From assembly GCA_913019975.1 (NCBI GenBank), contig CAJWBH010000019.1, positions 1 through 64,000 of the forward strand: DNA of 64,000 bases. The letters run 5' to 3'. Of this stretch, positions 1 through 64,000 are shown piece by piece (the stretch's first letter is position 1; every line of letters starts with the position of its first letter). The notes beneath the pieces are model-generated. The model was not told the DNA's origin, did no database searches, and saw only the letters and a list, made by a program, of their open reading frames with translations. Position numbers and translations under genes: made by a program. Source of the stretch: Thalassolituus maritimus (lineage in GTDB: Bacteria > Pseudomonadota > Gammaproteobacteria > Pseudomonadales > Oceanobacteraceae).

Positions 1-37
1 AAGAGCGGCGCATTATAGAGATGCGGCGATTTGGGTC

Positions 38-68
38 AACTACTTTCTGTAATAAATTTTAAGTAGTT
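38..68. repeat. 8-bp inverted repeat upstream of queC
   Basis: AACTACTT (38-45) is matched by its exact reverse complement AAGTAGTT (61-68) with a 15-base spacer. It lies just upstream of the putative queC promoter, so it could be an operator or the tail of an upstream transcript. There is no T-tract, so a terminator is not supported. No gene is recognisable in bases 1-106. Confidence 0.3.
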
Positions 69-85
69 ACGCATACGCGTATACT
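57..85 (+). promoter_or_regulatory. weak candidate promoter for queC-queE
   Basis: TATACT at 80-85 is a good -10 hexamer 55 bases before the chosen queC start, but the sequence 17 bases upstream (TTTTAA) is a poor -35. Only the -10 is persuasive. Confidence 0.25.
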
Positions 86-139
86 CCCGCCTGCTCGACC
101 CAGAATGTGTTGTACCTATATATAGAAGAGAGTCTTGTG

Positions 140-802
140 ATGGCAGAGAAGGCAGTCGTAATTTATTCCGGTGGCATGGATTCGTTCACCATACTCAACC
201 GCGCTAAGAATGAAGGCTTTGATCTGTATGCTCTTACCTTTGACTATGGGCAGCGCCACAGCAAAGAGATTCAGTTCGCCAAGCGGGTCTGCGATGAACT
301 GGAGATCAGCCATAAGATCATCGACATTACTGCTATTAACCAGCTATTACAAAGTTCGTCTCTGACGTCAGACATTGAAATCCCTGAAGGGCACTACGAA
401 GCCGCCAACATGAAGTCTACTGTGGTACCAAACCGCAATATGATCCTTCTCTCTCTCGCGATTGGTTATGCGGTAGATATAGGCGCCAACAAGGTCTTCT
501 ATGGCGCCCACTCGGGGGATCACGCCATCTACCCCGACTGCCGGCCAGACTTTGTCCATGCGATGAACCGGGTTGCCAAGCTGGCCAACTACGAGCCCGT
601 CGATATCGTCACGCCTTATCTTAATAGTGACAAGACCGAAATTCTTGCCGACGGACTTAAGATGGGACTGGATTATGGCAAGACCTGGACCTGCTACAAC
701 GGTCGCGACAAAGCCTGTGGCAAATGCGGCTCATGCACTGAGCGTCTTGAAGCATTTGCTGCTAATAGCGCCACCGACCCTATTGCCTACGAGTCGGCGT
801 GA
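140..802 (+). CDS. queC: 7-cyano-7-deazaguanine (preQ0) synthase QueC
   Basis: A cytosolic ATP-dependent enzyme that converts 7-carboxy-7-deazaguanine to preQ0, a precursor of queuosine in tRNA. The 220-residue product has the PP-loop SGGMDS at residues 10-15 and a C-terminal zinc-site pattern: Cys185 followed by Cys193, Cys196 and Cys199 (ACGKCGSC). Length is normal for the family. The ATG at 140 is preferred over the in-frame ATG at 107 because the family begins just before the PP-loop and a purine-rich stretch (GAAGAGAG) precedes it. The stop codon overlaps the start of queE (TGATG), so the two genes are translationally coupled. No queD or queF is seen nearby. Confidence 0.95.
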
Positions 803-1506
803 TGGCAAAGAATACCTACCGCGTTAAAGAGGTCTTCTACACATTACAAGGGGAAGGCGCTCAAGCCGGACGCCCTGCTGTTTTCTGCCGTTTCTCTAAA
901 TGCAATTTGTGGAATGGCCGCGAGGACAGCCGTACTGCCGCTGTCTGTAAGTTCTGTGATACCGACTTTATCGGTACCGACGGACACCTGGGTGGTGAGT
1001 ATTCTGCAAGTGAACTGGTAACAATCATTGCATCGCAGTGGCCAGGAGAGACCTCAGGAAATTCAGTTCAGGGAAAGCCCTATGTCGTCTGTACCGGTGG
1101 CGAGCCAGCGCTCCAGCTTGATTCAGCGCTTGTCGATGAGCTGCATAAGGCAGGGTTTGAGGTTGCCATCGAAACCAACGGCACCCTGCCGTTACCGGAC
1201 GGTATTGATTGGATATGCCTTAGCCCGAAAGGCGACTCTGAACTTGCCGTCATCAACTGCGACGAACTGAAACTGGTATACCCACAAGCAGATGCTCCAC
1301 CAGAACGCTTTGATTACATCGTCGCTGAGCATTGCTACCTGCAACCAATGGCAGACTTCGAGCCTGTAGTGATCGCCAGCGACAAGCTTGAAGGGGCAAA
1401 AGAAGGTCTATCTGTTTCCAACACCCGAAAAGCCGTGGATTACTGCATGAAGCACCCAAAATGGAAGCTCAGCTTGCAGACCCACAAACTGCTCGGAATA
1501 GAATAA
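802..1506 (+). CDS. queE: 7-carboxy-7-deazaguanine synthase QueE (radical SAM)
   Basis: QueE is the radical-SAM enzyme that rearranges 6-carboxy-tetrahydropterin into 7-carboxy-7-deazaguanine, the substrate of QueC. The product starts [12 protein letters not shown]; the early motif YTLQGEGAQAGRPAVF is characteristic. The iron-sulfur cysteines are Cys34, Cys49 and Cys52, a CX14CX2C arrangement instead of the classical CX3CX2C of radical SAM proteins; this expanded loop is known from a subset of QueE enzymes. A glycine-rich SAM-binding TGGEPALQ follows. The ATG at 802 overlaps the queC stop; a GTG one codon earlier (799) is also possible. 234 residues, complete. Confidence 0.95.
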   Translation: MAKNTYRVKEVFYTLQGEGAQAGRPAVFCRFSKCNLWNGREDSRTAAVCKFCDTDFIGTDGHLGGEYSASELVTIIASQWPGETSGNSVQGKPYVVCTGGEPALQLDSALVDELHKAGFEVAIETNGTLPLPDGIDWICLSPKGDSELAVINCDELKLVYPQADAPPERFDYIVAEHCYLQPMADFEPVVIASDKLEGAKEGLSVSNTRKAVDYCMKHPKWKLSLQTHKLLGIE

Positions 1507-1518
1507 GGCCACTCAGCG

Positions 1519-2493
1519 TCACAGGGTAAAAGCGACCTTCGTTTTCAGCTCACCGGCTTCGTAGCGCCGGTGAACGTCTGCAACCGCACTCGCCGATTGC
1601 ACCTCCGTTTCAGGCACCGAGATGCGCCCAGCATCGACTTCTTTCGCTAACCAGCTGAGAAAGCGGCCATGAGTCGCTCTGCCCTTACCACTCAGTAAAG
1701 GTAACAACATAAACACCGCATGAATGCTCAAGGCTTTAGCATGCGCTTGAGTCAGGTCGTAAGTATTACGAGCATTGATGGTTGCAACCTGACCGCCCGG
1801 AGCACAGGCATGTAGCGCTGTCTGAAAGCTCTCACCACCGAAGGTATCGAGCACCTTATCGAACTTGCCTGCATGTTCAGCCGCCTCTCCGTGCGACATT
1901 GCAGTCACATTAAACGAGGCGATCTGATCGCGGCGGATGTCATCCCCGGCAGTGGCCGTAACAGCAACACCACGAAGCTTAGCGAGTTGCAGAGCCATCT
2001 GGCCGACGCCACCAGATCCTCCCATAATCAGACAGGATTCATCTTCCTGTAAGTGCAGGCGTTCAATCGCTTCAAAGGCCGTGATCGACACCAAGGGAAG
2101 AACCGCTGCCTGCTCAGCTTTAACAGAGTGAGGAGCCAATGCCATCAGGTCAGCATCGACCACGATGTAACGACACAGCGTCCCGCTACTGCCTTTCACT
2201 CCACCCGCACAGCCATAAACGATATCGCCTTCAGAGAAGCCGGTAACCTGCTCACCAACAGCAATGACCTCACCGGCGAGGTCACAACCGACCACATGAT
2301 TATCCGAGGCAATTGGCGCCAGTCCGGCGCGGATTTTAGTGTCGATCGGGTTAAACCCCGAAGCTATGACCCTGACCAGTAGTCCGCCAGGAGAAACCTG
2401 CGGCATATCAAGTGAGGTTTGCTCCAGAACTGTGGGGGCGCCTGTTTCAGCGAAATGCCAGCCGCTGTTACTCTGCTGTGCGGTATTACTCAT
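1519..2493 (-). CDS. zeta-crystallin/quinone-oxidoreductase-like NADPH-dependent MDR protein
   Basis: A medium-chain dehydrogenase/reductase of 324 residues. The N-terminal half has the GroES-like fold signature (CDLAGEVIAVGEQVTGF) and the middle has the nucleotide-binding loop GGSGGVGQMALQLAKL. No structural-zinc cysteine cluster is visible, as expected for the quinone oxidoreductase (QOR) branch, which reduces quinones or enones with NADPH. The exact substrate cannot be read from sequence. The start overlaps the end of the upstream hdfR gene by 8 bases, suggesting one transcript. It converges on queE with only 12 bases between stop codons and no obvious hairpin. Confidence 0.85.
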   Translation of the reverse strand: MSNTAQQSNSGWHFAETGAPTVLEQTSLDMPQVSPGGLLVRVIASGFNPIDTKIRAGLAPIASDNHVVGCDLAGEVIAVGEQVTGFSEGDIVYGCAGGVKGSSGTLCRYIVVDADLMALAPHSVKAEQAAVLPLVSITAFEAIERLHLQEDESCLIMGGSGGVGQMALQLAKLRGVAVTATAGDDIRRDQIASFNVTAMSHGEAAEHAGKFDKVLDTFGGESFQTALHACAPGGQVATINARNTYDLTQAHAKALSIHAVFMLLPLLSGKGRATHGRFLSWLAKEVDAGRISVPETEVQSASAVADVHRRYEAGELKTKVAFTL

Positions 2494-3337
2494 GGTGGCC
2501 GCTCCCCAATAGCTGGCTGATGATGTCGCCTATGAGCTCATCATCTTTACGGGTACTCAGGTAACTCGCGAATACCTGACGCGTCATTTCAGGAACATCG
2601 GATACTTCATGCAGCTCACCACTTTCAAGGTAAGGTGCAACCATAGTCGCAGGTAAGTAACCGGCACCACCGTGCATCAGGATGCTGTCGAGGGCAATAC
2701 GGCCAGTATTGGTTTTGAGCACCGGCGCCGCCATACCTTTAAACTCCTGAGCGTGCTGAATACGGAATGACGTTCCCCAATCGACCATCACGTAACCGAG
2801 CTCGGCGGCCTGGTTCCATTCAGAGCACTTTTCAGAAGCGACCATGACCAGAGGAACAGACATAACTTCACGGGTCACCAGTTCATCGGCTTTCGGGGCG
2901 TCAAACACTAACGCCAGATCTAACGACCGTTCAAGGATCTGTCTTACCAGCGCGCTACTGCTGTGCGCCATTGCGCTGACCGCCATACCAGGCCTTCGCA
3001 ACAAAGCCGGGAGCTTCTGTTGCAGCACCGCGTCCCATAAGTTTGGGGTAGCGCCAAGCGCGAACTGATAATGACGGTCATCTGCAATTGCTACTTCGTG
3101 GCGAATGCGCTGCTCGAGAAGCACACTACTTTCAGCCAGAGGGATGAGTTTCTCGCCTGCAGGCGTCAACTGGATGTTGTTTCGCTGTCGGGAAAACAAC
3201 TCAACACCCAAAAGGCCTTCGAGCTGGCGAATGCGGAAACTCACCGCAGACTGGGTCAGATAGAGGTTTTCAGCCGCACGACCAAAGTGCCGGGTGCGTG
3301 AGACTTCCATAAATGTTTTAAGTAGATCCGTATCCAT
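2486..3337 (-). CDS. hdfR: LysR-family regulator, HdfR orthologue
   Basis: A 283-residue LysR-type regulator whose N terminus (MDTDLLKTFMEVSRTRHFGRAA..LYLTQSAVSFRIRQLE) closely resembles Escherichia coli HdfR, including the HTH at residues 18-37. The effector domain follows from about residue 90. In E. coli HdfR was described as an H-NS-dependent repressor of flhDC; this organism appears to use FleQ instead and no flhDC is visible, so the target must differ or be broader. It is divergent from maoP, the same arrangement as hdfR/yifE in enterics, which supports orthology. It overlaps the downstream oxidoreductase gene by 8 bases. Confidence 0.88.
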   Translation of the reverse strand: MDTDLLKTFMEVSRTRHFGRAAENLYLTQSAVSFRIRQLEGLLGVELFSRQRNNIQLTPAGEKLIPLAESSVLLEQRIRHEVAIADDRHYQFALGATPNLWDAVLQQKLPALLRRPGMAVSAMAHSSSALVRQILERSLDLALVFDAPKADELVTREVMSVPLVMVASEKCSEWNQAAELGYVMVDWGTSFRIQHAQEFKGMAAPVLKTNTGRIALDSILMHGGAGYLPATMVAPYLESGELHEVSDVPEMTRQVFASYLSTRKDDELIGDIISQLLGSGHHE

Positions 3338-3378
3338 TTCAACCAGAAAACTTTCACGTAACGAGAAGATTTTTTCGT

Positions 3379-3407
3379 TTTACCACAGACACGCCCCTGA
3401 CCATACT
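3379..3407 (+). promoter_or_regulatory. candidate sigma70 promoter for maoP
   Basis: TTTACC (3379-3384) and CATACT (3402-3407) are separated by exactly 17 bases, giving a start near 3414 and a leader of about 55 bases before maoP. Each hexamer has two or fewer mismatches to consensus. Confidence 0.45.
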
Positions 3408-3415
3408 CCGCCCAA

Positions 3416-3439
3416 CACAAAAGACCGATTTCTTTTGTG
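3416..3439. repeat. perfect 9-bp inverted repeat between hdfR and maoP
   Basis: CACAAAAGA (3416-3424) and TCTTTTGTG (3431-3439) are exact reverse complements around a 6-base centre. It falls right after the predicted maoP transcription start, where a repressor site or a leader hairpin would be expected. HdfR or MaoP are the obvious candidate binders, by position only. Confidence 0.5.
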
Positions 3440-3469
3440 ATCGACAACTTTGATGATGGCAGGTGCTTT

Positions 3470-3814
3470 ATGAGTCAAATTCAAGCGAAAAGCTTTGAAA
3501 CTTCAAAGAAATTCTTTGACGATGCTAACTTTCCACGTGGTTTTCAGCGCTCAGGTGACTTTACGCGCCAGCAGGCTGACATCCTCGAGAATATGGGCGA
3601 TGCTCTGAAGTCGCTGCACGAAGGAACACGCGAAGCGGCGACCGATGAAGAAGTCCGCTTTGTTGACTTCTGCCAGCAGAAACTTGAGCCTATTAACGCG
3701 GTTGAACGCGCATGGGCCGCCTATTGCAAAGCGCTTGCTCGCAAGCAGATTTATTTTACAGCCTCCTCCTCAGCATCGGAGGCAGACTATGAGAACACGG
3801 AAACAGATGACTGA
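3470..3814 (+). CDS. maoP: MaoP-like macrodomain protein (DUF413)
   Basis: A 114-residue soluble protein that aligns along its whole length with E. coli YifE/MaoP: FFDDANFPRGFQRSGDFT near residue 15, then the acid-rich FVDFCQQKLEP and NAVERAWAAYCKAL, and an acidic tail. In E. coli MaoP acts with the maoS site to organise the Ori macrodomain; whether it does so here is unknown. The ATG at 3470 is chosen because similarity begins there and AGG lies 7 bases upstream. The coding region overlaps the next gene by 26 bases. The divergent hdfR neighbour is conserved synteny with enterics. Confidence 0.87.
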   Translation: MSQIQAKSFETSKKFFDDANFPRGFQRSGDFTRQQADILENMGDALKSLHEGTREAATDEEVRFVDFCQQKLEPINAVERAWAAYCKALARKQIYFTASSSASEADYENTETDD

Positions 3815-4214
3815 TCATGTACTCGGCTTCATCGAAGCTGTAGAACTCCCGGACCTTGGCATCGGCTGCGACGCCAAGGTGGATACCGGCGCTGCTACCA
3901 GTAGCCTTCATGCTGACCATATTGAAGAGTTCAGACGCGATGGCGAACTCTGGGTGCGGTTTCACGTAAAGTTTAATAAACAGTCAGCCCGGATTGATCA
4001 AACGTGCGAAGCGCCGGTCGTCGAGCAGCGTGTGATCACCAGTTCGAACGGGCATAGCTCACAGCGTTATATTATCGGTACAGAAATGAACGTAGGTGGC
4101 CTGAGCTTTAAAACTGAAATCAGCCTCAGTCACCGCGGCAGTATGAAGTACCCTATGTTGATAGGCCGAAAGGCTATCAAAGGCCGCTTTCTTGTGGATG
4201 TCAGTCGCGGCTGA
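3789..4214 (+). CDS. RimK-associated retropepsin-like (ATP-dependent zinc protease family) protein
   Basis: A 141-residue protein of the family usually annotated ATP-dependent zinc protease (COG4067), which accompanies rimK in many proteobacteria. The aspartic-protease motif [13 protein letters not shown] lies at about residues 24-36, so a retropepsin-type active site is more likely than a metalloprotease. ATG 3789 is chosen because a strong GGAGG (3778-3782) precedes it inside the 3' end of maoP; a second ATG at 3807 is possible. rimK follows after 59 bases. A role in processing RimK products or substrates is inferred from the neighbourhood only. Confidence 0.8.
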
Positions 4215-4273
4215 GCGAAGCATCTTATCTATTAATTTTTTCAGTCGTTGCTATGACCCATCAGGAACCCGTT

Positions 4274-5179
4274 ATGAAAATTGCCATACTGTCACGCAGT
4301 GCCAGCCTCTACTCAACCCGACGTCTGATTGAGGCAGCCGAGGCCCGCGGACATGAAGTGCATGTACTGGATACGCTGCATTGCTATATGAACATCAACA
4401 GCGTTGACCCCAAAATGCACTATAAAGGTGAGCAATTAGAGGGCTTTGATGCTGTCATCCCTCGTATTGGCGCATCAATCACGTTCTACGGTACGGCGGT
4501 ACTGCGTCAATTTGAAATGATGGGTGTGTATCCACTGAATGAATCCGTAGCCATCAGCCGCTCACGGGATAAGCTGCGTTCCATGCAGCTGATGTCGCGC
4601 AAAGGTATCGGCATGCCAGTGACCGGCTTTGCCCACAGCCCGGATGATATTCCTGACCTGATCCAGATGGTCGGTGGCGCTCCTCTTGTGATCAAGCTTC
4701 TGGAGGGAACTCAGGGTATTGGTGTGGTACTGGCTGAGACGAAGAAAGCAGCGGAAAGTGTGATCGAAGCCTTCCTGGGCCTCAAAGCCAACATTATGGT
4801 TCAGGAATACATTAAAGAAGCGTCTGGTGCTGACATTCGATGCCTCGTCGTCGGCGACAAAGTTGTTGCTTCTATGAAACGTCAGGCTGCCGAAGGTGAA
4901 TTCCGCTCGAATCTGCACCGAGGTGGTACGGCAACGGTTGTACGAATCACCCCTGAAGAACGGGCCACCGCAGTGCGTGCCGCCAAAACCATGGGGCTTA
5001 ACGTCGCGGGTGTCGATATCCTGCGTTCAAACCATGGGCCGGTTGTGATGGAAGTGAACTCATCACCGGGCATTGAAGGCATTGAGTCTTCTACCGGTAT
5101 TGATGTCGCCACTAAAATCGTGATGCATATTGAGAAACATGCGCGCGCGCACAACACCAAAACAAAGGGCAAGGGGTAA
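4274..5179 (+). CDS. rimK: ribosomal protein S6 glutamate ligase RimK
   Basis: An ATP-grasp ligase that adds glutamates to the C terminus of ribosomal protein S6. The 301-residue product begins MKIAILSR and is closely similar to E. coli RimK along its length, including [46 protein letters not shown] and the metal-binding [12 protein letters not shown] near the end. The ATG at 4274 is favoured over 4253 because the family starts at MKIAIL and AGGAA lies 6 bases upstream. It is downstream of the protease-like gene, probably in the maoP transcript. Confidence 0.93.
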
Positions 5180-5182
5180 GCG

Positions 5183-5211
5183 TTTACAAACAGCATCCCC
5201 TCTCGTATAGT
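5183..5211 (+). promoter_or_regulatory. sigma70 promoter for argD-argF
   Basis: TTTACA (5183-5188) and TATAGT (5206-5211), each 5/6 to consensus, are spaced by exactly 17 bases directly after the rimK stop codon. Predicted start near 5218. Confidence 0.65.
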
Positions 5212-5250
5212 TCGAATGCGCCTAATTAAAACCGGGCGCGGTATTTATCT

Positions 5251-5272
5251 GGGCAGCCATGGCTGCCCTTTT
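5251..5272 (+). terminator. hairpin with short T-run between the argD promoter and argD
   Basis: GGGCAGCCATGGCTGCCC is a perfect 18-base palindrome (stem GGGCAGC/GCTGCCC, loop CATG) followed by TTTT. It ends 6 bases before the argD Shine-Dalgarno. It could terminate rimK transcription, but it also lies within the leader produced by the promoter at 5183-5211, so it may attenuate argD. Confidence 0.6.
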
Positions 5273-5294
5273 GCGTTCTGAGGAAGAAACACAT

Positions 5295-6464
5295 ATGCAC
5301 GCCATTATGAATACCTATGGCCGTTTACCCGTCACCTTTACCCACGGTAAAGGCTGCTGGTTGTACGACACAGAAGGCCGTAAGTATCTGGACGCCCTGA
5401 CCGGTATCGCTGTTTGTGGTCTGGGTCATGCGCACCCGGCCGTAACCGCCGCGATTCAGGAGCAGGCGGGCCAGCTCGTTCATACATCAAATCTGTACGG
5501 CATCGGCCGACAGCAGGAACTGGCTGAAAACCTGACCCGTATTTCGGGAATGGATAATGTGTTCTTCTCTAATTCAGGCGCAGAAGCCAACGAAGCCGCC
5601 ATCAAAATTGCGAGAAAATACGGCCATCAGAAAGGCATTTCAGAGCCTGTCATCGTGGTGATGACCAAAGCTTTCCACGGTCGTACCATGGCAACACTGA
5701 CGGCTACCGGCAACGCGAAAGCGCAGGAAGGTTTCGGTCCTCTGCTGAATGGTTTCGTACGTGTCCCATATATGGATGCCGATGCCATCCGTGCAGTCGT
5801 TCGCGCAAACCCGAATATCGTCGCGGTTATGCTGGAACCTGTTCAGGGTGAAGGTGGCCTGGCAACGGCCGGCGAAGATTACATTAAAGCTGTGCGTGAT
5901 ATCTGCGACCAGAATGACCTGCTGATGCTGGTTGATGAAATTCAGACCGGCAACGGACGTACTGGCAGCTACTTCTGCTACCAACAATTCGGCATCACTC
6001 CGGATGTTGTTACCACAGCCAAAGGGCTCGGCAATGGCGTACCTATTGGTGCCTGTCTCGCCCGGGGCAAAGCAGCCGAAGTACTGCAACCCGGAAGCCA
6101 TGGGTCCACCTACGGTGGAAACCCACTGGCATGCGCCGCCGCAAATGCGGTAGTAACGACCATAGAAAATGAAAAGTTGGCTGAGAACGCAGCTCATATG
6201 GGTAACTACCTCGCCAGTGCTTTCAACGTGCGTTTACAGGACAACCCTCTGTTTTCCGAAATCCGGGGACGTGGCTTAATGATGGGTATTGCCCTGACAA
6301 AAGACTGCACCGAATTAATGGCAAAGGGCACCCAAAAAGGCCTTCTGCTGAACGTTACCTCAGGCAATGTTATTCGTCTTCTACCACCACTGACACTGAC
6401 AGAAGAAGAAGCAGACCTGATCGTAGAGGGAGTTATGGAGCTGATCCATGAACTCAATGAATGA
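5295..6464 (+). CDS. argD: acetylornithine aminotransferase ArgD
   Basis: A class III PLP-dependent aminotransferase converting N-acetylglutamate semialdehyde to N-acetylornithine in arginine synthesis. The 389-residue protein shows [17 protein letters not shown], the PLP-phosphate region [15 protein letters not shown], the [13 protein letters not shown] motif and the Schiff-base lysine in TTAKGLGNG. The ATG at 5295 is chosen over 5259 because GAGGAAGA (5279-5286) is well placed and the earlier ATG lies inside the hairpin palindrome. It overlaps argF by 17 bases. Confidence 0.95.
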
Positions 6465-7392
6465 CCCAATGGAAAAGACAGTGAGACACTTTCTGACGCT
6501 CTCGGACACCTCTCCGGATGAGCTCAACTGGATAATTGAACGGGCTATCGAGCTCAAAAAGAAGCAGCGAGCAGGAGAAATCTACGAGCCGCTGAAGAAC
6601 AGAGTACTGGGGATGATCTTCGAGAAATCATCCACCCGTACCCGAGTATCTTTTGAAGCTGGCATGAGCCAGCTCGGTGGCAGCGCGATCTTCCTGTCGC
6701 CACGCGATACCCAGTTAGGTCGTGGCGAGCCCGTCGAAGACTCTGCACGTGTACTCTCGCGTATGGTTGATGTTGTCATGATCCGTACTTTTGATCATGA
6801 CATTATCGAACGCTTCGCTGCCTACTCTTCTGTACCCGTCATCAACGCCCTGACAGACGATTTTCACCCCTGTCAGCTGCTCGCCGACATGCAGACCTAT
6901 GTTGAGCATCGCGGTTCTATCGCGGGCAAAACAGTGGCCTGGATTGGCGATGGTAATAATATGTGCCACTCCTACATCAAGGCGGCGGTACAATTCGGAT
7001 TCAATCTGCGTATTGCCACGCCAGAAGGCTTCGAACCTGATGCCCGCATCGTCAGCGAAGGCGGTGACCGTATTCAGCTGTTCAAAACCCCTGAAGAAGC
7101 TGTCGCAGGCGCGAACCTCGTCGTGACTGACGTGTGGGCGTCAATGGGTCAGGAAGAAGAGCAGGAAGAACGCATTCGCAAATTCCAGGCATTTCAGGTT
7201 TCTCCTGCTTTGCTGGACAAAGCAGCGAGCGACGTGATTTTCATGCATTGTTTGCCCGCGCACCGCGGTGAAGAAGTGACTGATGAAGTCATGGAAGATC
7301 CGCGTGCAGTGGTCTGGGATGAAGCTGAGAATCGCCTTCACGCCCAGAAAGCACTGCTGGAGTTCCTACTCTGCCAGGAAGAAGAGGACTGA
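6448..7392 (+). CDS. argF: ornithine carbamoyltransferase
   Basis: This enzyme makes citrulline from ornithine and carbamoyl phosphate. The 314-residue protein carries the carbamoyl-phosphate motif SSTRTR, the [10 protein letters not shown] segment and the ornithine-site [14 protein letters not shown] at 6437-6440 supports the ATG at 6448, inside the end of argD, so the genes are co-translated. A short acidic tail (CQEEED) ends the protein. Convergent with a diguanylate cyclase gene only 18 bases away. Confidence 0.95.
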
Positions 7393-7405
7393 GGCTGTCC
7401 TCTGT

Positions 7406-7437
7406 GGCGCTCAGTGCAGTGACAACTGCTGAGCGCC
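7406..7437. terminator. long hairpin between convergent argF and the GGDEF gene
   Basis: GGCGCTCAG (7406-7414) and CTGAGCGCC (7429-7437) form a perfect 9-bp stem, extended inside by CAGT/ACTG. It starts 14 bases after the argF stop and overlaps the stop codon of the opposing GGDEF gene. No strong T-run flanks either side; probably a shared bidirectional terminator or RNA-end stabiliser. Confidence 0.5.
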
Positions 7438-8499
7438 TTCCAGATAGACCTGATTACGGCCAAGGCGCTTCGCCTCATAGAGCATCCGGTCAGCCCGGTT
7501 AAGGACATCCTCAGAAGCCTCATCCGGATGATACTCGGCACCGCCGATCGATACCCGCTGTTCCAGATCCACCTCAGAAAATCTGTGATTCTCGACCGAA
7601 ACACGTATCCGCTCCAGAACGCCGGAAGCAGCTTCAAGATTCAGCCCTGACAGCAGCAGAACAAACTCTTCTCCGCCGTAGCGAGCAGCGAGATCAATTT
7701 CCCGGACAGATACACGAAGCAGATGGGCGAGTTCAGCAAGTACCTGATCTCCGATCCTGTGACCGTATTCATCATTGACGCGTTTGAAATAATCAATATC
7801 GATGAAGGCCACAACAAACGGGATCTCTTGGCGGATAGACAGAGCCCTCTGCTTTTCGAGAGTCTTGAGCAGATAACGCCGGTTATTCAGCCCCGTCAGT
7901 TCATCTGTGACCGCCAGTTCTTCGATACGGGCCAGCGCGCGCCGTAGCTCGGAATTTTTCTCGCCGTAGGCTTTCCTCAGAATAAAGAACTCGCGACCGA
8001 TAAATGCATATACAAGCAGGCTCGTCATCAAAGCGACGCCGATAACCACTTCAAATTCTGGAACAAGCAGTTCACTGGCGCTGTAGTGGGTAGAAAAAAT
8101 GACTAACGAATAACTAACAACAGTGAACAGAGAAATACCAACGAATCCCCGTCCCGAAAGGCGGAATACACCAAAAGGCATTATGTTGAGATAACCCAGA
8201 ATCATGATTCCGCGCAGTTCAGGGGCCAGAATCATTAGCCCAGACATGTAAAGAATCACGAGCGCCATCACTGGCATTGTCATACTGGGATCGGAAGTCT
8301 CCATTGCTCTGCCCGAGTAAATGTACCAGGCAGTAATTCCATGGACGACAAGATAGAAAAATACCATGGTGCCGAACCAAGCGTTCGGCGACGCGCCGTA
8401 CTGAATACCAAAGCCGACGTAGTAAAGAATGCTGAATAGAAGAACACCCGCTGCAGCCAGGCTGTGCCGGCGTAAAATGTCCTTTCTTAGCTGCCCCAT
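7411..8499 (-). CDS. membrane-bound diguanylate cyclase (GGDEF)
   Basis: Makes cyclic di-GMP from two GTP. The N-terminal 190 residues contain about six hydrophobic segments without an obvious sensor family, followed by a coiled-coil-like stretch (EKNSELRRALARIEEL) and a GGDEF domain over roughly the last 170 residues. The active site reads GGEEF, and an inhibitory-site RxxD (REID) lies five residues before it, so product inhibition is expected. The ATG at 8499 is chosen because the longer frame (from 8580) adds a non-membrane leader; GGGAAG precedes 8499. It may be co-transcribed with glpK, 120 bases upstream. In a window rich in flagellar genes a motility role is tempting but unproven. Confidence 0.88.
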   Translation of the reverse strand: MGQLRKDILRRHSLAAAGVLLFSILYYVGFGIQYGASPNAWFGTMVFFYLVVHGITAWYIYSGRAMETSDPSMTMPVMALVILYMSGLMILAPELRGIMILGYLNIMPFGVFRLSGRGFVGISLFTVVSYSLVIFSTHYSASELLVPEFEVVIGVALMTSLLVYAFIGREFFILRKAYGEKNSELRRALARIEELAVTDELTGLNNRRYLLKTLEKQRALSIRQEIPFVVAFIDIDYFKRVNDEYGHRIGDQVLAELAHLLRVSVREIDLAARYGGEEFVLLLSGLNLEAASGVLERIRVSVENHRFSEVDLEQRVSIGGAEYHPDEASEDVLNRADRMLYEAKRLGRNQVYLEGAQQLSLH

Positions 8500-8619
8500 A
8501 AAGGCTTCCCAAAGTATCTTGTCTGTCAGAATAATGGGTGACGGCGCCCCCCGCCAGAGCCTTTTACATAAGGACAACAATTCCGGTCCGATTCCATCCT
8601 GATTTCCGTTATAACCACG

Positions 8620-10098
8620 TCATGCTGGGCGGCACAAGCGTCCTACAGCATCTTTCCAGCCATCGTACAGTTTGTCCCTTTTCACTTTAGAGATTTTTGG
8701 CACAAAGACCCGCTCCGTCTGCCACAAACCTGCGACTTCATCCAGGCTCTGGTAGACCCCGGACTGAATCCCCGCGAGATACGCGACACCCAATGCAGTT
8801 GTCTCGGTAATCTGGGGCCTTGTGACCCGTACCCCGAGCACATCGCACAAAAACTGAACCAACCAATCATTCTTCACCATACCGCCATCTACTCTGAGTT
8901 CAGCGGCTCTGGCACCATCGCCTTCCATCGCAGAAAGCAGATCACGGGTCTGGTAACAGACCGCCTGCAACCCAGCAGTAACCAACTCTTTGATTCCACT
9001 ATCCCGACTGAGACCGAAAATGGCGCCCCGCGCATCCGGATCCCAGTATGGCGCTCCCAGGCCTGCGAATGCAGGAACCATATAGACTGGATTTTCGTAA
9101 CCCGTTTTCTCTGCCAGAGACTGACTCTCCCTGGCGTCCTTAATCAGCTGCAAGCCATCCCGGATCCACTGAATCGTCGCACCTGCCATAAAGATCGACC
9201 CCTCGAGAGCATAGGTCGTTTCGCCGTTGATCCTATAGGCGATTGTCGTCAGCAGGCGATGCTTGGATGTCACCGCCTCACGCCCAGTATTCAGCACCAT
9301 AAAGCAGCCAGTCCCGTAGGTGCTCTTGATCATCCCCTCAGAAAAGCAACCCTGACCGATCAAAGCAGCCTGCTGATCACCGGCCACGCCGCCAATCTGA
9401 ACCGCTCCACCTAACCAGCCGCTCAGAGTTTTGCCAAAGTCTGATGCGCTGTCCTGAACCTCAGGAAGCAGTGGCGCTGGGATATCAAACAAGGACAGCA
9501 GATCGGCATCCCAGCACTCTTCATGGATGTTATAGAGCATGGTGCGACAGGCATTGGTTGCGTCCGTTAAGTGAGAGCGCCCGCCTGTCAGCTGCCAGAT
9601 CAACCAGGTATCGACCGTGCCAAACGCCAGCTCACCCGCTTCAGCGCGCGCTCTGGCCCCCTCAACGTTGTCCAGTATCCAGCGGATTTTGGTGGCCGAA
9701 AAATAAGGATCCAGCAAAAGTCCGGTGCGCGCTGATATCTCATTTTTCTGGCCTTCCCACTGACGACAAAGATCCGCGGTTCGTCTGTCTTGCCAGACAA
9801 TAGCAGGATACACAGGTTCGCCAGTCTGCCTGTCCCAGATCAGCGTTGTCTCCCGTTGATTAGTAATACCAATCGAAACAATATCAGAGGCTTTAGCACC
9901 CACTTGCTTAAGAACATCGCGCGCGCACTTCAGAGAGGTTTGCCAAAGATCTGAAGGCGCATGCTCGACCCAACCTGGGTTCGGAAAATGCTGTTCAAAT
10001 TCTTCCTGTGACTGCGCAATCACTTCACCCGACAGCCCAAATAATATGGCGCGACTACTGGTTGTGCCCTGATCAAAGCTAAGCAGATACTTCGACAT
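8620..10098 (-). CDS. glpK: glycerol kinase
   Basis: Phosphorylates glycerol to glycerol-3-phosphate in the cytosol. The 492-residue FGGY-family kinase starts [20 protein letters not shown] and shows [42 protein letters not shown] and [14 protein letters not shown], all typical of GlpK. The ATG at 10098 is preferred over 10143 because similarity begins there. No glpF, glpD or glpR is adjacent, so it is a stand-alone glpK, divergent from metR. Confidence 0.94.
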
Positions 10099-10215
10099 AC
10101 AGTGAGATCCAATCTGACTAAAACTCCAGACTAACTGCTCCACGAAATCGCTTCCAGATATGTCAGTAAAAATGCGGCATATATGAATAAATTAATAGAT
10201 AGCGCTAAACTGTCA

Positions 10216-10228
10216 TGAAATATTCTCA
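10216..10228. promoter_or_regulatory. putative MetR box upstream of metR
   Basis: TGAAATATTCTCA matches the MetR half-site pattern TGAA-N5-TTCA with one mismatch and ends 12 bases before the metR start, as expected for autoregulation. Short motif; chance occurrence is possible. Confidence 0.35.
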
Positions 10229-10240
10229 AGAATGATCTCT

Positions 10241-11161
10241 ATGCTTGATATACGCCATCTGAAAACGCTCATTGCTCTGAGAGACAGCGGGAGTCTCGTC
10301 GATGCTGCCCGGCGCCTGCATCTCACTCAGTCGGCCCTGTCGCATCAACTCAAAGATCTTGAGTCGCGTCTTAATACCCGTTTGTTCGAACGGAAATCAC
10401 GCCCAATCCGTTTCACACGGGCGGGCCTTGAGGTACTGCAACTCGCTGATAACGTCTTACCTATGATTCAACGCACAGAACAAACGCTGAAGAAGATTGA
10501 AGCGGGGCATGATGGACGACTCCACATGGCGATCGAATGTCACAGTTGTTTTGAGTGGTTAATGCCAGCCATCAATCAGTTCCGCGATCACTGGCCCGAC
10601 GTCGAGATTGATCTCACAACCAGTTTCCATTTTCAGCCACTTGAAGCACTCAGGCGAGGCGACATTGATCTGGTGATTACGTCAGACCCCGCAGACGATC
10701 CCGTGGTCACGCACATCCCGCTGTTCAGATACCAGTCGGTTCTTGCAATCGCTAACCAACACCCCCTGGCCCAATACGAGTGGATCAGTCCGGAGCACCT
10801 GAGCGAGGAAACCCTGATCCACTATCCCGTTGACCGCCGGCGCCTGGATATTTTTGAACGTTTTCTTGAACCCCATGGCATTGAGCCTTCAGCAACGCGG
10901 GAAACCGAATTAACGCTGATGATGATTCAGCTCGTCGCCAGCGGCCGTGGCGTCGCCTGCCTGCCGAACTGGGCGCTTCAGACCTACCTTGATGCAGGTT
11001 TGATATCCGTACGGCCGTTAGGTAAAGCTGGAGTCTGGCCTGTGCTATATGCAGCCATCCGAAAAGAGCAATCCGGAACTCAGTATCTCAAGGACTTCAT
11101 CGAGACCGCTGCAGAAAGCTCATTTGCGACATTGAAAGGAATAGTTCAACCGGAAAGCTGA
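10241..11161 (+). CDS. metR: LysR-family regulator of methionine synthesis, MetR
   Basis: A LysR-type regulator whose closest recognisable relative is MetR, the homocysteine-responsive activator of met genes. The HTH reads VDAARRLHLTQSALSHQLKDLE; the effector domain contains IECHSCFEWLMPAI and LVITSD, both conserved in E. coli MetR, then YPVDRRRLDIFERFLEPHGI. The ATG at 10241 gives 306 residues and matches the family start (MIEVKHLKTL in E. coli); 10232 is an alternative. No met gene is adjacent; it is divergent from glpK. Confidence 0.9.
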   Translation: MLDIRHLKTLIALRDSGSLVDAARRLHLTQSALSHQLKDLESRLNTRLFERKSRPIRFTRAGLEVLQLADNVLPMIQRTEQTLKKIEAGHDGRLHMAIECHSCFEWLMPAINQFRDHWPDVEIDLTTSFHFQPLEALRRGDIDLVITSDPADDPVVTHIPLFRYQSVLAIANQHPLAQYEWISPEHLSEETLIHYPVDRRRLDIFERFLEPHGIEPSATRETELTLMMIQLVASGRGVACLPNWALQTYLDAGLISVRPLGKAGVWPVLYAAIRKEQSGTQYLKDFIETAAESSFATLKGIVQPES

Positions 11162-11178
11162 TGTAACAAAACCGGCCC

Positions 11179-11207
11179 AAAAAAAAGGGCCTCGACAAAG
11201 GAGGCCC
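11179..11207 (-). terminator. strong intrinsic terminator, minus strand
   Basis: GGGCCTC (11187-11193) pairs with GAGGCCC (11201-11207) around a 7-base loop, and on the minus strand is followed by eight T residues. It can end rstB transcription, 195 bases after its stop codon, or the candidate small RNA just upstream. Confidence 0.85.
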
Positions 11208-11213
11208 AACAAA

Positions 11214-11230
11214 GCGACACAGTGTGTCGC
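11214..11230. repeat. 7-bp inverted repeat GCGACAC/GTGTCGC
   Basis: Perfect stem with a 3-base loop between metR and rstB, next to the terminator. No T-run on either side, so probably an RNA structural element of the minus-strand transcript. Confidence 0.5.
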
Positions 11231-11314
11231 AACATTCTCACCACGTCTCCAAAGGATACGTGCGCTTATAGTGACCTGTATGAAGCAAGTAATCTATAGC
11301 TGGAAGGTGACTAT

Positions 11315-11333
11315 TTGTAACGTTATGTTACAA
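11315..11333. promoter_or_regulatory. GTTACA palindrome, candidate RstA-type box
   Basis: TTGTAAC (11315-11321) and GTTACAA (11327-11333) form a perfect inverted repeat with a 5-base centre. The right half with its left flank partly fits the E. coli RstA box TACATNTNGTTACA (9 of 12 fixed positions). A related palindrome precedes rstA. Confidence 0.4.
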
Positions 11334-11401
11334 GTGTCTGGAAACGTACCGACTCACGGCTCTATTTTGTCCTGCATTGCAAGTCGTGGCCAATAACATT
11401 G

Positions 11402-12964
11402 TCAGTCTGTGTGAACGCGCGGCCAGATTAAACTGAAACGCGCACCACCAAGCTCATCACTGCGCCCCACCATCGCGCGCCCGCCATGCCAGTACATAAT
11501 CCGGCGCACAATCGATAATCCTAGGCCATAACCGCCAGAAGCGCGGGTCCGGCTGTCATCCAGGCGAGCGAACGCGCTGAAAACACGATCCCAGTCCTCC
11601 TCCGGAATTCCAGGGCCATCATCTTCGACATCTACACGACAGATATCGTCCGCTACGCTGCATCGCACTTTGACGCGCCCTTTAGCATAACGCCCTGCAT
11701 TACCGACCAGGTTCTGAATAGCCCGGTGCACGTACCTCGGTTCAACCTCAGAGAACGGGAAACCCTCTGGACCACTGCCCTCAAACGAAACAGCAACATG
11801 CTCGGGTGGCCGGGCTTCGCCGACCACCTGCTTAGCGACCTCGGCAACGTTGATCTTCTGAAAATCAAGAATCGGGCCGCCCTCTTCAAGACGTGCATAG
11901 GTCAGAATTTCATCAATCAGCTCATCCAGCTCCTGAATATCGGCATCCATACCAGCGAGCTGCTTTGATACAAAAGGGTCATCCATTACCGAATCTTCGA
12001 TAATCTGAGCCCCGAAACGAATACGGGCAACAGGTGTGCGAAGTTCATGCGACACAGCGCGTACCATTTCACGCTGAATTGAGATCAGACGCTGAATATG
12101 TTCAGCCATCTTATTGAAGGAATGACCAAGGCGACCAACAGCATCTTCACCAGAAGTGCTCACTCGCGCATTCAGGTGTCCCTGAGACAGACGACTGGTC
12201 GCCTGTTCAAGTTTTCGCAGACGCGTTTCAAAGGTGTTAACCACCCAATAAACGCCAAGGCCAATCAGTAAAACACCGATAGTGCCAATAACGAAAACAG
12301 CTCTGAAAGAATATGGATTGAATTTTTCAACCGGACCGAGACGGACCACCTGCTCAGCCCCAGGGATTTGTATGTAAGCATCCGCACCGGCACCATCGAC
12401 GGCAAGCTGCACCAATACATCACCATACTGCATACGTGCAAGATCGGTTGCCGATATTTCCAGATCGGCGATATTCACCACGGACAGAGGGTAACCGAAG
12501 TGGCTCTGCACATCCGCCAGGAAGCTATCGATTGCCTCTCCGCTGCGTTGCCATAGTTCGACTAACAGGCGAGCGGTGGCCCTGACCTGAAGCTCAGAAA
12601 GCTTATTAAAGTCGACATACAACCACTGTCCATCAGGCATCATGCTGCGCATAGAGGCTGTTTTGCCATCCGGCGAAACAGTAACGATGACCTGGCCACG
12701 CAGTAAGCGCGAGCGCTCATACTCATCCTCTGGCCCATCATCTTCAGGACGAATCGCAATAGACGCATCAAACGCCGCTTCAAGACGCGGCAACGCCCCC
12801 TCATCCGATGCGAGGCGCTCACCGATCAGATACAGACTGCCGCGGGAGACTTCTTCGTAGAACTGTGCAGAACGCACTAGGTTAACGAGCTGCAAGGCGG
12901 CTGAGCACAGTACTGCCACCGCCAGAAGAGCACCAAGGAGCCCGAAATATACCCGAATAAAAAT
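11402..12964 (-). CDS. rstB: sensor histidine kinase, RstB-like
   Basis: Membrane sensor kinase partner of the RstA-like regulator just upstream. Order: N-terminal transmembrane helix (VYFGLLGALLAVAVLC), periplasmic domain of about 135 residues, second membrane helix (FVIGTIGVLLIGLGVYWVV), HAMP, HisKA with HELRTPVARIRFG, and HATPase (NLVGNAGRYA, DDGPGIPEEDW, GGYGLGLSIV). The first standard start codon in frame is GTG 12919, which would cut the first helix in half. An in-frame ATT at 12964 lies 9 bases after a perfect AGGAG and would give IFIRVYFGLLGALL, a normal kinase N terminus, so I place the start there with caution. The signal sensed is unknown. 22 bases after the rstA stop. Confidence 0.85.
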   Translation of the reverse strand: MFIRVYFGLLGALLAVAVLCSAALQLVNLVRSAQFYEEVSRGSLYLIGERLASDEGALPRLEAAFDASIAIRPEDDGPEDEYERSRLLRGQVIVTVSPDGKTASMRSMMPDGQWLYVDFNKLSELQVRATARLLVELWQRSGEAIDSFLADVQSHFGYPLSVVNIADLEISATDLARMQYGDVLVQLAVDGAGADAYIQIPGAEQVVRLGPVEKFNPYSFRAVFVIGTIGVLLIGLGVYWVVNTFETRLRKLEQATSRLSQGHLNARVSTSGEDAVGRLGHSFNKMAEHIQRLISIQREMVRAVSHELRTPVARIRFGAQIIEDSVMDDPFVSKQLAGMDADIQELDELIDEILTYARLEEGGPILDFQKINVAEVAKQVVGEARPPEHVAVSFEGSGPEGFPFSEVEPRYVHRAIQNLVGNAGRYAKGRVKVRCSVADDICRVDVEDDGPGIPEEDWDRVFSAFARLDDSRTRASGGYGLGLSIVRRIMYWHGGRAMVGRSDELGGARFSLIWPRVHTD

Positions 12965-12986
12965 AGCCGTTTACTCCTGTAACGGG

Positions 12987-13727
12987 TCAGAGCTCTTTGA
13001 CGAACAGATAGCCTTTGCTACGTACCGTCTTAATACGCTTAGGGTTCATTGGATCATCACCCACCTTCGGACGAATCCGCGAGACACGCACATCGATGGA
13101 ACGATCCTGGCCGTCATATTCAATGCCACGTAACTGGTTAAAAATTTCTTCACGGGTCAGAACCCGTCCGGCGTTACTACTGAGCAGCCACAACAGATCA
13201 AATTCGGCACTGGTCAGGTCGATACTCTCACCTTCCAGCCAGGCTTCACGCATCGAACTGTCGACAACCAGGTTACCGAACGTCAGACGCGATGATGAGC
13301 TGCCTTCTTCTTCCACTTCCTCTACGCCGTCGCCAACGCGGCGCAACAGCGCGCGAATACGGGCCAGAAGAACACGTGGGCGGACAGGCTTAGCGACGTA
13401 ATCGTCAGCACCCATTTCAAGACCCAGAACCTGGTCAAGGTCTTCAGTCCGTGCCGTTAACATCAGAATCGGCCCTTTATAATGCGGGCGAACAATACGA
13501 CACACTGCCAGGCCGTCTTCGCCTGGCAACATCAGATCCAGCACGACCAGATCAGGCTGCTCCGACTTGATACGGTCAATAGCACGGCTACCATCGCCCT
13601 CTACTGTCACAATCAGGCCATTGCTTTCCAGGTAATCCTTGGTCAGGGCAGCGAGTCGCTCATCGTCCTCAACGATCAGGATTCGCCAGTTTTCCTCGGG
13701 GCTCTGTGTATTTTCGTGCTTTAACAT
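12987..13727 (-). CDS. rstA: OmpR-family response regulator, RstA-like
   Basis: A 246-residue response regulator: receiver domain (LIVEDDERLAAL; phospho-acceptor Asp in VVLDLMLPGEDGL; conserved Lys in DDYVAKPVRPRVLLARIR) and C-terminal winged helix. The output domain closely resembles E. coli RstA (FGNLVVD, EFDLLWLLSSNAGRVL, LRGIEYDGQDRSIDVRVSRIR, RIKTVRSKGYLF). An acidic linker (GDGVEEVEEEG) separates the domains. It precedes rstB by 22 bases. A CTGTTAC/GTAACAG inverted repeat upstream suggests autoregulation. Confidence 0.9.
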   Translation of the reverse strand: MLKHENTQSPEENWRILIVEDDERLAALTKDYLESNGLIVTVEGDGSRAIDRIKSEQPDLVVLDLMLPGEDGLAVCRIVRPHYKGPILMLTARTEDLDQVLGLEMGADDYVAKPVRPRVLLARIRALLRRVGDGVEEVEEEGSSSSRLTFGNLVVDSSMREAWLEGESIDLTSAEFDLLWLLSSNAGRVLTREEIFNQLRGIEYDGQDRSIDVRVSRIRPKVGDDPMNPKRIKTVRSKGYLFVKEL

Positions 13728-13807
13728 GAAGACCTACCATTCCTAACAATCGAATGTTCCACTCTGGGAACCTGTGCTCAGCTGAAACAGCCACAGCAAC
13801 GCCACTA

Positions 13808-13821
13808 TCTTAACTATAGAT
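13808..13821 (-). promoter_or_regulatory. shared 14-base promoter element upstream of rstA
   Basis: Plus-strand TCTTAACTATAGAT here is repeated exactly at 22627-22640 upstream of cheW. Read on the minus strand it contains TATAGT, a plausible -10, about 80 bases before rstA. Confidence 0.45.
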
Positions 13822-13832
13822 AACTTTAGACG

Positions 13833-13859
13833 CTGTTACGCTTTGTTGCACAGTAACAG
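13833..13859. promoter_or_regulatory. CTGTTAC/GTAACAG inverted repeat at the rstA promoter
   Basis: CTGTTAC (13833-13839) and GTAACAG (13853-13859) are exact inverted repeats with a 13-base spacer. They cover the -35 region relative to the TATAGT at 13818-13813 (minus strand), a position typical for an activating response regulator. Confidence 0.4.
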
Positions 13860-13967
13860 TCGACATTTATATCAGAACGGCCGTTTTAGCACTCAGAAAA
13901 GTCGCCCATCAGGCGGTGACTGGGCTGGCGTCGCTTACCCCCTTCATGTCCACCACATACGCACAAC

Positions 13968-13976
13968 TTATCCACA
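13968..13976 (+). promoter_or_regulatory. DnaA box upstream of nrdA
   Basis: TTATCCACA is an exact match to the consensus DnaA box, 44 bases upstream of the nrdA -35. In E. coli DnaA regulates nrdAB through similar sites. It lies in the 461-base gap between rstA and nrdA, whose other contents are listed separately; nothing else was recognised at 13860-13967 or 14053-14188. Confidence 0.65.
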
Positions 13977-14004
13977 ATACGAGCTGTCCAATAGTGCCGA
14001 AACA

Positions 14005-14020
14005 ACACAAGATATGGGGT
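14005..14020. promoter_or_regulatory. NrdR box 1
   Basis: ACACAAGATATGGGGT fits the NrdR consensus (ACACWATATATWGTGT) at 12 of 16 positions and abuts the nrdA -35 element. It pairs with box 2, 32 bases (three helical turns) downstream. Confidence 0.7.
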
Positions 14021-14048
14021 TGAATTCACCCACTGGGCGCATTATCTT
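14020..14048 (+). promoter_or_regulatory. nrdAB promoter
   Basis: TTGAAT (14020-14025) and TATCTT (14043-14048) are spaced by 17 bases. NrdR box 1 touches the -35 and box 2 covers the -10, so NrdR binding would block RNA polymerase. The leader to nrdA would be about 135 bases. Confidence 0.6.
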
Positions 14049-14052
14049 GTGG
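14037..14052. promoter_or_regulatory. NrdR box 2
   Basis: GCGCATTATCTTGTGG carries the conserved half TTGTG and overall 9-10 consensus positions; it lies 32 bases from box 1, the spacing known for tandem NrdR sites, and overlaps the -10. Confidence 0.65.
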
Positions 14053-14188
14053 CGAAGTAAAAAACCTACATGACGTCAGAGACTTAGCGCGCTTCCGCAG
14101 TTAAAACAACCGGAATGTCAAGCATTAAGACACCGGCGCCGTCAGGGAAAGATGGAGTAGATTCCCCTTGAATACAGGCACAGAAAAC

Positions 14189-16468
14189 ATGAACGCTACC
14201 CTCAGAGTCACCAAACGCGACGGCAGTCAGGAACCGATTGATCTCGATAAGATCCACAAAGTTGTCACCTGGGCTGCAGAAGGGCTGGAGAAGGTATCTG
14301 TGTCAGAAGTTGAGCTGCGTGCTCATCTTCAGTTTTTCGATGGCATCCAGACCTCAGAAATTCATGAAACCCTGATCAAAGCCGCGGCCGACCTGATTTC
14401 AGAAGAAGCCCCTGATTACCAGTATCTGGCCGCTCGCCTGAACATTTTCCACCTGCGTAAGAAATCCTACGGCCGCTTTGAGCCACCAGCGCTCCTTGAT
14501 CATGTGAAAGCGATGGTTGAAGGCGAGCGTTACGACAAGCATTTGCTTGAGGACTACACCGAAGAAGAATTCGCGGCGATGGACGCATTCATCGATCATT
14601 CACGCGACATGAACTTCAGCTACGCCGCAGTAAAGCAGCTTGAAGGGAAATACCTTGTCCAGAACCGTGTAACGGGCAAAGTCTACGAAAGTGCTCAGTT
14701 CCTGTATGTCCTGATCGCTGCATGTCTGTTCTCGTCGTACGATAAAGAGCGCCGTCTCGACTACATCAAGCGTTTTTACGATGCCGTCTCTACGTTCAAG
14801 CTTTCTTTGCCGACACCTATCATGGCCGGTGTGCGCACCCCGACCCGTCAGTTCAGCTCGTGTGTACTGATCGAAGCCGGCGACAGTCTGGATTCCATCA
14901 ACGCAACAGCCGGTGCCATCGTTAAGTACGTTTCACAACGTGCGGGTATTGGCATCAATGGCGGGCGCATCCGTGCACTTGGCAGCCCGATCCGTGGCGG
15001 CGAAGCATTTCACACCGGTTGTATTCCGTTCTACAAGCACTTCCAGACGGCAGTTAAGTCTTGTTCTCAAGGTGGTGTGCGTGGCGGAGCAGCGACTCTG
15101 TTCTACCCGATCTGGCATTACGAGGTTGAGAACCTGCTGGTTCTGAAGAATAACCGCGGCGTTGAAGAAAACCGCGTGCGTCACCTCGATTACGGCGTTC
15201 AACTGAACAAGCTGATGTACGAACGCATGATCAAGAATGGCAACATCACCCTGTTTTCACCGAGTGATGTTCCTGGGCTTTACGACGCCTTCTTTGAGGA
15301 CCAGGAACTGTTTGAGCAGCTCTACACCAAGTACGAAGCTGATGACAGCATCCGCAAAAAGACCATCAAGGCGGTCGACCTTTTCTCAATGATGATGCAG
15401 GAACGTGCAAGTACCGGCCGTATCTACATTCAGAATGTGGACCACTGTAATACCCACAGCCCGTTCAATCCGAAGAAAGCGCCAGTGCGTCAGTCAAATC
15501 TCTGTCTCGAGATTGCACTGCCAACCAAGCCGCTGAACGACATTAACGACGAGAGTGGCGAAATCGCCCTGTGTACTCTCGCCGCGTTTAACCTGGGCAA
15601 GATCGACGACCTGAACGAACTTGAAGATCTTTCTGATCTTATCGTGCGTGCGCTCGACAGCCTGCTCAGCTATCAGGACTATCCAGTACCTGCAGCTCAG
15701 CGCGCCAGCCTTGCACGCCGCACTCTGGGTGTTGGCGTGATTAACTTCGCCTACTTCTTAGCGAAGAATGGTGTTAAGTACTCAGACGGTTCAGCCAACG
15801 GCCTGACTCATCGCGCCTTTGAAGCGATTCAATACTGGTTGCTGCGCGCATCGAACCAGCTGGCGAAAGAGCAAGGCGCGTGTGAAGCGTTCAGCGACAC
15901 GACTTATGCTCAGGGGATTCTCCCAATCGACTCTTACAAGAAAGATGTCGACAAGTTCTGTGAAGAACCTCTTCAGTACGACTGGGAAACACTGCGCAAA
16001 GACATCGTCGATACCGGCCTGCGTAACTCAACACTGACAGCCCTGATGCCATCCGAAACATCATCGCAGATCAGTAACGCGACCAACGGTATTGAGCCGC
16101 CACGTGGTTACATCAGCGTTAAGCAGAGCAAAGACGGTATCCTCAAGCAGGTTGTGCCTGATTATGAGAACCTGAAGAAAAACTACGAACTCCTGTGGCA
16201 GATCCCGGACAACCAGGGTTATCTGCAGCTGGTCGGTATCATGCAGAAGTTTGTCGACCAGGCGATCTCGGCGAATACAAACTATGACCCGTCCCGCTTC
16301 CCAGGCAACAAAGTACCGATGCAGCAACTGCTGAAAGACCTGCTGACCGCATACCGTAACGGTGTGAAAACACTGTACTACCACAACACCCGTGACGGTA
16401 TGGAAGACCCGCAGAAAGAAGCTGTACAGGAAGACGGCGATTGCGCCGGTGGTGCGTGTAAAATCTGA
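14189..16468 (+). CDS. nrdA: class Ia ribonucleotide reductase, alpha subunit
   Basis: The large catalytic and allosteric subunit that reduces ribonucleoside diphosphates. The 759-residue protein matches E. coli NrdA closely: N-terminal ATP cone (VTKRDGSQEPIDLDKIHKVV), active-site cysteines in RQFSSCVLIE, SNLCLEIALP and EIALCTLAAFN, and a C-terminal redox pair in CAGGACKI. ATG 14189 (MNATLRVTKRDG) is chosen by similarity; an in-frame TTG at 14168 with GGAG upstream is a less likely alternative. First gene of nrdA-nrdB-yfaE. Confidence 0.96.
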   Translation: MNATLRVTKRDGSQEPIDLDKIHKVVTWAAEGLEKVSVSEVELRAHLQFFDGIQTSEIHETLIKAAADLISEEAPDYQYLAARLNIFHLRKKSYGRFEPPALLDHVKAMVEGERYDKHLLEDYTEEEFAAMDAFIDHSRDMNFSYAAVKQLEGKYLVQNRVTGKVYESAQFLYVLIAACLFSSYDKERRLDYIKRFYDAVSTFKLSLPTPIMAGVRTPTRQFSSCVLIEAGDSLDSINATAGAIVKYVSQRAGIGINGGRIRALGSPIRGGEAFHTGCIPFYKHFQTAVKSCSQGGVRGGAATLFYPIWHYEVENLLVLKNNRGVEENRVRHLDYGVQLNKLMYERMIKNGNITLFSPSDVPGLYDAFFEDQELFEQLYTKYEADDSIRKKTIKAVDLFSMMMQERASTGRIYIQNVDHCNTHSPFNPKKAPVRQSNLCLEIALPTKPLNDINDESGEIALCTLAAFNLGKIDDLNELEDLSDLIVRALDSLLSYQDYPVPAAQRASLARRTLGVGVINFAYFLAKNGVKYSDGSANGLTHRAFEAIQYWLLRASNQLAKEQGACEAFSDTTYAQGILPIDSYKKDVDKFCEEPLQYDWETLRKDIVDTGLRNSTLTALMPSETSSQISNATNGIEPPRGYISVKQSKDGILKQVVPDYENLKKNYELLWQIPDNQGYLQLVGIMQKFVDQAISANTNYDPSRFPGNKVPMQQLLKDLLTAYRNGVKTLYYHNTRDGMEDPQKEAVQEDGDCAGGACKI

Positions 16469-16485
16469 TTTATTAAGGGGCGCGG

Positions 16486-16505
16486 CTATGGGGCTGCGCC
16501 CATAG
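16486..16505. repeat. hairpin in the nrdA-nrdB intergenic region
   Basis: CTATGGG (16486-16492) and CCCATAG (16499-16505) form a 7-bp stem with a 6-base loop, 19 bases before nrdB. No T-run, so a processing or stability element is more likely than a terminator. Confidence 0.5.
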
Positions 16506-16524
16506 CACGAGACTAAAACAGCGA

Positions 16525-17655
16525 ATGGCTTACACAACTTTTAACCGTAACGAGTTTGATACTTTTGAGCAGCCGATGTTTTTCGGCGAGCCCGTCAACG
16601 TTGCACGTTACGACCAGCAGAAGCATAAGATCTTTGAAAACCTGATCGAAAAGCAGCTGTCCTTTTTCTGGCGCCCGGAAGAAGTCGACCTGACCAACGA
16701 TCGCAAAGATTTTATGGATCTTCCGGAGCACGAGAAGCATATCTTCGTCTCTAATCTGAAGTATCAGACACTGCTGGATTCCGTTCAGGGCCGTTCTCCA
16801 AACGTCGCTTTACTGCCTGTGGTCTCTCTGCCAGAACTCGAAACCTGGATTGAAACCTGGTCTTTCAGTGAGACTATCCACAGCCGATCTTACACGCACA
16901 TCGTGCGGAATATTGTCCCGAATCCGGCTGTTGTCTTCGATGACATCACCAAAAACGAATACATCGTCCGCCGTGCAATTTCGGTAACCAAGTACTACGA
17001 CGACTTTATCGAACTGAGTAACTACTATCAGCAGCTCGGCGAAGGCAAGCACACAGTGAATGGTGAAACCATTGATGTGAACCTGCACGAGCTGAAGCGC
17101 CGTTTGTACCTGACAATGGTTTCGGTGAACGTACTCGAAGCGATTCGTTTCTATGTCAGCTTTGCCTGCTCATTCGCGTTTGCCGAACGTGCGAAAATGG
17201 AAGGCAACGCGAAAATCATTAAATTGATCGCACGTGATGAGGCCCTGCACCTGACCGGTACTCAGCACATGCTGCAAATCATGGCGCGCGGTAAAGACGA
17301 TGCCGAGTTCGCACAAATCGCTGAAGAGTGCCGCGATGACGTCATTGGCATCTTCCACGAAGCAGCCGAGCAGGAAAAGGAATGGGCCGACTACCTGTTT
17401 AAAGACGGTTCAATGATCGGTCTGAACAAAGACATCCTGAGCCAGTACGTTGAATACATTACCAACCAGCGTATCGGCGCTCTCGGCTTCGACCCGATCT
17501 TTGAAGTGCGTAACAACCCACTCCCGTGGATCAACGCCTGGCTGAACAGTGATAACGTTCAGGTGGCACCACAGGAAGCTGAAATCAGCTCTTACCTGGT
17601 AGGTGCGATTGACAGTGAAGTTGATACTGCAGACTTCGGTGACTTTGACCTGTAA
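16525..17655 (+). CDS. nrdB: class Ia ribonucleotide reductase, beta subunit
   Basis: The diferric-tyrosyl radical subunit partner of NrdA; 376 residues, typical length. The radical tyrosine lies in [12 protein letters not shown] and the iron ligands are in [17 protein letters not shown] and [14 protein letters not shown]. The C-terminal tail ([10 protein letters not shown]) is the acidic peptide that docks on NrdA. Start at 16525 ([12 protein letters not shown]) agrees with the family. yfaE-like ferredoxin follows after 11 bases. Confidence 0.96.
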
Positions 17656-17666
17656 TCCCTGATTCC

Positions 17667-18179
17667 ATGACCAACGCACGCAGGGCGGCCCGTATCGGCC
17701 GCCGTCGCTGGGCCAGTTCGAGAACATTTTATTCTGACGCCCAGACCGAAATGGAACTGACCGGTGGCAGCACCACTCAGCTGGAAATGGATCTGGGCGA
17801 ACTGCCCCTTCCCGCCACTACCAGATCGCTCCCCAAAGAAGATACCGTACTCGAGCAGGGTGACCTGTTTGATCTGCTCGCAGAATCTCCTGAGCCAACG
17901 CCGCAGACCATCTTTGAAGGCATGGAAAAACCTATCTTTGAAGTGGCATTCGCGGACGGTCGTAACGCACGTTTCCAGCACGCAAACACCTTGCTGGAAT
18001 CTCTCGAAGCTCAGGATATTCATATCGAATATCAATGCCGCGAAGGCTACTGTGGCAGTTGCCGGGTGCGCTTAGTTGAAGGCGATGTTCACTATATTGA
18101 AGAGCCTATGGCATGGATTGATGATGATGAAATTCTGCCCTGCTGCTGTATACCGAAGTCGGCCCTGAAACTTCAATAG
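17667..18179 (+). CDS. yfaE: YfaE-like 2Fe-2S ferredoxin with long N-terminal extension
   Basis: The C-terminal 85 residues are a ferredoxin of the YfaE type, which maintains or regenerates the NrdB diferric radical cofactor. It contains YQCREGYCGSCRVRLVEG and EILPCCCIPKS, almost identical to E. coli YfaE motifs. Unlike the 84-residue E. coli protein, this frame has about 85 extra residues upstream: a basic start (RRAARIGRRRW) then an acidic, proline-containing linker. An internal ATG at 17922 (MEKPIFEVAF) would give the canonical short form, but no stop interrupts the longer frame and it starts right after nrdB. Which start is used is unresolved. Confidence 0.85.
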   Translation: MTNARRAARIGRRRWASSRTFYSDAQTEMELTGGSTTQLEMDLGELPLPATTRSLPKEDTVLEQGDLFDLLAESPEPTPQTIFEGMEKPIFEVAFADGRNARFQHANTLLESLEAQDIHIEYQCREGYCGSCRVRLVEGDVHYIEEPMAWIDDDEILPCCCIPKSALKLQ

Positions 18180-18255
18180 TTCAGAGTCTTGCATTCAATC
18201 GCCGCCTTCCGGTAGCCTTTATAAATTCTTATACACTTTTTATACAGAGGACACT

Positions 18256-18729
18256 ATGGCACTCGACTTCCCAGAACTGGGTCAACCAGCTCCAGACTTC
18301 ACCACCCTGAATCAACGCGAAGAAGAGGTTGCCCTCAGCGACCTTAAAGGTAAAAAAGTCGTACTCTATTTTTACCCGAAAGCTATGACACCAGGCTGTA
18401 CCGTTCAGGCTTGTGGTCTGCGCGATACCCAGAAAGAGCTGGACGACCGTAATGTGGTTGTTCTGGGTCTTAGCCCGGACGCTCCGAAGCGCCTGCAGAA
18501 GTTCATTGATCGCGATGAGCTGAATTTCGACCTGCTTTCAGATGAAGATCACGCCATCGCTGAGAAGTACGGCGTGTGGGCCATGAAAAAGTTTATGGGG
18601 CGCGAGTTTATGGGCGTTCATCGTATTACCTTCATCATTGATGAAGACGGCAAGCTCGTCCACATCATGGAAAAAGTCAAAACTAAAACCCATCACGACG
18701 ACCTGATCGCAGCGTTGGATGCTCTGTAA
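18256..18729 (+). CDS. bcp: thiol peroxidase Bcp (peroxiredoxin)
   Basis: A peroxiredoxin reducing hydroperoxides through a conserved cysteine. 157 residues; the peroxidatic cysteine is in MTPGCTVQACGLRD, with the resolving Cys five residues later as in Bcp/PrxQ. A strong GAGGA precedes the ATG. Separated from the nrd operon by 76 A/T-rich bases that may hold a promoter (TATACA repeats at about 18232-18245). Convergent with the AraC-type gene. Confidence 0.92.
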   Translation: MALDFPELGQPAPDFTTLNQREEEVALSDLKGKKVVLYFYPKAMTPGCTVQACGLRDTQKELDDRNVVVLGLSPDAPKRLQKFIDRDELNFDLLSDEDHAIAEKYGVWAMKKFMGREFMGVHRITFIIDEDGKLVHIMEKVKTKTHHDDLIAALDAL

Positions 18730-18743
18730 TTTCAAAACAGAAG

Positions 18744-19754
18744 TCAGTCACTACGACGATACTGCAGGGGAGTCATCCCCTGCCAGCGTTTAAACGCTTT
18801 GCTGAAGGCGCTGCCGTCGGCAAAGCCCAGCAGAGCACTGATGTCGGCAATCGGTACGTCTGTTCCCCTAAGCAACTGCGTCGCCCGACGCTCACGTTCG
18901 GCATCCAGTAACTGTTGAAAATTGGTTCCGGCTTCAACGAGGCGACGCTGTAGCGTACTGACGCTCATATATAAGCGTGAGGCAACTTCCTCACGGTCAG
19001 TGGCAAGATGCACAGCCTCCTGTAGGCAACGCTCCACTCGGATTCTCACTTCAGGTTGCTGAATTCGCTTTAACTGGGCATCCAGCAATTGCTGATGCAT
19101 ACCGGCGAGTGCTGGTTCACCACCAGGCAGTGGCTTCTGAAACCATGCAACGTCGTAGACCAGGGCATGTTTATCTGCTCCGAATTCCGGAATACAACCG
19201 TAAGCACGTTCGTATTCTTCAACCTCCGCCTCGTCGACGGTAAAACCCAGCAGCACTTTGACCGGCGGTACCGGGCGGCAGTAAAGCCACTCGCCGAACT
19301 TCTTGAGTAACAGGAGTACGGTGTCTATCTGATCACGACTGAACGACCTGTCGCCCGGCAGATAGATCACATGCATCTGGCCGTTATCCTGATTGAGAGA
19401 AAAACGTCCGCCTTCACTGATGACCGACGAATAACGCTCTGCCATGCCTAATGCCTCCAGCAAACTCCGGCTATGCATCAGGTTCATCGCCAATAGAGGA
19501 AAATGCAGTGGCGTAAGGTACTCGCCTAACCGCAGGCCTAACGGCTGATCTGTCGCTGCTGCGGCGGCTTTCCAGAACAACAGAGTGCGCTCCAGATCAA
19601 TACGCGCGTCAGGCTCTGACAATTCGCCCGGCATAATACGCGCTTCCTGCAATACGCTATCCGCAGAAATGCCCAGAGAGCGAAAGCCCTGAAGTAGAAC
19701 GGTCAGCCAGTGCGCCGACACACGTAACTGCGATGATTTCCTTTCTGTCGTCAT
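18744..19754 (-). CDS. AraC-family regulator (Arabinose_bd plus HTH_18 type)
   Basis: A 336-residue transcription factor. The N-terminal ~210 residues resemble the effector domain found in OruR/VirS-type AraC regulators (HFPLLAMNLMHSRSLLEAL); the C-terminal two-HTH domain includes VASRLYMSVSTLQRRLVEAGTNF and ISALLGFADGSAFSKAFKRW followed by GMTPLQYRR, typical of AraC. Ligand not predictable. Divergent from the Mpo1-like gene, a plausible target. Confidence 0.88.
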   Translation of the reverse strand: MTTERKSSQLRVSAHWLTVLLQGFRSLGISADSVLQEARIMPGELSEPDARIDLERTLLFWKAAAAATDQPLGLRLGEYLTPLHFPLLAMNLMHSRSLLEALGMAERYSSVISEGGRFSLNQDNGQMHVIYLPGDRSFSRDQIDTVLLLLKKFGEWLYCRPVPPVKVLLGFTVDEAEVEEYERAYGCIPEFGADKHALVYDVAWFQKPLPGGEPALAGMHQQLLDAQLKRIQQPEVRIRVERCLQEAVHLATDREEVASRLYMSVSTLQRRLVEAGTNFQQLLDAERERRATQLLRGTDVPIADISALLGFADGSAFSKAFKRWQGMTPLQYRRSD

Positions 19755-19849
19755 AATGATTGCTTAGAACAAACCTCTGACCTGCAATGACAAGATAAAA
19801 CCCGAGGGCTGACGTAGACTGAGCATAATAACAACAAACGGAGACTGCG

Positions 19850-20326
19850 ATGAGCCGTAAAACTGTTGACCAATGGTTCGCTGAGTATGGTGAAAGCCAT
19901 CAGAACCCACTGAACAAACTGATCCACTGGTTCTGTGTACCCCTGATCTATCTGGTGATTTTTGCCCTGTTATGGGAAATTCCGCAGCCTGACTGGCTGG
20001 CAGCTATACCACTGGTTAACTGGGCAGTCCTGGGCGCAGTGGTCACTATGACTTTCTATGTAAGACTGTCTAAACCACTGGCAAAAGGACTTGGAGTATT
20101 TACCCTGCTTTGCCTTCTGTTTCCGGTCGTCTATGAACAAATGACAGACACACCGCTCTGGCTGACCAGTGTTATTGCCTTTGTGATTCTCTGGATTATG
20201 CAGTTCGTCGGGCACCACATAGAGGGTAAAAAACCGTCGTTTTTCAAAGACATTCAGTTCTTACTGATTGGCCCCGCCTGGGTGGTCGGTTTTCTCTATG
20301 ATCGCCTGGGTATCAGCTATCGCTAA
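19850..20326 (+). CDS. Mpo1/YGL010w-like membrane protein (DUF962)
   Basis: A 158-residue protein with about four transmembrane helices of the DUF962 family, whose yeast member Mpo1 is an iron-dependent dioxygenase acting on 2-hydroxy fatty acids. Conserved features visible: the N-terminal WFAEYGESHQNPLNKLIHW with histidines and HHIEGKKPSFFKDIQFLLIGP near the C terminus. Activity in bacteria is inferred from the family. It is divergent from the AraC-like regulator. Confidence 0.82.
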   Translation: MSRKTVDQWFAEYGESHQNPLNKLIHWFCVPLIYLVIFALLWEIPQPDWLAAIPLVNWAVLGAVVTMTFYVRLSKPLAKGLGVFTLLCLLFPVVYEQMTDTPLWLTSVIAFVILWIMQFVGHHIEGKKPSFFKDIQFLLIGPAWVVGFLYDRLGISYR

Positions 20327-20442
20327 ACTGACTAATGCGACATGCGGGCGCTCCGGCCTGCATGTGCCATTGGCCACCTGAGAGAGATCCGTTAAGGTCG
20401 GTGAACTGGAATCATAACCACTTCACATCAGGGACAGCCATC

Positions 20443-20793
20443 GTGCACTTTTCACTCCGTGCCTCTGCAGGCTTTTCAACCTTGCAGACCACTGCCGGTA
20501 TTATAATCAGCGGTGTACTCACAGGTACTGCTCTTCACTATTTCCCCGACATCCTTGATCAGGCTGATAGAGAAGTCACCCGCTATGCTGCGTCTGCTGA
20601 ATCTGTTCATCAGGAAATCTGGACAGCCTACGAGGAGATACAGGGCATAAACGCCAAACCTCGACGGGAATCGGTGCGACACGGCTTCTCTGCCGCAAAT
20701 GACCTTGTCGCTTCTCCACTCGGTGGCTACTGTTTTGACCCGGAAGCGCCTGAAGACAGTCTTCAGGATTGCCCTGTCGCGGCTTCAGACTAA
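20443..20793 (+). CDS. hypothetical protein with N-terminal membrane anchor, prepilin-like leader
   Basis: I do not recognise this family. The frame opens from 20335, but the first 36 codons look untranslated (Cys/Trp/Pro-rich) and the GTG at 20443 has AGGGAC 7 bases upstream. From there the product is 116 residues: a short basic leader (VHFSLRASAG), then FSTLQTTAGIIISGVLTG, a hydrophobic helix like a type IV prepilin after Gly-1, but with Gln instead of Glu at +5. The rest is soluble with three cysteines or fewer. No pilus genes lie nearby, so this is only a structural resemblance. Confidence 0.5.
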   Translation: MHFSLRASAGFSTLQTTAGIIISGVLTGTALHYFPDILDQADREVTRYAASAESVHQEIWTAYEEIQGINAKPRRESVRHGFSAANDLVASPLGGYCFDPEAPEDSLQDCPVAASD

Positions 20794-20857
20794 GGCTTGC
20801 TAATACATAGAGAGCACGCCCGTTGAGAGCCAATTTTTATCAGAACAAGGAAATACT

Positions 20858-21232
20858 ATGACTCTCGCCTACTGGTGCGTGCTGGCAGCCGCACTGATGC
20901 CATTCCTTTTTACAGGTATCGCTAAATTCAGCGGTGGACGTTACAACAACTACTCGCCGCGCGAGTTTCTTGAAAAACAGGAAGGTTTCCGCAAACGTGC
21001 CCACTGGGCTCAGCTGAATAGCTTCGAAGCGTTCCCGATGTTCGCTGCTGCCGTGATCATTGCTCACCTGACCGGTGCAGAACAAGATTACATCAATACT
21101 CTGGCGATTGCGTTTATTGGTATCCGTATCGTGTACGGTGCAATGTATCTGGCAAATCTGGCTGCATTACGCACACTCGTGTGGGCCGCTGGTCTGGCCT
21201 GCGTGATCGCTCTGTTCGCAGCGGGCGCATAA
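20858..21232 (+). CDS. MAPEG-family membrane protein
   Basis: A 124-residue protein with four predicted helices of the MAPEG family (membrane-associated eicosanoid and glutathione metabolism). The signature EGFRKRAHWAQLNSFEAFPMFAAAVIIAH matches the E-x-F-x-R-A-x-x-A-x-x-N-x-x-E motif around residues 43-71. Substrate unknown. AAGGAAA provides a ribosome-binding site. Confidence 0.85.
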   Translation: MTLAYWCVLAAALMPFLFTGIAKFSGGRYNNYSPREFLEKQEGFRKRAHWAQLNSFEAFPMFAAAVIIAHLTGAEQDYINTLAIAFIGIRIVYGAMYLANLAALRTLVWAAGLACVIALFAAGA

Positions 21233-21247
21233 GAGCAAGGGGGCAGT

Positions 21248-21300
21248 ACCTGACTGTTCAGAGACTGATAAGCAAGCAGTCGACAGTTATGCAGTCAGGT
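21248..21300. repeat. 9-bp inverted repeat between convergent genes
   Basis: ACCTGACTG (21248-21256) and CAGTCAGGT (21292-21300) are exact reverse complements 35 bases apart, with ACTG/CAGT nested inside. It overlaps the 3' end of the small secreted protein gene. Possibly a bidirectional transcript-end structure; no T-run. Confidence 0.4.
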
Positions 21301-21535
21301 GGTGACCCCGGAGTTTGTAGCAATACGATGGGTTGCAGTAGATGACGATCTGACGGCCCTTGTCAGGCGTCTCAATCATATACAGGTCATTGAATCCCGG
21401 AGTGTGCTCAGAAAACATCGTGTTCTTCAGGACCTGTGCGTGCCATTGAACCGATCTGTCATACTCGTGTACAGCAGGTTGATCCGTCACAGCTACAAGT
21501 GCCACAGCCATGATCGTCGATAGCAGGTATTTCAT
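21287..21535 (-). CDS. small exported hypothetical protein
   Basis: 82 residues with a probable N-terminal signal peptide (MKYLLSTIMAVALVAVTDQ) and a mature part of about 60 residues containing two cysteines (YCNPSYCYKL), which could form a periplasmic disulfide. GAGGAGGGG lies just upstream of the ATG, an excellent ribosome-binding site. No family recognised. Confidence 0.6.
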   Translation of the reverse strand: MKYLLSTIMAVALVAVTDQPAVHEYDRSVQWHAQVLKNTMFSEHTPGFNDLYMIETPDKGRQIVIYCNPSYCYKLRGHHLTA

Positions 21536-21650
21536 CGATACCCCTCCTCGCTGACGCTAACACCTTTCTGTTCATCAAAAAGGCAGTATCAGTAAGTATA
21601 GAAGAGCTTTCTGAGGCGGCGTGGCCTTTCACGTTGAGATTCGTAACCGG

Positions 21651-21669
21651 TTCACATATTAAATGTGAA
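21651..21669. repeat. 7-bp inverted repeat TTCACAT/ATGTGAA
   Basis: Perfect inverted repeat around a 5-base A/T centre, 33 bases downstream of the DUF2802 stop codon. Could be an RNA hairpin ending the cheW-DUF2802 transcript or an operator for the 166-base gap 21536-21701; no T-run. Confidence 0.35.
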
Positions 21670-21701
21670 AATCCGCTGAAGTGTTAGCGAGGTCTCAACC
21701 A

Positions 21702-22079
21702 TCAGGCGCTTGCACTCTGCCGCATAGATACAAGCAATTCGGCTTCTGCTCTCGCCACTCCGAGGGAGTCGATAAGATCATCCGCTGACGCGCCCATACC
21801 GGCAAGACGGGAGGCCTGTTCAAAACGTGCATCTGGGGCTGCTGCGGGACGCTTGTCTGCCGCTGCCGCTTTCGCCTCCACCTGCTTCATCCGACGGCCG
21901 AGACCAATTGCACTTTTGCTGATGGCCTCCTGCCCCTGCTGCAGCTGGAGGATTTTGTCCTCCAGCTGCTGTGTCTCCCTGCTTTGCTGTTTACGCAGCG
22001 CGACGATAAATCCTGCCGCTGCCAGCAAAACAGTGAAATTTCCGATGAGTAACCAATGAACCAGCGTCAGTGTTAGCAT
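21702..22079 (-). CDS. DUF2802 protein associated with flagellar chemotaxis clusters
   Basis: 125 residues: one N-terminal transmembrane helix (WLLIGNFTVLLAAAGFIVAL), a coiled coil (QSRETQQLEDKILQLQQGQEAI), an Ala-rich linker and a C-terminal helix-turn-like region (QASRLAGMGASADDLIDSLGVARAEAELL). Genes of this family follow cheW at the end of polar flagellar clusters in Pseudomonas and Vibrio. Function unknown; last gene of this supercluster, 9 bases after cheW. Confidence 0.8.
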   Translation of the reverse strand: MLTLTLVHWLLIGNFTVLLAAAGFIVALRKQQSRETQQLEDKILQLQQGQEAISKSAIGLGRRMKQVEAKAAAADKRPAAAPDARFEQASRLAGMGASADDLIDSLGVARAEAELLVSMRQSASA

Positions 22080-22088
22080 GACAGACCC

Positions 22089-22568
22089 CTATAGACCGTG
22101 AAGTTCTGTCCACTCCTCATCTGTCATCAGTTTTTCAAGATCCACCAGAATAAGAAGTTCATCGTTCTTATGGCAGACACCCTGAATAAACTTGGCGCTT
22201 TCTTCATTGCCGACATTCGGAGTGGTTTCGATTTCTGACTGACGTAGATAAACCACCTCAGCCACCGCATCCACGAGAATGCCCACGACCTGATTCTCTG
22301 CCTCGATAATGACGATACGAGTCTGGTCTGTGGTGTCCGATGTCGGCAAGCCAAAACGCTGTCGGGTGTCGATCACAGTGACGACATTACCCCGCAGGTT
22401 AATGATGCCCAGTACATAAGGTGGCGCCCCGGGTACTGGTGCTATTTCGGTATAACGCAGTACTTCCTGAACCTGCATCACGTTAATACCGTAACTCTCG
22501 TTTTCAAGCCGGAAGGTTACCCATTGGAGTACCGGATCTTCCGCACTTTTAGCGGCAATTGCTGACAT
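22089..22568 (-). CDS. cheW: chemotaxis coupling protein CheW (flagellar, F6-type system)
   Basis: Adaptor linking receptors to CheA. 159 residues with the CheW core: WVTFRLENESYGINVMQVQEVLRY, PGAPPYVLGIINLRGNVVTVIDTR and VGILVDAVAEVVYL. GAGGA precedes the ATG. It is separated from parP by a terminator and 175 bases and seems to have its own promoter, containing the 14-base element shared with rstA. Confidence 0.95.
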   Translation of the reverse strand: MSAIAAKSAEDPVLQWVTFRLENESYGINVMQVQEVLRYTEIAPVPGAPPYVLGIINLRGNVVTVIDTRQRFGLPTSDTTDQTRIVIIEAENQVVGILVDAVAEVVYLRQSEIETTPNVGNEESAKFIQGVCHKNDELLILVDLEKLMTDEEWTELHGL

Positions 22569-22626
22569 AAAACATCCTCGCTAAGAAAGGCCGATGCCTG
22601 ACAGTGTCAAAAACACTACAAACCTT

Positions 22627-22640
22627 TCTTAACTATAGAT
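22627..22640 (-). promoter_or_regulatory. 14-base element upstream of cheW shared with rstA
   Basis: TCTTAACTATAGAT is identical to 13808-13821. On the minus strand it supplies TATAGT as a -10, about 65 bases before cheW. No good -35 is present, suggesting an activator-dependent promoter. Confidence 0.45.
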
Positions 22641-22686
22641 CAGAGCACAAAGTGTACCAGCCGAAATGAAGGAAAATTTGTAACTT

Positions 22687-22735
22687 AAAAAAAGAGAGCC
22701 CAAAGCCGGGTAAAGCGCTGGTTTACAGCGGCTTT
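22687..22735 (-). terminator. probable terminator after parP
   Basis: On the minus strand AAAGCCG/CGGCTTT (22735-22702) encloses an inner GTAAA/TTTAC stem and is followed, after 8 bases, by seven T residues. It begins 9 bases after the parP stop codon. Confidence 0.6.
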
Positions 22736-22743
22736 TCAGGGGT

Positions 22744-23616
22744 TCAGCCTTGCCTCGACTTCAAGTGAGACTCAAGAAGATCGACCAGGCTGGGTACATC
22801 CAGCAAAGCACACATCTCTGAAATGACAGTGCCCGCCAGCCAAGGGCGTTTGCTTGCGTCTCCGCGCCATTTAATTGACTCAGAAACCAGTGTAATAGTG
22901 TCGCAAATACCTTCGCAAGCGAGCGCCCAAGGCGTACGATCCAGCTGAATGAGGTATTCGTATCCAGATTCACGTAAAGATATGCCGCGCTCTGGCATAA
23001 TCAATCTGGCGCTGTCGACGATCGTCAATTTGTCGGTATCGCTCTGCCATACCCCCAGAGACCAGTCGGATTGACCAAACAGTGGCGTTACTTTCATGTT
23101 TTCAGCTGGGTACACGCCCCCCAACTGGGAAAGAGGAATCGCGAGCTTTAAACCAGCAACACTGAACAACAGACACTCGACACCCTGACTCGAATCCCAC
23201 AGCAACTTCTTTTTATCTTTCGTAACGGTGGCGATCTCGTCTTCTACGGTGACGCTGGTCTGTAGCTCCTGCGAAACAATATTTGCCTCTGGGGATGCCT
23301 CTTCAACCTTAACTTCTGGATCAAGGGCGTATGGGTCCCAGTCCTGAATTTCATCTGTGACTACCTCCGGCTGAAGCGAAAGTGACGCTTCTTCCATCAG
23401 CGTCCCGGTAATCTCCGATGTATCGACATCGTTCACCACCACAGGCTCTGTTGCAGCTGCTGTTTCAGTCACCACAGATACTTCTGTAGCGACAATCAGA
23501 AGTTGGTCGAGATAGTTCTGGAGAACACCATCAACCTGATTTTCTTTAGTAAGAGTACTGGCTTCCTGCGCAGTGACTTTGTCGTCCGTCAGCTGGCTTT
23601 CAGACATCGAGGACAC
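22744..23616 (-). CDS. parP: ParP-like CheW-domain protein
   Basis: ParP links the polar ParC ATPase to CheA arrays so that chemosensory clusters are placed and inherited at the pole. The 290-residue product has an N-terminal motif LQNYLDQLLIVATE, a long acidic and low-complexity linker (about residues 45-140), and a C-terminal divergent CheW domain (VECLLFSVAGLKLAIPLSQLGGVY ... YEYLIQLDRTPWALACEGICDTI). Position after parC agrees with Pseudomonas and Vibrio order. It overlaps the preceding small ORF by 17 bases. Confidence 0.85.
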   Translation of the reverse strand: MSSMSESQLTDDKVTAQEASTLTKENQVDGVLQNYLDQLLIVATEVSVVTETAAATEPVVVNDVDTSEITGTLMEEASLSLQPEVVTDEIQDWDPYALDPEVKVEEASPEANIVSQELQTSVTVEDEIATVTKDKKKLLWDSSQGVECLLFSVAGLKLAIPLSQLGGVYPAENMKVTPLFGQSDWSLGVWQSDTDKLTIVDSARLIMPERGISLRESGYEYLIQLDRTPWALACEGICDTITLVSESIKWRGDASKRPWLAGTVISEMCALLDVPSLVDLLESHLKSRQG

Positions 23617-23920
23617 CTGCGCAACACGACAGGACGTGAAGTTTCAGCCGGCTGGGGGGAATCGTCTGAACGACATGCAGCAACCGCAAAGCGGTAATGC
23701 GGTTGATCGCTACTGCATTAATTTTCAGCGGTGGCTTTAATGCAATAACCCGCATTCCCAAAGCAATGGTATCGGTCGCGACCGGTTTGTACTCTTCCTC
23801 AGGCGCCTGTGCCGCAGCGCCAGCGAGCAGGTCGCTGACGATGGCTTTTCTCGGGTCCTCATCGACTGTCGTCAACAGACTGTCAAAGTACCCCATCAAG
23901 ACATCCGTATTCCCCGACAT
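23600..23920 (-). CDS. hypothetical protein between parC and parP
   Basis: 106 residues starting MSGNTDVLMGYFDSLL, one base after the parC stop, and ending inside parP in another frame. Its YFDSLL segment resembles the YLDQLL of ParP and the first 50 residues are acidic, as in ParP; the remainder (ALGMRVIALKPPLKINAVAINRITALRLLH) is basic and unlike CheW domains. It may be a separate coupling peptide, a partial duplicate of the ParP N terminus, or the 5' part of a parP broken by a frameshift. No other frame here shows CheW-like sequence, which argues against a recent frameshift. Translational coupling to parC is likely. Confidence 0.5.
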   Translation of the reverse strand: MSGNTDVLMGYFDSLLTTVDEDPRKAIVSDLLAGAAAQAPEEEYKPVATDTIALGMRVIALKPPLKINAVAINRITALRLLHVVQTIPPSRLKLHVLSCCAGVLDV

Positions 23921-23921
23921 T

Positions 23922-24695
23922 TCAGCGTTTCTCTCCACTTAATTGGGCAAGCAGATGGCGATACGCCCGGACGCCACGAGTATTCGGATCTAACTGGTGG
24001 GGGAATATTCCCTCATGACTGGCATCACGCAACCGGGTATCCACTGGAATTGCTTCATCCCATAACGCTCCCTGATAGGTACGTCGCATTTCTTTAAGGC
24101 TGGTTAATGAAGCGGATGTACGCCGATCGAACAGCGTCGGAACGATTGTATATGGCAGCTCACGGTTTTGTGACTTCATGACCATTTTAAGGGTATGCAC
24201 CATTCGCTCCAGACCTTTGAGCGCCAGGTGTTCAGTCTGTGTTGGGATAACCAGCTGCTGACAGGCAGCAAGAGCGTTGACTAACAGGACTCCCAGAATA
24301 GGCGGAGTATCCAGCAAGGCATAGTCATAATCATCCCAGAGCTGCGCCAGGCTCCTCGCGAGTACCAGCCCCATACCGTCCTGACCACTTACCTGCCGCT
24401 CAAGAGTGGCAAGGGAGGTTGTCGCAGGAAGCATAGAAACATTCGGCAAGCTGGTTGCCTTCAATGTATCGCGGATGTAATCCACATTGCGCCAGCGTTG
24501 CTCAAAGAATAAGTGATACAGACTTCTTTCAAGACCGTCCGGGTCCTGGCCAAAGTAACTGGTCAGAGAACCATGGGGGTCGAGGTCTACCAGAAGCACA
24601 CGGTGCCCCTGGTCAGCCAACAGCCCACCCAGAGAAACTACCGATGTCGTTTTACCCACCCCACCTTTCTGATTGGATATCGACCAGATTTTCAC
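23922..24695 (-). CDS. parC: ParC, ParA-family ATPase for polar placement of chemotaxis arrays
   Basis: A 257-residue MinD/ParA-superfamily ATPase. The deviant Walker A KGGVGKTTS is at residues 10-18, Walker A' VLLVDLDPHGSLTSYFG follows, and ALLDTPPILG is the switch/Walker B region. In Vibrio and Pseudomonas ParC recruits chemotaxis arrays to the flagellated pole through ParP. Here it starts its own transcription unit about 230 bases after cheB; motC/motD, which precede parC in Pseudomonas, are absent. Confidence 0.9.
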   Translation of the reverse strand: MKIWSISNQKGGVGKTTSVVSLGGLLADQGHRVLLVDLDPHGSLTSYFGQDPDGLERSLYHLFFEQRWRNVDYIRDTLKATSLPNVSMLPATTSLATLERQVSGQDGMGLVLARSLAQLWDDYDYALLDTPPILGVLLVNALAACQQLVIPTQTEHLALKGLERMVHTLKMVMKSQNRELPYTIVPTLFDRRTSASLTSLKEMRRTYQGALWDEAIPVDTRLRDASHEGIFPHQLDPNTRGVRAYRHLLAQLSGEKR

Positions 24696-24766
24696 AATAG
24701 TATTCCTCTCCGCTCAAAGCAGAATGTCTGCTTATCGCATGAATCTCAATGCCCTACCAGAAACTA

Positions 24767-24782
24767 AGCAAATATCATGTCA
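24767..24782 (-). promoter_or_regulatory. weak RpoN-like element upstream of parC
   Basis: Minus-strand TGACATGATATTTGCT has the TTGC and spacing of a -24/-12 promoter, but reads GA instead of the nearly invariant GG at -24. It lies 72 bases before parC. The rest of 24696-24927 shows no gene. Confidence 0.25.
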
Positions 24783-24879
24783 GTTTTAAAATAAACTGGT
24801 ATTTACGGTCAGAAGTTCACCTGCAACGGTGGTTGTCAGGCAATGAGCTAATGAGCACAACCCAGATTATGCATAGCAC

Positions 24880-24904
24880 AGAAAGAAGCGGCAAAAGCCT
24901 GCCG
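24880..24904 (-). terminator. probable terminator after cheB
   Basis: Minus-strand CGGCA-N6-TGCCG hairpin (24904-24889) followed by a pyrimidine run CTTCTTTCT, 24 bases after the cheB stop codon. It separates the flhA-cheB unit from parC. Confidence 0.5.
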
Positions 24905-24927
24905 TGTGAGTGGAGTTCCAGACAGAG

Positions 24928-25980
24928 TCAGAGCTGACTCATGAACTTACTAACATCATTAAGCGGAAGGACACGATCAGCTAACCCTGCATTGATCACA
25001 GCCATCGGCATTCCATATATAACACAGCTCTGTTCATCCTGGGCCCACAAGTGCCCACCCGACTGCTTGAGTAACCGGGCTCCTTCACGTCCATCTGCTC
25101 CCATCCCCGTCAAGACGATGCCTAACGCCTTACTACCGTAATGTTTTGCTGCAGAAGCAAGAGCAATATCGACACTCGGCCGATAGCTTACCCGCTCGTC
25201 ACTTTCCAGAATATGAATCGATCCACCGTGGCGTTTATCAACGATCAGCTGCTTGCCCCCAGGTGCAACATAAACGTGACCCGGTTTTAAAATATCACCC
25301 TCTTCTGCCTCTTTGACACTTAACGCACTGAGATTATTCAGCCGCTCAGCAAACGCTGCGGTGAACGAAGCAGGCATGTGCTGCACGATAATAATGGGCT
25401 TGTTAAATCCTGCGGGCAAACTCTTGAAAATATTCTGCAGAGCAGCAGGGCCACCGGTGGACGTACCAATGACCACCAGTTCAAGATGACGCGGCACCGG
25501 CTCGTTCGCCCCTGCCGCAGTGGGCGTCTTTTTTTGTGAAGGTTGAGATGGGGAGGTTGAAACCTGCGCGGTACCCTTCAGCTGCCCCCTCGCTACGGCA
25601 ATAATTTTTTCGGCAAGTAACTTACGGATAGAGGCTGCGTTGCGGGCAATAGCATCGAAATTCTTCGGCAAAAAATCGACGGCCCCAGCGTCCAGGGCAT
25701 CCAGCGTTACCCGGGCACCTTCAAAGGTCAATGATGAAAACATCAGAACTGGCACCGGGGTCGATGCCATTATTTTTCGTACTGCAGTGATGCCATCCAT
25801 GACAGGCATCTCGTAATCCATGGTGATTACGTCAGGTTTCAGTTTGTCATTCAGCTCAATGGCCTGAAGCCCGTTTTCAGCTACGCCAATCACCTCAAGA
25901 CGAGGATCGGCATTGATAATATCTGTCACCCGGCGGCGGAAAAAACCTGAATCATCCACCACCAGAACTTTTAAAGCCAT
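24928..25980 (-). CDS. cheB: CheB methylesterase (flagellar, F6-type system)
   Basis: Receptor demethylase/deamidase with an N-terminal receiver (phospho-acceptor Asp55 in ITMDYEMPVMDG) and a C-terminal methylesterase domain with Ser in IGTSTGGPAAL, His in VQHMPASF and Asp in GMGADGREG. The linker of about 60 residues is Ser/Pro/Lys-rich. The ATG at 25980 (MALKVLVVDD, AGGAAG upstream) is chosen over 26022 because receivers start there. Last gene of the flhA-fliA-cheYZAB run. Confidence 0.95.
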   Translation of the reverse strand: MALKVLVVDDSGFFRRRVTDIINADPRLEVIGVAENGLQAIELNDKLKPDVITMDYEMPVMDGITAVRKIMASTPVPVLMFSSLTFEGARVTLDALDAGAVDFLPKNFDAIARNAASIRKLLAEKIIAVARGQLKGTAQVSTSPSQPSQKKTPTAAGANEPVPRHLELVVIGTSTGGPAALQNIFKSLPAGFNKPIIIVQHMPASFTAAFAERLNNLSALSVKEAEEGDILKPGHVYVAPGGKQLIVDKRHGGSIHILESDERVSYRPSVDIALASAAKHYGSKALGIVLTGMGADGREGARLLKQSGGHLWAQDEQSCVIYGMPMAVINAGLADRVLPLNDVSKFMSQL

Positions 25981-25993
25981 AATACTTCCTGTG

Positions 25994-28321
25994 TCAGGCC
26001 GCGCTCGATTGTCGCGTTGCATAACGCGTCAGCATGCTTGGAATATCAAGGATCAAAGCAATGCGGCCATCACCCGTAATGGTTGCTCCAGCCATCCCAG
26101 CGGTACCGTGGAGCATTTTTCCGAGTGGCTTAATAACAACTTCTTCCTGACCAATTAACTGATCTACGACAAAACCAACTTTGTTTGTACCTACCGAGAC
26201 CACTACCACATGAGCGGACTCGTCTGCTTTCGCAAACTGCTCGCCTTTCACCAACCAACGCTTGAGATGAAACAGTGGAATTGCACGCTCACGCACAACC
26301 ACAACTTCCTGCCCATCGACGACATTGGTTTGAGTAAGATCCAGGTGGAAAATCTCATTTACGTTCACAAGCGGAAAGGCAAAGGCCTGATCTTTCAGCA
26401 TCACCATCAGCGTCGGCATAATCGCGAGCGTTAAAGGCACTTTAATACTGATCGTTGTACCTTCACCTTTGAACGAATCAATCGATATCGTACCGTTAAG
26501 CTGTGTGATTTTTGTCTTAACAACATCCATTCCCACGCCACGGCCAGAAACATCGGATATCTGTTCTTTAGTGGAAAAGCCCGGCGCGAAAATAAGATTA
26601 AAACATTCATTGTCTGTCAGGCGGTCTGCGGCATCCTGATCCATAACACCTTTTTCTACCGCCTTGCGTCTCAGGACATCAGCGTCCATACCGGCACCGT
26701 CATCCTGAATCCGTAGCAGAATATGATCGCCTTCCTGCTCTGCTGAGAGAATGACCGTACCCACGCGACTTTTGCCACTGGCTTCGCGCACATCTGGTTG
26801 CTCAACGCCGTGGTCTACCGAGTTACGTACAAGGTGAACCAGTGGATCTGCGAGTGCTTCCACCAGGTTTTTATCCAGATCCGTTTCTTCACCACGCAAT
26901 TCGAGGTTAATTTCTTTCTTAAGCTGTCGCGCAAGATCCCGAACAACACGGGGAAAACGCCCAAAGACTTTCTTGATCGGTTGCATCCGCGTCTTCATCA
27001 CGGACGACTGAAGATCACCTGTGACCACATCCAGATTGGCGACCGCTTTCGCCATCGACTCATCGCTGCTCTTGAGTCCCAGACGAACCAGGCGGTTACG
27101 CACCAGTACGAGCTCACCCACCATGTTCATAATGTCATCGAGACGCTTAGTATCAACACGGACAGTCGCCTCGGCCATGGCCTCTTTTTCGTTCTTGCGA
27201 GCGTCCGGCTTCGCTTTGGGTGCAGAGGACGCAGCAGGAGCGGCAGATTTAGCCGCAGGTTTTGCTGCCTCAGGCTTAGCGGCCGGTGTATCTGCTGGCT
27301 TCGGCGTTGCTGCTTCAGGCTTTTTAGCGCCGGTTTCTTCTGGCGCTTTCGCAGCAGGAGGGTTAGCTACTGCCGCAGATGAGCCCTGTGATGCCGTTAT
27401 GTCTGTTGCACCGGGCTTACCTTTTCCGTGTAAGCGGTCAAGCAATTCTTCAAATTCAGAATCAGTAATCAGATCGCTGTCACCGCCCCCCGCCGATGGC
27501 ACTGACGCAGCAGGCGACTCTGGAGTAGCTGTTTTTTCTGGTTCATCAGGTGCCGGAGCTTCTGGCTTATTCGATGCCGACGAATCGCCGGGCTTACCTT
27601 TTCCATGAATCTGATCCAGCAGAGCTTCAAATTCATCTTCTGTGATTTCATCGTCAGACGCTGATGCAACAGGTCCACTGTCGGTGTCGAACAGATCATC
27701 CCCACCAAAAAGGTTGTCATCATCACCAGTATTCTGTGCGGCAGCAGGGGCCTCCGTAGCAGCAGATGCAGCATCAGATTTTTCATCTAACGCATCAAGC
27801 AATTGCTCAAATTCATCATCGGTGATGTCGCCGTTGTCCGCATCCGCTGAAGTGCCTTCTGCAGAAGGCGCTTCAGCTTCTTCGACTACTGATTCTTCCA
27901 CTGCAGCAGCTTCAACTGCTGGGGCTTCGTCCTCAGGCAATGCCAGATGATGCAAATTATCCAGCAAGCTCTGCTCTGCGGGCTCTGGCATTTCACCAGA
28001 ACGCACACAGTCAAACATTTCATTAACGGTATCCAGAGCACTGAGAACCACATCCATCAGGTCTGCATTCACCGATCGTTTGCCATTACGAAGCGTATCG
28101 AACACGTTCTCGGCCGCATGGCAGCAATCCACCAGAGGGTTCAACTGCAAAAAGCCAGCACCGCCTTTTACCGTATGGAATCCACGGAAGATTGCGTTCA
28201 GGAGATCCTTATCGTCTGGACTGTTCTCCAGATCCACCAGCTGCTCTGACAGCAGTTCCAGGATTTCTCCCGCCTCTACGAGAAAGTCCTGGAGAATCTC
28301 TTCATCAGCATCGAAACTCAT
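25994..28321 (-). CDS. cheA: CheA histidine kinase (flagellar, F6-type) with three LID-type motifs
   Basis: Central kinase phosphorylating CheY and CheB. 775 residues: P1 Hpt domain with His49 in GFHTVKGG; a long acidic/Ala-Pro-rich linker (about 125-380) with three copies of an ITxxEFExLLDxLHGKGKPG-like motif; P3 dimerisation (VDTKRLDDIMNMVGELV); P4 kinase domain (HLVRNSVDHGVE, DDGAGMD, GRGVGMDVV); and P5 CheW-like domain. The repeated linker motif corresponds to the LID region by which ParP binds CheA in Vibrio. A canonical P2 is not evident. 12 bases after cheZ. Confidence 0.95.
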   Translation of the reverse strand: MSFDADEEILQDFLVEAGEILELLSEQLVDLENSPDDKDLLNAIFRGFHTVKGGAGFLQLNPLVDCCHAAENVFDTLRNGKRSVNADLMDVVLSALDTVNEMFDCVRSGEMPEPAEQSLLDNLHHLALPEDEAPAVEAAAVEESVVEEAEAPSAEGTSADADNGDITDDEFEQLLDALDEKSDAASAATEAPAAAQNTGDDDNLFGGDDLFDTDSGPVASASDDEITEDEFEALLDQIHGKGKPGDSSASNKPEAPAPDEPEKTATPESPAASVPSAGGGDSDLITDSEFEELLDRLHGKGKPGATDITASQGSSAAVANPPAAKAPEETGAKKPEAATPKPADTPAAKPEAAKPAAKSAAPAASSAPKAKPDARKNEKEAMAEATVRVDTKRLDDIMNMVGELVLVRNRLVRLGLKSSDESMAKAVANLDVVTGDLQSSVMKTRMQPIKKVFGRFPRVVRDLARQLKKEINLELRGEETDLDKNLVEALADPLVHLVRNSVDHGVEQPDVREASGKSRVGTVILSAEQEGDHILLRIQDDGAGMDADVLRRKAVEKGVMDQDAADRLTDNECFNLIFAPGFSTKEQISDVSGRGVGMDVVKTKITQLNGTISIDSFKGEGTTISIKVPLTLAIMPTLMVMLKDQAFAFPLVNVNEIFHLDLTQTNVVDGQEVVVVRERAIPLFHLKRWLVKGEQFAKADESAHVVVVSVGTNKVGFVVDQLIGQEEVVIKPLGKMLHGTAGMAGATITGDGRIALILDIPSMLTRYATRQSSAA
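27410..27829 (-). repeat. three LID-type repeats within cheA
   Basis: Coding repeats at 27785-27829 (residues 165-179, ending without HGKG), 27587-27652 (224-245) and 27410-27475 (283-304). The last two share EFExLLDxxHGKGKPG. They are separated by Ala/Pro/acidic spacers of about 40 residues. Confidence 0.8.
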
Positions 28322-28333
28322 TCAACCGCTCCT

Positions 28334-29110
28334 CTAGAACCCTAAGCTCGACAACAGATCATCGACATCATCCTGGCTACTCACTACACCATCGGCTTTG
28401 CTATCGGTCTGTGGACCTTCAGGGTTAATATCCGGGCCTTTATCAGGCGCCGGCGTGCTTTGTTCAAACTCATGGTTGATGCCAGTGATCTGATCAACCT
28501 GCCCTGCCATCGAGACCAGTGTGACCAGGCGTCCTTCCACATCGCGAATCAGATTGATCACTTTATGAATGACCTGCCCGGTCAAATCCTGAAAGTCCTG
28601 AGCCAGGACAATTTCAGAAAACTGTTTCTTTATTTCCGACGAATCTTTAACGCTGCTGGAAAGATATTCATCAATATCACGACTGAGTTCGCGAAATTCG
28701 GAGGTATTCATTTCGCGTTTCATAAATCGTTTCCAGCGAGCAGAAAGTTCCGCTGCCCGATCGCCCATAGCGCCCGCCAAAGGGCCGCCGGCATCGGCGA
28801 TATCCATCGTGCGATTGGCTGACTTATCCGTCATTTCAAGAACGTACGTCAGCTTATCGGTTGTCTCGGTAATATCAGAAGCGGCGCCAACCGTATCGAC
28901 ATTCAGATTCTTGATCGACTCATGCAAGGCACGGGTCAGTCGTCCGATCTCGTTATACAGTGTGCGATCACGCAACTGATTGAGGTCGTTTACCAGAGCA
29001 ACTGCTTTACCGAGATCTCCCTGCTCGAGCTGTTCGAGCATATTCTCCGCAAGCGAGCGTATCTCCGAGCCGACCTGGTTGTCCTTATTGTCCAGGTTTA
29101 CATCCACCAT
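28334..29110 (-). CDS. cheZ: CheZ phosphatase
   Basis: Dephosphorylates CheY-P. 258 residues, long helical protein with the catalytic-glutamine segment VLAQDFQDLTGQVIHKVINL and a C-terminal CheY-binding peptide (DDVDDLLSSLGF) after a flexible linker. Presence of CheZ marks this as the flagellar motor-controlling system. Between cheY and cheA. Confidence 0.95.
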   Translation of the reverse strand: MVDVNLDNKDNQVGSEIRSLAENMLEQLEQGDLGKAVALVNDLNQLRDRTLYNEIGRLTRALHESIKNLNVDTVGAASDITETTDKLTYVLEMTDKSANRTMDIADAGGPLAGAMGDRAAELSARWKRFMKREMNTSEFRELSRDIDEYLSSSVKDSSEIKKQFSEIVLAQDFQDLTGQVIHKVINLIRDVEGRLVTLVSMAGQVDQITGINHEFEQSTPAPDKGPDINPEGPQTDSKADGVVSSQDDVDDLLSSLGF

Positions 29111-29124
29111 GGCGCTACCTTTAA

Positions 29125-29499
29125 TCAGCCTTCGACGCGTTCAAAAATCTTATCGATTTTTTCTTTAAGTACTGCCGCGGTGAAGGGCTTAACGACGTAT
29201 CCGTTCACGCCTGCCTGTGCCGCTGCAACGATCTGATCGCGCTTGGCTTCCGCAGTCACCATCAGAACTGGCAGAGTTTTAAGGCGCTCGTCTTCCCGCA
29301 CATGCTTGAGAAGATCCAGGCCTGTCATCCCTGGCATGTTCCAGTCGGTGACCAGAAAATCGAAGTCGCCATTCTGCAGCATCGGCAACGCTGTTGTGCC
29401 ATCGTCTGCCTCCTGAGTGTTGGTGAAACCAAGATCACGCAGCAGGTTTTTGACGATACGTCTCATTGTTGAAAAATCATCCACAATGAGAATTTTCAT
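29125..29499 (-). CDS. cheY: CheY response regulator (flagellar motor)
   Basis: A single-domain receiver of 124 residues with Asp52 in [12 protein letters not shown], the acidic pair VDD at 6-8, Thr in MVTAEAK and Lys in [10 protein letters not shown]. It binds FliM when phosphorylated. The ATG at 29499 fits the family; the longer frame from 29544 does not. 169 bases separate it from fliA; this gap holds a purine-rich tract (29587-29604) but no promoter I could identify. Confidence 0.95.
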
Positions 29500-29668
29500 G
29501 TTCTTGTCCAAAACGACCTCCAATATACGACTTTTACAAACCAAGCCGGTCCTGAATTAAGTTTAGACCCAGTTAGCGGTTTATCCAGAAAGAGAGAGAA
29601 AGAATAGAAAAGAATAATGACGGCGTCTGATATGGTCTGAAAGCGCTGGATGCGCCGGTAGGGAAAAA

Positions 29669-30394
29669 TCAGGCCCAATCACTCAGACGCGCGCGTAAAC
29701 GGTGTGTGGCTTGAGAGTGCAGCTGACTCACGCGAGACTCGCTGACGCCTAATACAGCGCCAATTTCTTTGAGGTTCAGCTCTTCGTCATAGTAAAGAGC
29801 AAGAACGAGCTGCTCGCGCTCTGGCAGGCCTGAAATGGCTTCCGCCAACTGGCGACGAAATGCATCCCTCTCCATGCCTTTTCCGGGCCCGGGGGTGGAG
29901 TCATCCATCAGATCGGGAGAACTGTCGTTTTCCAGCAACTCTTCATAGCTGAACAGACGACAACCCGCACTATCCTTCAGTATCTGGTGGTACTCGTCCT
30001 GGCTTATACCAAGGACAGCCGCAACCTCACTGTCGTCGGCATCACGACCTTTGACTGCTTCAACCTGTTTAATCGCATCCTGGATACGGCGGGCATTGCG
30101 ATGCACTGAACGGGGTGCCCAGTCACCTTTGCGTATTTCGTCGAGCATGGCCCCACGAATCCGGATACCGGCGTAGGTTTCGAAGCTCGCGCCTTTGCCG
30201 CCATCGTATTTACGCGCAGCTTCAAGCAAACCGATCATGCCCGACTGGATCAGGTCATCTACCTGCACACTGTCCGGTAAGCGTCCCATCAGATGATGAG
30301 CAATCCGCTTCACCAGACCCGCGTGTTCCCGGACCAGATCGTCGAAATTAGTATTCTGAACGTCGGAGTACACCAGACAACTTCCCGTCGACAC
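29669..30394 (-). CDS. fliA: flagellar sigma factor FliA (sigma28)
   Basis: Sigma factor for late flagellar genes. 241 residues with regions 2 (LVREHAGLVKRIAHHL, DDLIQSGMIGLLEAA, FETYAGIRIRGAMLDEIRKGDW), 3 (VAAVLGISQDEY) and 4 (LVLALYYDEELNLKEIGAVLGVSESRVSQLHSQ). Start is a GTG at 30394 with AGGAG 9 bases upstream; it begins 3 bases after the fleN stop. A later GTG (30373) is less likely. Confidence 0.94.
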   Translation of the reverse strand: MSTGSCLVYSDVQNTNFDDLVREHAGLVKRIAHHLMGRLPDSVQVDDLIQSGMIGLLEAARKYDGGKGASFETYAGIRIRGAMLDEIRKGDWAPRSVHRNARRIQDAIKQVEAVKGRDADDSEVAAVLGISQDEYHQILKDSAGCRLFSYEELLENDSSPDLMDDSTPGPGKGMERDAFRRQLAEAISGLPEREQLVLALYYDEELNLKEIGAVLGVSESRVSQLHSQATHRLRARLSDWA

Positions 30395-30397
30395 CCG

Positions 30398-31216
30398 TCA
30401 TGCTCCTACCTGATCAACCAGCCGGTCCACGAAGAACTCAAGATGTCCGCGTGGCGTGGATGGCAGCGGCCAGCTGTCTACTTTCTTGGCTAACGCCCGG
30501 AAAGACGTCGCTGCTTTTGACCGTGGATAGGCTTCAATTACCGCCTTCTGACGCTGTACCGCTCGCTTAACCGCATCGTCAGAAGGAACTGCGCCAACGT
30601 ATTGCATAGCAACATCAAGAAAACGATCAGTGACTTTGGTCAGCTTGGCAAACAAGGCCATACCGTCCTGCGGTGACTTCACCATATTGGCAACGACACG
30701 GAAACGGAACAGACCGTAATCGCGGTTCAGAAGTTTAATCTGAGCATACGCATCCGTGATCGAAGTCGGCTCGTCAGTCACGACTACCAGTACTTCCTGT
30801 GACGCCCGGACAAAACTCAGGACAGTATCTGAAATCCCCGCTGCCGTATCGATGATCAGTACATCAATATCGTCGCCGATATCGCTGAACGCCTGAATCA
30901 GCCCGGCATGTTCCATTGGATTCAACTGCGACAGTTTCTGGGTCCCCGAAGAGGCAGGCACAATTCTGATACCACCGGGGCCTTTGACCAGAACTTCTCT
31001 CAGGTCACACTCGCCCTGCAGCACATTTTCAATTGTCTTGTTCGAGCTGATACCGAGAAGAATATCGATATTTGCCAGTCCGAGGTCGGCATCAAGGATG
31101 ACGACACGTCGGCCCATTTCAGACAGGGCAATACCAAGGTTTACGGAGACATTGCTTTTGCCAACACCGCCTTTACCGCCGGTGACTGCTATGACCTGTA
31201 CAGGATGACTCGCCAT
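30398..31216 (-). CDS. fleN: flagellar number regulator FleN (FlhG)
   Basis: MinD-like ATPase that limits flagellar number and antagonises FleQ. Deviant Walker A GGKGGVGKSNVSVN near residue 14, Walker A' ILDADLGLANIDILLG, and Walker B IIDTAAGIS. ATG 31216 gives 272 residues; a TTG two codons earlier (31222) is possible. The flhF stop overlaps this region, so translation is coupled. Confidence 0.93.
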   Translation of the reverse strand: MASHPVQVIAVTGGKGGVGKSNVSVNLGIALSEMGRRVVILDADLGLANIDILLGISSNKTIENVLQGECDLREVLVKGPGGIRIVPASSGTQKLSQLNPMEHAGLIQAFSDIGDDIDVLIIDTAAGISDTVLSFVRASQEVLVVVTDEPTSITDAYAQIKLLNRDYGLFRFRVVANMVKSPQDGMALFAKLTKVTDRFLDVAMQYVGAVPSDDAVKRAVQRQKAVIEAYPRSKAATSFRALAKKVDSWPLPSTPRGHLEFFVDRLVDQVGA

Positions 31217-31222
31217 CTTCAA

Positions 31223-32566
31223 TTAAACTCCGTGTTGAAAGCTTTTCTGTTGTGTTGCCATGTTCATTGCTTCTGCCGCCTGCCAGCGCGTTCTTGCCAT
31301 CCGCGCCATTTGCTCAGCAAGGTTGACCAGTCTTGATGCATCCGGGTAATGCAGATCATCCGGAATGTGAGGACCGTCGGTAATCAGGGTCAGTGGCAAG
31401 CGGGTCAGAGCGGCAACACTGAGGCCAGCCCCCAGGCTGAAACACTCATCCAGTTTGGTGAAAATACAACCATCCAGCCCCGCTGGCTTGAAGTGCTCGT
31501 AGTTCTCCTGAAGGCAACGCGCCTGACTTGTCAGAGGCAGCACCAGAAACTTACGAACATCACGACCAGTCTGTTTAAGCATAGACAACTGTGACGAAAA
31601 ATGTGGGTCCTGACTGGCAAGTCCGGCACTATCGATCAATACCAGTTTCTTCTTGCGCAGCGTGCTGAGCGTTTTCACCAGATCACCATTCTGCAACACC
31701 ACTTTCATCTCGACACCCAGAATCCGGGCGAACGCCTGCAACTGGTCATGCGCTGCCATGCGATAATTATCAAGCGTCACGAAGGCGACCGAGTCTGGCC
31801 CATGGCGCTGAACAAATCGCGCAGCAATTTTGCCCAAAGTAGTTGTCTTGCCTGCACCGGTCGGACCGACAAGGGCGATGGTTCCGCCCTTTTCGAGTAC
31901 GCCCTGAGGCAGTAACGGCAAGTCGCTCTGGATGACACCCAAGGCGGATTTCCAGGCCTGTTCAAGGTCACCGCTCTGATCACTCATGCTGACCACCCTG
32001 TCCGCCCACGCTGGCTCAAGACCAATATCCTGACAACGCTGCCACAACTGCGACTGCTGCCAGGTCAGAGGGCGACGGGTATCCCACGCACTGCCCTGAT
32101 GACTGACCAGCCAGTCTTTCAGCTCGCGCAGTTCACCCTGCATTTCCTGGAGGCGGGTCTGGTAGGTTTCTTCTGATTGTTTACGCGCTTCAACAGCCTG
32201 CTCCGCCAGTCGGGTAGCGGCTGCCACATCCGCTTCAGTGCGACTCACCTGAGCTGACGCTTGCTGAGAATCTCTTTGCTGAGGTGCATAACGCGTCGCA
32301 GTGTCAGCTGCATATTCCTGACGCTGAGCGGCACTCGCCCGTGCTGCCTGCTTCGCCGCTTCCAGCTCACGCTGAAGGCGCAGCTGACGATCCAGTTCGC
32401 TCTGTTTTGCCGAATCGATCTCTCCCAGCATCTCGCTACTGGCCACAACTTCCATGCCGTTATCCAGGCGTCGGCTAGATACAATAACCGCATCCGGGCC
32501 CAGCTCAGCCGACACCATTTTCAGTGCCAGCTGCATGTTGTCTGCGACGAAACGTTTTACCTTCAT
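31223..32566 (-). CDS. flhF: polar flagellar SRP-like GTPase FlhF
   Basis: Signal-recognition-type GTPase that sets the polar position of the flagellum. 447 residues: N-terminal segment (MKVKRFVADNMQLALKMVSAELGPDAVIVSSRR), a Gln/Ala-rich coiled linker (residues about 75-150), N domain, and G domain with GPTGAGKTTTLGKIA, VTLDNYRMAAHDQL, IDSAGLASQD and TKLDE. Normal length. Between flhA and fleN, as in Pseudomonas and Vibrio. Confidence 0.95.
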   Translation of the reverse strand: MKVKRFVADNMQLALKMVSAELGPDAVIVSSRRLDNGMEVVASSEMLGEIDSAKQSELDRQLRLQRELEAAKQAARASAAQRQEYAADTATRYAPQQRDSQQASAQVSRTEADVAAATRLAEQAVEARKQSEETYQTRLQEMQGELRELKDWLVSHQGSAWDTRRPLTWQQSQLWQRCQDIGLEPAWADRVVSMSDQSGDLEQAWKSALGVIQSDLPLLPQGVLEKGGTIALVGPTGAGKTTTLGKIAARFVQRHGPDSVAFVTLDNYRMAAHDQLQAFARILGVEMKVVLQNGDLVKTLSTLRKKKLVLIDSAGLASQDPHFSSQLSMLKQTGRDVRKFLVLPLTSQARCLQENYEHFKPAGLDGCIFTKLDECFSLGAGLSVAALTRLPLTLITDGPHIPDDLHYPDASRLVNLAEQMARMARTRWQAAEAMNMATQQKSFQHGV

Positions 32567-32578
32567 AATTCAGCCTCG

Positions 32579-34789
32579 TTACGACTTGCCACCAACGGCA
32601 GCAACAATCGTAATGCTCTTGTTGTCCGGCACTTCCTGGTAAGCCAGTACGTGCAGTTGCGGAATACTGTTCCTGACGAACTGCGACATCGCCGGACGTA
32701 ATTGCGAAGTCACCAGAAGCACCGCTGGGCGGCCTGCCGCTTCTTGTGTCTGCACCGATTCATTCAGTGAGCGTTGCAAGGTATCTGCCATACCTGGTTC
32801 AAGAACCAGCCCCTGTTGGCTACCCTGCTGAGCACTCTGTTGTAAGCTTTTCAGCAATAATTGTTCCAGCCCCGGATCCAGCGTCATAACCGGTAATTCG
32901 TCGGTATTTCCGAAGATATTCTGAGTAATCATGCGGGCCAGAGCCAAACGAGCGGCAGAAACGAGAGCGGCAATATCTTGACTCTGAGCCGGAGAGTTCG
33001 CCAAAGACTCGGCGATAGAACGCAAATCCCGGATAGGCACCTGCTCACGCAGCAGGTTTTGCAGGACCGCGAGAAGCTGACTGATGCTGACTTTGTTGGG
33101 CACCAATTCTTCGGCCAGTTTCGGAGATGTCTTCGCCAGCATATCGACCAGATGCTGAGCATCCTCATGACCGATCAATTCATGAGCATGAGTCTGTAAT
33201 TTCTGATTCATATGCGTCGCAACCACGGTGCTGGCATCGACGACGGTATAACCAAGCGTTTGCGCACGGTCTTTCAAATCTGTGGTGATCCAGTAGGCCT
33301 CCATACCGAAGGCTGGGTCGGTCGTCGCCATACCTTCGATTTTGCCGTATACCTGGCCTGGGTTAATCGCCAGCTCCCGCTCAGGATGAATTTCTGCTTC
33401 CGCCAGCGTGACACCCATCAGGGTGATTCGGTACTGATTGGGCAACAGATCAAGGTTGTCGCGAATATGTACCGACGGAATGAGAAAGCCAAGTTCCTGC
33501 GACAGTTTGCGACGAACGCCTTTAATGCGGCTGAGTAGTTGCCCGCCCTGGTTTTTATCCACCAGCGGAATCAGGCGATAACCCACTTCAAGCCCAACGC
33601 GATCTACGGGCTCCACGTCGTCCCAGCCCAATTCTTTAACTTCCAGCTGCTTCATTGCCTCGGCAGCTTTTTCCTGCGGCGCTGCTAAGGCATTACCTGC
33701 GCCAGCGCCAGCTCCTTCAAGCGCCGGTGTATCTTTCGGCTTTCCACCCAATCGTCGCACGACTGCATCGCCCAGCTCACCGCCTTCTTTATTCCAGCGA
33801 ATAACATAGGCAGCCAGGCCAGCCACCAGAGCGGCGCTGATAAATACCGTGTGTGGCATTCCCGGAACAACCCCCATTAACAGAAGTAGACCGGCAGACA
33901 CAGCCAGCGCGCGGGAAGAACCAAACATCTGGCCAAAGACCTGCTGTCCCATGTCTTCATCGCCACCATTACGAGTGACCATAATGGCGGTTGCAGTCGA
34001 CAGCAGCAGTGATGGAATCTGGGCAACCAGACCATCACCAATCGCCAGCAGCGTATACGCAGATACTGCATCACCAAACGTCAGGTTGTGCTGAGCCATA
34101 CCGATGGCAAAGCCACCCACCACGTTAATGATCAGAATCAGAATGCCAGCGATCGCATCACCTTTTACGAATTTACTGGCACCGTCCATAGCACCGTAGA
34201 AGTCCGCTTCTGCGGCAATATCTGAACGACGTTTTTTCGCCTCTTCGGCCTCAATCAGGCCAGCATTCAAGTCAGCGTCAATGGCCATCTGCTTACCGGG
34301 CATAGCATCCAATGTGAAGCGCGCGCTCACTTCTGAAACACGGCCAGCACCTTTGGTCACCACCACAAAATTGATGATCATCAGAATCATAAAGACCACC
34401 AGACCCACGGCATAGTTACCGCCGATCAGCACTTCACCAAACGCCTCAATCACCTTACCCGCGGCATCACCACCTTCATGGCCATACAGGAGCACAACAC
34501 GGGTTGAGGCGACGTTGAGTGCCAGACGCAACAATGTCGCGATCAGGAGAATGGTCGGGAAAATGGCGAAATCTAATGGGCGTTTTGAATAAACACTGAC
34601 CAGTAATACGACTATAGATAAAGCAATATTAAAGGTGAAAAAGGTATCCAGCAGAAACGGCGGCAGAGGCAACGTCATCATGCCCAGCAACACCAGCAGC
34701 ATGACTGGAATGCCGAGGTTGCCCTGCATAAGGATTGAGGCTCCGCTCTTCAGTTGTCCGACTACATTGCTTCCGGAGGCCGCTGCCAT
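32579..34789 (-). CDS. flhA: flagellar export gate protein FlhA
   Basis: Major export-gate subunit of the flagellar type III secretion system. 736 residues: about eight N-terminal transmembrane helices, the FHIPEP-family signature RFTLDAMPGKQMAIDADLNAGLI near residue 155, and a C-terminal cytoplasmic domain binding chaperone-substrate complexes. Preceded by a -24/-12 element. Followed after 12 bases by flhF. Confidence 0.96.
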   Translation of the reverse strand: MAAASGSNVVGQLKSGASILMQGNLGIPVMLLVLLGMMTLPLPPFLLDTFFTFNIALSIVVLLVSVYSKRPLDFAIFPTILLIATLLRLALNVASTRVVLLYGHEGGDAAGKVIEAFGEVLIGGNYAVGLVVFMILMIINFVVVTKGAGRVSEVSARFTLDAMPGKQMAIDADLNAGLIEAEEAKKRRSDIAAEADFYGAMDGASKFVKGDAIAGILILIINVVGGFAIGMAQHNLTFGDAVSAYTLLAIGDGLVAQIPSLLLSTATAIMVTRNGGDEDMGQQVFGQMFGSSRALAVSAGLLLLMGVVPGMPHTVFISAALVAGLAAYVIRWNKEGGELGDAVVRRLGGKPKDTPALEGAGAGAGNALAAPQEKAAEAMKQLEVKELGWDDVEPVDRVGLEVGYRLIPLVDKNQGGQLLSRIKGVRRKLSQELGFLIPSVHIRDNLDLLPNQYRITLMGVTLAEAEIHPERELAINPGQVYGKIEGMATTDPAFGMEAYWITTDLKDRAQTLGYTVVDASTVVATHMNQKLQTHAHELIGHEDAQHLVDMLAKTSPKLAEELVPNKVSISQLLAVLQNLLREQVPIRDLRSIAESLANSPAQSQDIAALVSAARLALARMITQNIFGNTDELPVMTLDPGLEQLLLKSLQQSAQQGSQQGLVLEPGMADTLQRSLNESVQTQEAAGRPAVLLVTSQLRPAMSQFVRNSIPQLHVLAYQEVPDNKSITIVAAVGGKS

Positions 34790-34829
34790 TTAGATACCCG
34801 TCAAAAAAATGTTCTACCAACTGGGTATC

Positions 34830-34844
34830 GCAAGAAGTGTTCCC
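34830..34844 (-). promoter_or_regulatory. RpoN (sigma54) promoter for flhA
   Basis: Minus-strand GGGAACACTTCTTGC: GG and GC are exactly 10 bases apart, with TTGC intact and a partly degenerate -24 box. It lies about 40 bases before flhA. The remaining bases between flhA and flhB carry nothing else recognised. Confidence 0.6.
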
Positions 34845-34883
34845 GTTTTAATTCAGACAGTCATTTTTATCGAACTTTTTAAG

Positions 34884-36029
34884 TTATGAAGGATCTGGGT
34901 CGACTCTCAGATCACGAGGAATTGGCATGTCAGGCTTACGTTCAGGCTTCGGCCCTTTCCCCTTAGCGAACTGATCCATCTGATAGATATACGCCAGTAC
35001 CTGCGCCACGGCGACATACAGCCCCTCTGGTATTTCATCGCCGACTTTGGTGTGGGTGTACAGGGCACGAGCCAATGGCGGTGCCTGCATCTGAGGTACG
35101 TTATTTTCTTTGGCGATTTCACGGATTTTTAAAGCAACCCGATCTGAACCTTTCGCCAGCAACACAGGCGCAGCACTGGCGCCCGCGTCGTAGCGTAGCG
35201 CAACCGAGTAGTGAGTTGGGTTAGTAATTACAACGTCTGCCTCTGGCACATCGGCCATCATCCGGCGCTGCGCAACTTCACGCTGTAACTGACGAACTTT
35301 GCTCTTAACCTCGGGCTTACCCTCGGTTTCTTTATATTCGTCTTTAATTTCCTGCATCGACATACGCATCTTTTTCGTGAAGCTGTATATCTGCCAGGGC
35401 ACATCAACAATCGCGATCAGTGCCGTCGAGGCACACAGTGCCAGTACACTCCAGATGATAATCGTAATAGCGTGATCAATCGCTGATTCGGTACTCTCGT
35501 ATTGAATGCGCATCGCATCCTGAAAAAAGAACAGAAGCGTCAACCAGGCGACGGTACCGACGACCAGCACTTTCGCCCATGCCTTAAACAGTTCAACCAG
35601 AGAGTTGGCAGAGAACATCCGCTTCAGGCCACTGAGCGGATTTAAGCGGTCGAGTTTGGGCGTGATGGCTTTGCCCGAAAATAACCACCCTCCGACTAGA
35701 AGCGGGCCCGCGAACGCGGCGATCAATACCACTACCAGCCAAGGTGCGAGAGCAATCGCCGCTTCTAGTGCTGATGCATCGAGATACGACGTCATCATAC
35801 CGGTATCAAACGCGGTATCACGATCGAAAGAAAAAGAATGTTTGGCCATCGCAGCGATACGCTCTGACATGAATGGGCCAAACATCAGTAAGCCAGCAGC
35901 CCCCATGACCAGTACCATGGTGGTGCCGAGTTCTTTAGATCGGGGAACCTGACCTTCATCCCGCGCTTTTTGAAGGCGCCGGGGGGTGGGTTCTTCTGTT
36001 TTTTCCTGACTACTATCCTGCTCTGCCAT
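34884..36029 (-). CDS. flhB: flagellar export protein FlhB
   Basis: Export-gate protein controlling the switch from rod/hook to filament substrates. 381 residues: N-terminal basic tail (EKTEEPTPRRLQKARDEGQVPRSKE), four transmembrane helices, and a cytoplasmic domain with the autocleavage NPTH site in VVITNPTHYSVALRY. The C terminus is Pro/Lys-rich. End of the fliL-flhB operon. Confidence 0.96.
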   Translation of the reverse strand: MAEQDSSQEKTEEPTPRRLQKARDEGQVPRSKELGTTMVLVMGAAGLLMFGPFMSERIAAMAKHSFSFDRDTAFDTGMMTSYLDASALEAAIALAPWLVVVLIAAFAGPLLVGGWLFSGKAITPKLDRLNPLSGLKRMFSANSLVELFKAWAKVLVVGTVAWLTLLFFFQDAMRIQYESTESAIDHAITIIIWSVLALCASTALIAIVDVPWQIYSFTKKMRMSMQEIKDEYKETEGKPEVKSKVRQLQREVAQRRMMADVPEADVVITNPTHYSVALRYDAGASAAPVLLAKGSDRVALKIREIAKENNVPQMQAPPLARALYTHTKVGDEIPEGLYVAVAQVLAYIYQMDQFAKGKGPKPERKPDMPIPRDLRVDPDPS

Positions 36030-36037
36030 AACAACCT

Positions 36038-36814
36038 CTAGAGAGTGATCAGCTTCTTCAGGAACTCGAAGAGAACATCCATGTAGCCATGAAAGCTGGA
36101 TGCCATCTCATCAATGTCCAGCCACATAATTAACAGCCCGACAATCATGGTTACAGGAAAACCGAGTGCAAAAATATTCAGCTGTGGGGCCGCCCGCGTC
36201 ATGACACCAAACGCGAGGTTCACAATCAGCAAAGCAGTCATGGCAGGTAGAGAAATCACCACTGCGGCAGCAATCATCCAGCCACTCCAATTGACCAGTA
36301 GTCCGAACTGCTCAGCAGAAAAACTGGCCATACCAATCGGGATTGAGCGAAAACTGTCGACCAGTATTTCAATAAGCACCAGGTGCCCGTTCAATGACAG
36401 AAATACCAGACTGACCATAAACAGAAACCACTGCGAGATAACGACCACCGATGCGCCCTGACTGGGGTCTACCGTGGTGGCGATACCCAGGCCGGTCTGC
36501 ATCGCGATCAATTGCCCTGCAATCACAAACACCTGCATCAGCAGCTCGGTTACAAATCCGAGCAAAACGCCAATAAGCAGTTGCTGCAAAATAATAATGA
36601 CAGACGCAAGGGAGATAGCTTCGACCTTAGGAATCGGCGGTAACAGAGGCACGACAACCAAAGTGACAGCAACGGCAAGAAGCAGACGTACCCGCATTGA
36701 TACCATGCGGGTACCGATCAGGGGCATCACCATCAAGAGACCGGATATCCGCGCAAAGGGATACACGTATCGGGTAATCCAATGGCTGATATCGAGTGCC
36801 TCAAACTCTATCAC
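36038..36814 (-). CDS. fliR: flagellar export protein FliR
   Basis: Export-gate membrane subunit, 258 residues with about six hydrophobic helices and family segments YVYPFARISGLLMVMPLIGTR at the start and LAFGVMTRAAPQLNIFALGFP near the end. 3 bases after fliQ, 8 before flhB. Confidence 0.95.
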   Translation of the reverse strand: MIEFEALDISHWITRYVYPFARISGLLMVMPLIGTRMVSMRVRLLLAVAVTLVVVPLLPPIPKVEAISLASVIIILQQLLIGVLLGFVTELLMQVFVIAGQLIAMQTGLGIATTVDPSQGASVVVISQWFLFMVSLVFLSLNGHLVLIEILVDSFRSIPIGMASFSAEQFGLLVNWSGWMIAAAVVISLPAMTALLIVNLAFGVMTRAAPQLNIFALGFPVTMIVGLLIMWLDIDEMASSFHGYMDVLFEFLKKLITL

Positions 36815-36817
36815 GGG

Positions 36818-37087
36818 TCAGCCGATCAGGAAGGGAATATTGAGATAAATTTCACGCGTAAAGTCGAGCACCGCGCTGACAGCCCAGGGGCCAAACATAA
36901 TCATCGCCAGCAAGGTAACCACTAAACGCGGCAGGAAACTCAAAGTCTGCTCGTTAATCTGGGTGGCAGCCTGAAAAGTACTTACCATCAGACCAATGAT
37001 CAGACTGGGAACAATAATGACAACAACAATGGCCAGCACGATGTAGAGTGCATTGGTAAAAATATCGCCGATAATCGCTTCAGACAT
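36818..37087 (-). CDS. fliQ: flagellar export protein FliQ
   Basis: 89-residue two-helix gate subunit, beginning MSEAIIGDIFTNALYIVLAIV; contains LIVGLMVS-like GLMVSTFQAATQINEQTLSFLPR, a FliQ hallmark. Between fliP and fliR. Confidence 0.95.
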   Translation of the reverse strand: MSEAIIGDIFTNALYIVLAIVVVIIVPSLIIGLMVSTFQAATQINEQTLSFLPRLVVTLLAMIMFGPWAVSAVLDFTREIYLNIPFLIG

Positions 37088-37128
37088 TCTCGCCTCCTGT
37101 CGCTGGTGACGTTTTCATAAGACCCTGC

Positions 37129-37896
37129 CTATATCGTTCCGAAACTATTCGCCAAAGTACCCATGATCAATGCCCAGCCATCAATCAACACGAATAACAT
37201 AATTTTAAATGGCAACGAAATAATGATGGGCGACAGCATCATCATACCCATGGCCATCAGAATACTGGCGACGACAAGGTCGATGATCAGAAACGGAATA
37301 AATATCAGAAAGCCAATCTGAAACGCCGTTTTCAGCTCACTGGTAATAAACGCCGGAATCAGGATATGAATTGGTGTTTCTGCCGGACCTGCAATATCAG
37401 TACGACCACTGATACGTACGAACAAATCAAGATCTGTCTCACGTGTTTGCGCCAGCATAAACTCATGCATCGGGACTGCGGCTCGCTCTAACGCTTCAAG
37501 CGGTGCAATTTCCTCGGCAAGATATGGCTGAATCGCGTCCGCATTTACGATGCGGAACACCGGCATCATGATAAACAGCGTCAGAAATAACGAGAGGCCA
37601 AGAAGTACCTGATTCGACGGTGTCTGCTGCAGGCCAATGGCCTGTCGGAGAATCGCTAATACAACAATAATTCGGGTAAATGACGTCATCATAATGAGCA
37701 GCGACGGTAATACCGTCAGTAGCGTCATTAATACAAGGATCTGGATAGTAACTGAGTACTGACCACCGTTGTCATTAGCGGTATAAACAACGGCAGGAAT
37801 ACCGCCAGGGCCAGTTACCGGGGCCGCAGGGTCCGCGCCGAAGGCGAACGCCGGCATCATAAGAAACAGAGGCAGCCAACGCATCAGAGTCTTCAT
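37129..37896 (-). CDS. fliP: flagellar export protein FliP
   Basis: Core export-gate subunit of 255 residues. A cleavable signal peptide ([21 protein letters not shown]) is followed by family motifs [45 protein letters not shown], and [25 protein letters not shown]. It overlaps fliO by 4 bases; 41 bases precede fliQ. Confidence 0.96.
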
Positions 37897-38300
37897 TTGC
37901 GTACAGCCTTCTTCAGAATATCGGCAAAATCAGCGGGCTTATTTTCTGCAACATCAATCGGTTGGTCCAGCGTTGCCAGCGTGTTAATGCCGTGCGGTGT
38001 AATACCAATCACAAGCTGTTGTTCACCGGCCTGAATAATGGCCACTTTTTCGCGCTGCCCTAAGGGTAGTACCGCAAGTGTTTTCAGGTGTTGAGCACCG
38101 CCTGTCCACTGACCAACGCGGGTTTTATTCACCAGCCAGGCCAGACCCACAATAAGGCCAAGTATGAGGATCAGGAAAAGCACGACCTTTCCAGCACTGG
38201 CCATCGGTGTCGCTTGCAGCATAGGCGTCACCTGTTCTTCAGCGAACGCCATGCCGGGCAGCAAGAGTAAAAATTTAGCGCAGGCGGTGTATACGTTCAC
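37893..38300 (-). CDS. fliO: flagellar assembly protein FliO
   Basis: A small bitopic membrane protein that helps FliP assemble. 135 residues with a hydrophobic N terminus, a transmembrane helix ([19 protein letters not shown]) and the conserved [28 protein letters not shown] segment. Start is GTG 38300, inside the end of fliN (26-base overlap). Confidence 0.9.
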
Positions 38301-38811
38301 TCTGACTCACCACATCCGTCAGGCGGATACCAAATTTATCGTTAACCATGACAACTTCACCGTGCGCAATCAGGGTTCCGTTCACCAGTACATCCAATGG
38401 CTCACCAGCAAGGCGATCAAGCTCTACAACAGAGCCCTGATTTAACTGCAGCAGATTCCGGATAGGTATTTTGGTCGCACCTACTTCCATTGAAATACGA
38501 ACCGGGATGTCGAGGATGACCTCCAGCTCCGGATTATCACCATTGCCACCAGGGCGACCTTCATCCTGCAGTTCATCAAGCTCAATCTGCTTTACAGGGT
38601 CAGGCTCTGGTTCAGGTTCTTCTTCATCTGTTTCTCCCGCTTCTTCCATGGCAGCGGCCCACTCATCGGCCAGCGCCTGATCATCTTCTTCACCTTCCGC
38701 TGCACTTTCCTCGCCGCTGGCCTCTTCAATACCACCCGCTACTTCATCAGCAAGTTTCTGAGGATCTAATTCTTCTTCGGGTGACTGATCCTGATCTTTT
38801 TCGTCACTCAT
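38275..38811 (-). CDS. fliN: flagellar motor switch protein FliN
   Basis: C-ring protein for switching and export. 178 residues: a very acidic N-terminal half (about 90 residues rich in Glu/Asp) and a C-terminal SpoA domain (LDIPVRISMEVGATKIPIRNLLQLNQGSVVELDRLAGEPLDVLVNG). Longer and more acidic than E. coli FliN, as in many Pseudomonas-like species. 12 bases after fliM. Confidence 0.95.
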   Translation of the reverse strand: MSDEKDQDQSPEEELDPQKLADEVAGGIEEASGEESAAEGEEDDQALADEWAAAMEEAGETDEEEPEPEPDPVKQIELDELQDEGRPGGNGDNPELEVILDIPVRISMEVGATKIPIRNLLQLNQGSVVELDRLAGEPLDVLVNGTLIAHGEVVMVNDKFGIRLTDVVSQSERIHRLR

Positions 38812-38823
38812 AACCTGCTCCTG

Positions 38824-39792
38824 TCAGCGTTTTCTGTGAGAAATCTGTTCTTTAATTTTGACAGCCAGATTCTCATTGGATATGCCCATTTTCCCGGTGA
38901 AGATAGGAACGCCATTCGCTTCCAATACAAAGTCTTCGGGGATTTCAATCGGTATGACATCGCCGGTTTTTAATGCGGCAACTTCTCGTAATGTAATATC
39001 GCGCTGCGCCAGCGTTCCGTGTATATCGACGGGAGCCTCAAGGATGTCCTCACGGAGCGACTGTTGCCAACGCTCATCAACGTCGTCCACGTCACTCTGG
39101 AATCCAGCGTCAAGAACCTCACGCATCGGTTCAATCATCGAATAAGGGATAGTCAGGTGGAGGTCACCACCACCGCCATCAAGCTCAATATGGAAGGTAC
39201 TGACAACTACGACTTCGCTTGGACTGACGATATTCGCCATGGCTGGATTTACTTCCGACCCCACGTATTCAAACTCAACAGGAATCACCGGCGACCAGGC
39301 TTCCATCATGTCGTTGAATACCTGCGTCAGAATCAACTGAACAACCCGAACCTCTGTCGGCGTAAATTCACGCCCTTCAATCTTTGCGTGACGCCCATCT
39401 CCGCCAAAAAAGTTATCCACCAGTTTAAAAACGAGTTTGGCGTCCAAAATAAATAATGCGGTGCCGCGCAATGGGCGCATTTTCACAAGATTCAGACTGG
39501 TTGGTACATACAAGGTGTGTATGTACTCACCAAATTTCATAATCTGTACACCGCCAGAAGCGACATCAGCGCTGCGACGCAGAAAATTAAACATGCTGAT
39601 GCGGGTGTAACGTGCAAATCGCTCATTGATCATTTCCAGCGTTGGCATACGTCCGCGGACGATACGGTCGTTGCTGGTAAGATCGTAGGATTTGATTCCG
39701 GCCGCATCGACCTCTTCTTCGGGGCCAATGTCGCCGTCGTCTACACCATGCAATAAGGCATCAATTTCATCTTGCGACAGTAAATCCTGCAC
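38824..39792 (-). CDS. fliM: flagellar motor switch protein FliM
   Basis: C-ring protein binding phosphorylated CheY. 322 residues: N-terminal CheY-binding peptide MQDLLSQDEIDALLHGV, middle domain (YDLTSNDRIVRGRMPTLEMINERFARY), and C-terminal SpoA domain (LREVAALKTGDVIPIEIPE). Complete. Confidence 0.96.
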   Translation of the reverse strand: MQDLLSQDEIDALLHGVDDGDIGPEEEVDAAGIKSYDLTSNDRIVRGRMPTLEMINERFARYTRISMFNFLRRSADVASGGVQIMKFGEYIHTLYVPTSLNLVKMRPLRGTALFILDAKLVFKLVDNFFGGDGRHAKIEGREFTPTEVRVVQLILTQVFNDMMEAWSPVIPVEFEYVGSEVNPAMANIVSPSEVVVVSTFHIELDGGGGDLHLTIPYSMIEPMREVLDAGFQSDVDDVDERWQQSLREDILEAPVDIHGTLAQRDITLREVAALKTGDVIPIEIPEDFVLEANGVPIFTGKMGISNENLAVKIKEQISHRKR

Positions 39793-39801
39793 ACTTAATT
39801 C

Positions 39802-40332
39802 CTACTGCATTACAAAGTTGGTAAACAGCACAGCTTCGACACCGTCAGAGCCTGCTTCCCGTTCCATCATTTCCGTGATCGCGCTTTTCAACGCATTTTG
39901 CAGAGCAACCCGTCCTTCGGCTGTTCGTAATTTCGCAAACTCCTGGCGGCTGACAATATTGATCACCTCGTTTCTCACCATGGGCTCGTGCAACTCAAGA
40001 GCATCTACGATGGACTGCTGACGCGTCATAATTTCGATGCTTGCCTGTACGTATCTCTGACGCGTACCGACCTGAAAGCTGATGACGAATTCTGGTTTCA
40101 ACTTGACGTACACCGCAACAAGTTCAGGCTCTTCAACGACCTCTTCGACCACTTCTTCGTCAGTGACCTCTTCCTCTTCGCCACCGAGTAAGAAGAAGGC
40201 TGCTGCACCGCCCCCCGCCAGTAAAACGATCAGGACGATGGCGATGATGATAATGAGCTTTTTCTTACCACCACCCGACTGCTCTTCTTCGCCTTCCTGA
40301 CCTTCCAGCTTAAGGTCCTGTTCTTTTGCCAT
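39802..40332 (-). CDS. fliL: flagellar basal-body protein FliL
   Basis: Inner-membrane protein around the stator ring. 176 residues: cytoplasmic Gly/Glu/Lys-rich head, one helix (LIIIIAIVLIVLLAGGGAAAFFLL), an acidic linker (EEEEVTDEEVVEEVVEEPE) and a periplasmic FliL domain (YVKLKPEFVISF, RQRYVQASIEIMTR). First gene of fliL-M-N-O-P-Q-R-flhB, after a consensus RpoN promoter. Confidence 0.94.
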   Translation of the reverse strand: MAKEQDLKLEGQEGEEEQSGGGKKKLIIIIAIVLIVLLAGGGAAAFFLLGGEEEEVTDEEVVEEVVEEPELVAVYVKLKPEFVISFQVGTRQRYVQASIEIMTRQQSIVDALELHEPMVRNEVINIVSRQEFAKLRTAEGRVALQNALKSAITEMMEREAGSDGVEAVLFTNFVMQ

Positions 40333-40361
40333 TCGGAAATCTCCTGTATGAAGTCAAATCT

Positions 40362-40376
40362 GCAAAGCTTGTGCCA
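40362..40376 (-). promoter_or_regulatory. RpoN (sigma54) promoter for fliL operon
   Basis: Minus-strand TGGCACAAGCTTTGC is a perfect -24/-12 match (TGGCAC-N5-TTGC). The predicted start is about 20 bases before fliL. Confidence 0.9.
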
Positions 40377-40536
40377 CGTTTTTTCGCCAAAAAAATGACA
40401 TCAAACCCCACGATAAGTCTGACTTCAGTGTAGAAGTAAATTGCTGTGGCGGCCGATGGAATTGGCCAATCAAACAGAGGACGCGAAGAGGCCGATGGGC
40501 CGGAGTCTCAGTTAGCTATAGAGAGAATGGGAATGT

Positions 40537-40564
40537 CAGGCCTGACGCAAACACTGCAGGCCTG
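40537..40564. repeat. CAGGCCTG palindrome repeated downstream of fliK
   Basis: The 8-base palindrome CAGGCCTG occurs at 40537-40544 and 40557-40564, so the two copies can pair with each other as an 8-bp hairpin, 11 bases after the fliK stop codon. A further 9-base repeat GGCCGATGG occurs at 40451-40459 and 40490-40498. Otherwise 40377-40574 shows nothing. Confidence 0.45.
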
Positions 40565-40574
40565 ACCAATCTGG

Positions 40575-41951
40575 TTAAGCGAATGTATCCAGTAAAGAAT
40601 CAGGGGCCGGTGTATGCGCCTGATTTATACCGACTACCTCCTCCCCTTCAGCGCCAGATCCGCCAGCAAAACCCGCATTTGAGCCGTCAGAGTTATCAGA
40701 AGCACCGTCCCTACCTTGACCACCACTGTCGGCAGAAACACTGAATTCACTCAACTCAATACCCTCAGCAGCAAGTGCATCCCGCAGCCGCTGGGCACTG
40801 TTGTCGAGTACATCTTTCACCTGGTGACTCTGTGCAGACACCTGAACACTGGCTTGATCATTCTGTACCTGCATACGAATTTCGAGACTGCCCAACTCAG
40901 GAGGGTCAAGCTGAATACGCGCCTGCTGAACATCGTTCGCGACCATAGTCACCAAACGAGCACCTAACGCTGGCGTCCACTCCCTACGGTCCTGCCCAAA
41001 TTCCAGTCGCTCCCGGAACTGACGCTGGAGCTTCTGCTCAAAGCCTTCTTCAAAAGTGTAATCCTCTGAAGCGACTTCTTCGCCAGTGCTTTCAGCGTTA
41101 ACCAGGTCTGCATTAGCGGCCGCGGCTGTCGTTGCTGCGGCTGGCTGCCCCTGAGTCGATACTGGCGCTGCAGTGGTTTGTACTGTTGGTGAGCTTCCCT
41201 GATTATTCAGCAGGCTCTCTCTGAAACCGGACGTTTCCGGGCGTGTGTCATCAGCGGTCACGGGTTTAAACACATCACTGACCAGTTCACCCTCAGCGTC
41301 TTCTGAAACTGATTCAGTGGGATTAGCAGCCGCGGCTGTTAGTTGGGATTTGCCTGTGGCTCTCTGATCACTCTGCTGGCGCATCTCGCCAGAGTTCTGG
41401 CTACGTATCGCATTCGCCATCGGCGAGACAGTCGCGGCCGCAAGCGGTGAAGCAGTATCTGTCACACGATCCGAAGGCGTGGCTAGTGTAACATTAGCCG
41501 ATGCATCAAGATCAGCACCGTCAAAGTCTTCAGCTATATGACCGCCTGACGCCACTTCTGTATCGGCGTAACGCACTGAAATGTCTTTTCCTTTCTGAAT
41601 CTGAGCCATCAGGGTGTCGCCCATCAGCTCCTGGCCTGATGTATCAACAGGCTCACCAGTAGAGAGAAGCGAGAGGCTTTCCCCCGACAATGCGGTGTCC
41701 TTGTCGCCTGATAAACCGAGCGGCAAGTCCAGCGGCAGATTTTGCCCCTCTGAGATTGCCGCCAGGGCCGAAGGTATGCCGCCAGTTTTTTCTGTATCCA
41801 GCGGTTGAAGCTGCATCTGATCAAGCAGACTTGAGAAGTCACTTAAGCCAGAGGCCCCGTCACCACTGAGTTTCAGGTCTTTAAAGTCGATATTTCCGCC
41901 AAGCGACATCAGAAGTGATGCCATCGGACTGTTTGGAAGAGAAGGGTTCAT
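40575..41951 (-). CDS. fliK: flagellar hook-length control protein FliK
   Basis: Molecular ruler that is secreted and ends hook growth. 458 residues; a long low-complexity Ser/Ala/Gly/Gln-rich N-terminal part and the C-terminal Flg_hook domain (ARIQLDPPELGSLEIRMQVQNDQASVQVSAQSHQVKDVLDN) at about residues 340-425. Preceded by its own RpoN promoter; first flagellar gene after the HptB-HsbR-HsbA and F7 blocks. Confidence 0.93.
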   Translation of the reverse strand: MNPSLPNSPMASLLMSLGGNIDFKDLKLSGDGASGLSDFSSLLDQMQLQPLDTEKTGGIPSALAAISEGQNLPLDLPLGLSGDKDTALSGESLSLLSTGEPVDTSGQELMGDTLMAQIQKGKDISVRYADTEVASGGHIAEDFDGADLDASANVTLATPSDRVTDTASPLAAATVSPMANAIRSQNSGEMRQQSDQRATGKSQLTAAAANPTESVSEDAEGELVSDVFKPVTADDTRPETSGFRESLLNNQGSSPTVQTTAAPVSTQGQPAAATTAAAANADLVNAESTGEEVASEDYTFEEGFEQKLQRQFRERLEFGQDRREWTPALGARLVTMVANDVQQARIQLDPPELGSLEIRMQVQNDQASVQVSAQSHQVKDVLDNSAQRLRDALAAEGIELSEFSVSADSGGQGRDGASDNSDGSNAGFAGGSGAEGEEVVGINQAHTPAPDSLLDTFA

Positions 41952-41986
41952 CCCGGTCTCCTGTTATCTGGGTTACCAGGGATATC

Positions 41987-42001
41987 GCAAAAGGTGGGCC
42001 A
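41987..42001 (-). promoter_or_regulatory. RpoN (sigma54) promoter for fliK
   Basis: Minus-strand TGGCCCACCTTTTGC has GG and GC 10 bases apart and one mismatch in TGGCAC. The predicted start is about 25 bases before fliK. Confidence 0.8.
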
Positions 42002-42029
42002 GTTTTATGATCGACGTGACTTCGGGAAG

Positions 42030-42356
42030 TTAAACAAGAGTGTTCAATTGTTGACGCACCTGCTGGTAAGACTGCTCCAGCGCATCTATCGCACCAGGGA
42101 GTTGGTCCAGAGCACCATCGATCGCCATTTTTTCTACAGTATATGCCTGCTCTGCTAAATCAACCGCGCAGACATTGCTGCTCGCGCCCTTGAGACTATG
42201 CACCGTCATCCGGACGCTTTCACAATCCCCCTCACTAAGTGCCATGCGCATCTCCGGGAAACGTCTGTCGCTATCGCGGATATACAATTCAATAAGAGGT
42301 TGAAACTCCTCTTCCATGATGTCCTTAAGCATGTTCAGCGACTCAATATCAATCAT
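42030..42356 (-). CDS. hptB: histidine phosphotransfer protein, HptB-like
   Basis: 108-residue stand-alone Hpt domain with phospho-accepting His53 in MTVHSLKGASSNVCA. In Pseudomonas aeruginosa HptB takes phosphate from several hybrid kinases and passes it to HsbR. Here it overlaps the hsbR-like gene by 4 bases, which supports this assignment. No hybrid kinase is in the window. Confidence 0.8.
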   Translation of the reverse strand: MIDIESLNMLKDIMEEEFQPLIELYIRDSDRRFPEMRMALSEGDCESVRMTVHSLKGASSNVCAVDLAEQAYTVEKMAIDGALDQLPGAIDALEQSYQQVRQQLNTLV

Positions 42357-44059
42357 GTCGCCTGTTCCAGTGGCCAGTGAATGACTACAGATACTTCGTT
42401 ACCTTTGCCGCGATATTCAATCGAATCACAGATGCTTTCAATAAGGGGAATGCCTCTGCCCGAGTAATTGTTGCCGCTGCCTTCCTCTCTATCATGGCGC
42501 TTGTAATCAAAACCATCACCGCTGTCTTCGAGGGTCAGCGTCAGAGTGCCACTCTCACCGACTCCGGTATGGTGCATATTAATGCGGACAAAACCTTCCT
42601 CAAGCTCAGCGACACGCTTCTCTCTCTGACGGTAATATTCTATGAATCCATCCGGAGACTGCTTCATTGAAGATTGTAGACCTAACACACCATGTTCAAA
42701 GGCGTTTGAAAATAACTCTGCAACAACAGTGTACAACTGCCCGCCAATCGCCCGTAACCCCGGAACCTCCATCATTATATGATTCATCAGCGGCACTGGG
42801 TTGAACGACTTCAAGGTCGAAGCTTCAAGGCGATATTCCATACTCCAGTCGCGTGGCCCCTGGGATATACCGGCTTTTGTGACCCCGCTTTCATTATCTT
42901 CGCGAAGCGCATCATCCATGACCACTTCGATCAGTGTCGTGTCGTCATCCTGCTCTGAACCGTCGACAAACTCATCTACTGCGCGCTGAATATCATCATA
43001 GACATCGCTGGCATGAGCCGAATCGCGTACAACATTTATCAGCCTTTCCTGCCCAAACATTTCGCCATCGGAATTACGCGCTTCGATAATGCCGTCCGAC
43101 CAGAGAAATAAACGATCACCGTTCGCCATTGGAAATTCAGTCATCTGATCATTGAACTTGTCGGCAGACATCACACCGAGAGGTAGATGGCGAGAAGACA
43201 ATGTCTCGATCCTCTCTCCATCGTTACGTAGCAGATAGCAGTCAGGTACGCCCCCCATCCAGACACTGGCTGCCTGCCTATCGGGAGCCAGGTCAACGGC
43301 AGCAGCGCAGCAGAAGAAGCCTACGGGCAGAATACTTTTCAATTTCTGGTTAATTTCACGAAGTACTTCACGCAGACCAAAGCCTTTTGCGGTCATACCG
43401 TAAAAGATATCCGCCATAGGCATAGCACCAATCGCAGCCGGAAGGCCGTGCCCGGTAAAGTCCCCGAGCAGTACATGCATACCACCACCCGGCTTACGCG
43501 CGGCCAACAGAACATCGCCATTGAAAACAGCCAGCGGAGAAAGTTCGTACCTAATATTGGGGGACGTCAGGCAGCCTGCATGAGCGACGTTATCGTATAC
43601 CGCCTTTGCCACTCGCTGCTCCTGCAACATGTGGCGGTTGACCCGGGCGATTTCATCACGCTGATTCAACAGCGTTCGATGCATCTCCGACATGCGATGA
43701 TAGGAATCTATTTTTGCCTGAAGGACAACATGATTATACGGCTTGGTCAGAAAGTCGTCGCCACCTGATTCGAGACAGTCGGCAAGACTCTGGGCATCCG
43801 ACAGCGACGTCAGGAAAATCACCGGAACGAAATCTTCTTCGGCTATGGATTTGATCTGGCGGGTGGCCTCTTTTCCGTTGAGGCCGGGCATCATTACGTC
43901 CATCAAAACAATATCAGGGCGATGCTCCGTGAAGATATCTACCGCTTCAAATCCATTTGTTGCTTCTATTACTTCGTTTCCCTGGTTGCGGACTACTCGC
44001 GATAACACCTTGCGGTCAACGCTGTTATCGTCCGCGATCAGGACCTTATAAGCGGTCAT
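42353..44059 (-). CDS. hsbR: response regulator with PP2C phosphatase and HATPase domains, HsbR-like
   Basis: 568 residues: receiver (Asp54 in VLMDVMMPGLNG), SpoIIE/PP2C phosphatase at about 165-375 (GGGMHVLLGDFTGHGLPAA; DRLFLWSDGIIEARN; DDDTTLIEV) and a C-terminal RsbW-like HATPase (LYTVVAELFSNAFEHGVLG; LTLEDSGDGFD; GRGIPLIESICDSI). This is the architecture of HsbR, which both phosphorylates and dephosphorylates the STAS protein HsbA. Its neighbours are a STAS gene and an Hpt gene, the same trio. Cytosolic. Confidence 0.85.
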   Translation of the reverse strand: MTAYKVLIADDNSVDRKVLSRVVRNQGNEVIEATNGFEAVDIFTEHRPDIVLMDVMMPGLNGKEATRQIKSIAEEDFVPVIFLTSLSDAQSLADCLESGGDDFLTKPYNHVVLQAKIDSYHRMSEMHRTLLNQRDEIARVNRHMLQEQRVAKAVYDNVAHAGCLTSPNIRYELSPLAVFNGDVLLAARKPGGGMHVLLGDFTGHGLPAAIGAMPMADIFYGMTAKGFGLREVLREINQKLKSILPVGFFCCAAAVDLAPDRQAASVWMGGVPDCYLLRNDGERIETLSSRHLPLGVMSADKFNDQMTEFPMANGDRLFLWSDGIIEARNSDGEMFGQERLINVVRDSAHASDVYDDIQRAVDEFVDGSEQDDDTTLIEVVMDDALREDNESGVTKAGISQGPRDWSMEYRLEASTLKSFNPVPLMNHIMMEVPGLRAIGGQLYTVVAELFSNAFEHGVLGLQSSMKQSPDGFIEYYRQREKRVAELEEGFVRINMHHTGVGESGTLTLTLEDSGDGFDYKRHDREEGSGNNYSGRGIPLIESICDSIEYRGKGNEVSVVIHWPLEQAT

Positions 44060-44068
44060 GATTACCTG

Positions 44069-44371
44069 TTACTGAATAGTGAAAAGTTGCTCGAAGTTAG
44101 AAATCGCTAATATCTTACGAACATCGTCGTTGCAGTTCGTAATTGAAATTTCAGAGTGATCGCCTCCCGCATGATCGCGCAGCAGAAGCAGCATACCCAA
44201 AGCTGAGCTGTCGAGGTAAGTAGCACCGCCCAGGTCGACAATATATTTCCGCACCTGCGAAGCACTTTCATACGCATCACGGAATTCCTGATGAGCACTG
44301 AAATCAAACCGTCCGTCTACCTGAATAACCAGTTCCTGGCCGTTACCTGCCAATGATGCACGTACTGACAT
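44069..44371 (-). CDS. hsbA: STAS-domain anti-sigma-factor antagonist, HsbA-like
   Basis: 100-residue STAS domain; the phosphorylatable serine is in GGATYLDSSALGMLLLLRD (Ser55/Ser56; Ser56 is the site reported in P. aeruginosa HsbA). In that species HsbA switches between the anti-sigma factor FlgM and a diguanylate cyclase, coupling motility to biofilm. Partners here are inferred. 9 bases before hsbR. Confidence 0.8.
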   Translation of the reverse strand: MSVRASLAGNGQELVIQVDGRFDFSAHQEFRDAYESASQVRKYIVDLGGATYLDSSALGMLLLLRDHAGGDHSEISITNCNDDVRKILAISNFEQLFTIQ

Positions 44372-44430
44372 GCGACTATCTCCTGAAAAAAATCCCGTAC
44401 ATTAGGTTTAGCACAAGCCACAGAAAGTGG

Positions 44431-45477
44431 TCATAACAAACGCGCTTTTTTAATCATTTCTGACGCAATTCCTGTCAAAGGAATCAGTTCATCCACGGCG
44501 CCCAGCTCGTAAGCAGCTCTGGGCATTCCCCAGACAACAGAAGATGCCTCATCCTGCGCCATGGTCAGGGCACCAGCGTCATGAAGCCGCTTCATGGCAA
44601 CTGCGCCATCAGCCCCCATACCCGTCAGCATCACAGCCACCAGGCGCTTACCACCCGCAACCTGTAGCAATGAATCAAACATTGCCTCAACCGAAGGTTT
44701 ATGGAGATTCTGTTTCGGGCCATCGTCCACGATGGTAAACAGCTGATCGCCCTTCCGCCTGAAGCGCAGATGACGCCCGCCCTGAGCAATAATCACCCGG
44801 CCAGGAATCACTTCAAGATCATTTCTCGCTTCAAGCACTTCCATCGGATAGAGGTTATCCAGGCGTTTCGCCAGCGAGGCACTGAACACCTCAGGAATAT
44901 GCTGACTGACAACAATAGGAGGGCAGTTCACCGGTAGCGACGAAAGAACCTCTGAAATCGCCTCAGTCCCACCTGTAGAGGACCCAACGGCGACGATTCG
45001 CCGATAGTTATCATTCGTTTCACGTGTCACAACTCGTGTCGTTTTCTGGCTTCTTGTCGTTTCAACGGCAACGACACGCGCCTGCGAAGCAATCCGGACT
45101 TTATCACATAGTGCTTCTGCAAATTCGTAAAACTCGTCTGGGCTTTGTGCTTTGGGCTTACAGATGTAATCAACCGCGCCCATTTCCAGGGCTTCAAGCG
45201 TCTCTGGCGCCCCTTTTTCGGTAAGAGTCGATACCATCACTACCGGCATGGGTCGAAGGCGCATCAGGTTGCTGAGAAACTGCAACCCATCCATTCTCGG
45301 CATTTCTACGTCAAGCGTGATGACATCCGGATTCAACTGCTTAATTTTATCCCGGGCTATTAATGGATCACTGGCCACACCGACGACATCTATATCGTCG
45401 GTACTATCAAACACTTCACGCAGCATTTTTCGAATAAGAGCGGAATCATCAATGATCAGGACTTTAATTTTACTCAT
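44431..45477 (-). CDS. cheB: CheB methylesterase of the second (F7-like) chemosensory system
   Basis: Receiver (Asp56 in ITLDVEMPRMDG) plus methylesterase domain with Ser in GSSTGGTEAI, His in VSQHIPEVF and Asp in GMGADGAVA. ATG 45477 (MSKIKVLIIDD, AGGGGAA upstream) is chosen; the longer frame overlaps cheD. 348 residues. Final gene of the cassette that begins with the STAS gene at 53080. Confidence 0.94.
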   Translation of the reverse strand: MSKIKVLIIDDSALIRKMLREVFDSTDDIDVVGVASDPLIARDKIKQLNPDVITLDVEMPRMDGLQFLSNLMRLRPMPVVMVSTLTEKGAPETLEALEMGAVDYICKPKAQSPDEFYEFAEALCDKVRIASQARVVAVETTRSQKTTRVVTRETNDNYRRIVAVGSSTGGTEAISEVLSSLPVNCPPIVVSQHIPEVFSASLAKRLDNLYPMEVLEARNDLEVIPGRVIIAQGGRHLRFRRKGDQLFTIVDDGPKQNLHKPSVEAMFDSLLQVAGGKRLVAVMLTGMGADGAVAMKRLHDAGALTMAQDEASSVVWGMPRAAYELGAVDELIPLTGIASEMIKKARLL

Positions 45478-45488
45478 ACACGTTCCCC

Positions 45489-46133
45489 TCAAAAAAGATC
45501 AATACCGCTGTCTCCCTGCTCCATATCTTCCATCTTAACTTTGCGGCTGTATTCGGTTTCACGTTTCATCAATGTATCGTTCTTAACGTTAGAGATACGG
45601 CGCATTTTCACCGACCCTGTGTCAGGGAAGTACAGAACCTTACGTGCGTAGACATCGCCAACGTCTGCACTGGCGATCTCAAGCCCTTCATTTCGCAGGT
45701 AGTTGTACACAAACAGAATATTCCGCTGACCAATATCACTCATAGACGCAATCATCTGGCCGCCACCGAATAGCTTCACTTCAAGGTTCTGTCGTCGCCC
45801 ACCGCGCTTGAGTATTTCGTTGATCAGAAATTCCATCGCCCAGGTACCGTAACGTGAGTTCTGAGTCACCGGGTTGGACCCCCAGACATCACTGGAGTGC
45901 TCACTCTGCTCCGGAAGCATAAAGTGGTTCATTCCGCCGATTCCCAGCTTACGATCACGAATACACGCTGAGACACAAGACCCTAAAACGGTCGCAATCA
46001 TCTCTCCTTGTGTCGAAACGTATAGTTCACCGGGAAGAATTTTGGCGGCCCAGGTGTTGTGAACCCCGTCCCAGTATCGCGCGACATGCTCAAAACCACT
46101 GAGAGGTTTCGGTTCGGGTGGGCGCTGATGCAT
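45489..46133 (-). CDS. cheD: CheD receptor glutamine deamidase
   Basis: Deamidates receptor glutamines. 214 residues with the catalytic Cys in TVLGSCVSACIRD and His in GGMNHFMLP, plus KLFGGGQMI. An unusually long N-terminal lead of about 45 residues precedes the domain. Between cheR and cheB. Confidence 0.92.
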   Translation of the reverse strand: MHQRPPEPKPLSGFEHVARYWDGVHNTWAAKILPGELYVSTQGEMIATVLGSCVSACIRDRKLGIGGMNHFMLPEQSEHSSDVWGSNPVTQNSRYGTWAMEFLINEILKRGGRRQNLEVKLFGGGQMIASMSDIGQRNILFVYNYLRNEGLEIASADVGDVYARKVLYFPDTGSVKMRRISNVKNDTLMKRETEYSRKVKMEDMEQGDSGIDLF

Positions 46134-46144
46134 AGGCAGATCCC

Positions 46145-46993
46145 TTAGTAAATTTTCTGGTATATGGTATTACCCAGCGACTTGAAGCGGTCTGTAAGAC
46201 CGTTCAGTGATTCTGAGTGACCTATGATCAGATAGCCCCCTACCGGTAGATAATCAGCATAGCGATTGAACAGGGTTTTCTGAGTTTCTCGATTGAAATA
46301 AATCACGACATTACGGCAAAAAATAACGTCGAATTTGCCTTTCATTGGCCAACCTTCCAGGAGGTTCAGACGTTTAAAATGCACGAGATCACGTATGCTC
46401 TTTCTCACGCGGACCTGGTTACCAGTCCGGTTCTTTTCAAAGAATTTTTCGACAGCATCATCTGGCACAGACATCAGACTGTCTGCAGAGTAGACTCCCT
46501 CAGCGCCCGTACTGACGACGTTAGAATCCAGATCAGTCGCCAGGATTTTCACGTCAAACGCTGAAGCCATATGCGCTTCAGCCAGAGTGAAGGCGATGGT
46601 GTACGCCTCTTGTCCGATGGAACAACCAGAAGACCAGATTCTCACCTTCTTATCTGATTTTTTCTTCAATTCCGGAATGACCGTATCTCTTAAGAAATCA
46701 AAGTGATGCGACTCCCGGTAAAAAGACGTCAGATTGGTTGTAATTAAGTTGATGAAATTAGTCGATTCATCCCGAAAGTTGTCTTTCAGGTACTCCAGAT
46801 AATCAGCAAAGTTCCGGTACCCCGTCTGACGCAGCCTGCGAGCGATACGTCCATACACCATATTTGCTTTATGACGGCCCAGAACAATCCCTGTATGCTT
46901 AAGAGCAAGAGCGGCGATTTCGTCAAAATCGCGCTCTGTCATTAAAAACTCTTTGTCGGCTAACAGTGGCTTATCAGACACATGTGCGTTCAT
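46145..46993 (-). CDS. cheR: CheR methyltransferase of the second chemosensory system
   Basis: SAM-dependent receptor methyltransferase, 282 residues, with an N-terminal helical domain, SSGCSIGQEAYTIAFTL, ILATDLDSNVVSTG and FDVIFCRNVVIYFNRETQ. The receptor next door ends in a WEEF pentapeptide that CheR of this type can bind. 6 bases after the receptor gene. Confidence 0.94.
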   Translation of the reverse strand: MNAHVSDKPLLADKEFLMTERDFDEIAALALKHTGIVLGRHKANMVYGRIARRLRQTGYRNFADYLEYLKDNFRDESTNFINLITTNLTSFYRESHHFDFLRDTVIPELKKKSDKKVRIWSSGCSIGQEAYTIAFTLAEAHMASAFDVKILATDLDSNVVSTGAEGVYSADSLMSVPDDAVEKFFEKNRTGNQVRVRKSIRDLVHFKRLNLLEGWPMKGKFDVIFCRNVVIYFNRETQKTLFNRYADYLPVGGYLIIGHSESLNGLTDRFKSLGNTIYQKIY

Positions 46994-46999
46994 ACCTGA

Positions 47000-49747
47000 T
47001 CAAAACTCTTCCCAGTCGTCGTCAAAGTTACTCACCGACAATCCCCCCTGGTCGGCAGCTGACGCAGATGGAGCAGGTGCCACCTTTGGAGCAGCAGCTG
47101 GAGCAGGTGCTGCCGCAACGGGTGCATCCATCGACATAGACCCGGAGGCGAAAGATGCATCAACTGTGAAGAATTCCATTAACTGGGTCATTCCCTGAGC
47201 CTGACCGGCCATGGCCTCACCCGCCGCCGTTGCCTGCTCAACCAGAGCAGCGTTCTGCTGCGTCATTTCATCCATCTGGGCAACCGCGCTGTTCACCTGA
47301 TCAATACCCGCAGACTGCTCAGCAGCCGCAGTACTGATTTCCTGGATCATAGCTGATACACGATCAACTGCGCCGATAATTTCATTCAGGGTTTTACCCG
47401 ATGCATTCACCAGAGACGTCCCTGCTTCAACCTTATCCACACTGTCGCGGATCAGATCCTTGATCTCTTTCGCAGCACCAGCTGAGCGCTGAGCCAGATT
47501 CCGGACTTCACCTGCCACAACCGCAAATCCACGGCCCTGCTCACCTGCACGCGCCGCCTCTACAGCAGCATTCAATGCCAGCAGATTCGTCTGGAAGGCG
47601 ATTTCATCAATCACACCGATAATGTCTGAGATCTTCTTACTGGCCTGATTAATTTCATCCATCGCAGTGACGGCTTTCTCGACAACCTCACCACCTTCTT
47701 CGGCTTTGTTCTTCGCAGAACTTGCCAGCTCATTGGCATGTACCGAGTTTTCACTGGTCTGCTTCACTGCACTAGTCATTTCTTCCATACTGGAAGCCGT
47801 TTCTTCCAGGCTGGATGCCTGCGACTCAGTACGCTTACTCAGATCCGCATTGCCCTGAGCGATTTCACTGGCACCGGTAGCAACGGTCGATGCAGACTCA
47901 CGGATACGGGTCATTATTTCAGTCAGGCGCTCAACCGTTGAGTTGGCGTCCTGCTTGAGCTTGCCAAATGACCCCATGTAATCAGTTTCGATTTTGCGGG
48001 TCAGATTGCCATGCGCCAGTGCATCAAAGATACGCACGGTGTCATTAACCACGTCATCGGCAATACCAAGAAGGCGGTTAAGCCCTTCTGCCAGACCAAG
48101 GAAGAAACCTTGTTTACCGATCGTATCGATACGACGGGACAGATCACCGCCTGCGGCTGCCTCAACAATGGCATCGATTTCACGCTCAGCGCGGACTTCG
48201 ATAGTTCGGTCAGTCCACTCAACCACCGTCCCCAAACGCTCATTACTGTCGTTAATAATTGGGTTAGCGATCAACGCATAGTGACGGCCGCCGACTTCAA
48301 TCTGAGTTTTATAGGTCTGTGTTAAGGCGGCCAGCATAGAGCGCTGATGCGCAGGGTTCTTATGGAATGTATCGATATTCGCGCCCATTAAGGCCGAGGC
48401 ATTAAATGAAGGCAGATCTTTACGCAGATCCGCTTCAGAATTCTTCATCATATTTTCAACGGCTTCGTTCATATAGATGATGTTGCCGTCAGTGTCCGCA
48501 ATCATGGCATTCGTGCTGACAGAGTCGAGAGCCTGGCGTACCCGAAGGTTCTCGTCTGAAATACGCTTTTCTTCTTCCCGAGCCTTGAGAATATCGGTCA
48601 TATCAACCCACTCAACCACGGTGCCGATGCGATTACCATCTGCGTCGTACCATGGCGATGCGGTCAGATCGAACTTAACATCATCGAATGAAAGCTGGGT
48701 TTCAATGGGCTTATCAAGAGCCTTAAGAATGCCACGCTGATGCGACGGCTTTTTATGAAAGCTATCGACGTTAGTGCCGATTAACTCCGACACTTTGAAG
48801 TTACTGAGATGCTTCTGGATATCTGCTTCGCGATTCTGAAGCATTTTAACCATCTCATCGTTCATATAAACGATATTGAGATCATTATCTGCCATCATCA
48901 CGGTTGCCTGGCACAACTTCAGTGCGCTGGCAATCTGTGCATTTTTCTCGTTCAGCGCAGCCCTGGCTTTCTGCTCGGTGATGTCTGAGGCAAATTTCAC
49001 GACTTTAACAACATCCCCATCATCATTAAGGATGGGGTTATAAGTCGCCTGAATCCAGACAGAGGTGCCATCTTTCGCAACACGCTCAAATTCATCGGCA
49101 CTGAACTCACCTTGGCCAAGCTTCTTCCAGAATTCTGCGTATTCAGGGCTGTTTGCATACTCTGGTTTTACGAACATGCGATGATGCTTCCCCTGAATCT
49201 CACTAAGCTGATAACCCAAGGTATTCAGGAAATTATCGTTCGCGGTCAGGATCTCACCCTCTGGCGTAAACTCAATCATGGCCTGGGCACGACTGATGGC
49301 TTCTACTTTGCCCGCGTAATCAATATTCCGACGTTTCTGCTCTGTAATGTCGGTTGCGTACTTAATAACCTTCACCACTTTGCCGGTTTCATCAAAGATT
49401 GGGTTATACGTCGCCTGAATCCAGATACTCTCGCCTGCTTTGTTAAAGCGCTCAAACTCCGCCGTCTGAAAATCTCCGCGTGCCAGAGAATTCCAGAAGG
49501 CCGCGTATTCTGGCGTTTTAGCGTACTTAGCCGACACAAAAATACTGTGGTGCTGGCCTTGTATTTCTTCCAGACGGTAGCCCATCGCATCCAGAAAATT
49601 CTGATTTGCTGTGACAATCGTTCCGTCCGGCTTAAATTCGATAGAAGCCTGACTTTTCTCAATCGCAGCCAGCTTCCCTTCCATTTCACGGATTTTATTA
49701 GGGTCGATGGCTGCGCCACCGGAAATGATATTGCGGAAAAAGCTCAT
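47000..49747 (-). CDS. soluble methyl-accepting chemotaxis protein with four PAS and two HAMP-like domains
   Basis: 915 residues and no transmembrane segment, so a cytosolic receptor. Four PAS domains at about 25-135, 148-258, 275-388 and 405-515 form two tandem pairs of near duplicates: the first pair shares WIQATYNPI and DITEQK, the second FHK-P-HQR and GTVVEW. Two HAMP-like segments follow (520-620), then a signalling domain that aligns with E. coli Tsr without gaps ([29 protein letters not shown]), i.e. the 36H class. The C terminus DWEEF fits the CheR-binding pentapeptide (NWETF, or GWEEF of P. aeruginosa McpB/Aer2). Cofactor (heme or FAD) not deducible; the conserved His in the second PAS pair are candidates. 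Confidence 0.92.
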
Positions 49748-49790
49748 AGTTACCTTCCTGTACCTTCTTCAGGCAAATACCTTACGGCAG

Positions 49791-50312
49791 TTAATCTTCA
49801 TCAATAGAATAAGGAGTTGCAGCCATACCCATGCGTAGCATCAGTAGCTCTTCTACATCGAGCAGAATGACCATCTTCTCGTTTACGTTCACCAGACCTT
49901 TAATAAAATCTGAATTATCGTCCTCGGTCAGCTCCGGAGGACGACGGGTATCATCGTCAGCAATGGTATAAACATCAGATACGGCATCAACGACGATCCC
50001 CATCACCCGCTCCCCATTACCGCTATCAAACTTTAAGATAATGACAACAGTCGTCGCGGTATAACCGGCCTCTTCAAGGCCAAATCTCAGGCGTAAATCC
50101 ATGATGGGCACGATGGTGCCGCGAAGATTGATCACACCGCGAATGTAGGATGGTGCGTTAGGAATAAGAGTGGGTTCTTCCCAGCCCCGAATCTCCTGTA
50201 CTGCCAGAATATCTACACCGTACTCTTCACCTGACATGATGAACGTCAGGTATTGCTGCTCGTCACCGATGTCACCTTCAGGCAAAACTATCTCTTTCTT
50301 AAGCTCTTCCAT
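49791..50312 (-). CDS. cheW: CheW coupling protein of the second chemosensory system
   Basis: CheW adaptor with YLTFIMSGEEYGVDILAVQEIRGWEEPT, PNAPSYIRGVINLRGTIVPIMDLRLRFG and VMGIVVDAVSDVY; 173 residues from ATG 50312, which has GAGG 6 bases upstream. An ATG four codons earlier (50324) overlaps the cheA stop as ATGA and is an alternative. Near the upper length for CheW. Confidence 0.94.
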   Translation of the reverse strand: MEELKKEIVLPEGDIGDEQQYLTFIMSGEEYGVDILAVQEIRGWEEPTLIPNAPSYIRGVINLRGTIVPIMDLRLRFGLEEAGYTATTVVIILKFDSGNGERVMGIVVDAVSDVYTIADDDTRRPPELTEDDNSDFIKGLVNVNEKMVILLDVEELLMLRMGMAATPYSIDED

Positions 50313-50320
50313 CCCGGACC

Positions 50321-52402
50321 TCATGCAGCTCGTTCAGAGCGGTTCTGGTTTCGTTTAACAGGAACAATATTTTTACCGATACTGGAAATGTCGATAATTA
50401 AAGCAACGGTTCCATCACCCAGAATTGTGGCGCCCGAAATACCGGACACTTTCTGATAATTCTGTTCAAGACTCTTAATAACAACCTGCTGCTGGCCCAG
50501 AAGATCATCGACCACGATGCCGATTTTTTCGTTATCGCCTTCAACAACCACCAGCATCATTTCATCGACAACATCTTTGTCATCACGCAGACCAAAGATC
50601 TGGTCGAGTCTTACAATCGGAATATATTCATCACGCAACTGCATGACGTACTGGCTGCCAGTGACATGATTCAGTGAAGACCTGTGAATCTGGATGGATT
50701 CAACAATCGATACCAGCGGGAAGATATACGTTTCTTCACAGACCTTAACGAGTTGTCCATCGAGAATGGCGAGTGTCAGTGGTAAGCGAATAATGAAGGT
50801 AGAACCCACGTTACGCTGAGACTTGACTTCAATACTGCCATTCAGCGCCTGGATATTCCTACGTACCACATCCATACCAACACCACGGCCAGAAATATCG
50901 CTCACCGCTTCTGCTGTTGAGAACCCTGGCAGGAAAATAAGGTTGTGTATTTCCTCTGGAGTAAGGCTGTTATTCTCTGGTACCAGACCTTTTTCGATCG
51001 CTTTTTTCAGAATCCGGTCTTCGTTCAGGCCAGCGCCGTCATCCGCGACTTCAATAACGATATTTCCGCCCTGGTGGTACGCATTCAGGGTGATGGTACC
51101 CTCTTCAGATTTACCGGCAGCGATACGCTTTTCTGTTGTCTCAAGTCCGTGATCCATTGAGTTACGAACGAGGTGTACGAGAGGATCGTTGATTTTTTCC
51201 ATCACCGTTTTGTCTAGTTCAGTCTGCTCGCCGATGGTTTCGAGAATCACTTTCTTACCGAGCTGACCACCCAGATCCCGCACCAGGCGCGGGAAGCGAC
51301 TGAAGGCAAAACTGATCGGCATCATGCGTATTTTCATGACGCTTTCCTGCAGTTCGCGCGTATTCTGTTCCAGCTGAGACAAGCCTTCCTGCAGTTTTGC
51401 AAGGCGGCTCAGATCAAAGTCCTGTCCAAGCTGACCCAGCATCGACTGGGTAATCACCAACTCACCGACCATATTGATCAGGCTGTCTACTTTATCGATA
51501 GACACACGGATCGATGAGCTTTCGGCGGCCTTCTTCGGAGCTTTTGCCGGCTTCGCGGATTTCTGAGCCTCAGCCACAACCGCAGTTTTTTCAGGTGACG
51601 CAACTGCGGCTGCCTCAGGTAATTGTCCAGCAGCAGGTGTTCCGGTAGCATCTACAGCACTACTCTCTGCTTCTACTTCGGAAGTACCCACCAACGGCGA
51701 GTACGTCAGATCACACTCGTCTTCTACCCATTCAAAAATCGCTTTAATATCATCGAGTGGAACTGAAGTAGTGACTTTAATCTGCCAGTTCATGACACAC
51801 TCTTCCGGTGCCAGACTGCTCAGTTCAGGGACGCTGTCTATATCGGCAGTGACTTCAAAATTGTCTTCCCCGACCAGTTCGCGTAATTCACGGAACATAC
51901 GGAAGGGTTCGTTACCCGTCATCAGAAGGTCGGTATGCGGTTGAACGTCAATCAACCAGCCGCCATCTTTTTCATCAGGCTCTGAAGCAGCCTCTTCTGG
52001 AGCGCTTTCCTGCTCCATGCCGAGAATAACTTCAAATTCTTTACGGAGTTCTGCCGGTCGCTCTGTCTCTGGATCGTTACCTTCCTGCATATCGGATAAC
52101 ATGCCGCGCAGGCAATCGACCGACTGCAAAAACAGGTCGACATAGCGAGGCTCCATAGAGCGCTTTCCGGAGCGTATTTCATCCAGTAAGGTTTCGAGAA
52201 CGTGAGTGAACTCGGACACCGGCATAAAACCGAATGTGCCGGCACCACCTTTAATGGAATGAGCGGCACGGAAGATATTGTTAACGGTTTCGTCATCAAC
52301 ATCTGCCGGGTCCATATCCAGCAGCTCACTTTCCATTATGTCGAGGCCTTCGAAACTTTCTTCGAAAAACACCTGATGGAATTGCGACAGATCGACACTC
52401 AT
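50321..52402 (-). CDS. cheA: CheA histidine kinase of the second (F7-like) chemosensory system
   Basis: 693 residues: P1 with His48 in RAAHSIKGGAGTFGF, a middle region (about 165-235) resembling a P2 domain, linker, P3 (VDKVDSLINMVGELV), P4 kinase (HLVRNSMDHGLE, DDGAGLN, GRGVGMDVV) and P5. It lacks the LID-type motifs of the flagellar CheA, so ParC/ParP would not be expected to localise it. 4 bases after cheY. Confidence 0.95.
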   Translation of the reverse strand: MSVDLSQFHQVFFEESFEGLDIMESELLDMDPADVDDETVNNIFRAAHSIKGGAGTFGFMPVSEFTHVLETLLDEIRSGKRSMEPRYVDLFLQSVDCLRGMLSDMQEGNDPETERPAELRKEFEVILGMEQESAPEEAASEPDEKDGGWLIDVQPHTDLLMTGNEPFRMFRELRELVGEDNFEVTADIDSVPELSSLAPEECVMNWQIKVTTSVPLDDIKAIFEWVEDECDLTYSPLVGTSEVEAESSAVDATGTPAAGQLPEAAAVASPEKTAVVAEAQKSAKPAKAPKKAAESSSIRVSIDKVDSLINMVGELVITQSMLGQLGQDFDLSRLAKLQEGLSQLEQNTRELQESVMKIRMMPISFAFSRFPRLVRDLGGQLGKKVILETIGEQTELDKTVMEKINDPLVHLVRNSMDHGLETTEKRIAAGKSEEGTITLNAYHQGGNIVIEVADDGAGLNEDRILKKAIEKGLVPENNSLTPEEIHNLIFLPGFSTAEAVSDISGRGVGMDVVRRNIQALNGSIEVKSQRNVGSTFIIRLPLTLAILDGQLVKVCEETYIFPLVSIVESIQIHRSSLNHVTGSQYVMQLRDEYIPIVRLDQIFGLRDDKDVVDEMMLVVVEGDNEKIGIVVDDLLGQQQVVIKSLEQNYQKVSGISGATILGDGTVALIIDISSIGKNIVPVKRNQNRSERAA

Positions 52403-52406
52403 GTGC

Positions 52407-52769
52407 TTACCCCAGAACGCGCTTGATCGTACTCAGCAATTGATCCGGATTAAACGGCTTCACAATCCAGCCGGTAGCACCAGCCTGTTTACCCTGCATT
52501 TTCATGTCACCTGCGGATTCGGTGGTGAGCATTAACATTGGAGTAAACTTGTAGTTATCGAGTTGACGAAGGTTCTTAACCAACTCAATGCCATTCATAT
52601 TTGGCATATTTACGTCAGTCAGCACCAGGTCAAAGCTCTCAGTTTTAGCGATTTCTAGCGCCTCCACACCGTCAGTCGCTTCGCGTACGTCAAAGCCCGC
52701 ACCTTTCAGTGTGAAGCTCACCATCTGACGCATGGATGCCGAATCATCGACCGCTAAAATACTCGTCAT
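52407..52769 (-). CDS. cheY: CheY-type response regulator of the second chemosensory system
   Basis: 120-residue receiver with Asp52 in LVLTDVNMPNMNG, VDD at 7-9, Thr in MLTTESAG and Lys in IVKPFNPDQLL. Similar to CheY proteins of F7 clusters. Whether it targets FliM is unknown. 4 bases before cheA. Confidence 0.93.
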   Translation of the reverse strand: MTSILAVDDSASMRQMVSFTLKGAGFDVREATDGVEALEIAKTESFDLVLTDVNMPNMNGIELVKNLRQLDNYKFTPMLMLTTESAGDMKMQGKQAGATGWIVKPFNPDQLLSTIKRVLG

Positions 52770-52798
52770 AGGAGTACTCCCTCTTAGTAAACGAATAA

Positions 52799-53080
52799 TT
52801 AATCTGGCAGGTTTATCGCCTGCTTGAGGCCAAGGTAGCCCGTTATCTCCCGGATATTGTCAGAGACCGCATGCCATTGAATGCTGTTTCCCGTAGTTTC
52901 CAGTGTTTTTCGGAGGCTGATCAGAAGCTGGTAACCCGCTGTATCCGAGTACTGCACTTCACTGCCATCAAGAACAACATCCCCTCCCGCCTGAACAGCA
53001 GTTTCAAGCTTCTCCAGGAGCGCTTCAGCCTGATCAATGCTCAGACGACTACCGCAGTTAACTGGGCTGGTGTCGGTCAT
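52799..53080 (-). CDS. STAS-domain protein heading the second chemosensory cassette
   Basis: 93-residue STAS domain (LSIDQAEALLEKLETAV, GSEVQYSDTAGYQLLISLRK). The usual phosphorylated Ser position reads Thr in DTAG. Such STAS genes sit before cheY in some F7 clusters. Interaction with the HsbR-like kinase/phosphatase 9 kb downstream is possible but unproven. 129 bases follow the fliJ stop, with no clear promoter. Confidence 0.8.
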   Translation of the reverse strand: MTDTSPVNCGSRLSIDQAEALLEKLETAVQAGGDVVLDGSEVQYSDTAGYQLLISLRKTLETTGNSIQWHAVSDNIREITGYLGLKQAINLPD

Positions 53081-53209
53081 GGTTTCATTCCGGTCATGGA
53101 CATGACCTTAAGATTAGTAGGCAATCTGTGAGCTGCCACACGATGTGTCGTTTTTTTTGTAGATCAATGAATGAAGGTATGAAAGTCAAGAAATATAGGA
53201 TTTGGATAA

Positions 53210-53650
53210 TCAGCGACGACGGTTTGCCCACTCGTCCGCTTCACGCTGCTCAGCACGACTGATAGACAGCTTATGTTCTTCTTCGAGCTTATCGATCATA
53301 CTTTCCATCGCATCGGCTTTATGATGAACCTCTAAATAGGCGTCCCGTGCACGCTGACTGAGTGCCTCAAGTTCCTTGAGTTGGTTGTCCTGCTGCGCCA
53401 GAGCAGTTTCTATCTGACCAATAAATTCGAGAGAGTTGTGTATTTGTCCGGCAGCAACACTCTGGTCAGCTGGGCTGGTAATCTGGCGTCGATATTCCTG
53501 AGCGTACGTGTCCAGCTGCGTTCGTTTGTCTTTTTCGGCGGTCAGACGCTGCTCAATATCGCCCCAGCGCTGCAGCGCTTCTTTTTCTTCTCTTCGCTTA
53601 AGGTTAAGAACAACGGCCAATCGTTTGGAGCGAGGGTGCTGGTAGGTCAC
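53210..53650 (-). CDS. fliJ: flagellar export chaperone FliJ
   Basis: 146 residues, almost entirely coiled coil ([23 protein letters not shown] ... [23 protein letters not shown]). FliJ stimulates FliI and FlhA gating. Overlaps fliI by 4 bases (ATGA). Last gene of fliE-F-G-H-I-J. Confidence 0.9.
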
Positions 53651-54972
53651 TTATCGGTACCCGGAAACAGATCATTGAGGGCCTTCCGGCTGTTCGCAAT
53701 ATCCGCACCTTCGGTCAGCCCTTGCCTGAGCATCGCTTTAATCTGAGGCATACGATCAATTGCAACATCCAACACCTGGTCGGTGCCAGCCTGATACGCC
53801 CCAACAGCGACGAGATCCTGGTTCTGACGGTAATGCGCCATAAGGCGTCGGCACAGCTGCGCTTGCTGTAGCCAGCCTTCGTCGACAACCTGAGGCATCA
53901 CACGGCTGACGGAAGCCTCGACATCAATCGCTGGGTAATGCCCCTCTTCTGCCAACTTTCTGGACAGGACGATATGACCATCAAGAATTGCCCGGCTGGC
54001 GTCGGCGATCGGGTCCTGCATATCGTCGCCTTCACTCAATACCGTATAGAACGCCGTAATAGACCCGCCACCTTGCTGGCCGTTCCCCGTGCGTTCAACC
54101 AATTTAGGTAATTTATTAAATACCGAAGGTGGGTAGCCTTTCGTGGCTGGAGGTTCACCCACGGCAAGAGCGATCTCTCGCTGCGCTTGTGCATAACGCG
54201 TCAGTGAATCCATGAGCATAAGAACGTTCAGTCCCTGATCCCGAAAGAACTCAGCAACCGAGGTCGTATACATGGCGGCTCTCAGGCGCATTAACGGCGA
54301 GTCATCGGCTGGTGACGCAATCACAACGGCACGTTTGAGCCCTTCTGGCCCGAGAATTTCGTCAATGAACTCTTTAACCTCACGGCCACGCTCACCGATC
54401 AGTCCGACGACAACGACATCAGCGTTGGTAAAGCGAGTCATCATACCGAGAAGCACACTTTTACCGACCCCGGAACCCGCGAACAAACCGATACGCTGAC
54501 CACGCCCGACCGTCAGCATGGAATTAATGGCGCGGATACCGACATCCAGCGTTTCTCGAATGGGCGCGCGGTGCAGTGGGTTGATATAGCGCCCCTGTAA
54601 ATTGCCTGATTCAGTATTTAACAAAGGGCCGTCGAGATCCAGTGGCCGACCAGCACCGTCAACCACCCGCCCCAGAAGAGAGAACCCAACCGGCACATCC
54701 GCACTGCCTTGCAACGGCCAGACGCGCGCGCCTGGACGCAGACCATCGACCTGCTCAATCGGCATCAGGAAAATACGCTGGCCATCAAAACCGACAACTT
54801 CTGCCTCAACATCACCGCCGCCCGGACGTTCTACACGGCAGCGATCGCCTGTGCGAACATCGATACCGATAGCCTCGAGCGTAAGGCCGACCATGCGCAC
54901 AAGACGACCGGATGTGCGCGGTTGATATACCGCCTCGGGTGCTATATCACGCCAACGGCTGCTCAGAGTCAT
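53647..54972 (-). CDS. fliI: flagellum-specific ATPase FliI
   Basis: ATPase of the export apparatus related to F1-beta. 441 residues with Walker [18 protein letters not shown], Walker [13 protein letters not shown], and the signature [15 protein letters not shown]. Complete; overlaps fliH by 26 bases. Confidence 0.96.
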
Positions 54973-56098
54973 CGTCTGATTCCTCCGTCGTTGAATCCGG
55001 AGTTGTGTCTGTTTGTGTGTTTTGCTCTGTGCTCTGTTCTGAGCCTGAGCCGTTTTCAGTTTCAGGGGGCTCAGCTTCGACAGGCTGCTCAGCTTCGGAC
55101 TGCTGAGTTTCGGACTGCTGAGTTTCGGGCTGCTGAGTTTCAGACTTCAGAGCTTCTGATGTTGATGCCTCCGGCTGCTGAACGTCGTCCTGAATGGGCT
55201 CTTCAGTGTCATCGTAGTCATCCGGTACATCTTCTGAGCTGGTATCCTCTGGCACATCAATCAGCGCAGACTCACCGGAAGCGTCATCCGGATAGCCGTC
55301 AGACGCCGTCAGTAACTTACTCGCCAGTGCGACGATTGTTTGCTGAAGACTTTCACTGACTGAATACTCAACCAGAGTATTTTCACTTTCAACACGGCAC
55401 TCACCCGCATTCAGCGTCTTATCGACGAGCAGTTTATTCGCTACAGAATGCGATGCCAGTAATTCAGAGTCGGCTTCGGAAACGTAAACCTTCGCCAGAG
55501 TCTCACCCGATGGCAACGCCGCAATGGCCTTGTCGACAAACTGCGCGATGCTGTCGGCCCCAGAATTCAATTCGTGCTCAAGCACCTGTTCGGCGAGCCG
55601 GGTAAGAAGCATCAGCATGACTTCTGGCAATTCGGCGTCACGCTCTTTTAATGCTGCGGTCAGCGTTGCATTAATCTGACGCAGACGCTGCGCCTCGTCA
55701 GTGACTTCCTGACTGCCCAGTGCTTTGCCTTCCTGAAAGCCCGCAGTCGAACCTTCTTTTTTACCAGCATCAAAGCCTTTAGCCTGACCATCCGCCTGTC
55801 CTTCGGCGAAACCAGCATCGTAGCCGTCTTTATGGCCCTGCTGACGCCCTTCAACCAGGCCCTGCTCTAAACCCGCGTTGTAGGCTTCCCGGCGAATCGC
55901 TTCCAGTTCTTCGGCGGTCGGGAAATTAGGTGGGGAGTTGTCGTCGGCGGATTCTGCATCCACCTTCTCTGCGTCCGGATCGGGCTCTCGCTCAACAGTG
56001 TGAACCGGTGGTTCAGTCCAGAAAGGGAGTCGCCACGGGCGCGCCTCTTCCGCACTTTCAGCGGGAATTGGCGCGTCGCGTTTCTTCAGGTCGGTCAT
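54947..56098 (-). CDS. fliH: flagellar assembly protein FliH with acidic C-terminal tail
   Basis: Regulator and stator-like partner of FliI. 383 residues, long for the family. The middle has the GxxxG-type repeats of FliH ([25 protein letters not shown]), then the FliH core ([16 protein letters not shown] ... [14 protein letters not shown]). After about residue 275 an acidic Gln/Glu/Ser/Thr-rich tail of some 105 residues follows, containing a 15-bp coding repeat. The tail lies where FliH normally ends. Confidence 0.9.
55081..55140. repeat. 15-bp imperfect tandem repeat in the fliH tail
   Basis: Four consecutive 15-base units; the two at 55096-55110 and 55111-55125 are identical (CGGACTGCTGAGTTT) and 55126-55140 has one change. 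They encode the repeated pentapeptide (S/P)ETQQ on the minus strand. Confidence 0.9.
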
Positions 56099-56101
56099 GG
56101 G

Positions 56102-57139
56102 TTACACCATGGCCTCACCACCACCACCCAGCATAATTTCACCGGCATCCGCCAGACGACGGGCAATGGTAAGAATCTCTTTCTGAGCGCCTTCAACGTC
56201 ACTGAGTTTAACCGGCCCTTTCGCATCCAGGTCATCACGCAACAGCTCGGCAGCACGCTTGGACATGTTCTTGAAAATCTTTTCCTGAACGCCCGGATCG
56301 GCCCCTTTCAATGCCAGCACCAGCAGGTCGGTCGACACTTCGCGTAGCAGCGTCTGAATACCCCGGTCATCAACGTCAACGAGGTTATCGAAGACAAACA
56401 TAAGGTCTTCGATCTGAGTACCCAGGTCTTCGTCGACTTCTTTGATCTGCTCAAGCAGTTCAGAAGCAATCGTGCTGTCCACGAAGTTAACAATGCTGGC
56501 AGCACATTTGATACCACCCATAGTCGTGGTCTGCGTGCCTGCTTTGCCAGAAAACTGGCGTTCGAGAATATCGTTGAGTTCCTGCAATGCGGCTGGCTGA
56601 ACAGCCTCAAGCGAAGCAACACGCATGATGATGTCGAGGACAACTTTCTCATCAAACAGAGACAACACTTCCGCCGACTGGTCAGCGTCCAGATACGACA
56701 CAACAATGGCCTGAATCTGAGGGTGCTCGTGGCGGATCAGGTCGGCTACCTGACGCGGTTCCATCCACTTCAATGAATCCAGACCTGTGGTGTTACCGCC
56801 AAGGAGAATCCGGTCAATAAGCGCGCCCGCTTTATCCTGACCCAGAGCCTGAGTCAGCATATTACGAATGTAATCATCAGCGCCGAGCCCCATACCGGTC
56901 TGACCACTGACAGCATCAAGGAACTCTGATACCACACCTTCAACCTGTGTCTGATTCACACTGGTCAGAGTGGCCATGGCCGAACCCACACGCTGCACTT
57001 CTTTCGGGCCCATGTGTTTCAGGATTTCTGCGGCGTCTTTTTCACCAAGAGACATCAACAGAATCGCAGCACGTTCAGTGCGATTCAGGTTGGCTAGTGC
57101 ATTACCCGCTTCGGGCATCGTATTTTCAGGCATCGTCAT
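56102..57139 (-). CDS. fliG: flagellar motor switch protein FliG
   Basis: Rotor protein contacting the stator. 345 residues: N domain (RTERAAILLMSLGEKDAAEILKHM), the EHPQIQAIVVSYLD motif of the middle domain, and a C-terminal torque helix (DLMFVFDNLVDVDDRGIQTLLREV). Complete. Overlaps fliF by 14 bases. Confidence 0.96.
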   Translation of the reverse strand: MTMPENTMPEAGNALANLNRTERAAILLMSLGEKDAAEILKHMGPKEVQRVGSAMATLTSVNQTQVEGVVSEFLDAVSGQTGMGLGADDYIRNMLTQALGQDKAGALIDRILLGGNTTGLDSLKWMEPRQVADLIRHEHPQIQAIVVSYLDADQSAEVLSLFDEKVVLDIIMRVASLEAVQPAALQELNDILERQFSGKAGTQTTTMGGIKCAASIVNFVDSTIASELLEQIKEVDEDLGTQIEDLMFVFDNLVDVDDRGIQTLLREVSTDLLVLALKGADPGVQEKIFKNMSKRAAELLRDDLDAKGPVKLSDVEGAQKEILTIARRLADAGEIMLGGGGEAMV

Positions 57140-58862
57140 TTACCCACTGAATAACTACCTGAGCGACCCGGGCCGGATCTTCTGCGATCAGGCCCTTCAA
57201 GGCATCCAGCTGACGCTCATAACTTTCTGACGCACCGGGCAGGAGATATTCATCCATACCCGCCAGTGTCACCTTATCATCATCCAGACCGGCTTCAGCA
57301 TCTTCAAGCTCATCGAGCAGTAAGTCACTTTCTTCCCGACCTTTATTTGTAATGCTCTTAATAGTAGGACGGATAACACCGAAGATAAGGATCAGAACAA
57401 ACAATCCCGCCAGCACCTGTTTTACCAGCTCCCAGAACCACGGCTGAGTCCAGATATCAGGTTCACCCAGCGTCAGTGCGTCGTCGCCCATAAATGGAGA
57501 GTTAATAACGTTTACACTGTCTCCGCGGGCTGCATTAAAGCCCACGGCATCTTTTACCAGCGTTTCCAGGCGTTGCAGGTCATCCACAGTCCATGGCTGC
57601 GTCGTGGTGTTCCCATCCGCATCAAGCACCGCTTTGTCGTTAATTACTACCGCAACGGTCAGGCGACGGATATCACCGACCGAATGCTGGCGATAGCTCA
57701 GTGTACGATCGACCTCGTAATTGCGAGTTGCTTCTGAGCGACGCTTACCTGCCGCACCCGCACCGCCGGCACCCGTGCCAATAGCTTCTTCCGGAGCAGC
57801 TGCTTCTGGCGGAGGCTGGTTAGAAAGCGCACCAGGAATGCCGCCACCAGCCTCTGACATGTTTTCTTCGTCGATGACCTGCTCACTGCGCAGTGCAATC
57901 AAATCAGGATTAAAGAGTTCAGAGCTTTCTTCTCTGATCGTAAAGTCGATGTCTGCCGACACTTCCGCTTTGTAGTTCGCAGAGCCCAGCACCGGCTGAA
58001 GAATATTATTCACCGCGTCAGAAATAGACGACTCAACTTTCTCGCGATATTCCAGCTGGCGGGCTGCCAGCATTTCTTCCGTGTCATCTTCAATTTTCGA
58101 CAGCAGATTGCCGTGCTGATCAACCACTGACACATCAGACCGATCCATTTCACTGACACTGGTTGCGACCAGATTCACAACGGCCTCTACCTGATCTTTA
58201 CTCAGGTTACTGCCGGGATATAACTCTACAAATACCGATGCACGGGGCTTACGTTGATCACGTACAAACACCGACTGACGGGGAATCGCCAGATGAACAC
58301 GGGCATTGCGCACCGATTTAACACTGGCAACCGTACGTGCAAGTTCACCTTCCAGACCGCGGCGATAGCGTGCATTTTCAATAAACTGACTGGTACCGAG
58401 CGCGCTGTCCTGCTCAAGCACTTCCAGCCCGACGGTTTTATCATCGATCAGGCTGGCCGCAGCGAGTTTCATTCTTGCCTGATGCACATCGCCTGCTTCG
58501 ACCATTAGCACCTGGGTCGTCGGGTCGATCTGAAAGGGAATACCCTCACGATTCAGGATCTCGACAATGTCCTGAGCGTTGTGATCCTGCATGCGGTGAA
58601 TCAGAGGCTTGTAGGTGGGTTCGCCTGACCAGATCATGACCGCAATACCAATGGCTACGACCAGTGCGATACCACCAATCGCCATCACCTGACGCGTCAT
58701 TGGCAGGCTGCTGAATCCAGCGAGCAGAGGATGTCCGGATGTCGGAGCACTATTCTCGCTTAGGCCTTCGGCACCAGTATTCGTGCTACTTGCCTGTGGT
58801 TCCTGAGCGTTTGCATTAGCGCCATCAGCGCCGGCGCCTGCTTGTGCGGGTACGTTTTCCAT
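57126..58862 (-). CDS. fliF: flagellar MS-ring protein FliF
   Basis: 578 residues with transmembrane helices at about 60-80 (VMAIGGIALVVAIGIAVMIW) and 450-470 (VLAGLFVLILIFGVI), YscJ-like periplasmic domains (VLMVEAGDVHQARMKLA; RVHLAIPRQSVFVRDQRKP) and a C-terminal FliG-binding tail. Normal length. Confidence 0.96.
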   Translation of the reverse strand: MENVPAQAGAGADGANANAQEPQASSTNTGAEGLSENSAPTSGHPLLAGFSSLPMTRQVMAIGGIALVVAIGIAVMIWSGEPTYKPLIHRMQDHNAQDIVEILNREGIPFQIDPTTQVLMVEAGDVHQARMKLAAASLIDDKTVGLEVLEQDSALGTSQFIENARYRRGLEGELARTVASVKSVRNARVHLAIPRQSVFVRDQRKPRASVFVELYPGSNLSKDQVEAVVNLVATSVSEMDRSDVSVVDQHGNLLSKIEDDTEEMLAARQLEYREKVESSISDAVNNILQPVLGSANYKAEVSADIDFTIREESSELFNPDLIALRSEQVIDEENMSEAGGGIPGALSNQPPPEAAAPEEAIGTGAGGAGAAGKRRSEATRNYEVDRTLSYRQHSVGDIRRLTVAVVINDKAVLDADGNTTTQPWTVDDLQRLETLVKDAVGFNAARGDSVNVINSPFMGDDALTLGEPDIWTQPWFWELVKQVLAGLFVLILIFGVIRPTIKSITNKGREESDLLLDELEDAEAGLDDDKVTLAGMDEYLLPGASESYERQLDALKGLIAEDPARVAQVVIQWVNDDA

Positions 58863-58873
58863 AGCTCAGCTCG

Positions 58874-59284
58874 TTATACAGGCATGTTCATGATGTCTTT
58901 ATAGGCCTCGACAAGTTTGTTACGAACCTGTGTCATCGCCTGAAAAGAAACGCTGGATTTCTGCAGAGCAATCATGACCTCTGGCAGATCAATGGAAGGA
59001 TCGCCCTGTTCAAACCGTGTTGCCAGCTGTGCAGCCGTCTGCTGATTTTCATTCACATTATCGATGGCATTTTTAAACATGGACTGGAAATCAGGGACCG
59101 TATTATCACCACTGACTTCGTTAATGCTGGTTGCTTGCTCGGCTTGCTTAGAGATCCGTGCAACGGCGTCCATTTCAGCATTTGGTCGCACTCCCTGGCT
59201 GGCCATTTCATTCTGCGAACGCAACTGATCTTTTACCTGTCGCATCTGCATCAGAACTGAACTTACATCAACACGATCAACCAT
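58874..59284 (-). CDS. fliE: flagellar hook-basal body protein FliE
   Basis: 136 residues, with the C-terminal family core [38 protein letters not shown]. The N-terminal ~25 residues exceed E. coli FliE (about 104) but keep the frame open. Adaptor between MS ring and rod; first gene of the fliE operon. Confidence 0.93.
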
Positions 59285-59365
59285 TTTCTACACCCTCTTC
59301 TGCAACGCATCGGCAACTTATTTTTGACACTTTTTCTGTATTTTTCCGATGTATTCTTTGACGCT

Positions 59366-59380
59366 GCAAACCCCTTGCCA
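59366..59380 (-). promoter_or_regulatory. RpoN (sigma54) promoter for fliE operon
   Basis: Minus-strand TGGCAAGGGGTTTGC has GG and GC 10 bases apart and one mismatch from TGGCAC-N5-TTGC. It lies about 70 bases upstream of the predicted translation start, between fleR and fliE, and is probably FleR-dependent. Confidence 0.85.
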
Positions 59381-59389
59381 GCTTCGCGT

Positions 59390-60760
59390 TTAAGACGCAG
59401 CCAGCACCATAGATTCAACATCAACACCCTCATCTCTTAAGCGCGCCACCTTGTAGCGTAGTGTTCGAGGGCTGATACCCAGCCGTTCAGCGGCTTCTTT
59501 TCTACTGGGTTCTTCTTTCAATGCCCGAACGATTAATTCAACCTCACGGGTACGCAAATCAGAACCTAACTCGCCTTCATCCTGCACGACATCAGCCGCA
59601 TCCACGGAAACCGGTGCTGAAACCTGACGATGCTTTGGCACCGGAGTCAGAATAAAGTCATTAGCGTTCAGTTGATTTCCAGTCTGCATAATCAGTGCAC
59701 GCTGGACTGTGTTATCCAGCTCACGAACGTTGCCGGGCCAGCTGTGCGTTACCAACTTACGCTCTGCATCGGCATGCAACGATGGTGCTGGACGTTTCAT
59801 CTTGTCAGCATGATGAGCCAACAGTCGGCGTGCTAACGGCAAAATGTCATCACGGCGTTCCCGCAGTGGCAGCCACTGAAGTGGAAATACGGTGAGGCGG
59901 TAGTAAAGATCTTCTCTAAAATTACCCTCGGCCACATAGTCCGCCAGTTCACGGTTTGTTGTGGCAATGATACGCACATCAAGATCAATGGTTTTCTTGC
60001 CGCCGAGACGCTCCACCTGACGCTCCTGCAATACACGCAGCAGTTTCGCCTGAAGGCCCATGTCCATTTCAGTAATTTCATCAAGCAGAATGGTGCCACC
60101 ATCCGCTTGTTCAAACTTGCCCGGCATCGCACTGTAGGCGCCAGTAAACGCGCCCTTTTCATAGCCGAACAGCATGGCTTCCAGCATATTTTCCGGAATC
60201 GCAGCACAGTTCAGCGCAATGAACGGGCCACTTTTTCTGGGGGAATTCTGGTGAATATAGCGGGCAAGAACTTCTTTACCTGTTCCGCTCTCACCACTGA
60301 TAAGAACCGTAGAATCTGTTGCCGCGACACGCATGGCCATCTGAAATAACTGCTGCGATGCAAAAGATTCACACACTGGTTGATCTTTATCTGATACCTG
60401 AGCTTCACCCTGCGTATAAGGCTTCAACAGAGCCTCAAGCTCACGCAGCTCGAAGGGCTTCATCAGGTAATCATCAGCGCCTTTCTGCATCGCCTGAACC
60501 GCCTGAGAAACATCACCATAGGCAGTCATCAAAAGAACGGGTAGCCATGGATGCTGCTGTTTCACATGGTTAAGTAACTCAAGACCGTCCATGCCTGGCA
60601 TATTAATATCCGACAGAACAACGTCGAAATTATGGTGGTTCAGCAAAGCCACGGCTTCGATACCGTTCGGAGCTTCCTTAACGTCATACCCTTTCATTTT
60701 CAGGGTATCTACAACTGCTTCACGTAGAGTCGGATCATCTTCAACAACGAGTAAGCGCAT
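59390..60760 (-). CDS. fleR: sigma54-dependent response regulator FleR
   Basis: 456 residues: receiver (Asp51 in LSDINMPGMDG), AAA+ domain with Walker [13 protein letters not shown], the sigma54-contact loop GAFTGA and Walker B LLDEITEMD, and a Fis-type HTH (RKEAAERLGISPRTLRYKVARL). ATG 60760 (MRLLVVEDD, GAGGAA upstream) fits. It activates class III flagellar promoters such as fliE, fliK and fliL in Pseudomonas. Confidence 0.95.
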   Translation of the reverse strand: MRLLVVEDDPTLREAVVDTLKMKGYDVKEAPNGIEAVALLNHHNFDVVLSDINMPGMDGLELLNHVKQQHPWLPVLLMTAYGDVSQAVQAMQKGADDYLMKPFELRELEALLKPYTQGEAQVSDKDQPVCESFASQQLFQMAMRVAATDSTVLISGESGTGKEVLARYIHQNSPRKSGPFIALNCAAIPENMLEAMLFGYEKGAFTGAYSAMPGKFEQADGGTILLDEITEMDMGLQAKLLRVLQERQVERLGGKKTIDLDVRIIATTNRELADYVAEGNFREDLYYRLTVFPLQWLPLRERRDDILPLARRLLAHHADKMKRPAPSLHADAERKLVTHSWPGNVRELDNTVQRALIMQTGNQLNANDFILTPVPKHRQVSAPVSVDAADVVQDEGELGSDLRTREVELIVRALKEEPSRKEAAERLGISPRTLRYKVARLRDEGVDVESMVLAAS

Positions 60761-60788
60761 AATAATTCCTCTTAGATACCTGTTTGAA

Positions 60789-61988
60789 TTAACCGCGTGC
60801 GAGCGGTAGGTACATTTCTGCAGACACCCCACCCAGTGGACTGTCGGTTAATCTGAAATCACCGTGATGGGCACGAACAACCGCCTGAACAACCGCAAGG
60901 CCAAGCCCTGTACCGTTGCTCTTCGTTGTAAAGAAAGGCTCCATCATGCGATTTTTCTTCTCGTCCGGGAGGCCGGGGCCGTTGTCCATCACGGCGAGAC
61001 ATAATCTGCCCTGATCGTCACGACGGGCGACCAACTTGATCTCGATAGGATGCTCACAGGACTCAAGTGCGTTATTAATCAGGTTCATTACTGCACTGAT
61101 TAAAGAGTCCCGATTACACATAAGGGAAGCTTCCCCCACTTCATTCTCAAGCGTGCAGACAGCACCGCTCTGGGCGACGGCAACCTCCATCGCCGAGGCA
61201 ATACCATCCAGCAGGGACGTCACTTTCACATCATCGTTTAATGGCGCCTCGCCACGGGCAAAAATCAACATATCGCGCACCTGGCTTTCCAGGTGATGAA
61301 GTCGCTCCTGCAACTTACCGGCAAAGCGAATACGATGTTCTTCAGCAAGATCTTCGGAATTAAGATGGCCCGCGTAGAGTGTCGCCGCGGCCAGCGGTGT
61401 CCGGATCTGATGCGCCAGAGACGCAACCATTTTCCCCATGGCGGACAAGCGTTCGTGTTGAGCCAACTGAGACTGTAATGCACGGGTTTCTGTCAGATCA
61501 GTAAGCAGGATCAGCTGCCCACGCTCATTGGTCATAGCTGCGGTGCGCAGACTGACACGGCGACCATCAACCAGCGAAATTTCATGACCATCATCACGGC
61601 GCGGTTTGAAACAACGCTTAATCACATTACGCCAGCGCTGGCCAAGCAAGGTGCCAGCCCCCGAAGCCGCTAATAAAAGGTCTTCGGCGGCTGGGTTACT
61701 CTGAATAATGACGCCATTTTCATCCAGCAGCAGAACACCTGCAGGTAACATCTGCAGCAGGCTTTCCAGACGATCGGCCAGGCGTTCTTTTTCGCCCAAC
61801 TCCTGCATCCTTTGAGCAGATACTGTCGCCAGCTCACCACTGAGTTGCTCGACCTTATTTTCAAGAAAGGCGTAGGAGTCTGTCAGCTGCTGCGACATTT
61901 CATTGAACATGTTAAATGCACGCTTTAGCTCGCTGGGGTCCAGCGGCTGCTGATCGTCAGGAACTGAACTTAATGCCACACTCGCCAT
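60789..61988 (-). CDS. fleS: sensor histidine kinase FleS
   Basis: A soluble kinase without membrane helices. 399 residues from ATG 61988 (MASVALSS, GAGG upstream): coiled coil (ELKRAFNMFNEMSQQLTDSY), PAS domain (LLQMLPAGVLLLDENGVIIQSNPA), HisKA with MVASLAHQIRTPLAA, and HATPase (NLINNALESCEHPI, DNGPGLPDEKK, GTGLGLAVV). Phosphorylates FleR. 28 bases before fleR. Confidence 0.94.
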   Translation of the reverse strand: MASVALSSVPDDQQPLDPSELKRAFNMFNEMSQQLTDSYAFLENKVEQLSGELATVSAQRMQELGEKERLADRLESLLQMLPAGVLLLDENGVIIQSNPAAEDLLLAASGAGTLLGQRWRNVIKRCFKPRRDDGHEISLVDGRRVSLRTAAMTNERGQLILLTDLTETRALQSQLAQHERLSAMGKMVASLAHQIRTPLAAATLYAGHLNSEDLAEEHRIRFAGKLQERLHHLESQVRDMLIFARGEAPLNDDVKVTSLLDGIASAMEVAVAQSGAVCTLENEVGEASLMCNRDSLISAVMNLINNALESCEHPIEIKLVARRDDQGRLCLAVMDNGPGLPDEKKNRMMEPFFTTKSNGTGLGLAVVQAVVRAHHGDFRLTDSPLGGVSAEMYLPLARG

Positions 61989-62045
61989 AAATACCTCACC
62001 AGAACACCACATTTGCGGCGGAAAAATGTCACTAGTAGGTATTGG

Positions 62046-62060
62046 GCAATTAGCGTGCCA
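62046..62060 (-). promoter_or_regulatory. RpoN (sigma54) promoter for fleS-fleR
   Basis: Minus-strand TGGCACGCTAATTGC is a perfect -24/-12 match, about 60 bases before fleS. FleQ is the expected activator. Confidence 0.9.
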
Positions 62061-62132
62061 GCAATCGAAAATAGTTTTGAGGGTGGATGATTTAAGAAAG
62101 AAAGGTTACGAAAGTCAGGTGGGATTGCAGAC

Positions 62133-62156
62133 AGCGGCCCGCAGACGCAGGCCGCT
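62133..62156 (-). terminator. hairpin after fleQ
   Basis: AGCGGCC/GGCCGCT forms a 7-bp stem with a 10-base loop, 12 bases after the fleQ stop codon. No T-run follows on the minus strand, so termination would be weak or Rho-assisted. Confidence 0.4.
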
Positions 62157-62167
62157 TTCTGGCCTGC

Positions 62168-63625
62168 TCAGGCCATGTCTTTTTCTTTACGGTTAATATT
62201 GTACTTACGCATTTTCTCCACCAGCGTAGTGCGGCGGATACTCAGTTTCTCGGCAGCGCGAGCAACAACACCATTGGCATCATCGAGCGCCTGCTGAATC
62301 AGTGAGCACTCGAGATCGGAAAGATATTCCCGCAGATCCAGGCCGTTCACCGGCAGCAACGCTGGACTATCAACACCCGCCAGGCCTTCGTTCTGGGTAA
62401 CATCTGCCACAACCGGTGGCGTGTACTGCTCATCGTCTTCATCGACATGACGGAATTTCTTCGGTAGTTCATTTACACCGATCACACCGTAAGGATGCAG
62501 AATGGCCAGACGCTCCACGAGATTCGCAAGTTCACGAACATTGCCATGCCACTCGTGACGACAGAGCGACATAATGGCAGCCGAGTTAAAGCGGATCGAG
62601 CCGCGCTTCTCATTCTCAAGACGCGAAATAAGTTCATTAAGAAGCAGGGGTAAATCTTCAACGCGCTCGCGTAGCGATGGCATATCGATAGGGAACACGT
62701 TCAGACGGTAATACAGGTCTTCCCTGAACGAGCCGTCCTCAATCATCTTCTCAAGATTCTTGTGAGTCGCTGCAATCACCCGAACATTCGCCTTAAGCGT
62801 TTTATTACTGCCAACACGCTCAAACGTGTGCTCCTGCAACACACGAAGAATTTTCACCTGCATGTTGAGGGGCATGTCGCCGATCTCATCAAGGAAGAGC
62901 GTACCACCTTCGGCCAGCTCAAAACGTCCCGGACGACTATTGATTGCACCAGTAAACGCACCTTTCTCGTGACCGAATAACTCACTCTCAAGTAACTCAG
63001 CTGGGATAGCACCACAGTTCACAGGCACAAAGGGCTTATTACGGCGATGGGAGTGGTAATGCAGATTACGGGCAACCACTTCTTTACCCGTGCCGCTTTC
63101 ACCCTGGATCATAACGCTGACGTCTTTGTCAGCCACCTGCATGATCAACTCGCGTACGTGCTGAATCTGACGGCTGGTACCCACAAGGCTTCGGAAAAGT
63201 TGAACTTCACGTCGCTCACCGCGGCTACGATTGTGCGTATATTGCTCGCGGAACACCTGACAGCGATGAAGGCTATCCAGCATCTTGTTGTAACTTGGGG
63301 GCATTGCCAGGCTGGCTAGTACACAGCGACGAACATTTTCTGATAATTCATCGACCTGAACCTGACTGCCAACAAAAAGGAACGGGAGACCTTTGTCCCA
63401 AGCGAGCATAGCCTCGACCGTCTTCTCCAATGGCTGACCATCGCAGTCGCCCAGCATTACTGCACTGATCTCAGTGCTCTCTTCAATGCTGGCATCCGCA
63501 ACTTTGCGCCAGTCTGACGAGCCCGCCACGATAACTTCTTCGCCCAGGAAATCGAGAATCACCTTTAGATCATGGCGACGTTGTTCGTCGTCATCGACAA
63601 GTAAAATTTTGATTTCTCTCCACAT
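62168..63625 (-). CDS. fleQ: flagellar master regulator FleQ
   Basis: Top-level sigma54-dependent activator of flagellar genes and c-di-GMP receptor. 485 residues: an atypical N-terminal receiver ([18 protein letters not shown]; the acceptor area reads MLGDCDGQ), the c-di-GMP-binding LFRSLVG at about 142-148, AAA+ domain with [21 protein letters not shown] and FLDEIGD, and a Fis-type HTH ([25 protein letters not shown]). Transcribed alone; bases 63626-63810 upstream show no clear promoter. Confidence 0.95.
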
Positions 63626-63810
63626 GGCAAATGCCCTTTACCTCAATAAAACACGGAACAGCGTAATCGACGCCAACTGATTGACTTCCCTCTTTTCAGT
63701 TAAGTATCAAATTGCGACGAAGTCAAACTTCTGACGTTAAAACTTATCCAGTTAGCTCAAATCTACACTTAATTTGTTGAAATACTTCAGAATTTGGCGC
63801 CTCAGGACAA

Positions 63811-63834
63811 TAAAAAGCCCTCTAAAGAGAGGGC
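63811..63834 (-). terminator. intrinsic terminator after the fliS-like gene
   Basis: GCCCTCT (63817-63823) and AGAGGGC (63828-63834) form a 7-bp stem with a 4-base loop, followed on the minus strand by TTTTTATTG. Confidence 0.88.
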
Positions 63835-63871
63835 AAGGGAGTTCACACAAGTGAAAAAAAATCGTGAGAAT

Positions 63872-64000
63872 TCAGGCAGATACTGAACTCGACAGGCGCC
63901 CCGGTGCCGATTCGTCGGTTTCAGGGCGAGTACCATGTACGGACTCAAGATATTCCTGACGAATACCGTCCCAGCCCGTCTTCACCTCCAGCATCAGCCC
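63872..64000 (-). CDS. fliS: C-terminal end of a FliS-like flagellin export chaperone (partial)
   Basis: Only the last 42 codons are in the window, open to the edge at 64000. The residues LMLEVKTGWDGIRQEYLESVHG resemble the end of FliS proteins (LLxxIKxGWDAI), followed by a Thr/Ser-rich tail. Position before fleQ agrees with fliC-flaG-fliD-fliS-fleQ order in Pseudomonas. fliT is the alternative. Confidence 0.6.
   Translation of the reverse strand, partial: GLMLEVKTGWDGIRQEYLESVHGTRPETDESAPGRLSSSVSA

Follow-up and report, generated by a model that had tools for sequence, protein, structure and literature searches.

What does an F7 chemosensory array control when its genes lie among those of the flagellum? 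The function of ancestral F7 arrays has been described as still unknown (PMC7184735). The window (the whole 64,000-nucleotide stretch of DNA analysed here, from a Thalassolituus relative) holds an eight-gene F7 cassette, STAS-cheY-cheA-cheW-receptor-cheR-cheD-cheB, on the minus strand at 44431-53080, with fliJ on one side and hsbA-hsbR-hptB-fliK on the other. We consider it probable that this is an F7 array of the ancestral, stage-1-like kind with the HsbR-HsbA partner switch as its output, lodged in the flagellar export operon, and that the unit entered the fliJ-fliK interval long ago and later lost its che genes several times.

Gene content and F7 class

An ORF check recovered all eight cassette open reading frames on the minus strand at the coordinates in Table 1, and in a profile search every cassette gene gave clear Pfam matches (in order: STAS_2; Response_reg; Hpt/H-kinase_dim/HATPase/CheW; CheW; PAS x4-HAMP_2-MCPsignal; CheR; CheD; Response_reg/CheB). 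Intergenic spacing within the cassette is -4 to 43 nt, with gaps of 129 nt between fliJ and the STAS gene and 59 nt between cheB and hsbA; by Pfam, fliF, fliG, fliH, fliI and fliJ lie upstream and hptB, fliK, fliL, fliM and fliN downstream. A second CheA system, cheY-cheZ-cheA-cheB, lies at 24928-29544, ~15 kb from the cassette, and presumably belongs to the F6 class, judging from its CheZ and the distance of its CheA in the tree. The order of the eight same-strand genes, the flagellar genes on both sides, the second CheA and the placement between fliJ and the HsbA/HsbR/HptB homologues all stand as the first-pass annotation described them. The F7 class that it proposed is supported by the CheA tree, the 36H receptor and the published F7 gene order (PMC7184735): in the quick tree, built without rows named as V. 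cholerae or P. aeruginosa, the cassette CheA groups with F7 CheAs, within a clade of 22 rows, far from the window's F6 CheA, which is a very long branch, the E. coli-like rows also forming a long one. The gene order is not chance, because the same order recurs in many genomes. In alignments, STAS1 (33 rows) keeps only I15, D46 and Q51 in at least 97%, and the F7 CheY keeps D52 in at least 97% of 39 rows.

In published stage-1 F7 clusters the last genes encode a second anti-sigma antagonist (STAS) and a serine phosphatase (PMC7184735). By that measure hsbA and hsbR belong to the F7 unit as its closing genes and are not the mere neighbours they had been taken for, and the unit therefore extends beyond 44431.

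Table 1. Features of the cassette and its surroundings in the window
Feature	Position	Strand	Evidence or sequence
FliJ, upstream neighbour	53210..53650	-	PF02050
Conserved block before the STAS gene, candidate own promoter/operator of the cassette	53092..53141	-	GTGTGGCAGC..TAATCTTAAGGTCAT
Palindrome inside the conserved block	53092-53107		GGTCATGTCCATGACC
STAS1, cassette gene 1	52799..53080	-	PF13466 57.6 bits; D-T-A replaces D-S-S at the usual phospho-site
CheY of the F7 system	52407..52769	-	PF00072
CheA, F7 class	50321..52402	-	PF01627, PF02895, PF02518, PF01584; tree
CheW	49791..50324	-	PF01584 129 bits
Aer2-like 36H receptor: 4 PAS, HAMP, MCP signalling domain, DDWEEF C-terminus	47000..49747	-	
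CheR	46145..46993	-	PF01739 213 bits
CheD	45489..46133	-	PF03975; NF010013 over cut-off
CheB	44431..45492	-	PF01339, PF00072; NF001965 over cut-off
HsbA/CrsA-like anti-sigma factor antagonist (STAS), LDSSALGML motif	44069..44371	-	PF13466/PF01740
HsbR/CrsR-like response regulator: receiver, SpoIIE-type phosphatase, HATPase_c_2	42353..44059	-	Pfam; trees
HptB-like histidine phosphotransfer protein, H53	42030..42356	-	PF01627; best PDB match 7c1i, 59.6 bits
Sigma-54-type site TGGC-N7-TTGC in the hptB-fliK gap, where flagellar transcription may restart	41987..42001	-	
FliK, downstream neighbour	40575..41951	-	PF02120

The receptor

The DWEEF at the C-terminus of the Aer2-like receptor satisfies the CheR/CheB tether pentapeptide x-[HFYW]-x2-[HFYW], as defined in PMC7184735, and the motif is present in 60 of 67 receptor rows. 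The signalling domain aligns gap-free to E. coli Tar and Tap (36H), unlike nine other receptors of the same genome, which carry paired insertions of ~14 residues; these nine are the ones that span the domain among 14 others found (two not extracted, three partial). No clear transmembrane segment was seen in the cassette receptor. PAS3 and PAS4 match 3vol/4hi4, structures of the haem-PAS of P. aeruginosa Aer2, and conserve the FH and V-x-W residues; both domains retain the haem-binding His and the gas-gating Trp, which we take to be H234 and W283 in Aer2 haem-PAS numbering. The two are predicted to be Aer2-type haem-PAS domains, haem and ligand being assigned by this likeness, and the array is predicted to sense cytosolic oxygen, gas or redox, which lends support, as a prediction, to the gas or redox sensing suggested earlier.

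The HsbA-HsbR-HptB switch as proposed output

The sequence features of the Hsb switch are present in adjacent genes: a STAS protein with D-S-S, a receiver-PP2C-kinase protein and an Hpt protein with its His. At least 97% of the 39 aligned rows have the LDSSALGML motif of HsbA, and the genome itself encodes FlgM, RpoS and a FliA-type sigma factor. As the switch is defined, HsbA has FlgM and HsbR as binding partners and HsbR has RpoS. The HptB of one family with bare loci (f35) has moderate similarity to PDB 7c1i. According to the portions of two P. aeruginosa reports that treat the switch, HptB feeds HsbR, and the phospho-state of HsbA selects FlgM binding or RpoS release (PMC6482189, PMC8036289). 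The feeding of HsbR by HptB in that species counts against the CheA input proposed next.

In the mechanism we propose, the soluble Aer2-type receptor would sense cytosolic oxygen, or another gas, through its haem-PAS domains and would be adapted by CheR, CheB and CheD. CheA would pass phosphate to CheY and CheB and, we infer, to the receiver of HsbR, which would phosphorylate or dephosphorylate HsbA; the state of HsbA would then decide whether RpoS is freed (settled life, stress) or FlgM is bound, leaving FliA free for late flagellar genes. HptB would act as a second phosphorelay input to the HsbR-HsbA switch. The transfer from CheA to HsbR and the sigma-factor output are predictions of this model, and the cassette may likewise have a flagellar or c-di-GMP output.

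Distribution across genomes

The cassette arrangement is not singular and has many counterparts. Among 69 scorable named CheA loci, 46 have fliI ≤4 kb upstream. In a sample of 145 genomes from the order, FliI-F7-HsbR occurs in 13, spread over seven families (window included), and FliI-HsbR without F7 in 30. Of 65 scorable named loci, 55 have Hsb genes downstream of CheA, and where fliI lies upstream (40 of these loci) the figure is 39. A recent or unique insertion is ruled out by recurrence in so many genomes and families. The annotation had staked its reading on an F7 kinase and on an arrangement uncommon across the order; the kinase does fall in F7, but the arrangement is largely a common one.

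Twenty of the 22 rows in the cassette CheA clade adjoin flagellar genes, and a nearby FliI was not established for two rows within it (L122, L123). F7 systems linked to fli genes also occur outside this clade (L045, L059, L061, L079, L118), so the flagellar link may be older or may have arisen more than once. Some fli clusters keep F7 genes without hsbR there (L045; G004, G008, G113, G140), and CheA can therefore outlive HsbR. hptB follows hsbR in 58 of 58 close loci and 0 of 9 distant loci, counted without L046 (a 106-bit minus-strand fragment with no Hpt) and without six loci ending ≤2 nt from hsbR, and with both L051 and L091, which are the same genome. The same genome is represented twice in three pairs (L037/L094, L051/L091, L057/L125), and no tree takes both members of a pair.

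Transcription of the block

The conserved block before STAS1 is near-identical in L009, L010 and L011, though the preceding DNA differs in L010. A sigma-70 scan of this block found no match, and neither did a pattern scan for sigma-54 and sigma-28 promoters before STAS1. The sigma-54-type pattern after hptB is present in 39 of 56 loci (L051 and L091 both counted), against 0 of 56 for a control of equal length inside hsbR, and before cheA such a site was found in 0 of 40 loci. Judged by these sites, the cassette-hsb-hptB block seems to be transcribed apart from the fli genes. Such separate transcription, together with nine scored F7 loci that have hsb downstream and no flagellar gene seen nearby, would suit an array that serves stress or biofilm control only, its flagellar position being a harmless old rearrangement of no regulatory meaning; we regard this as unlikely, since the position recurs over many families with hptB added, and in L017 the flagellar block is inverted, yet cassette, hsb genes and fliK remain together.

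It is quite improbable, in our judgement, that the array is instead a second flagellar-motor chemotaxis system, with an F7 CheY that binds FliM and adds aerotaxis to F6. The cassette does lie inside a flagellar operon, F7 drives the motor in E. coli and is predicted to do so in stages 3 and 4 (PMC7184735), and L045 and G008 hold F7 genes in the fli cluster without hsb; however, motor output came with an F6-type CheY/CheZ and a Tar-like receptor (PMC7184735), whereas the cassette receptor is Aer2-like, cheZ goes with the F6 system and the usual partner is hsbA-hsbR.

Probable loss of the embedded cassette

Bare and F7-embedded loci interleave in both the quick and the careful HsbR trees, with which the FliI tree agrees, and F7 relics lie between fliJ and hsbA in two genomes, L096 (cheY-cheD-McpA-like) and L097 (McpA-like), together pointing to loss of the embedded cassette. 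On the quick tree, which labels L068 (contig ends upstream) and L017 (flagellar block inverted) as embedded and L079 (fliK, fliL near) as non-flagellar, an AU test with L097 counted as bare rejected a single clade of bare loci (p 3.9e-82). The careful tree leaves out L068, L017 and L107, as well as L039 (no HsbR row), scores L097 as a relic, and includes in its outgroup L061, an embedded locus placed outside in the quick tree. Because the HsbR tree is weak at its deeper branches, the losses cannot be counted with confidence; tallies of changes do not separate gain from loss, and polarity comes from the two relic loci and the outgroup order. CheA, CheB, CheR and HsbR distances track FliI (Spearman 0.54-0.66, 25 loci; Mantel 0/999 as high). 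Genomes whose hsb locus is bare or relic can have F7 genes at another site; these are not moved cassettes, as their CheAs (L110, L112, L121) fall in another clade.

Least probable of the alternatives is that hsbA-hsbR-hptB came first in fliJ-fliK and that transfer then placed the che cassette between fliJ and hsbA on several occasions, for although bare loci outnumber embedded ones in the order sample and the tree counts leave the direction unfixed, the relics, the F7 clusters away from flagellar genes that already have hsbA or hsbR after cheB, and the tracking of FliI by Che distances all speak against it.

The embedded arrangement looks ancient and frequently lost rather than newly integrated, and in some relatives the array seems to have eroded to the switch alone. 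On our preferred account, the F7-hsbA-hsbR unit would have entered fliJ-fliK in an old ancestor, once on the simplest reading, would then have gained hptB and been largely inherited along with the flagellar genes, and several losses of che genes would have left bare fliJ-hsbA-hsbR-hptB-fliK. More tentatively, the bare fliJ-fliK HptB-HsbR-HsbA of many Pseudomonadales could be the stump of an ancestral F7 array whose kinase was the original upstream input; hptB, added on entry to the flagellar cluster, could have made CheA dispensable, the che genes then being lost repeatedly, and fliK's own sigma-54 site after hptB could have let the block shrink without harm to flagellar expression, while Thalassolituus and others would still run the full two-input version. 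The HsbR interleaving, the two F7 relics, the HptB linkage counts and the sigma-54-type site pattern are new here.

Across families, then, what is probably an ancestral-type F7 array is physically tied, within the cluster that encodes the flagellar export ATPase, to a switch with outputs known in P. aeruginosa (FlgM/FliA, RpoS). F7 function thereby becomes a question for a defined assay, CheA-P to HsbR, in harmless marine bacteria, and the much-studied HptB pathway gains a possible origin.

Comparison with known systems

With F7 stage 1 (V. cholerae, M. alcaliphilum; Ortega et al. 2020, PMC7184735) the locus shares the order STAS-cheY-cheA-cheW-aer2-cheR-cheD-cheB ... STAS-serine phosphatase, including the 5' anti-sigma antagonist, the 36H Aer2-like receptor with its pentapeptide, and a separate F6 system in the genome. 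Unlike stage 1, the cassette has a single cheW where two cheW-like genes are expected, has no mcpA-like receptor gene in the 59 nt between cheB and hsbA (the second STAS), sits between fliJ and fliK, and is followed by hptB (PMC7184735); a McpA-like ORF is present in its kin L093.

Che1 (F7) of Shewanella oneidensis likewise adjoins a partner switch of the HsbR/HsbA type, CrsR-CrsA, homologues of HsbR-HsbA, and differs in that McpA is included and that the portion of the source describing the locus names no flagellar gene or HptB there (PMC9855816).

E. coli F7 (stage 5) differs in its Tar-like receptors, the presence of CheZ and the loss of cheD (PMC7184735). It shares an F7 CheA, 36H receptors and adjacent flagellar genes, its CheA lies in a separate tree group, and no STAS or HsbR occurs in the stretch seen.

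P. aeruginosa Che2 is presumably located elsewhere in the genome than the HptB-HsbR-HsbA genes. The portions of the reports on P. aeruginosa HptB-HsbR-HsbA that describe the pathway mention no chemosensory genes alongside, but by architecture these are the same three proteins as those that follow the cassette, and there they govern FlgM/FliA and RpoS (PMC6482189, PMC8036289).

An F7 cassette within the flagellar cluster

The first-pass annotation had placed eight genes on one strand between fliJ and hsbA, and all eight (STAS1-cheY-cheA-cheW-receptor-cheR-cheD-cheB) were found there, on the minus strand, with unambiguous domain matches, as was the second CheA system it had claimed, a separate cheY-cheZ-cheA-cheB set (F6 genes). 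In the window the cassette genes are spaced by -4 to 43 nt, the gaps being 129 nt from fliJ to the cassette, 59 nt from cheB to hsbA and 78 nt from hptB to fliK; Pfam gives fliF-fliG-fliH-fliI-fliJ on the upstream side and hsbA (STAS anti-sigma antagonist), hsbR (receiver/SpoIIE-type phosphatase), hptB (Hpt) and fliK-fliL-fliM-fliN on the downstream side. The CheA of the nearest named relative, Thalassolituus maritimus, is 92% identical (best 80 of 281 CheA matches). STAS1 varies quickly except at I15, D46 and Q51, and its motif is mostly D-T/S-A/S among the rows, against a strict D-S-S in HsbA.

Beside the F6 genes lies a ParA-type ATPase gene, then a 112-aa ORF without a match and the gene of a protein in which a long N-terminal portion precedes the CheW domain; the ATPase/CheW-domain stretch (22744-24695) is reminiscent of the Vibrio ParC-ParP polar-array pair.

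Positions of chemosensory genes and putative transcription signals in the window
Feature	Position	Strand	Placement
CheW-domain protein	22744-23616		after the ParA-type ATPase and 112-aa ORF
ParA-type ATPase	23922-24695		beside F6 genes
F6 genes	24928-29544		
Sigma-54-type site	40376	-	just before fliL
Sigma-54-type site TGGC-N7-TTGC	41987-42001	-	between hptB and fliK
F7 cassette	44431-53080	-	between fliJ and hsbA
STAS1	52799-53080	-	in the cassette
Perfect 7-bp inverted repeat GGTCATG-TC-CATGACC	53092-53107		just before the STAS start codon
Conserved block	53092-53141		before STAS1
Sigma-54-type site	59380	-	just before fliE
Sigma-54-type site	62060	-	just before kinase gene 60789-62012

Class of the kinase and receptor

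The F7 identity claimed for the kinase is borne out by a CheA tree of 46 rows, built by a quick method and with long branches that caution against reading depth: the cassette CheA falls within a 22-row clade (SH-aLRT 98), 20 rows of which (all but loci L122 and L123) are seen to have flagellar-gene neighbours. Methylococcaceae/Sedimenticola F7-like systems form their own group, E. coli-like systems likewise, and the second CheA of the window branches very far from all of these. Outside the clade stand five systems that are linked to fli genes (L045, L059, L061, L079 and L118). Of these, L061 is an embedded F7 locus, yet its CheA clusters with F7 kinases of other genomes that lack fli neighbours, and its HsbR is placed outside the main HsbR group; it is possibly an early branch or a transfer.

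The 36H class proposed for the receptor also holds, its signalling domain giving a gapless alignment with E. coli Tar and Tap; nine other receptors of the same genome that span this domain carry paired insertions of ~14 residues (15 receptors found, L149 and L157 not extracted, L158, L159 and L161 partial). The expected WEEF pentapeptide is present, the C-terminus reading DWEEF, and 60 of 67 receptor rows from the loci have one of this kind. There are four PAS domains, the last two of which match P. aeruginosa Aer2 haem-PAS structures (3vol, 4hi4) at 96-151 bits and keep an FH histidine and a V-x-W tryptophan, presumably H234 and W283 in Aer2 numbering. The maximum Kyte-Doolittle value over 19-residue windows is 1.23, so the receptor has no clear membrane segment.

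Distribution and HptB

Among the 80 named CheA loci surveyed (best 80 of 281), 46 of 69 scorable loci have a same-strand fliI no more than 4 kb upstream, and hsbA or hsbR lies downstream in 55 of 65, where misses may reflect locus ends of longer clusters. FliI is present in 98 of the 145 genomes sampled from the order; FliI, F7 CheA, CheD and HsbR stand in one row in 13/145, the window's own counted, across seven family codes (f1, f6, f7, f17, f22, f29 and f38), and in 19/145 an F7-like CheA shares a strand with FliI and is at most 20 kb away from it. In 30/145, HsbR and FliI are 0.9-5.2 kb apart and CheD is absent nearby, four f27 genomes with a more distant HsbR 4.7-4.8 kb from FliI being among them; G048 and G111 are two further genomes of this form beyond the 30, and G098 and G035, among the 30, retain a che-like gene in the fliI-hsbR gap. 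With 13 embedded against 30 CheD-less genomes, the layout is therefore neither unique nor universal.

An Hpt gene follows hsbR in all 58 close loci, those with an HsbR reaching at least 535 tblastn bits against that of the window, and in 0/9 distant loci (L079, L082, L083, L130-L135; at most 438 tblastn bits), whose ORF lists also hold no Hpt candidate, though a divergent Hpt could escape because the HMM was built on Hpt proteins of close loci. The count includes two loci of one genome (L051 and L091) and leaves out L046, a mere fragment of 106 bits, as well as six loci that break off at hsbR. We infer that hptB joined the unit about when the unit entered the flagellar cluster; as a second kinase route to HsbR, it would make CheA dispensable.

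Proposed repeated loss from an old embedding

Embedded loci (F7 che genes between fliJ and hsb) and bare loci (fliJ-hsbA-hsbR-hptB-fliK) are intermixed in both the quick and careful HsbR trees, and the FliI tree shows the same mixing. One clade of the careful HsbR tree (100/100) unites five embedded with two relic loci (che remnants only), including Ketobacter and family f29, and another (100/99) two embedded with two bare loci of Saccharospirillaceae/f6; the deep branches are weak, and direction is not obtainable from parsimony alone. Relic L096 (G028) reads fliJ, F7-like cheY, cheD, a 308-aa McpA-like ORF and hsbA-hsbR-hptB, with none of cheA, cheW, cheR and cheB found at the locus, and L097 (G098) holds a lone 298-aa ORF between fliJ and hsbA with an MCP signalling match of 35.4 bits (cut-off 34.6). 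The 298-aa ORF shares 42% identity with an ORF that separates cheB from hsbA in embedded locus L093, and the 308-aa ORF, which has no Pfam match, is 27% identical to it. In G009 (L119/L120) the cassette is split, cheY-cheA lying in the flagellar cluster and cheW-receptor-cheR-cheD-cheB ~230 kb away; in G008 (L118) a diverged che set, its cheD with a stop, precedes fliK without hsb. Across 25 embedded loci, CheA, CheB, CheR and HsbR track FliI distances (Spearman 0.54-0.66). Together, the mixed trees, relics, split and diverged loci and FliI-tracking distances lead us to prefer an early embedding followed by several losses, the relics coming from two genomes of one family only.

A CheR gene between fliJ and hsbA in G035 (L107:3463-4317), 36% identical to the cassette CheR, may be a relic or a newcomer. 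Two f21 loci (L105, G122; L106, G094) have 1.7-4.2 kb between fliJ and hsbA filled by other ORFs, membrane- and kinase-like as judged by eye, and the gap therefore accepts other inserts.

Transcription signals and working model

The sigma-54-type pattern has 12 matches in the whole window, some inside genes. It recurs 250-900 nt after hsbR in 39/56 close loci, against 0/56 in a same-length control inside hsbR and 0/40 in the fliI-cheA gap, the loci being mutually related and the control being coding sequence; the 17 loci without a site include the Ketobacter-like ones. The block before STAS1 is kept in four loci and fits no promoter motif among those scanned for, and the inverted repeat is present in L009 and L011 and imperfect in L010. 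Because a conserved stretch precedes STAS1 and a sigma-54-type site follows hptB, the F7-hsb-hptB block is, judging from sequence, probably bracketed: transcription would start separately ahead of it, and that of the flagellar genes would resume behind it, so that the block could gain or lose genes while fliK stays expressed.

What is observed is the set of parts and how they are linked; the signalling steps of our working model are inferred. The Aer2-like receptor would sense gas or the redox state of the cytosol, CheA activity would be set and adapted by CheR, CheB and CheD, and HsbR would be tuned by CheA and, independently, by HptB. HsbR would in turn set HsbA phosphorylation, and thereby the choice of partner, FlgM or HsbR/RpoS.

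Comparison with known systems

As described by Ortega et al., stage-1 F7 clusters comprise an anti-sigma antagonist, cheY, cheA, two cheW, aer2, cheR, cheD and cheB, and after cheB an mcpA-like gene, an anti-sigma antagonist and a serine phosphatase (PMC7184735); the window's hsbA and hsbR correspond to the last two. The eight genes first described as a complete cassette stand, but the unit is larger and takes in hsbA and hsbR too, because stage-1 clusters end in genes of these types (PMC7184735). The window has neither the second cheW nor the mcpA-like gene, which makes its cluster a reduced, stage-1-like one and not a stage-1 cluster in the full sense. No account of F7 between fliJ and fliK was found in titles and abstract openings, a coverage outside which most subscription journals lie; the main text of Ortega (PMC7184735) contains neither fliJ nor names beginning Oceanospirill, and its supplementary neighbourhood figure may show the layout. 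FlgM, RpoS and a FliA-type sigma factor are all present in the window's genome. P. aeruginosa HsbA binds HsbR when phosphorylated, freeing RpoS, and FlgM when unphosphorylated, freeing FliA (PMC6482189), and the Shewanella oneidensis F7 Che1 locus holds CrsR and CrsA (PMC9855816), homologues of HsbR and HsbA (PMC6482189). Both F7 with CrsR/CrsA and the HptB-HsbR-HsbA pathway are already published.
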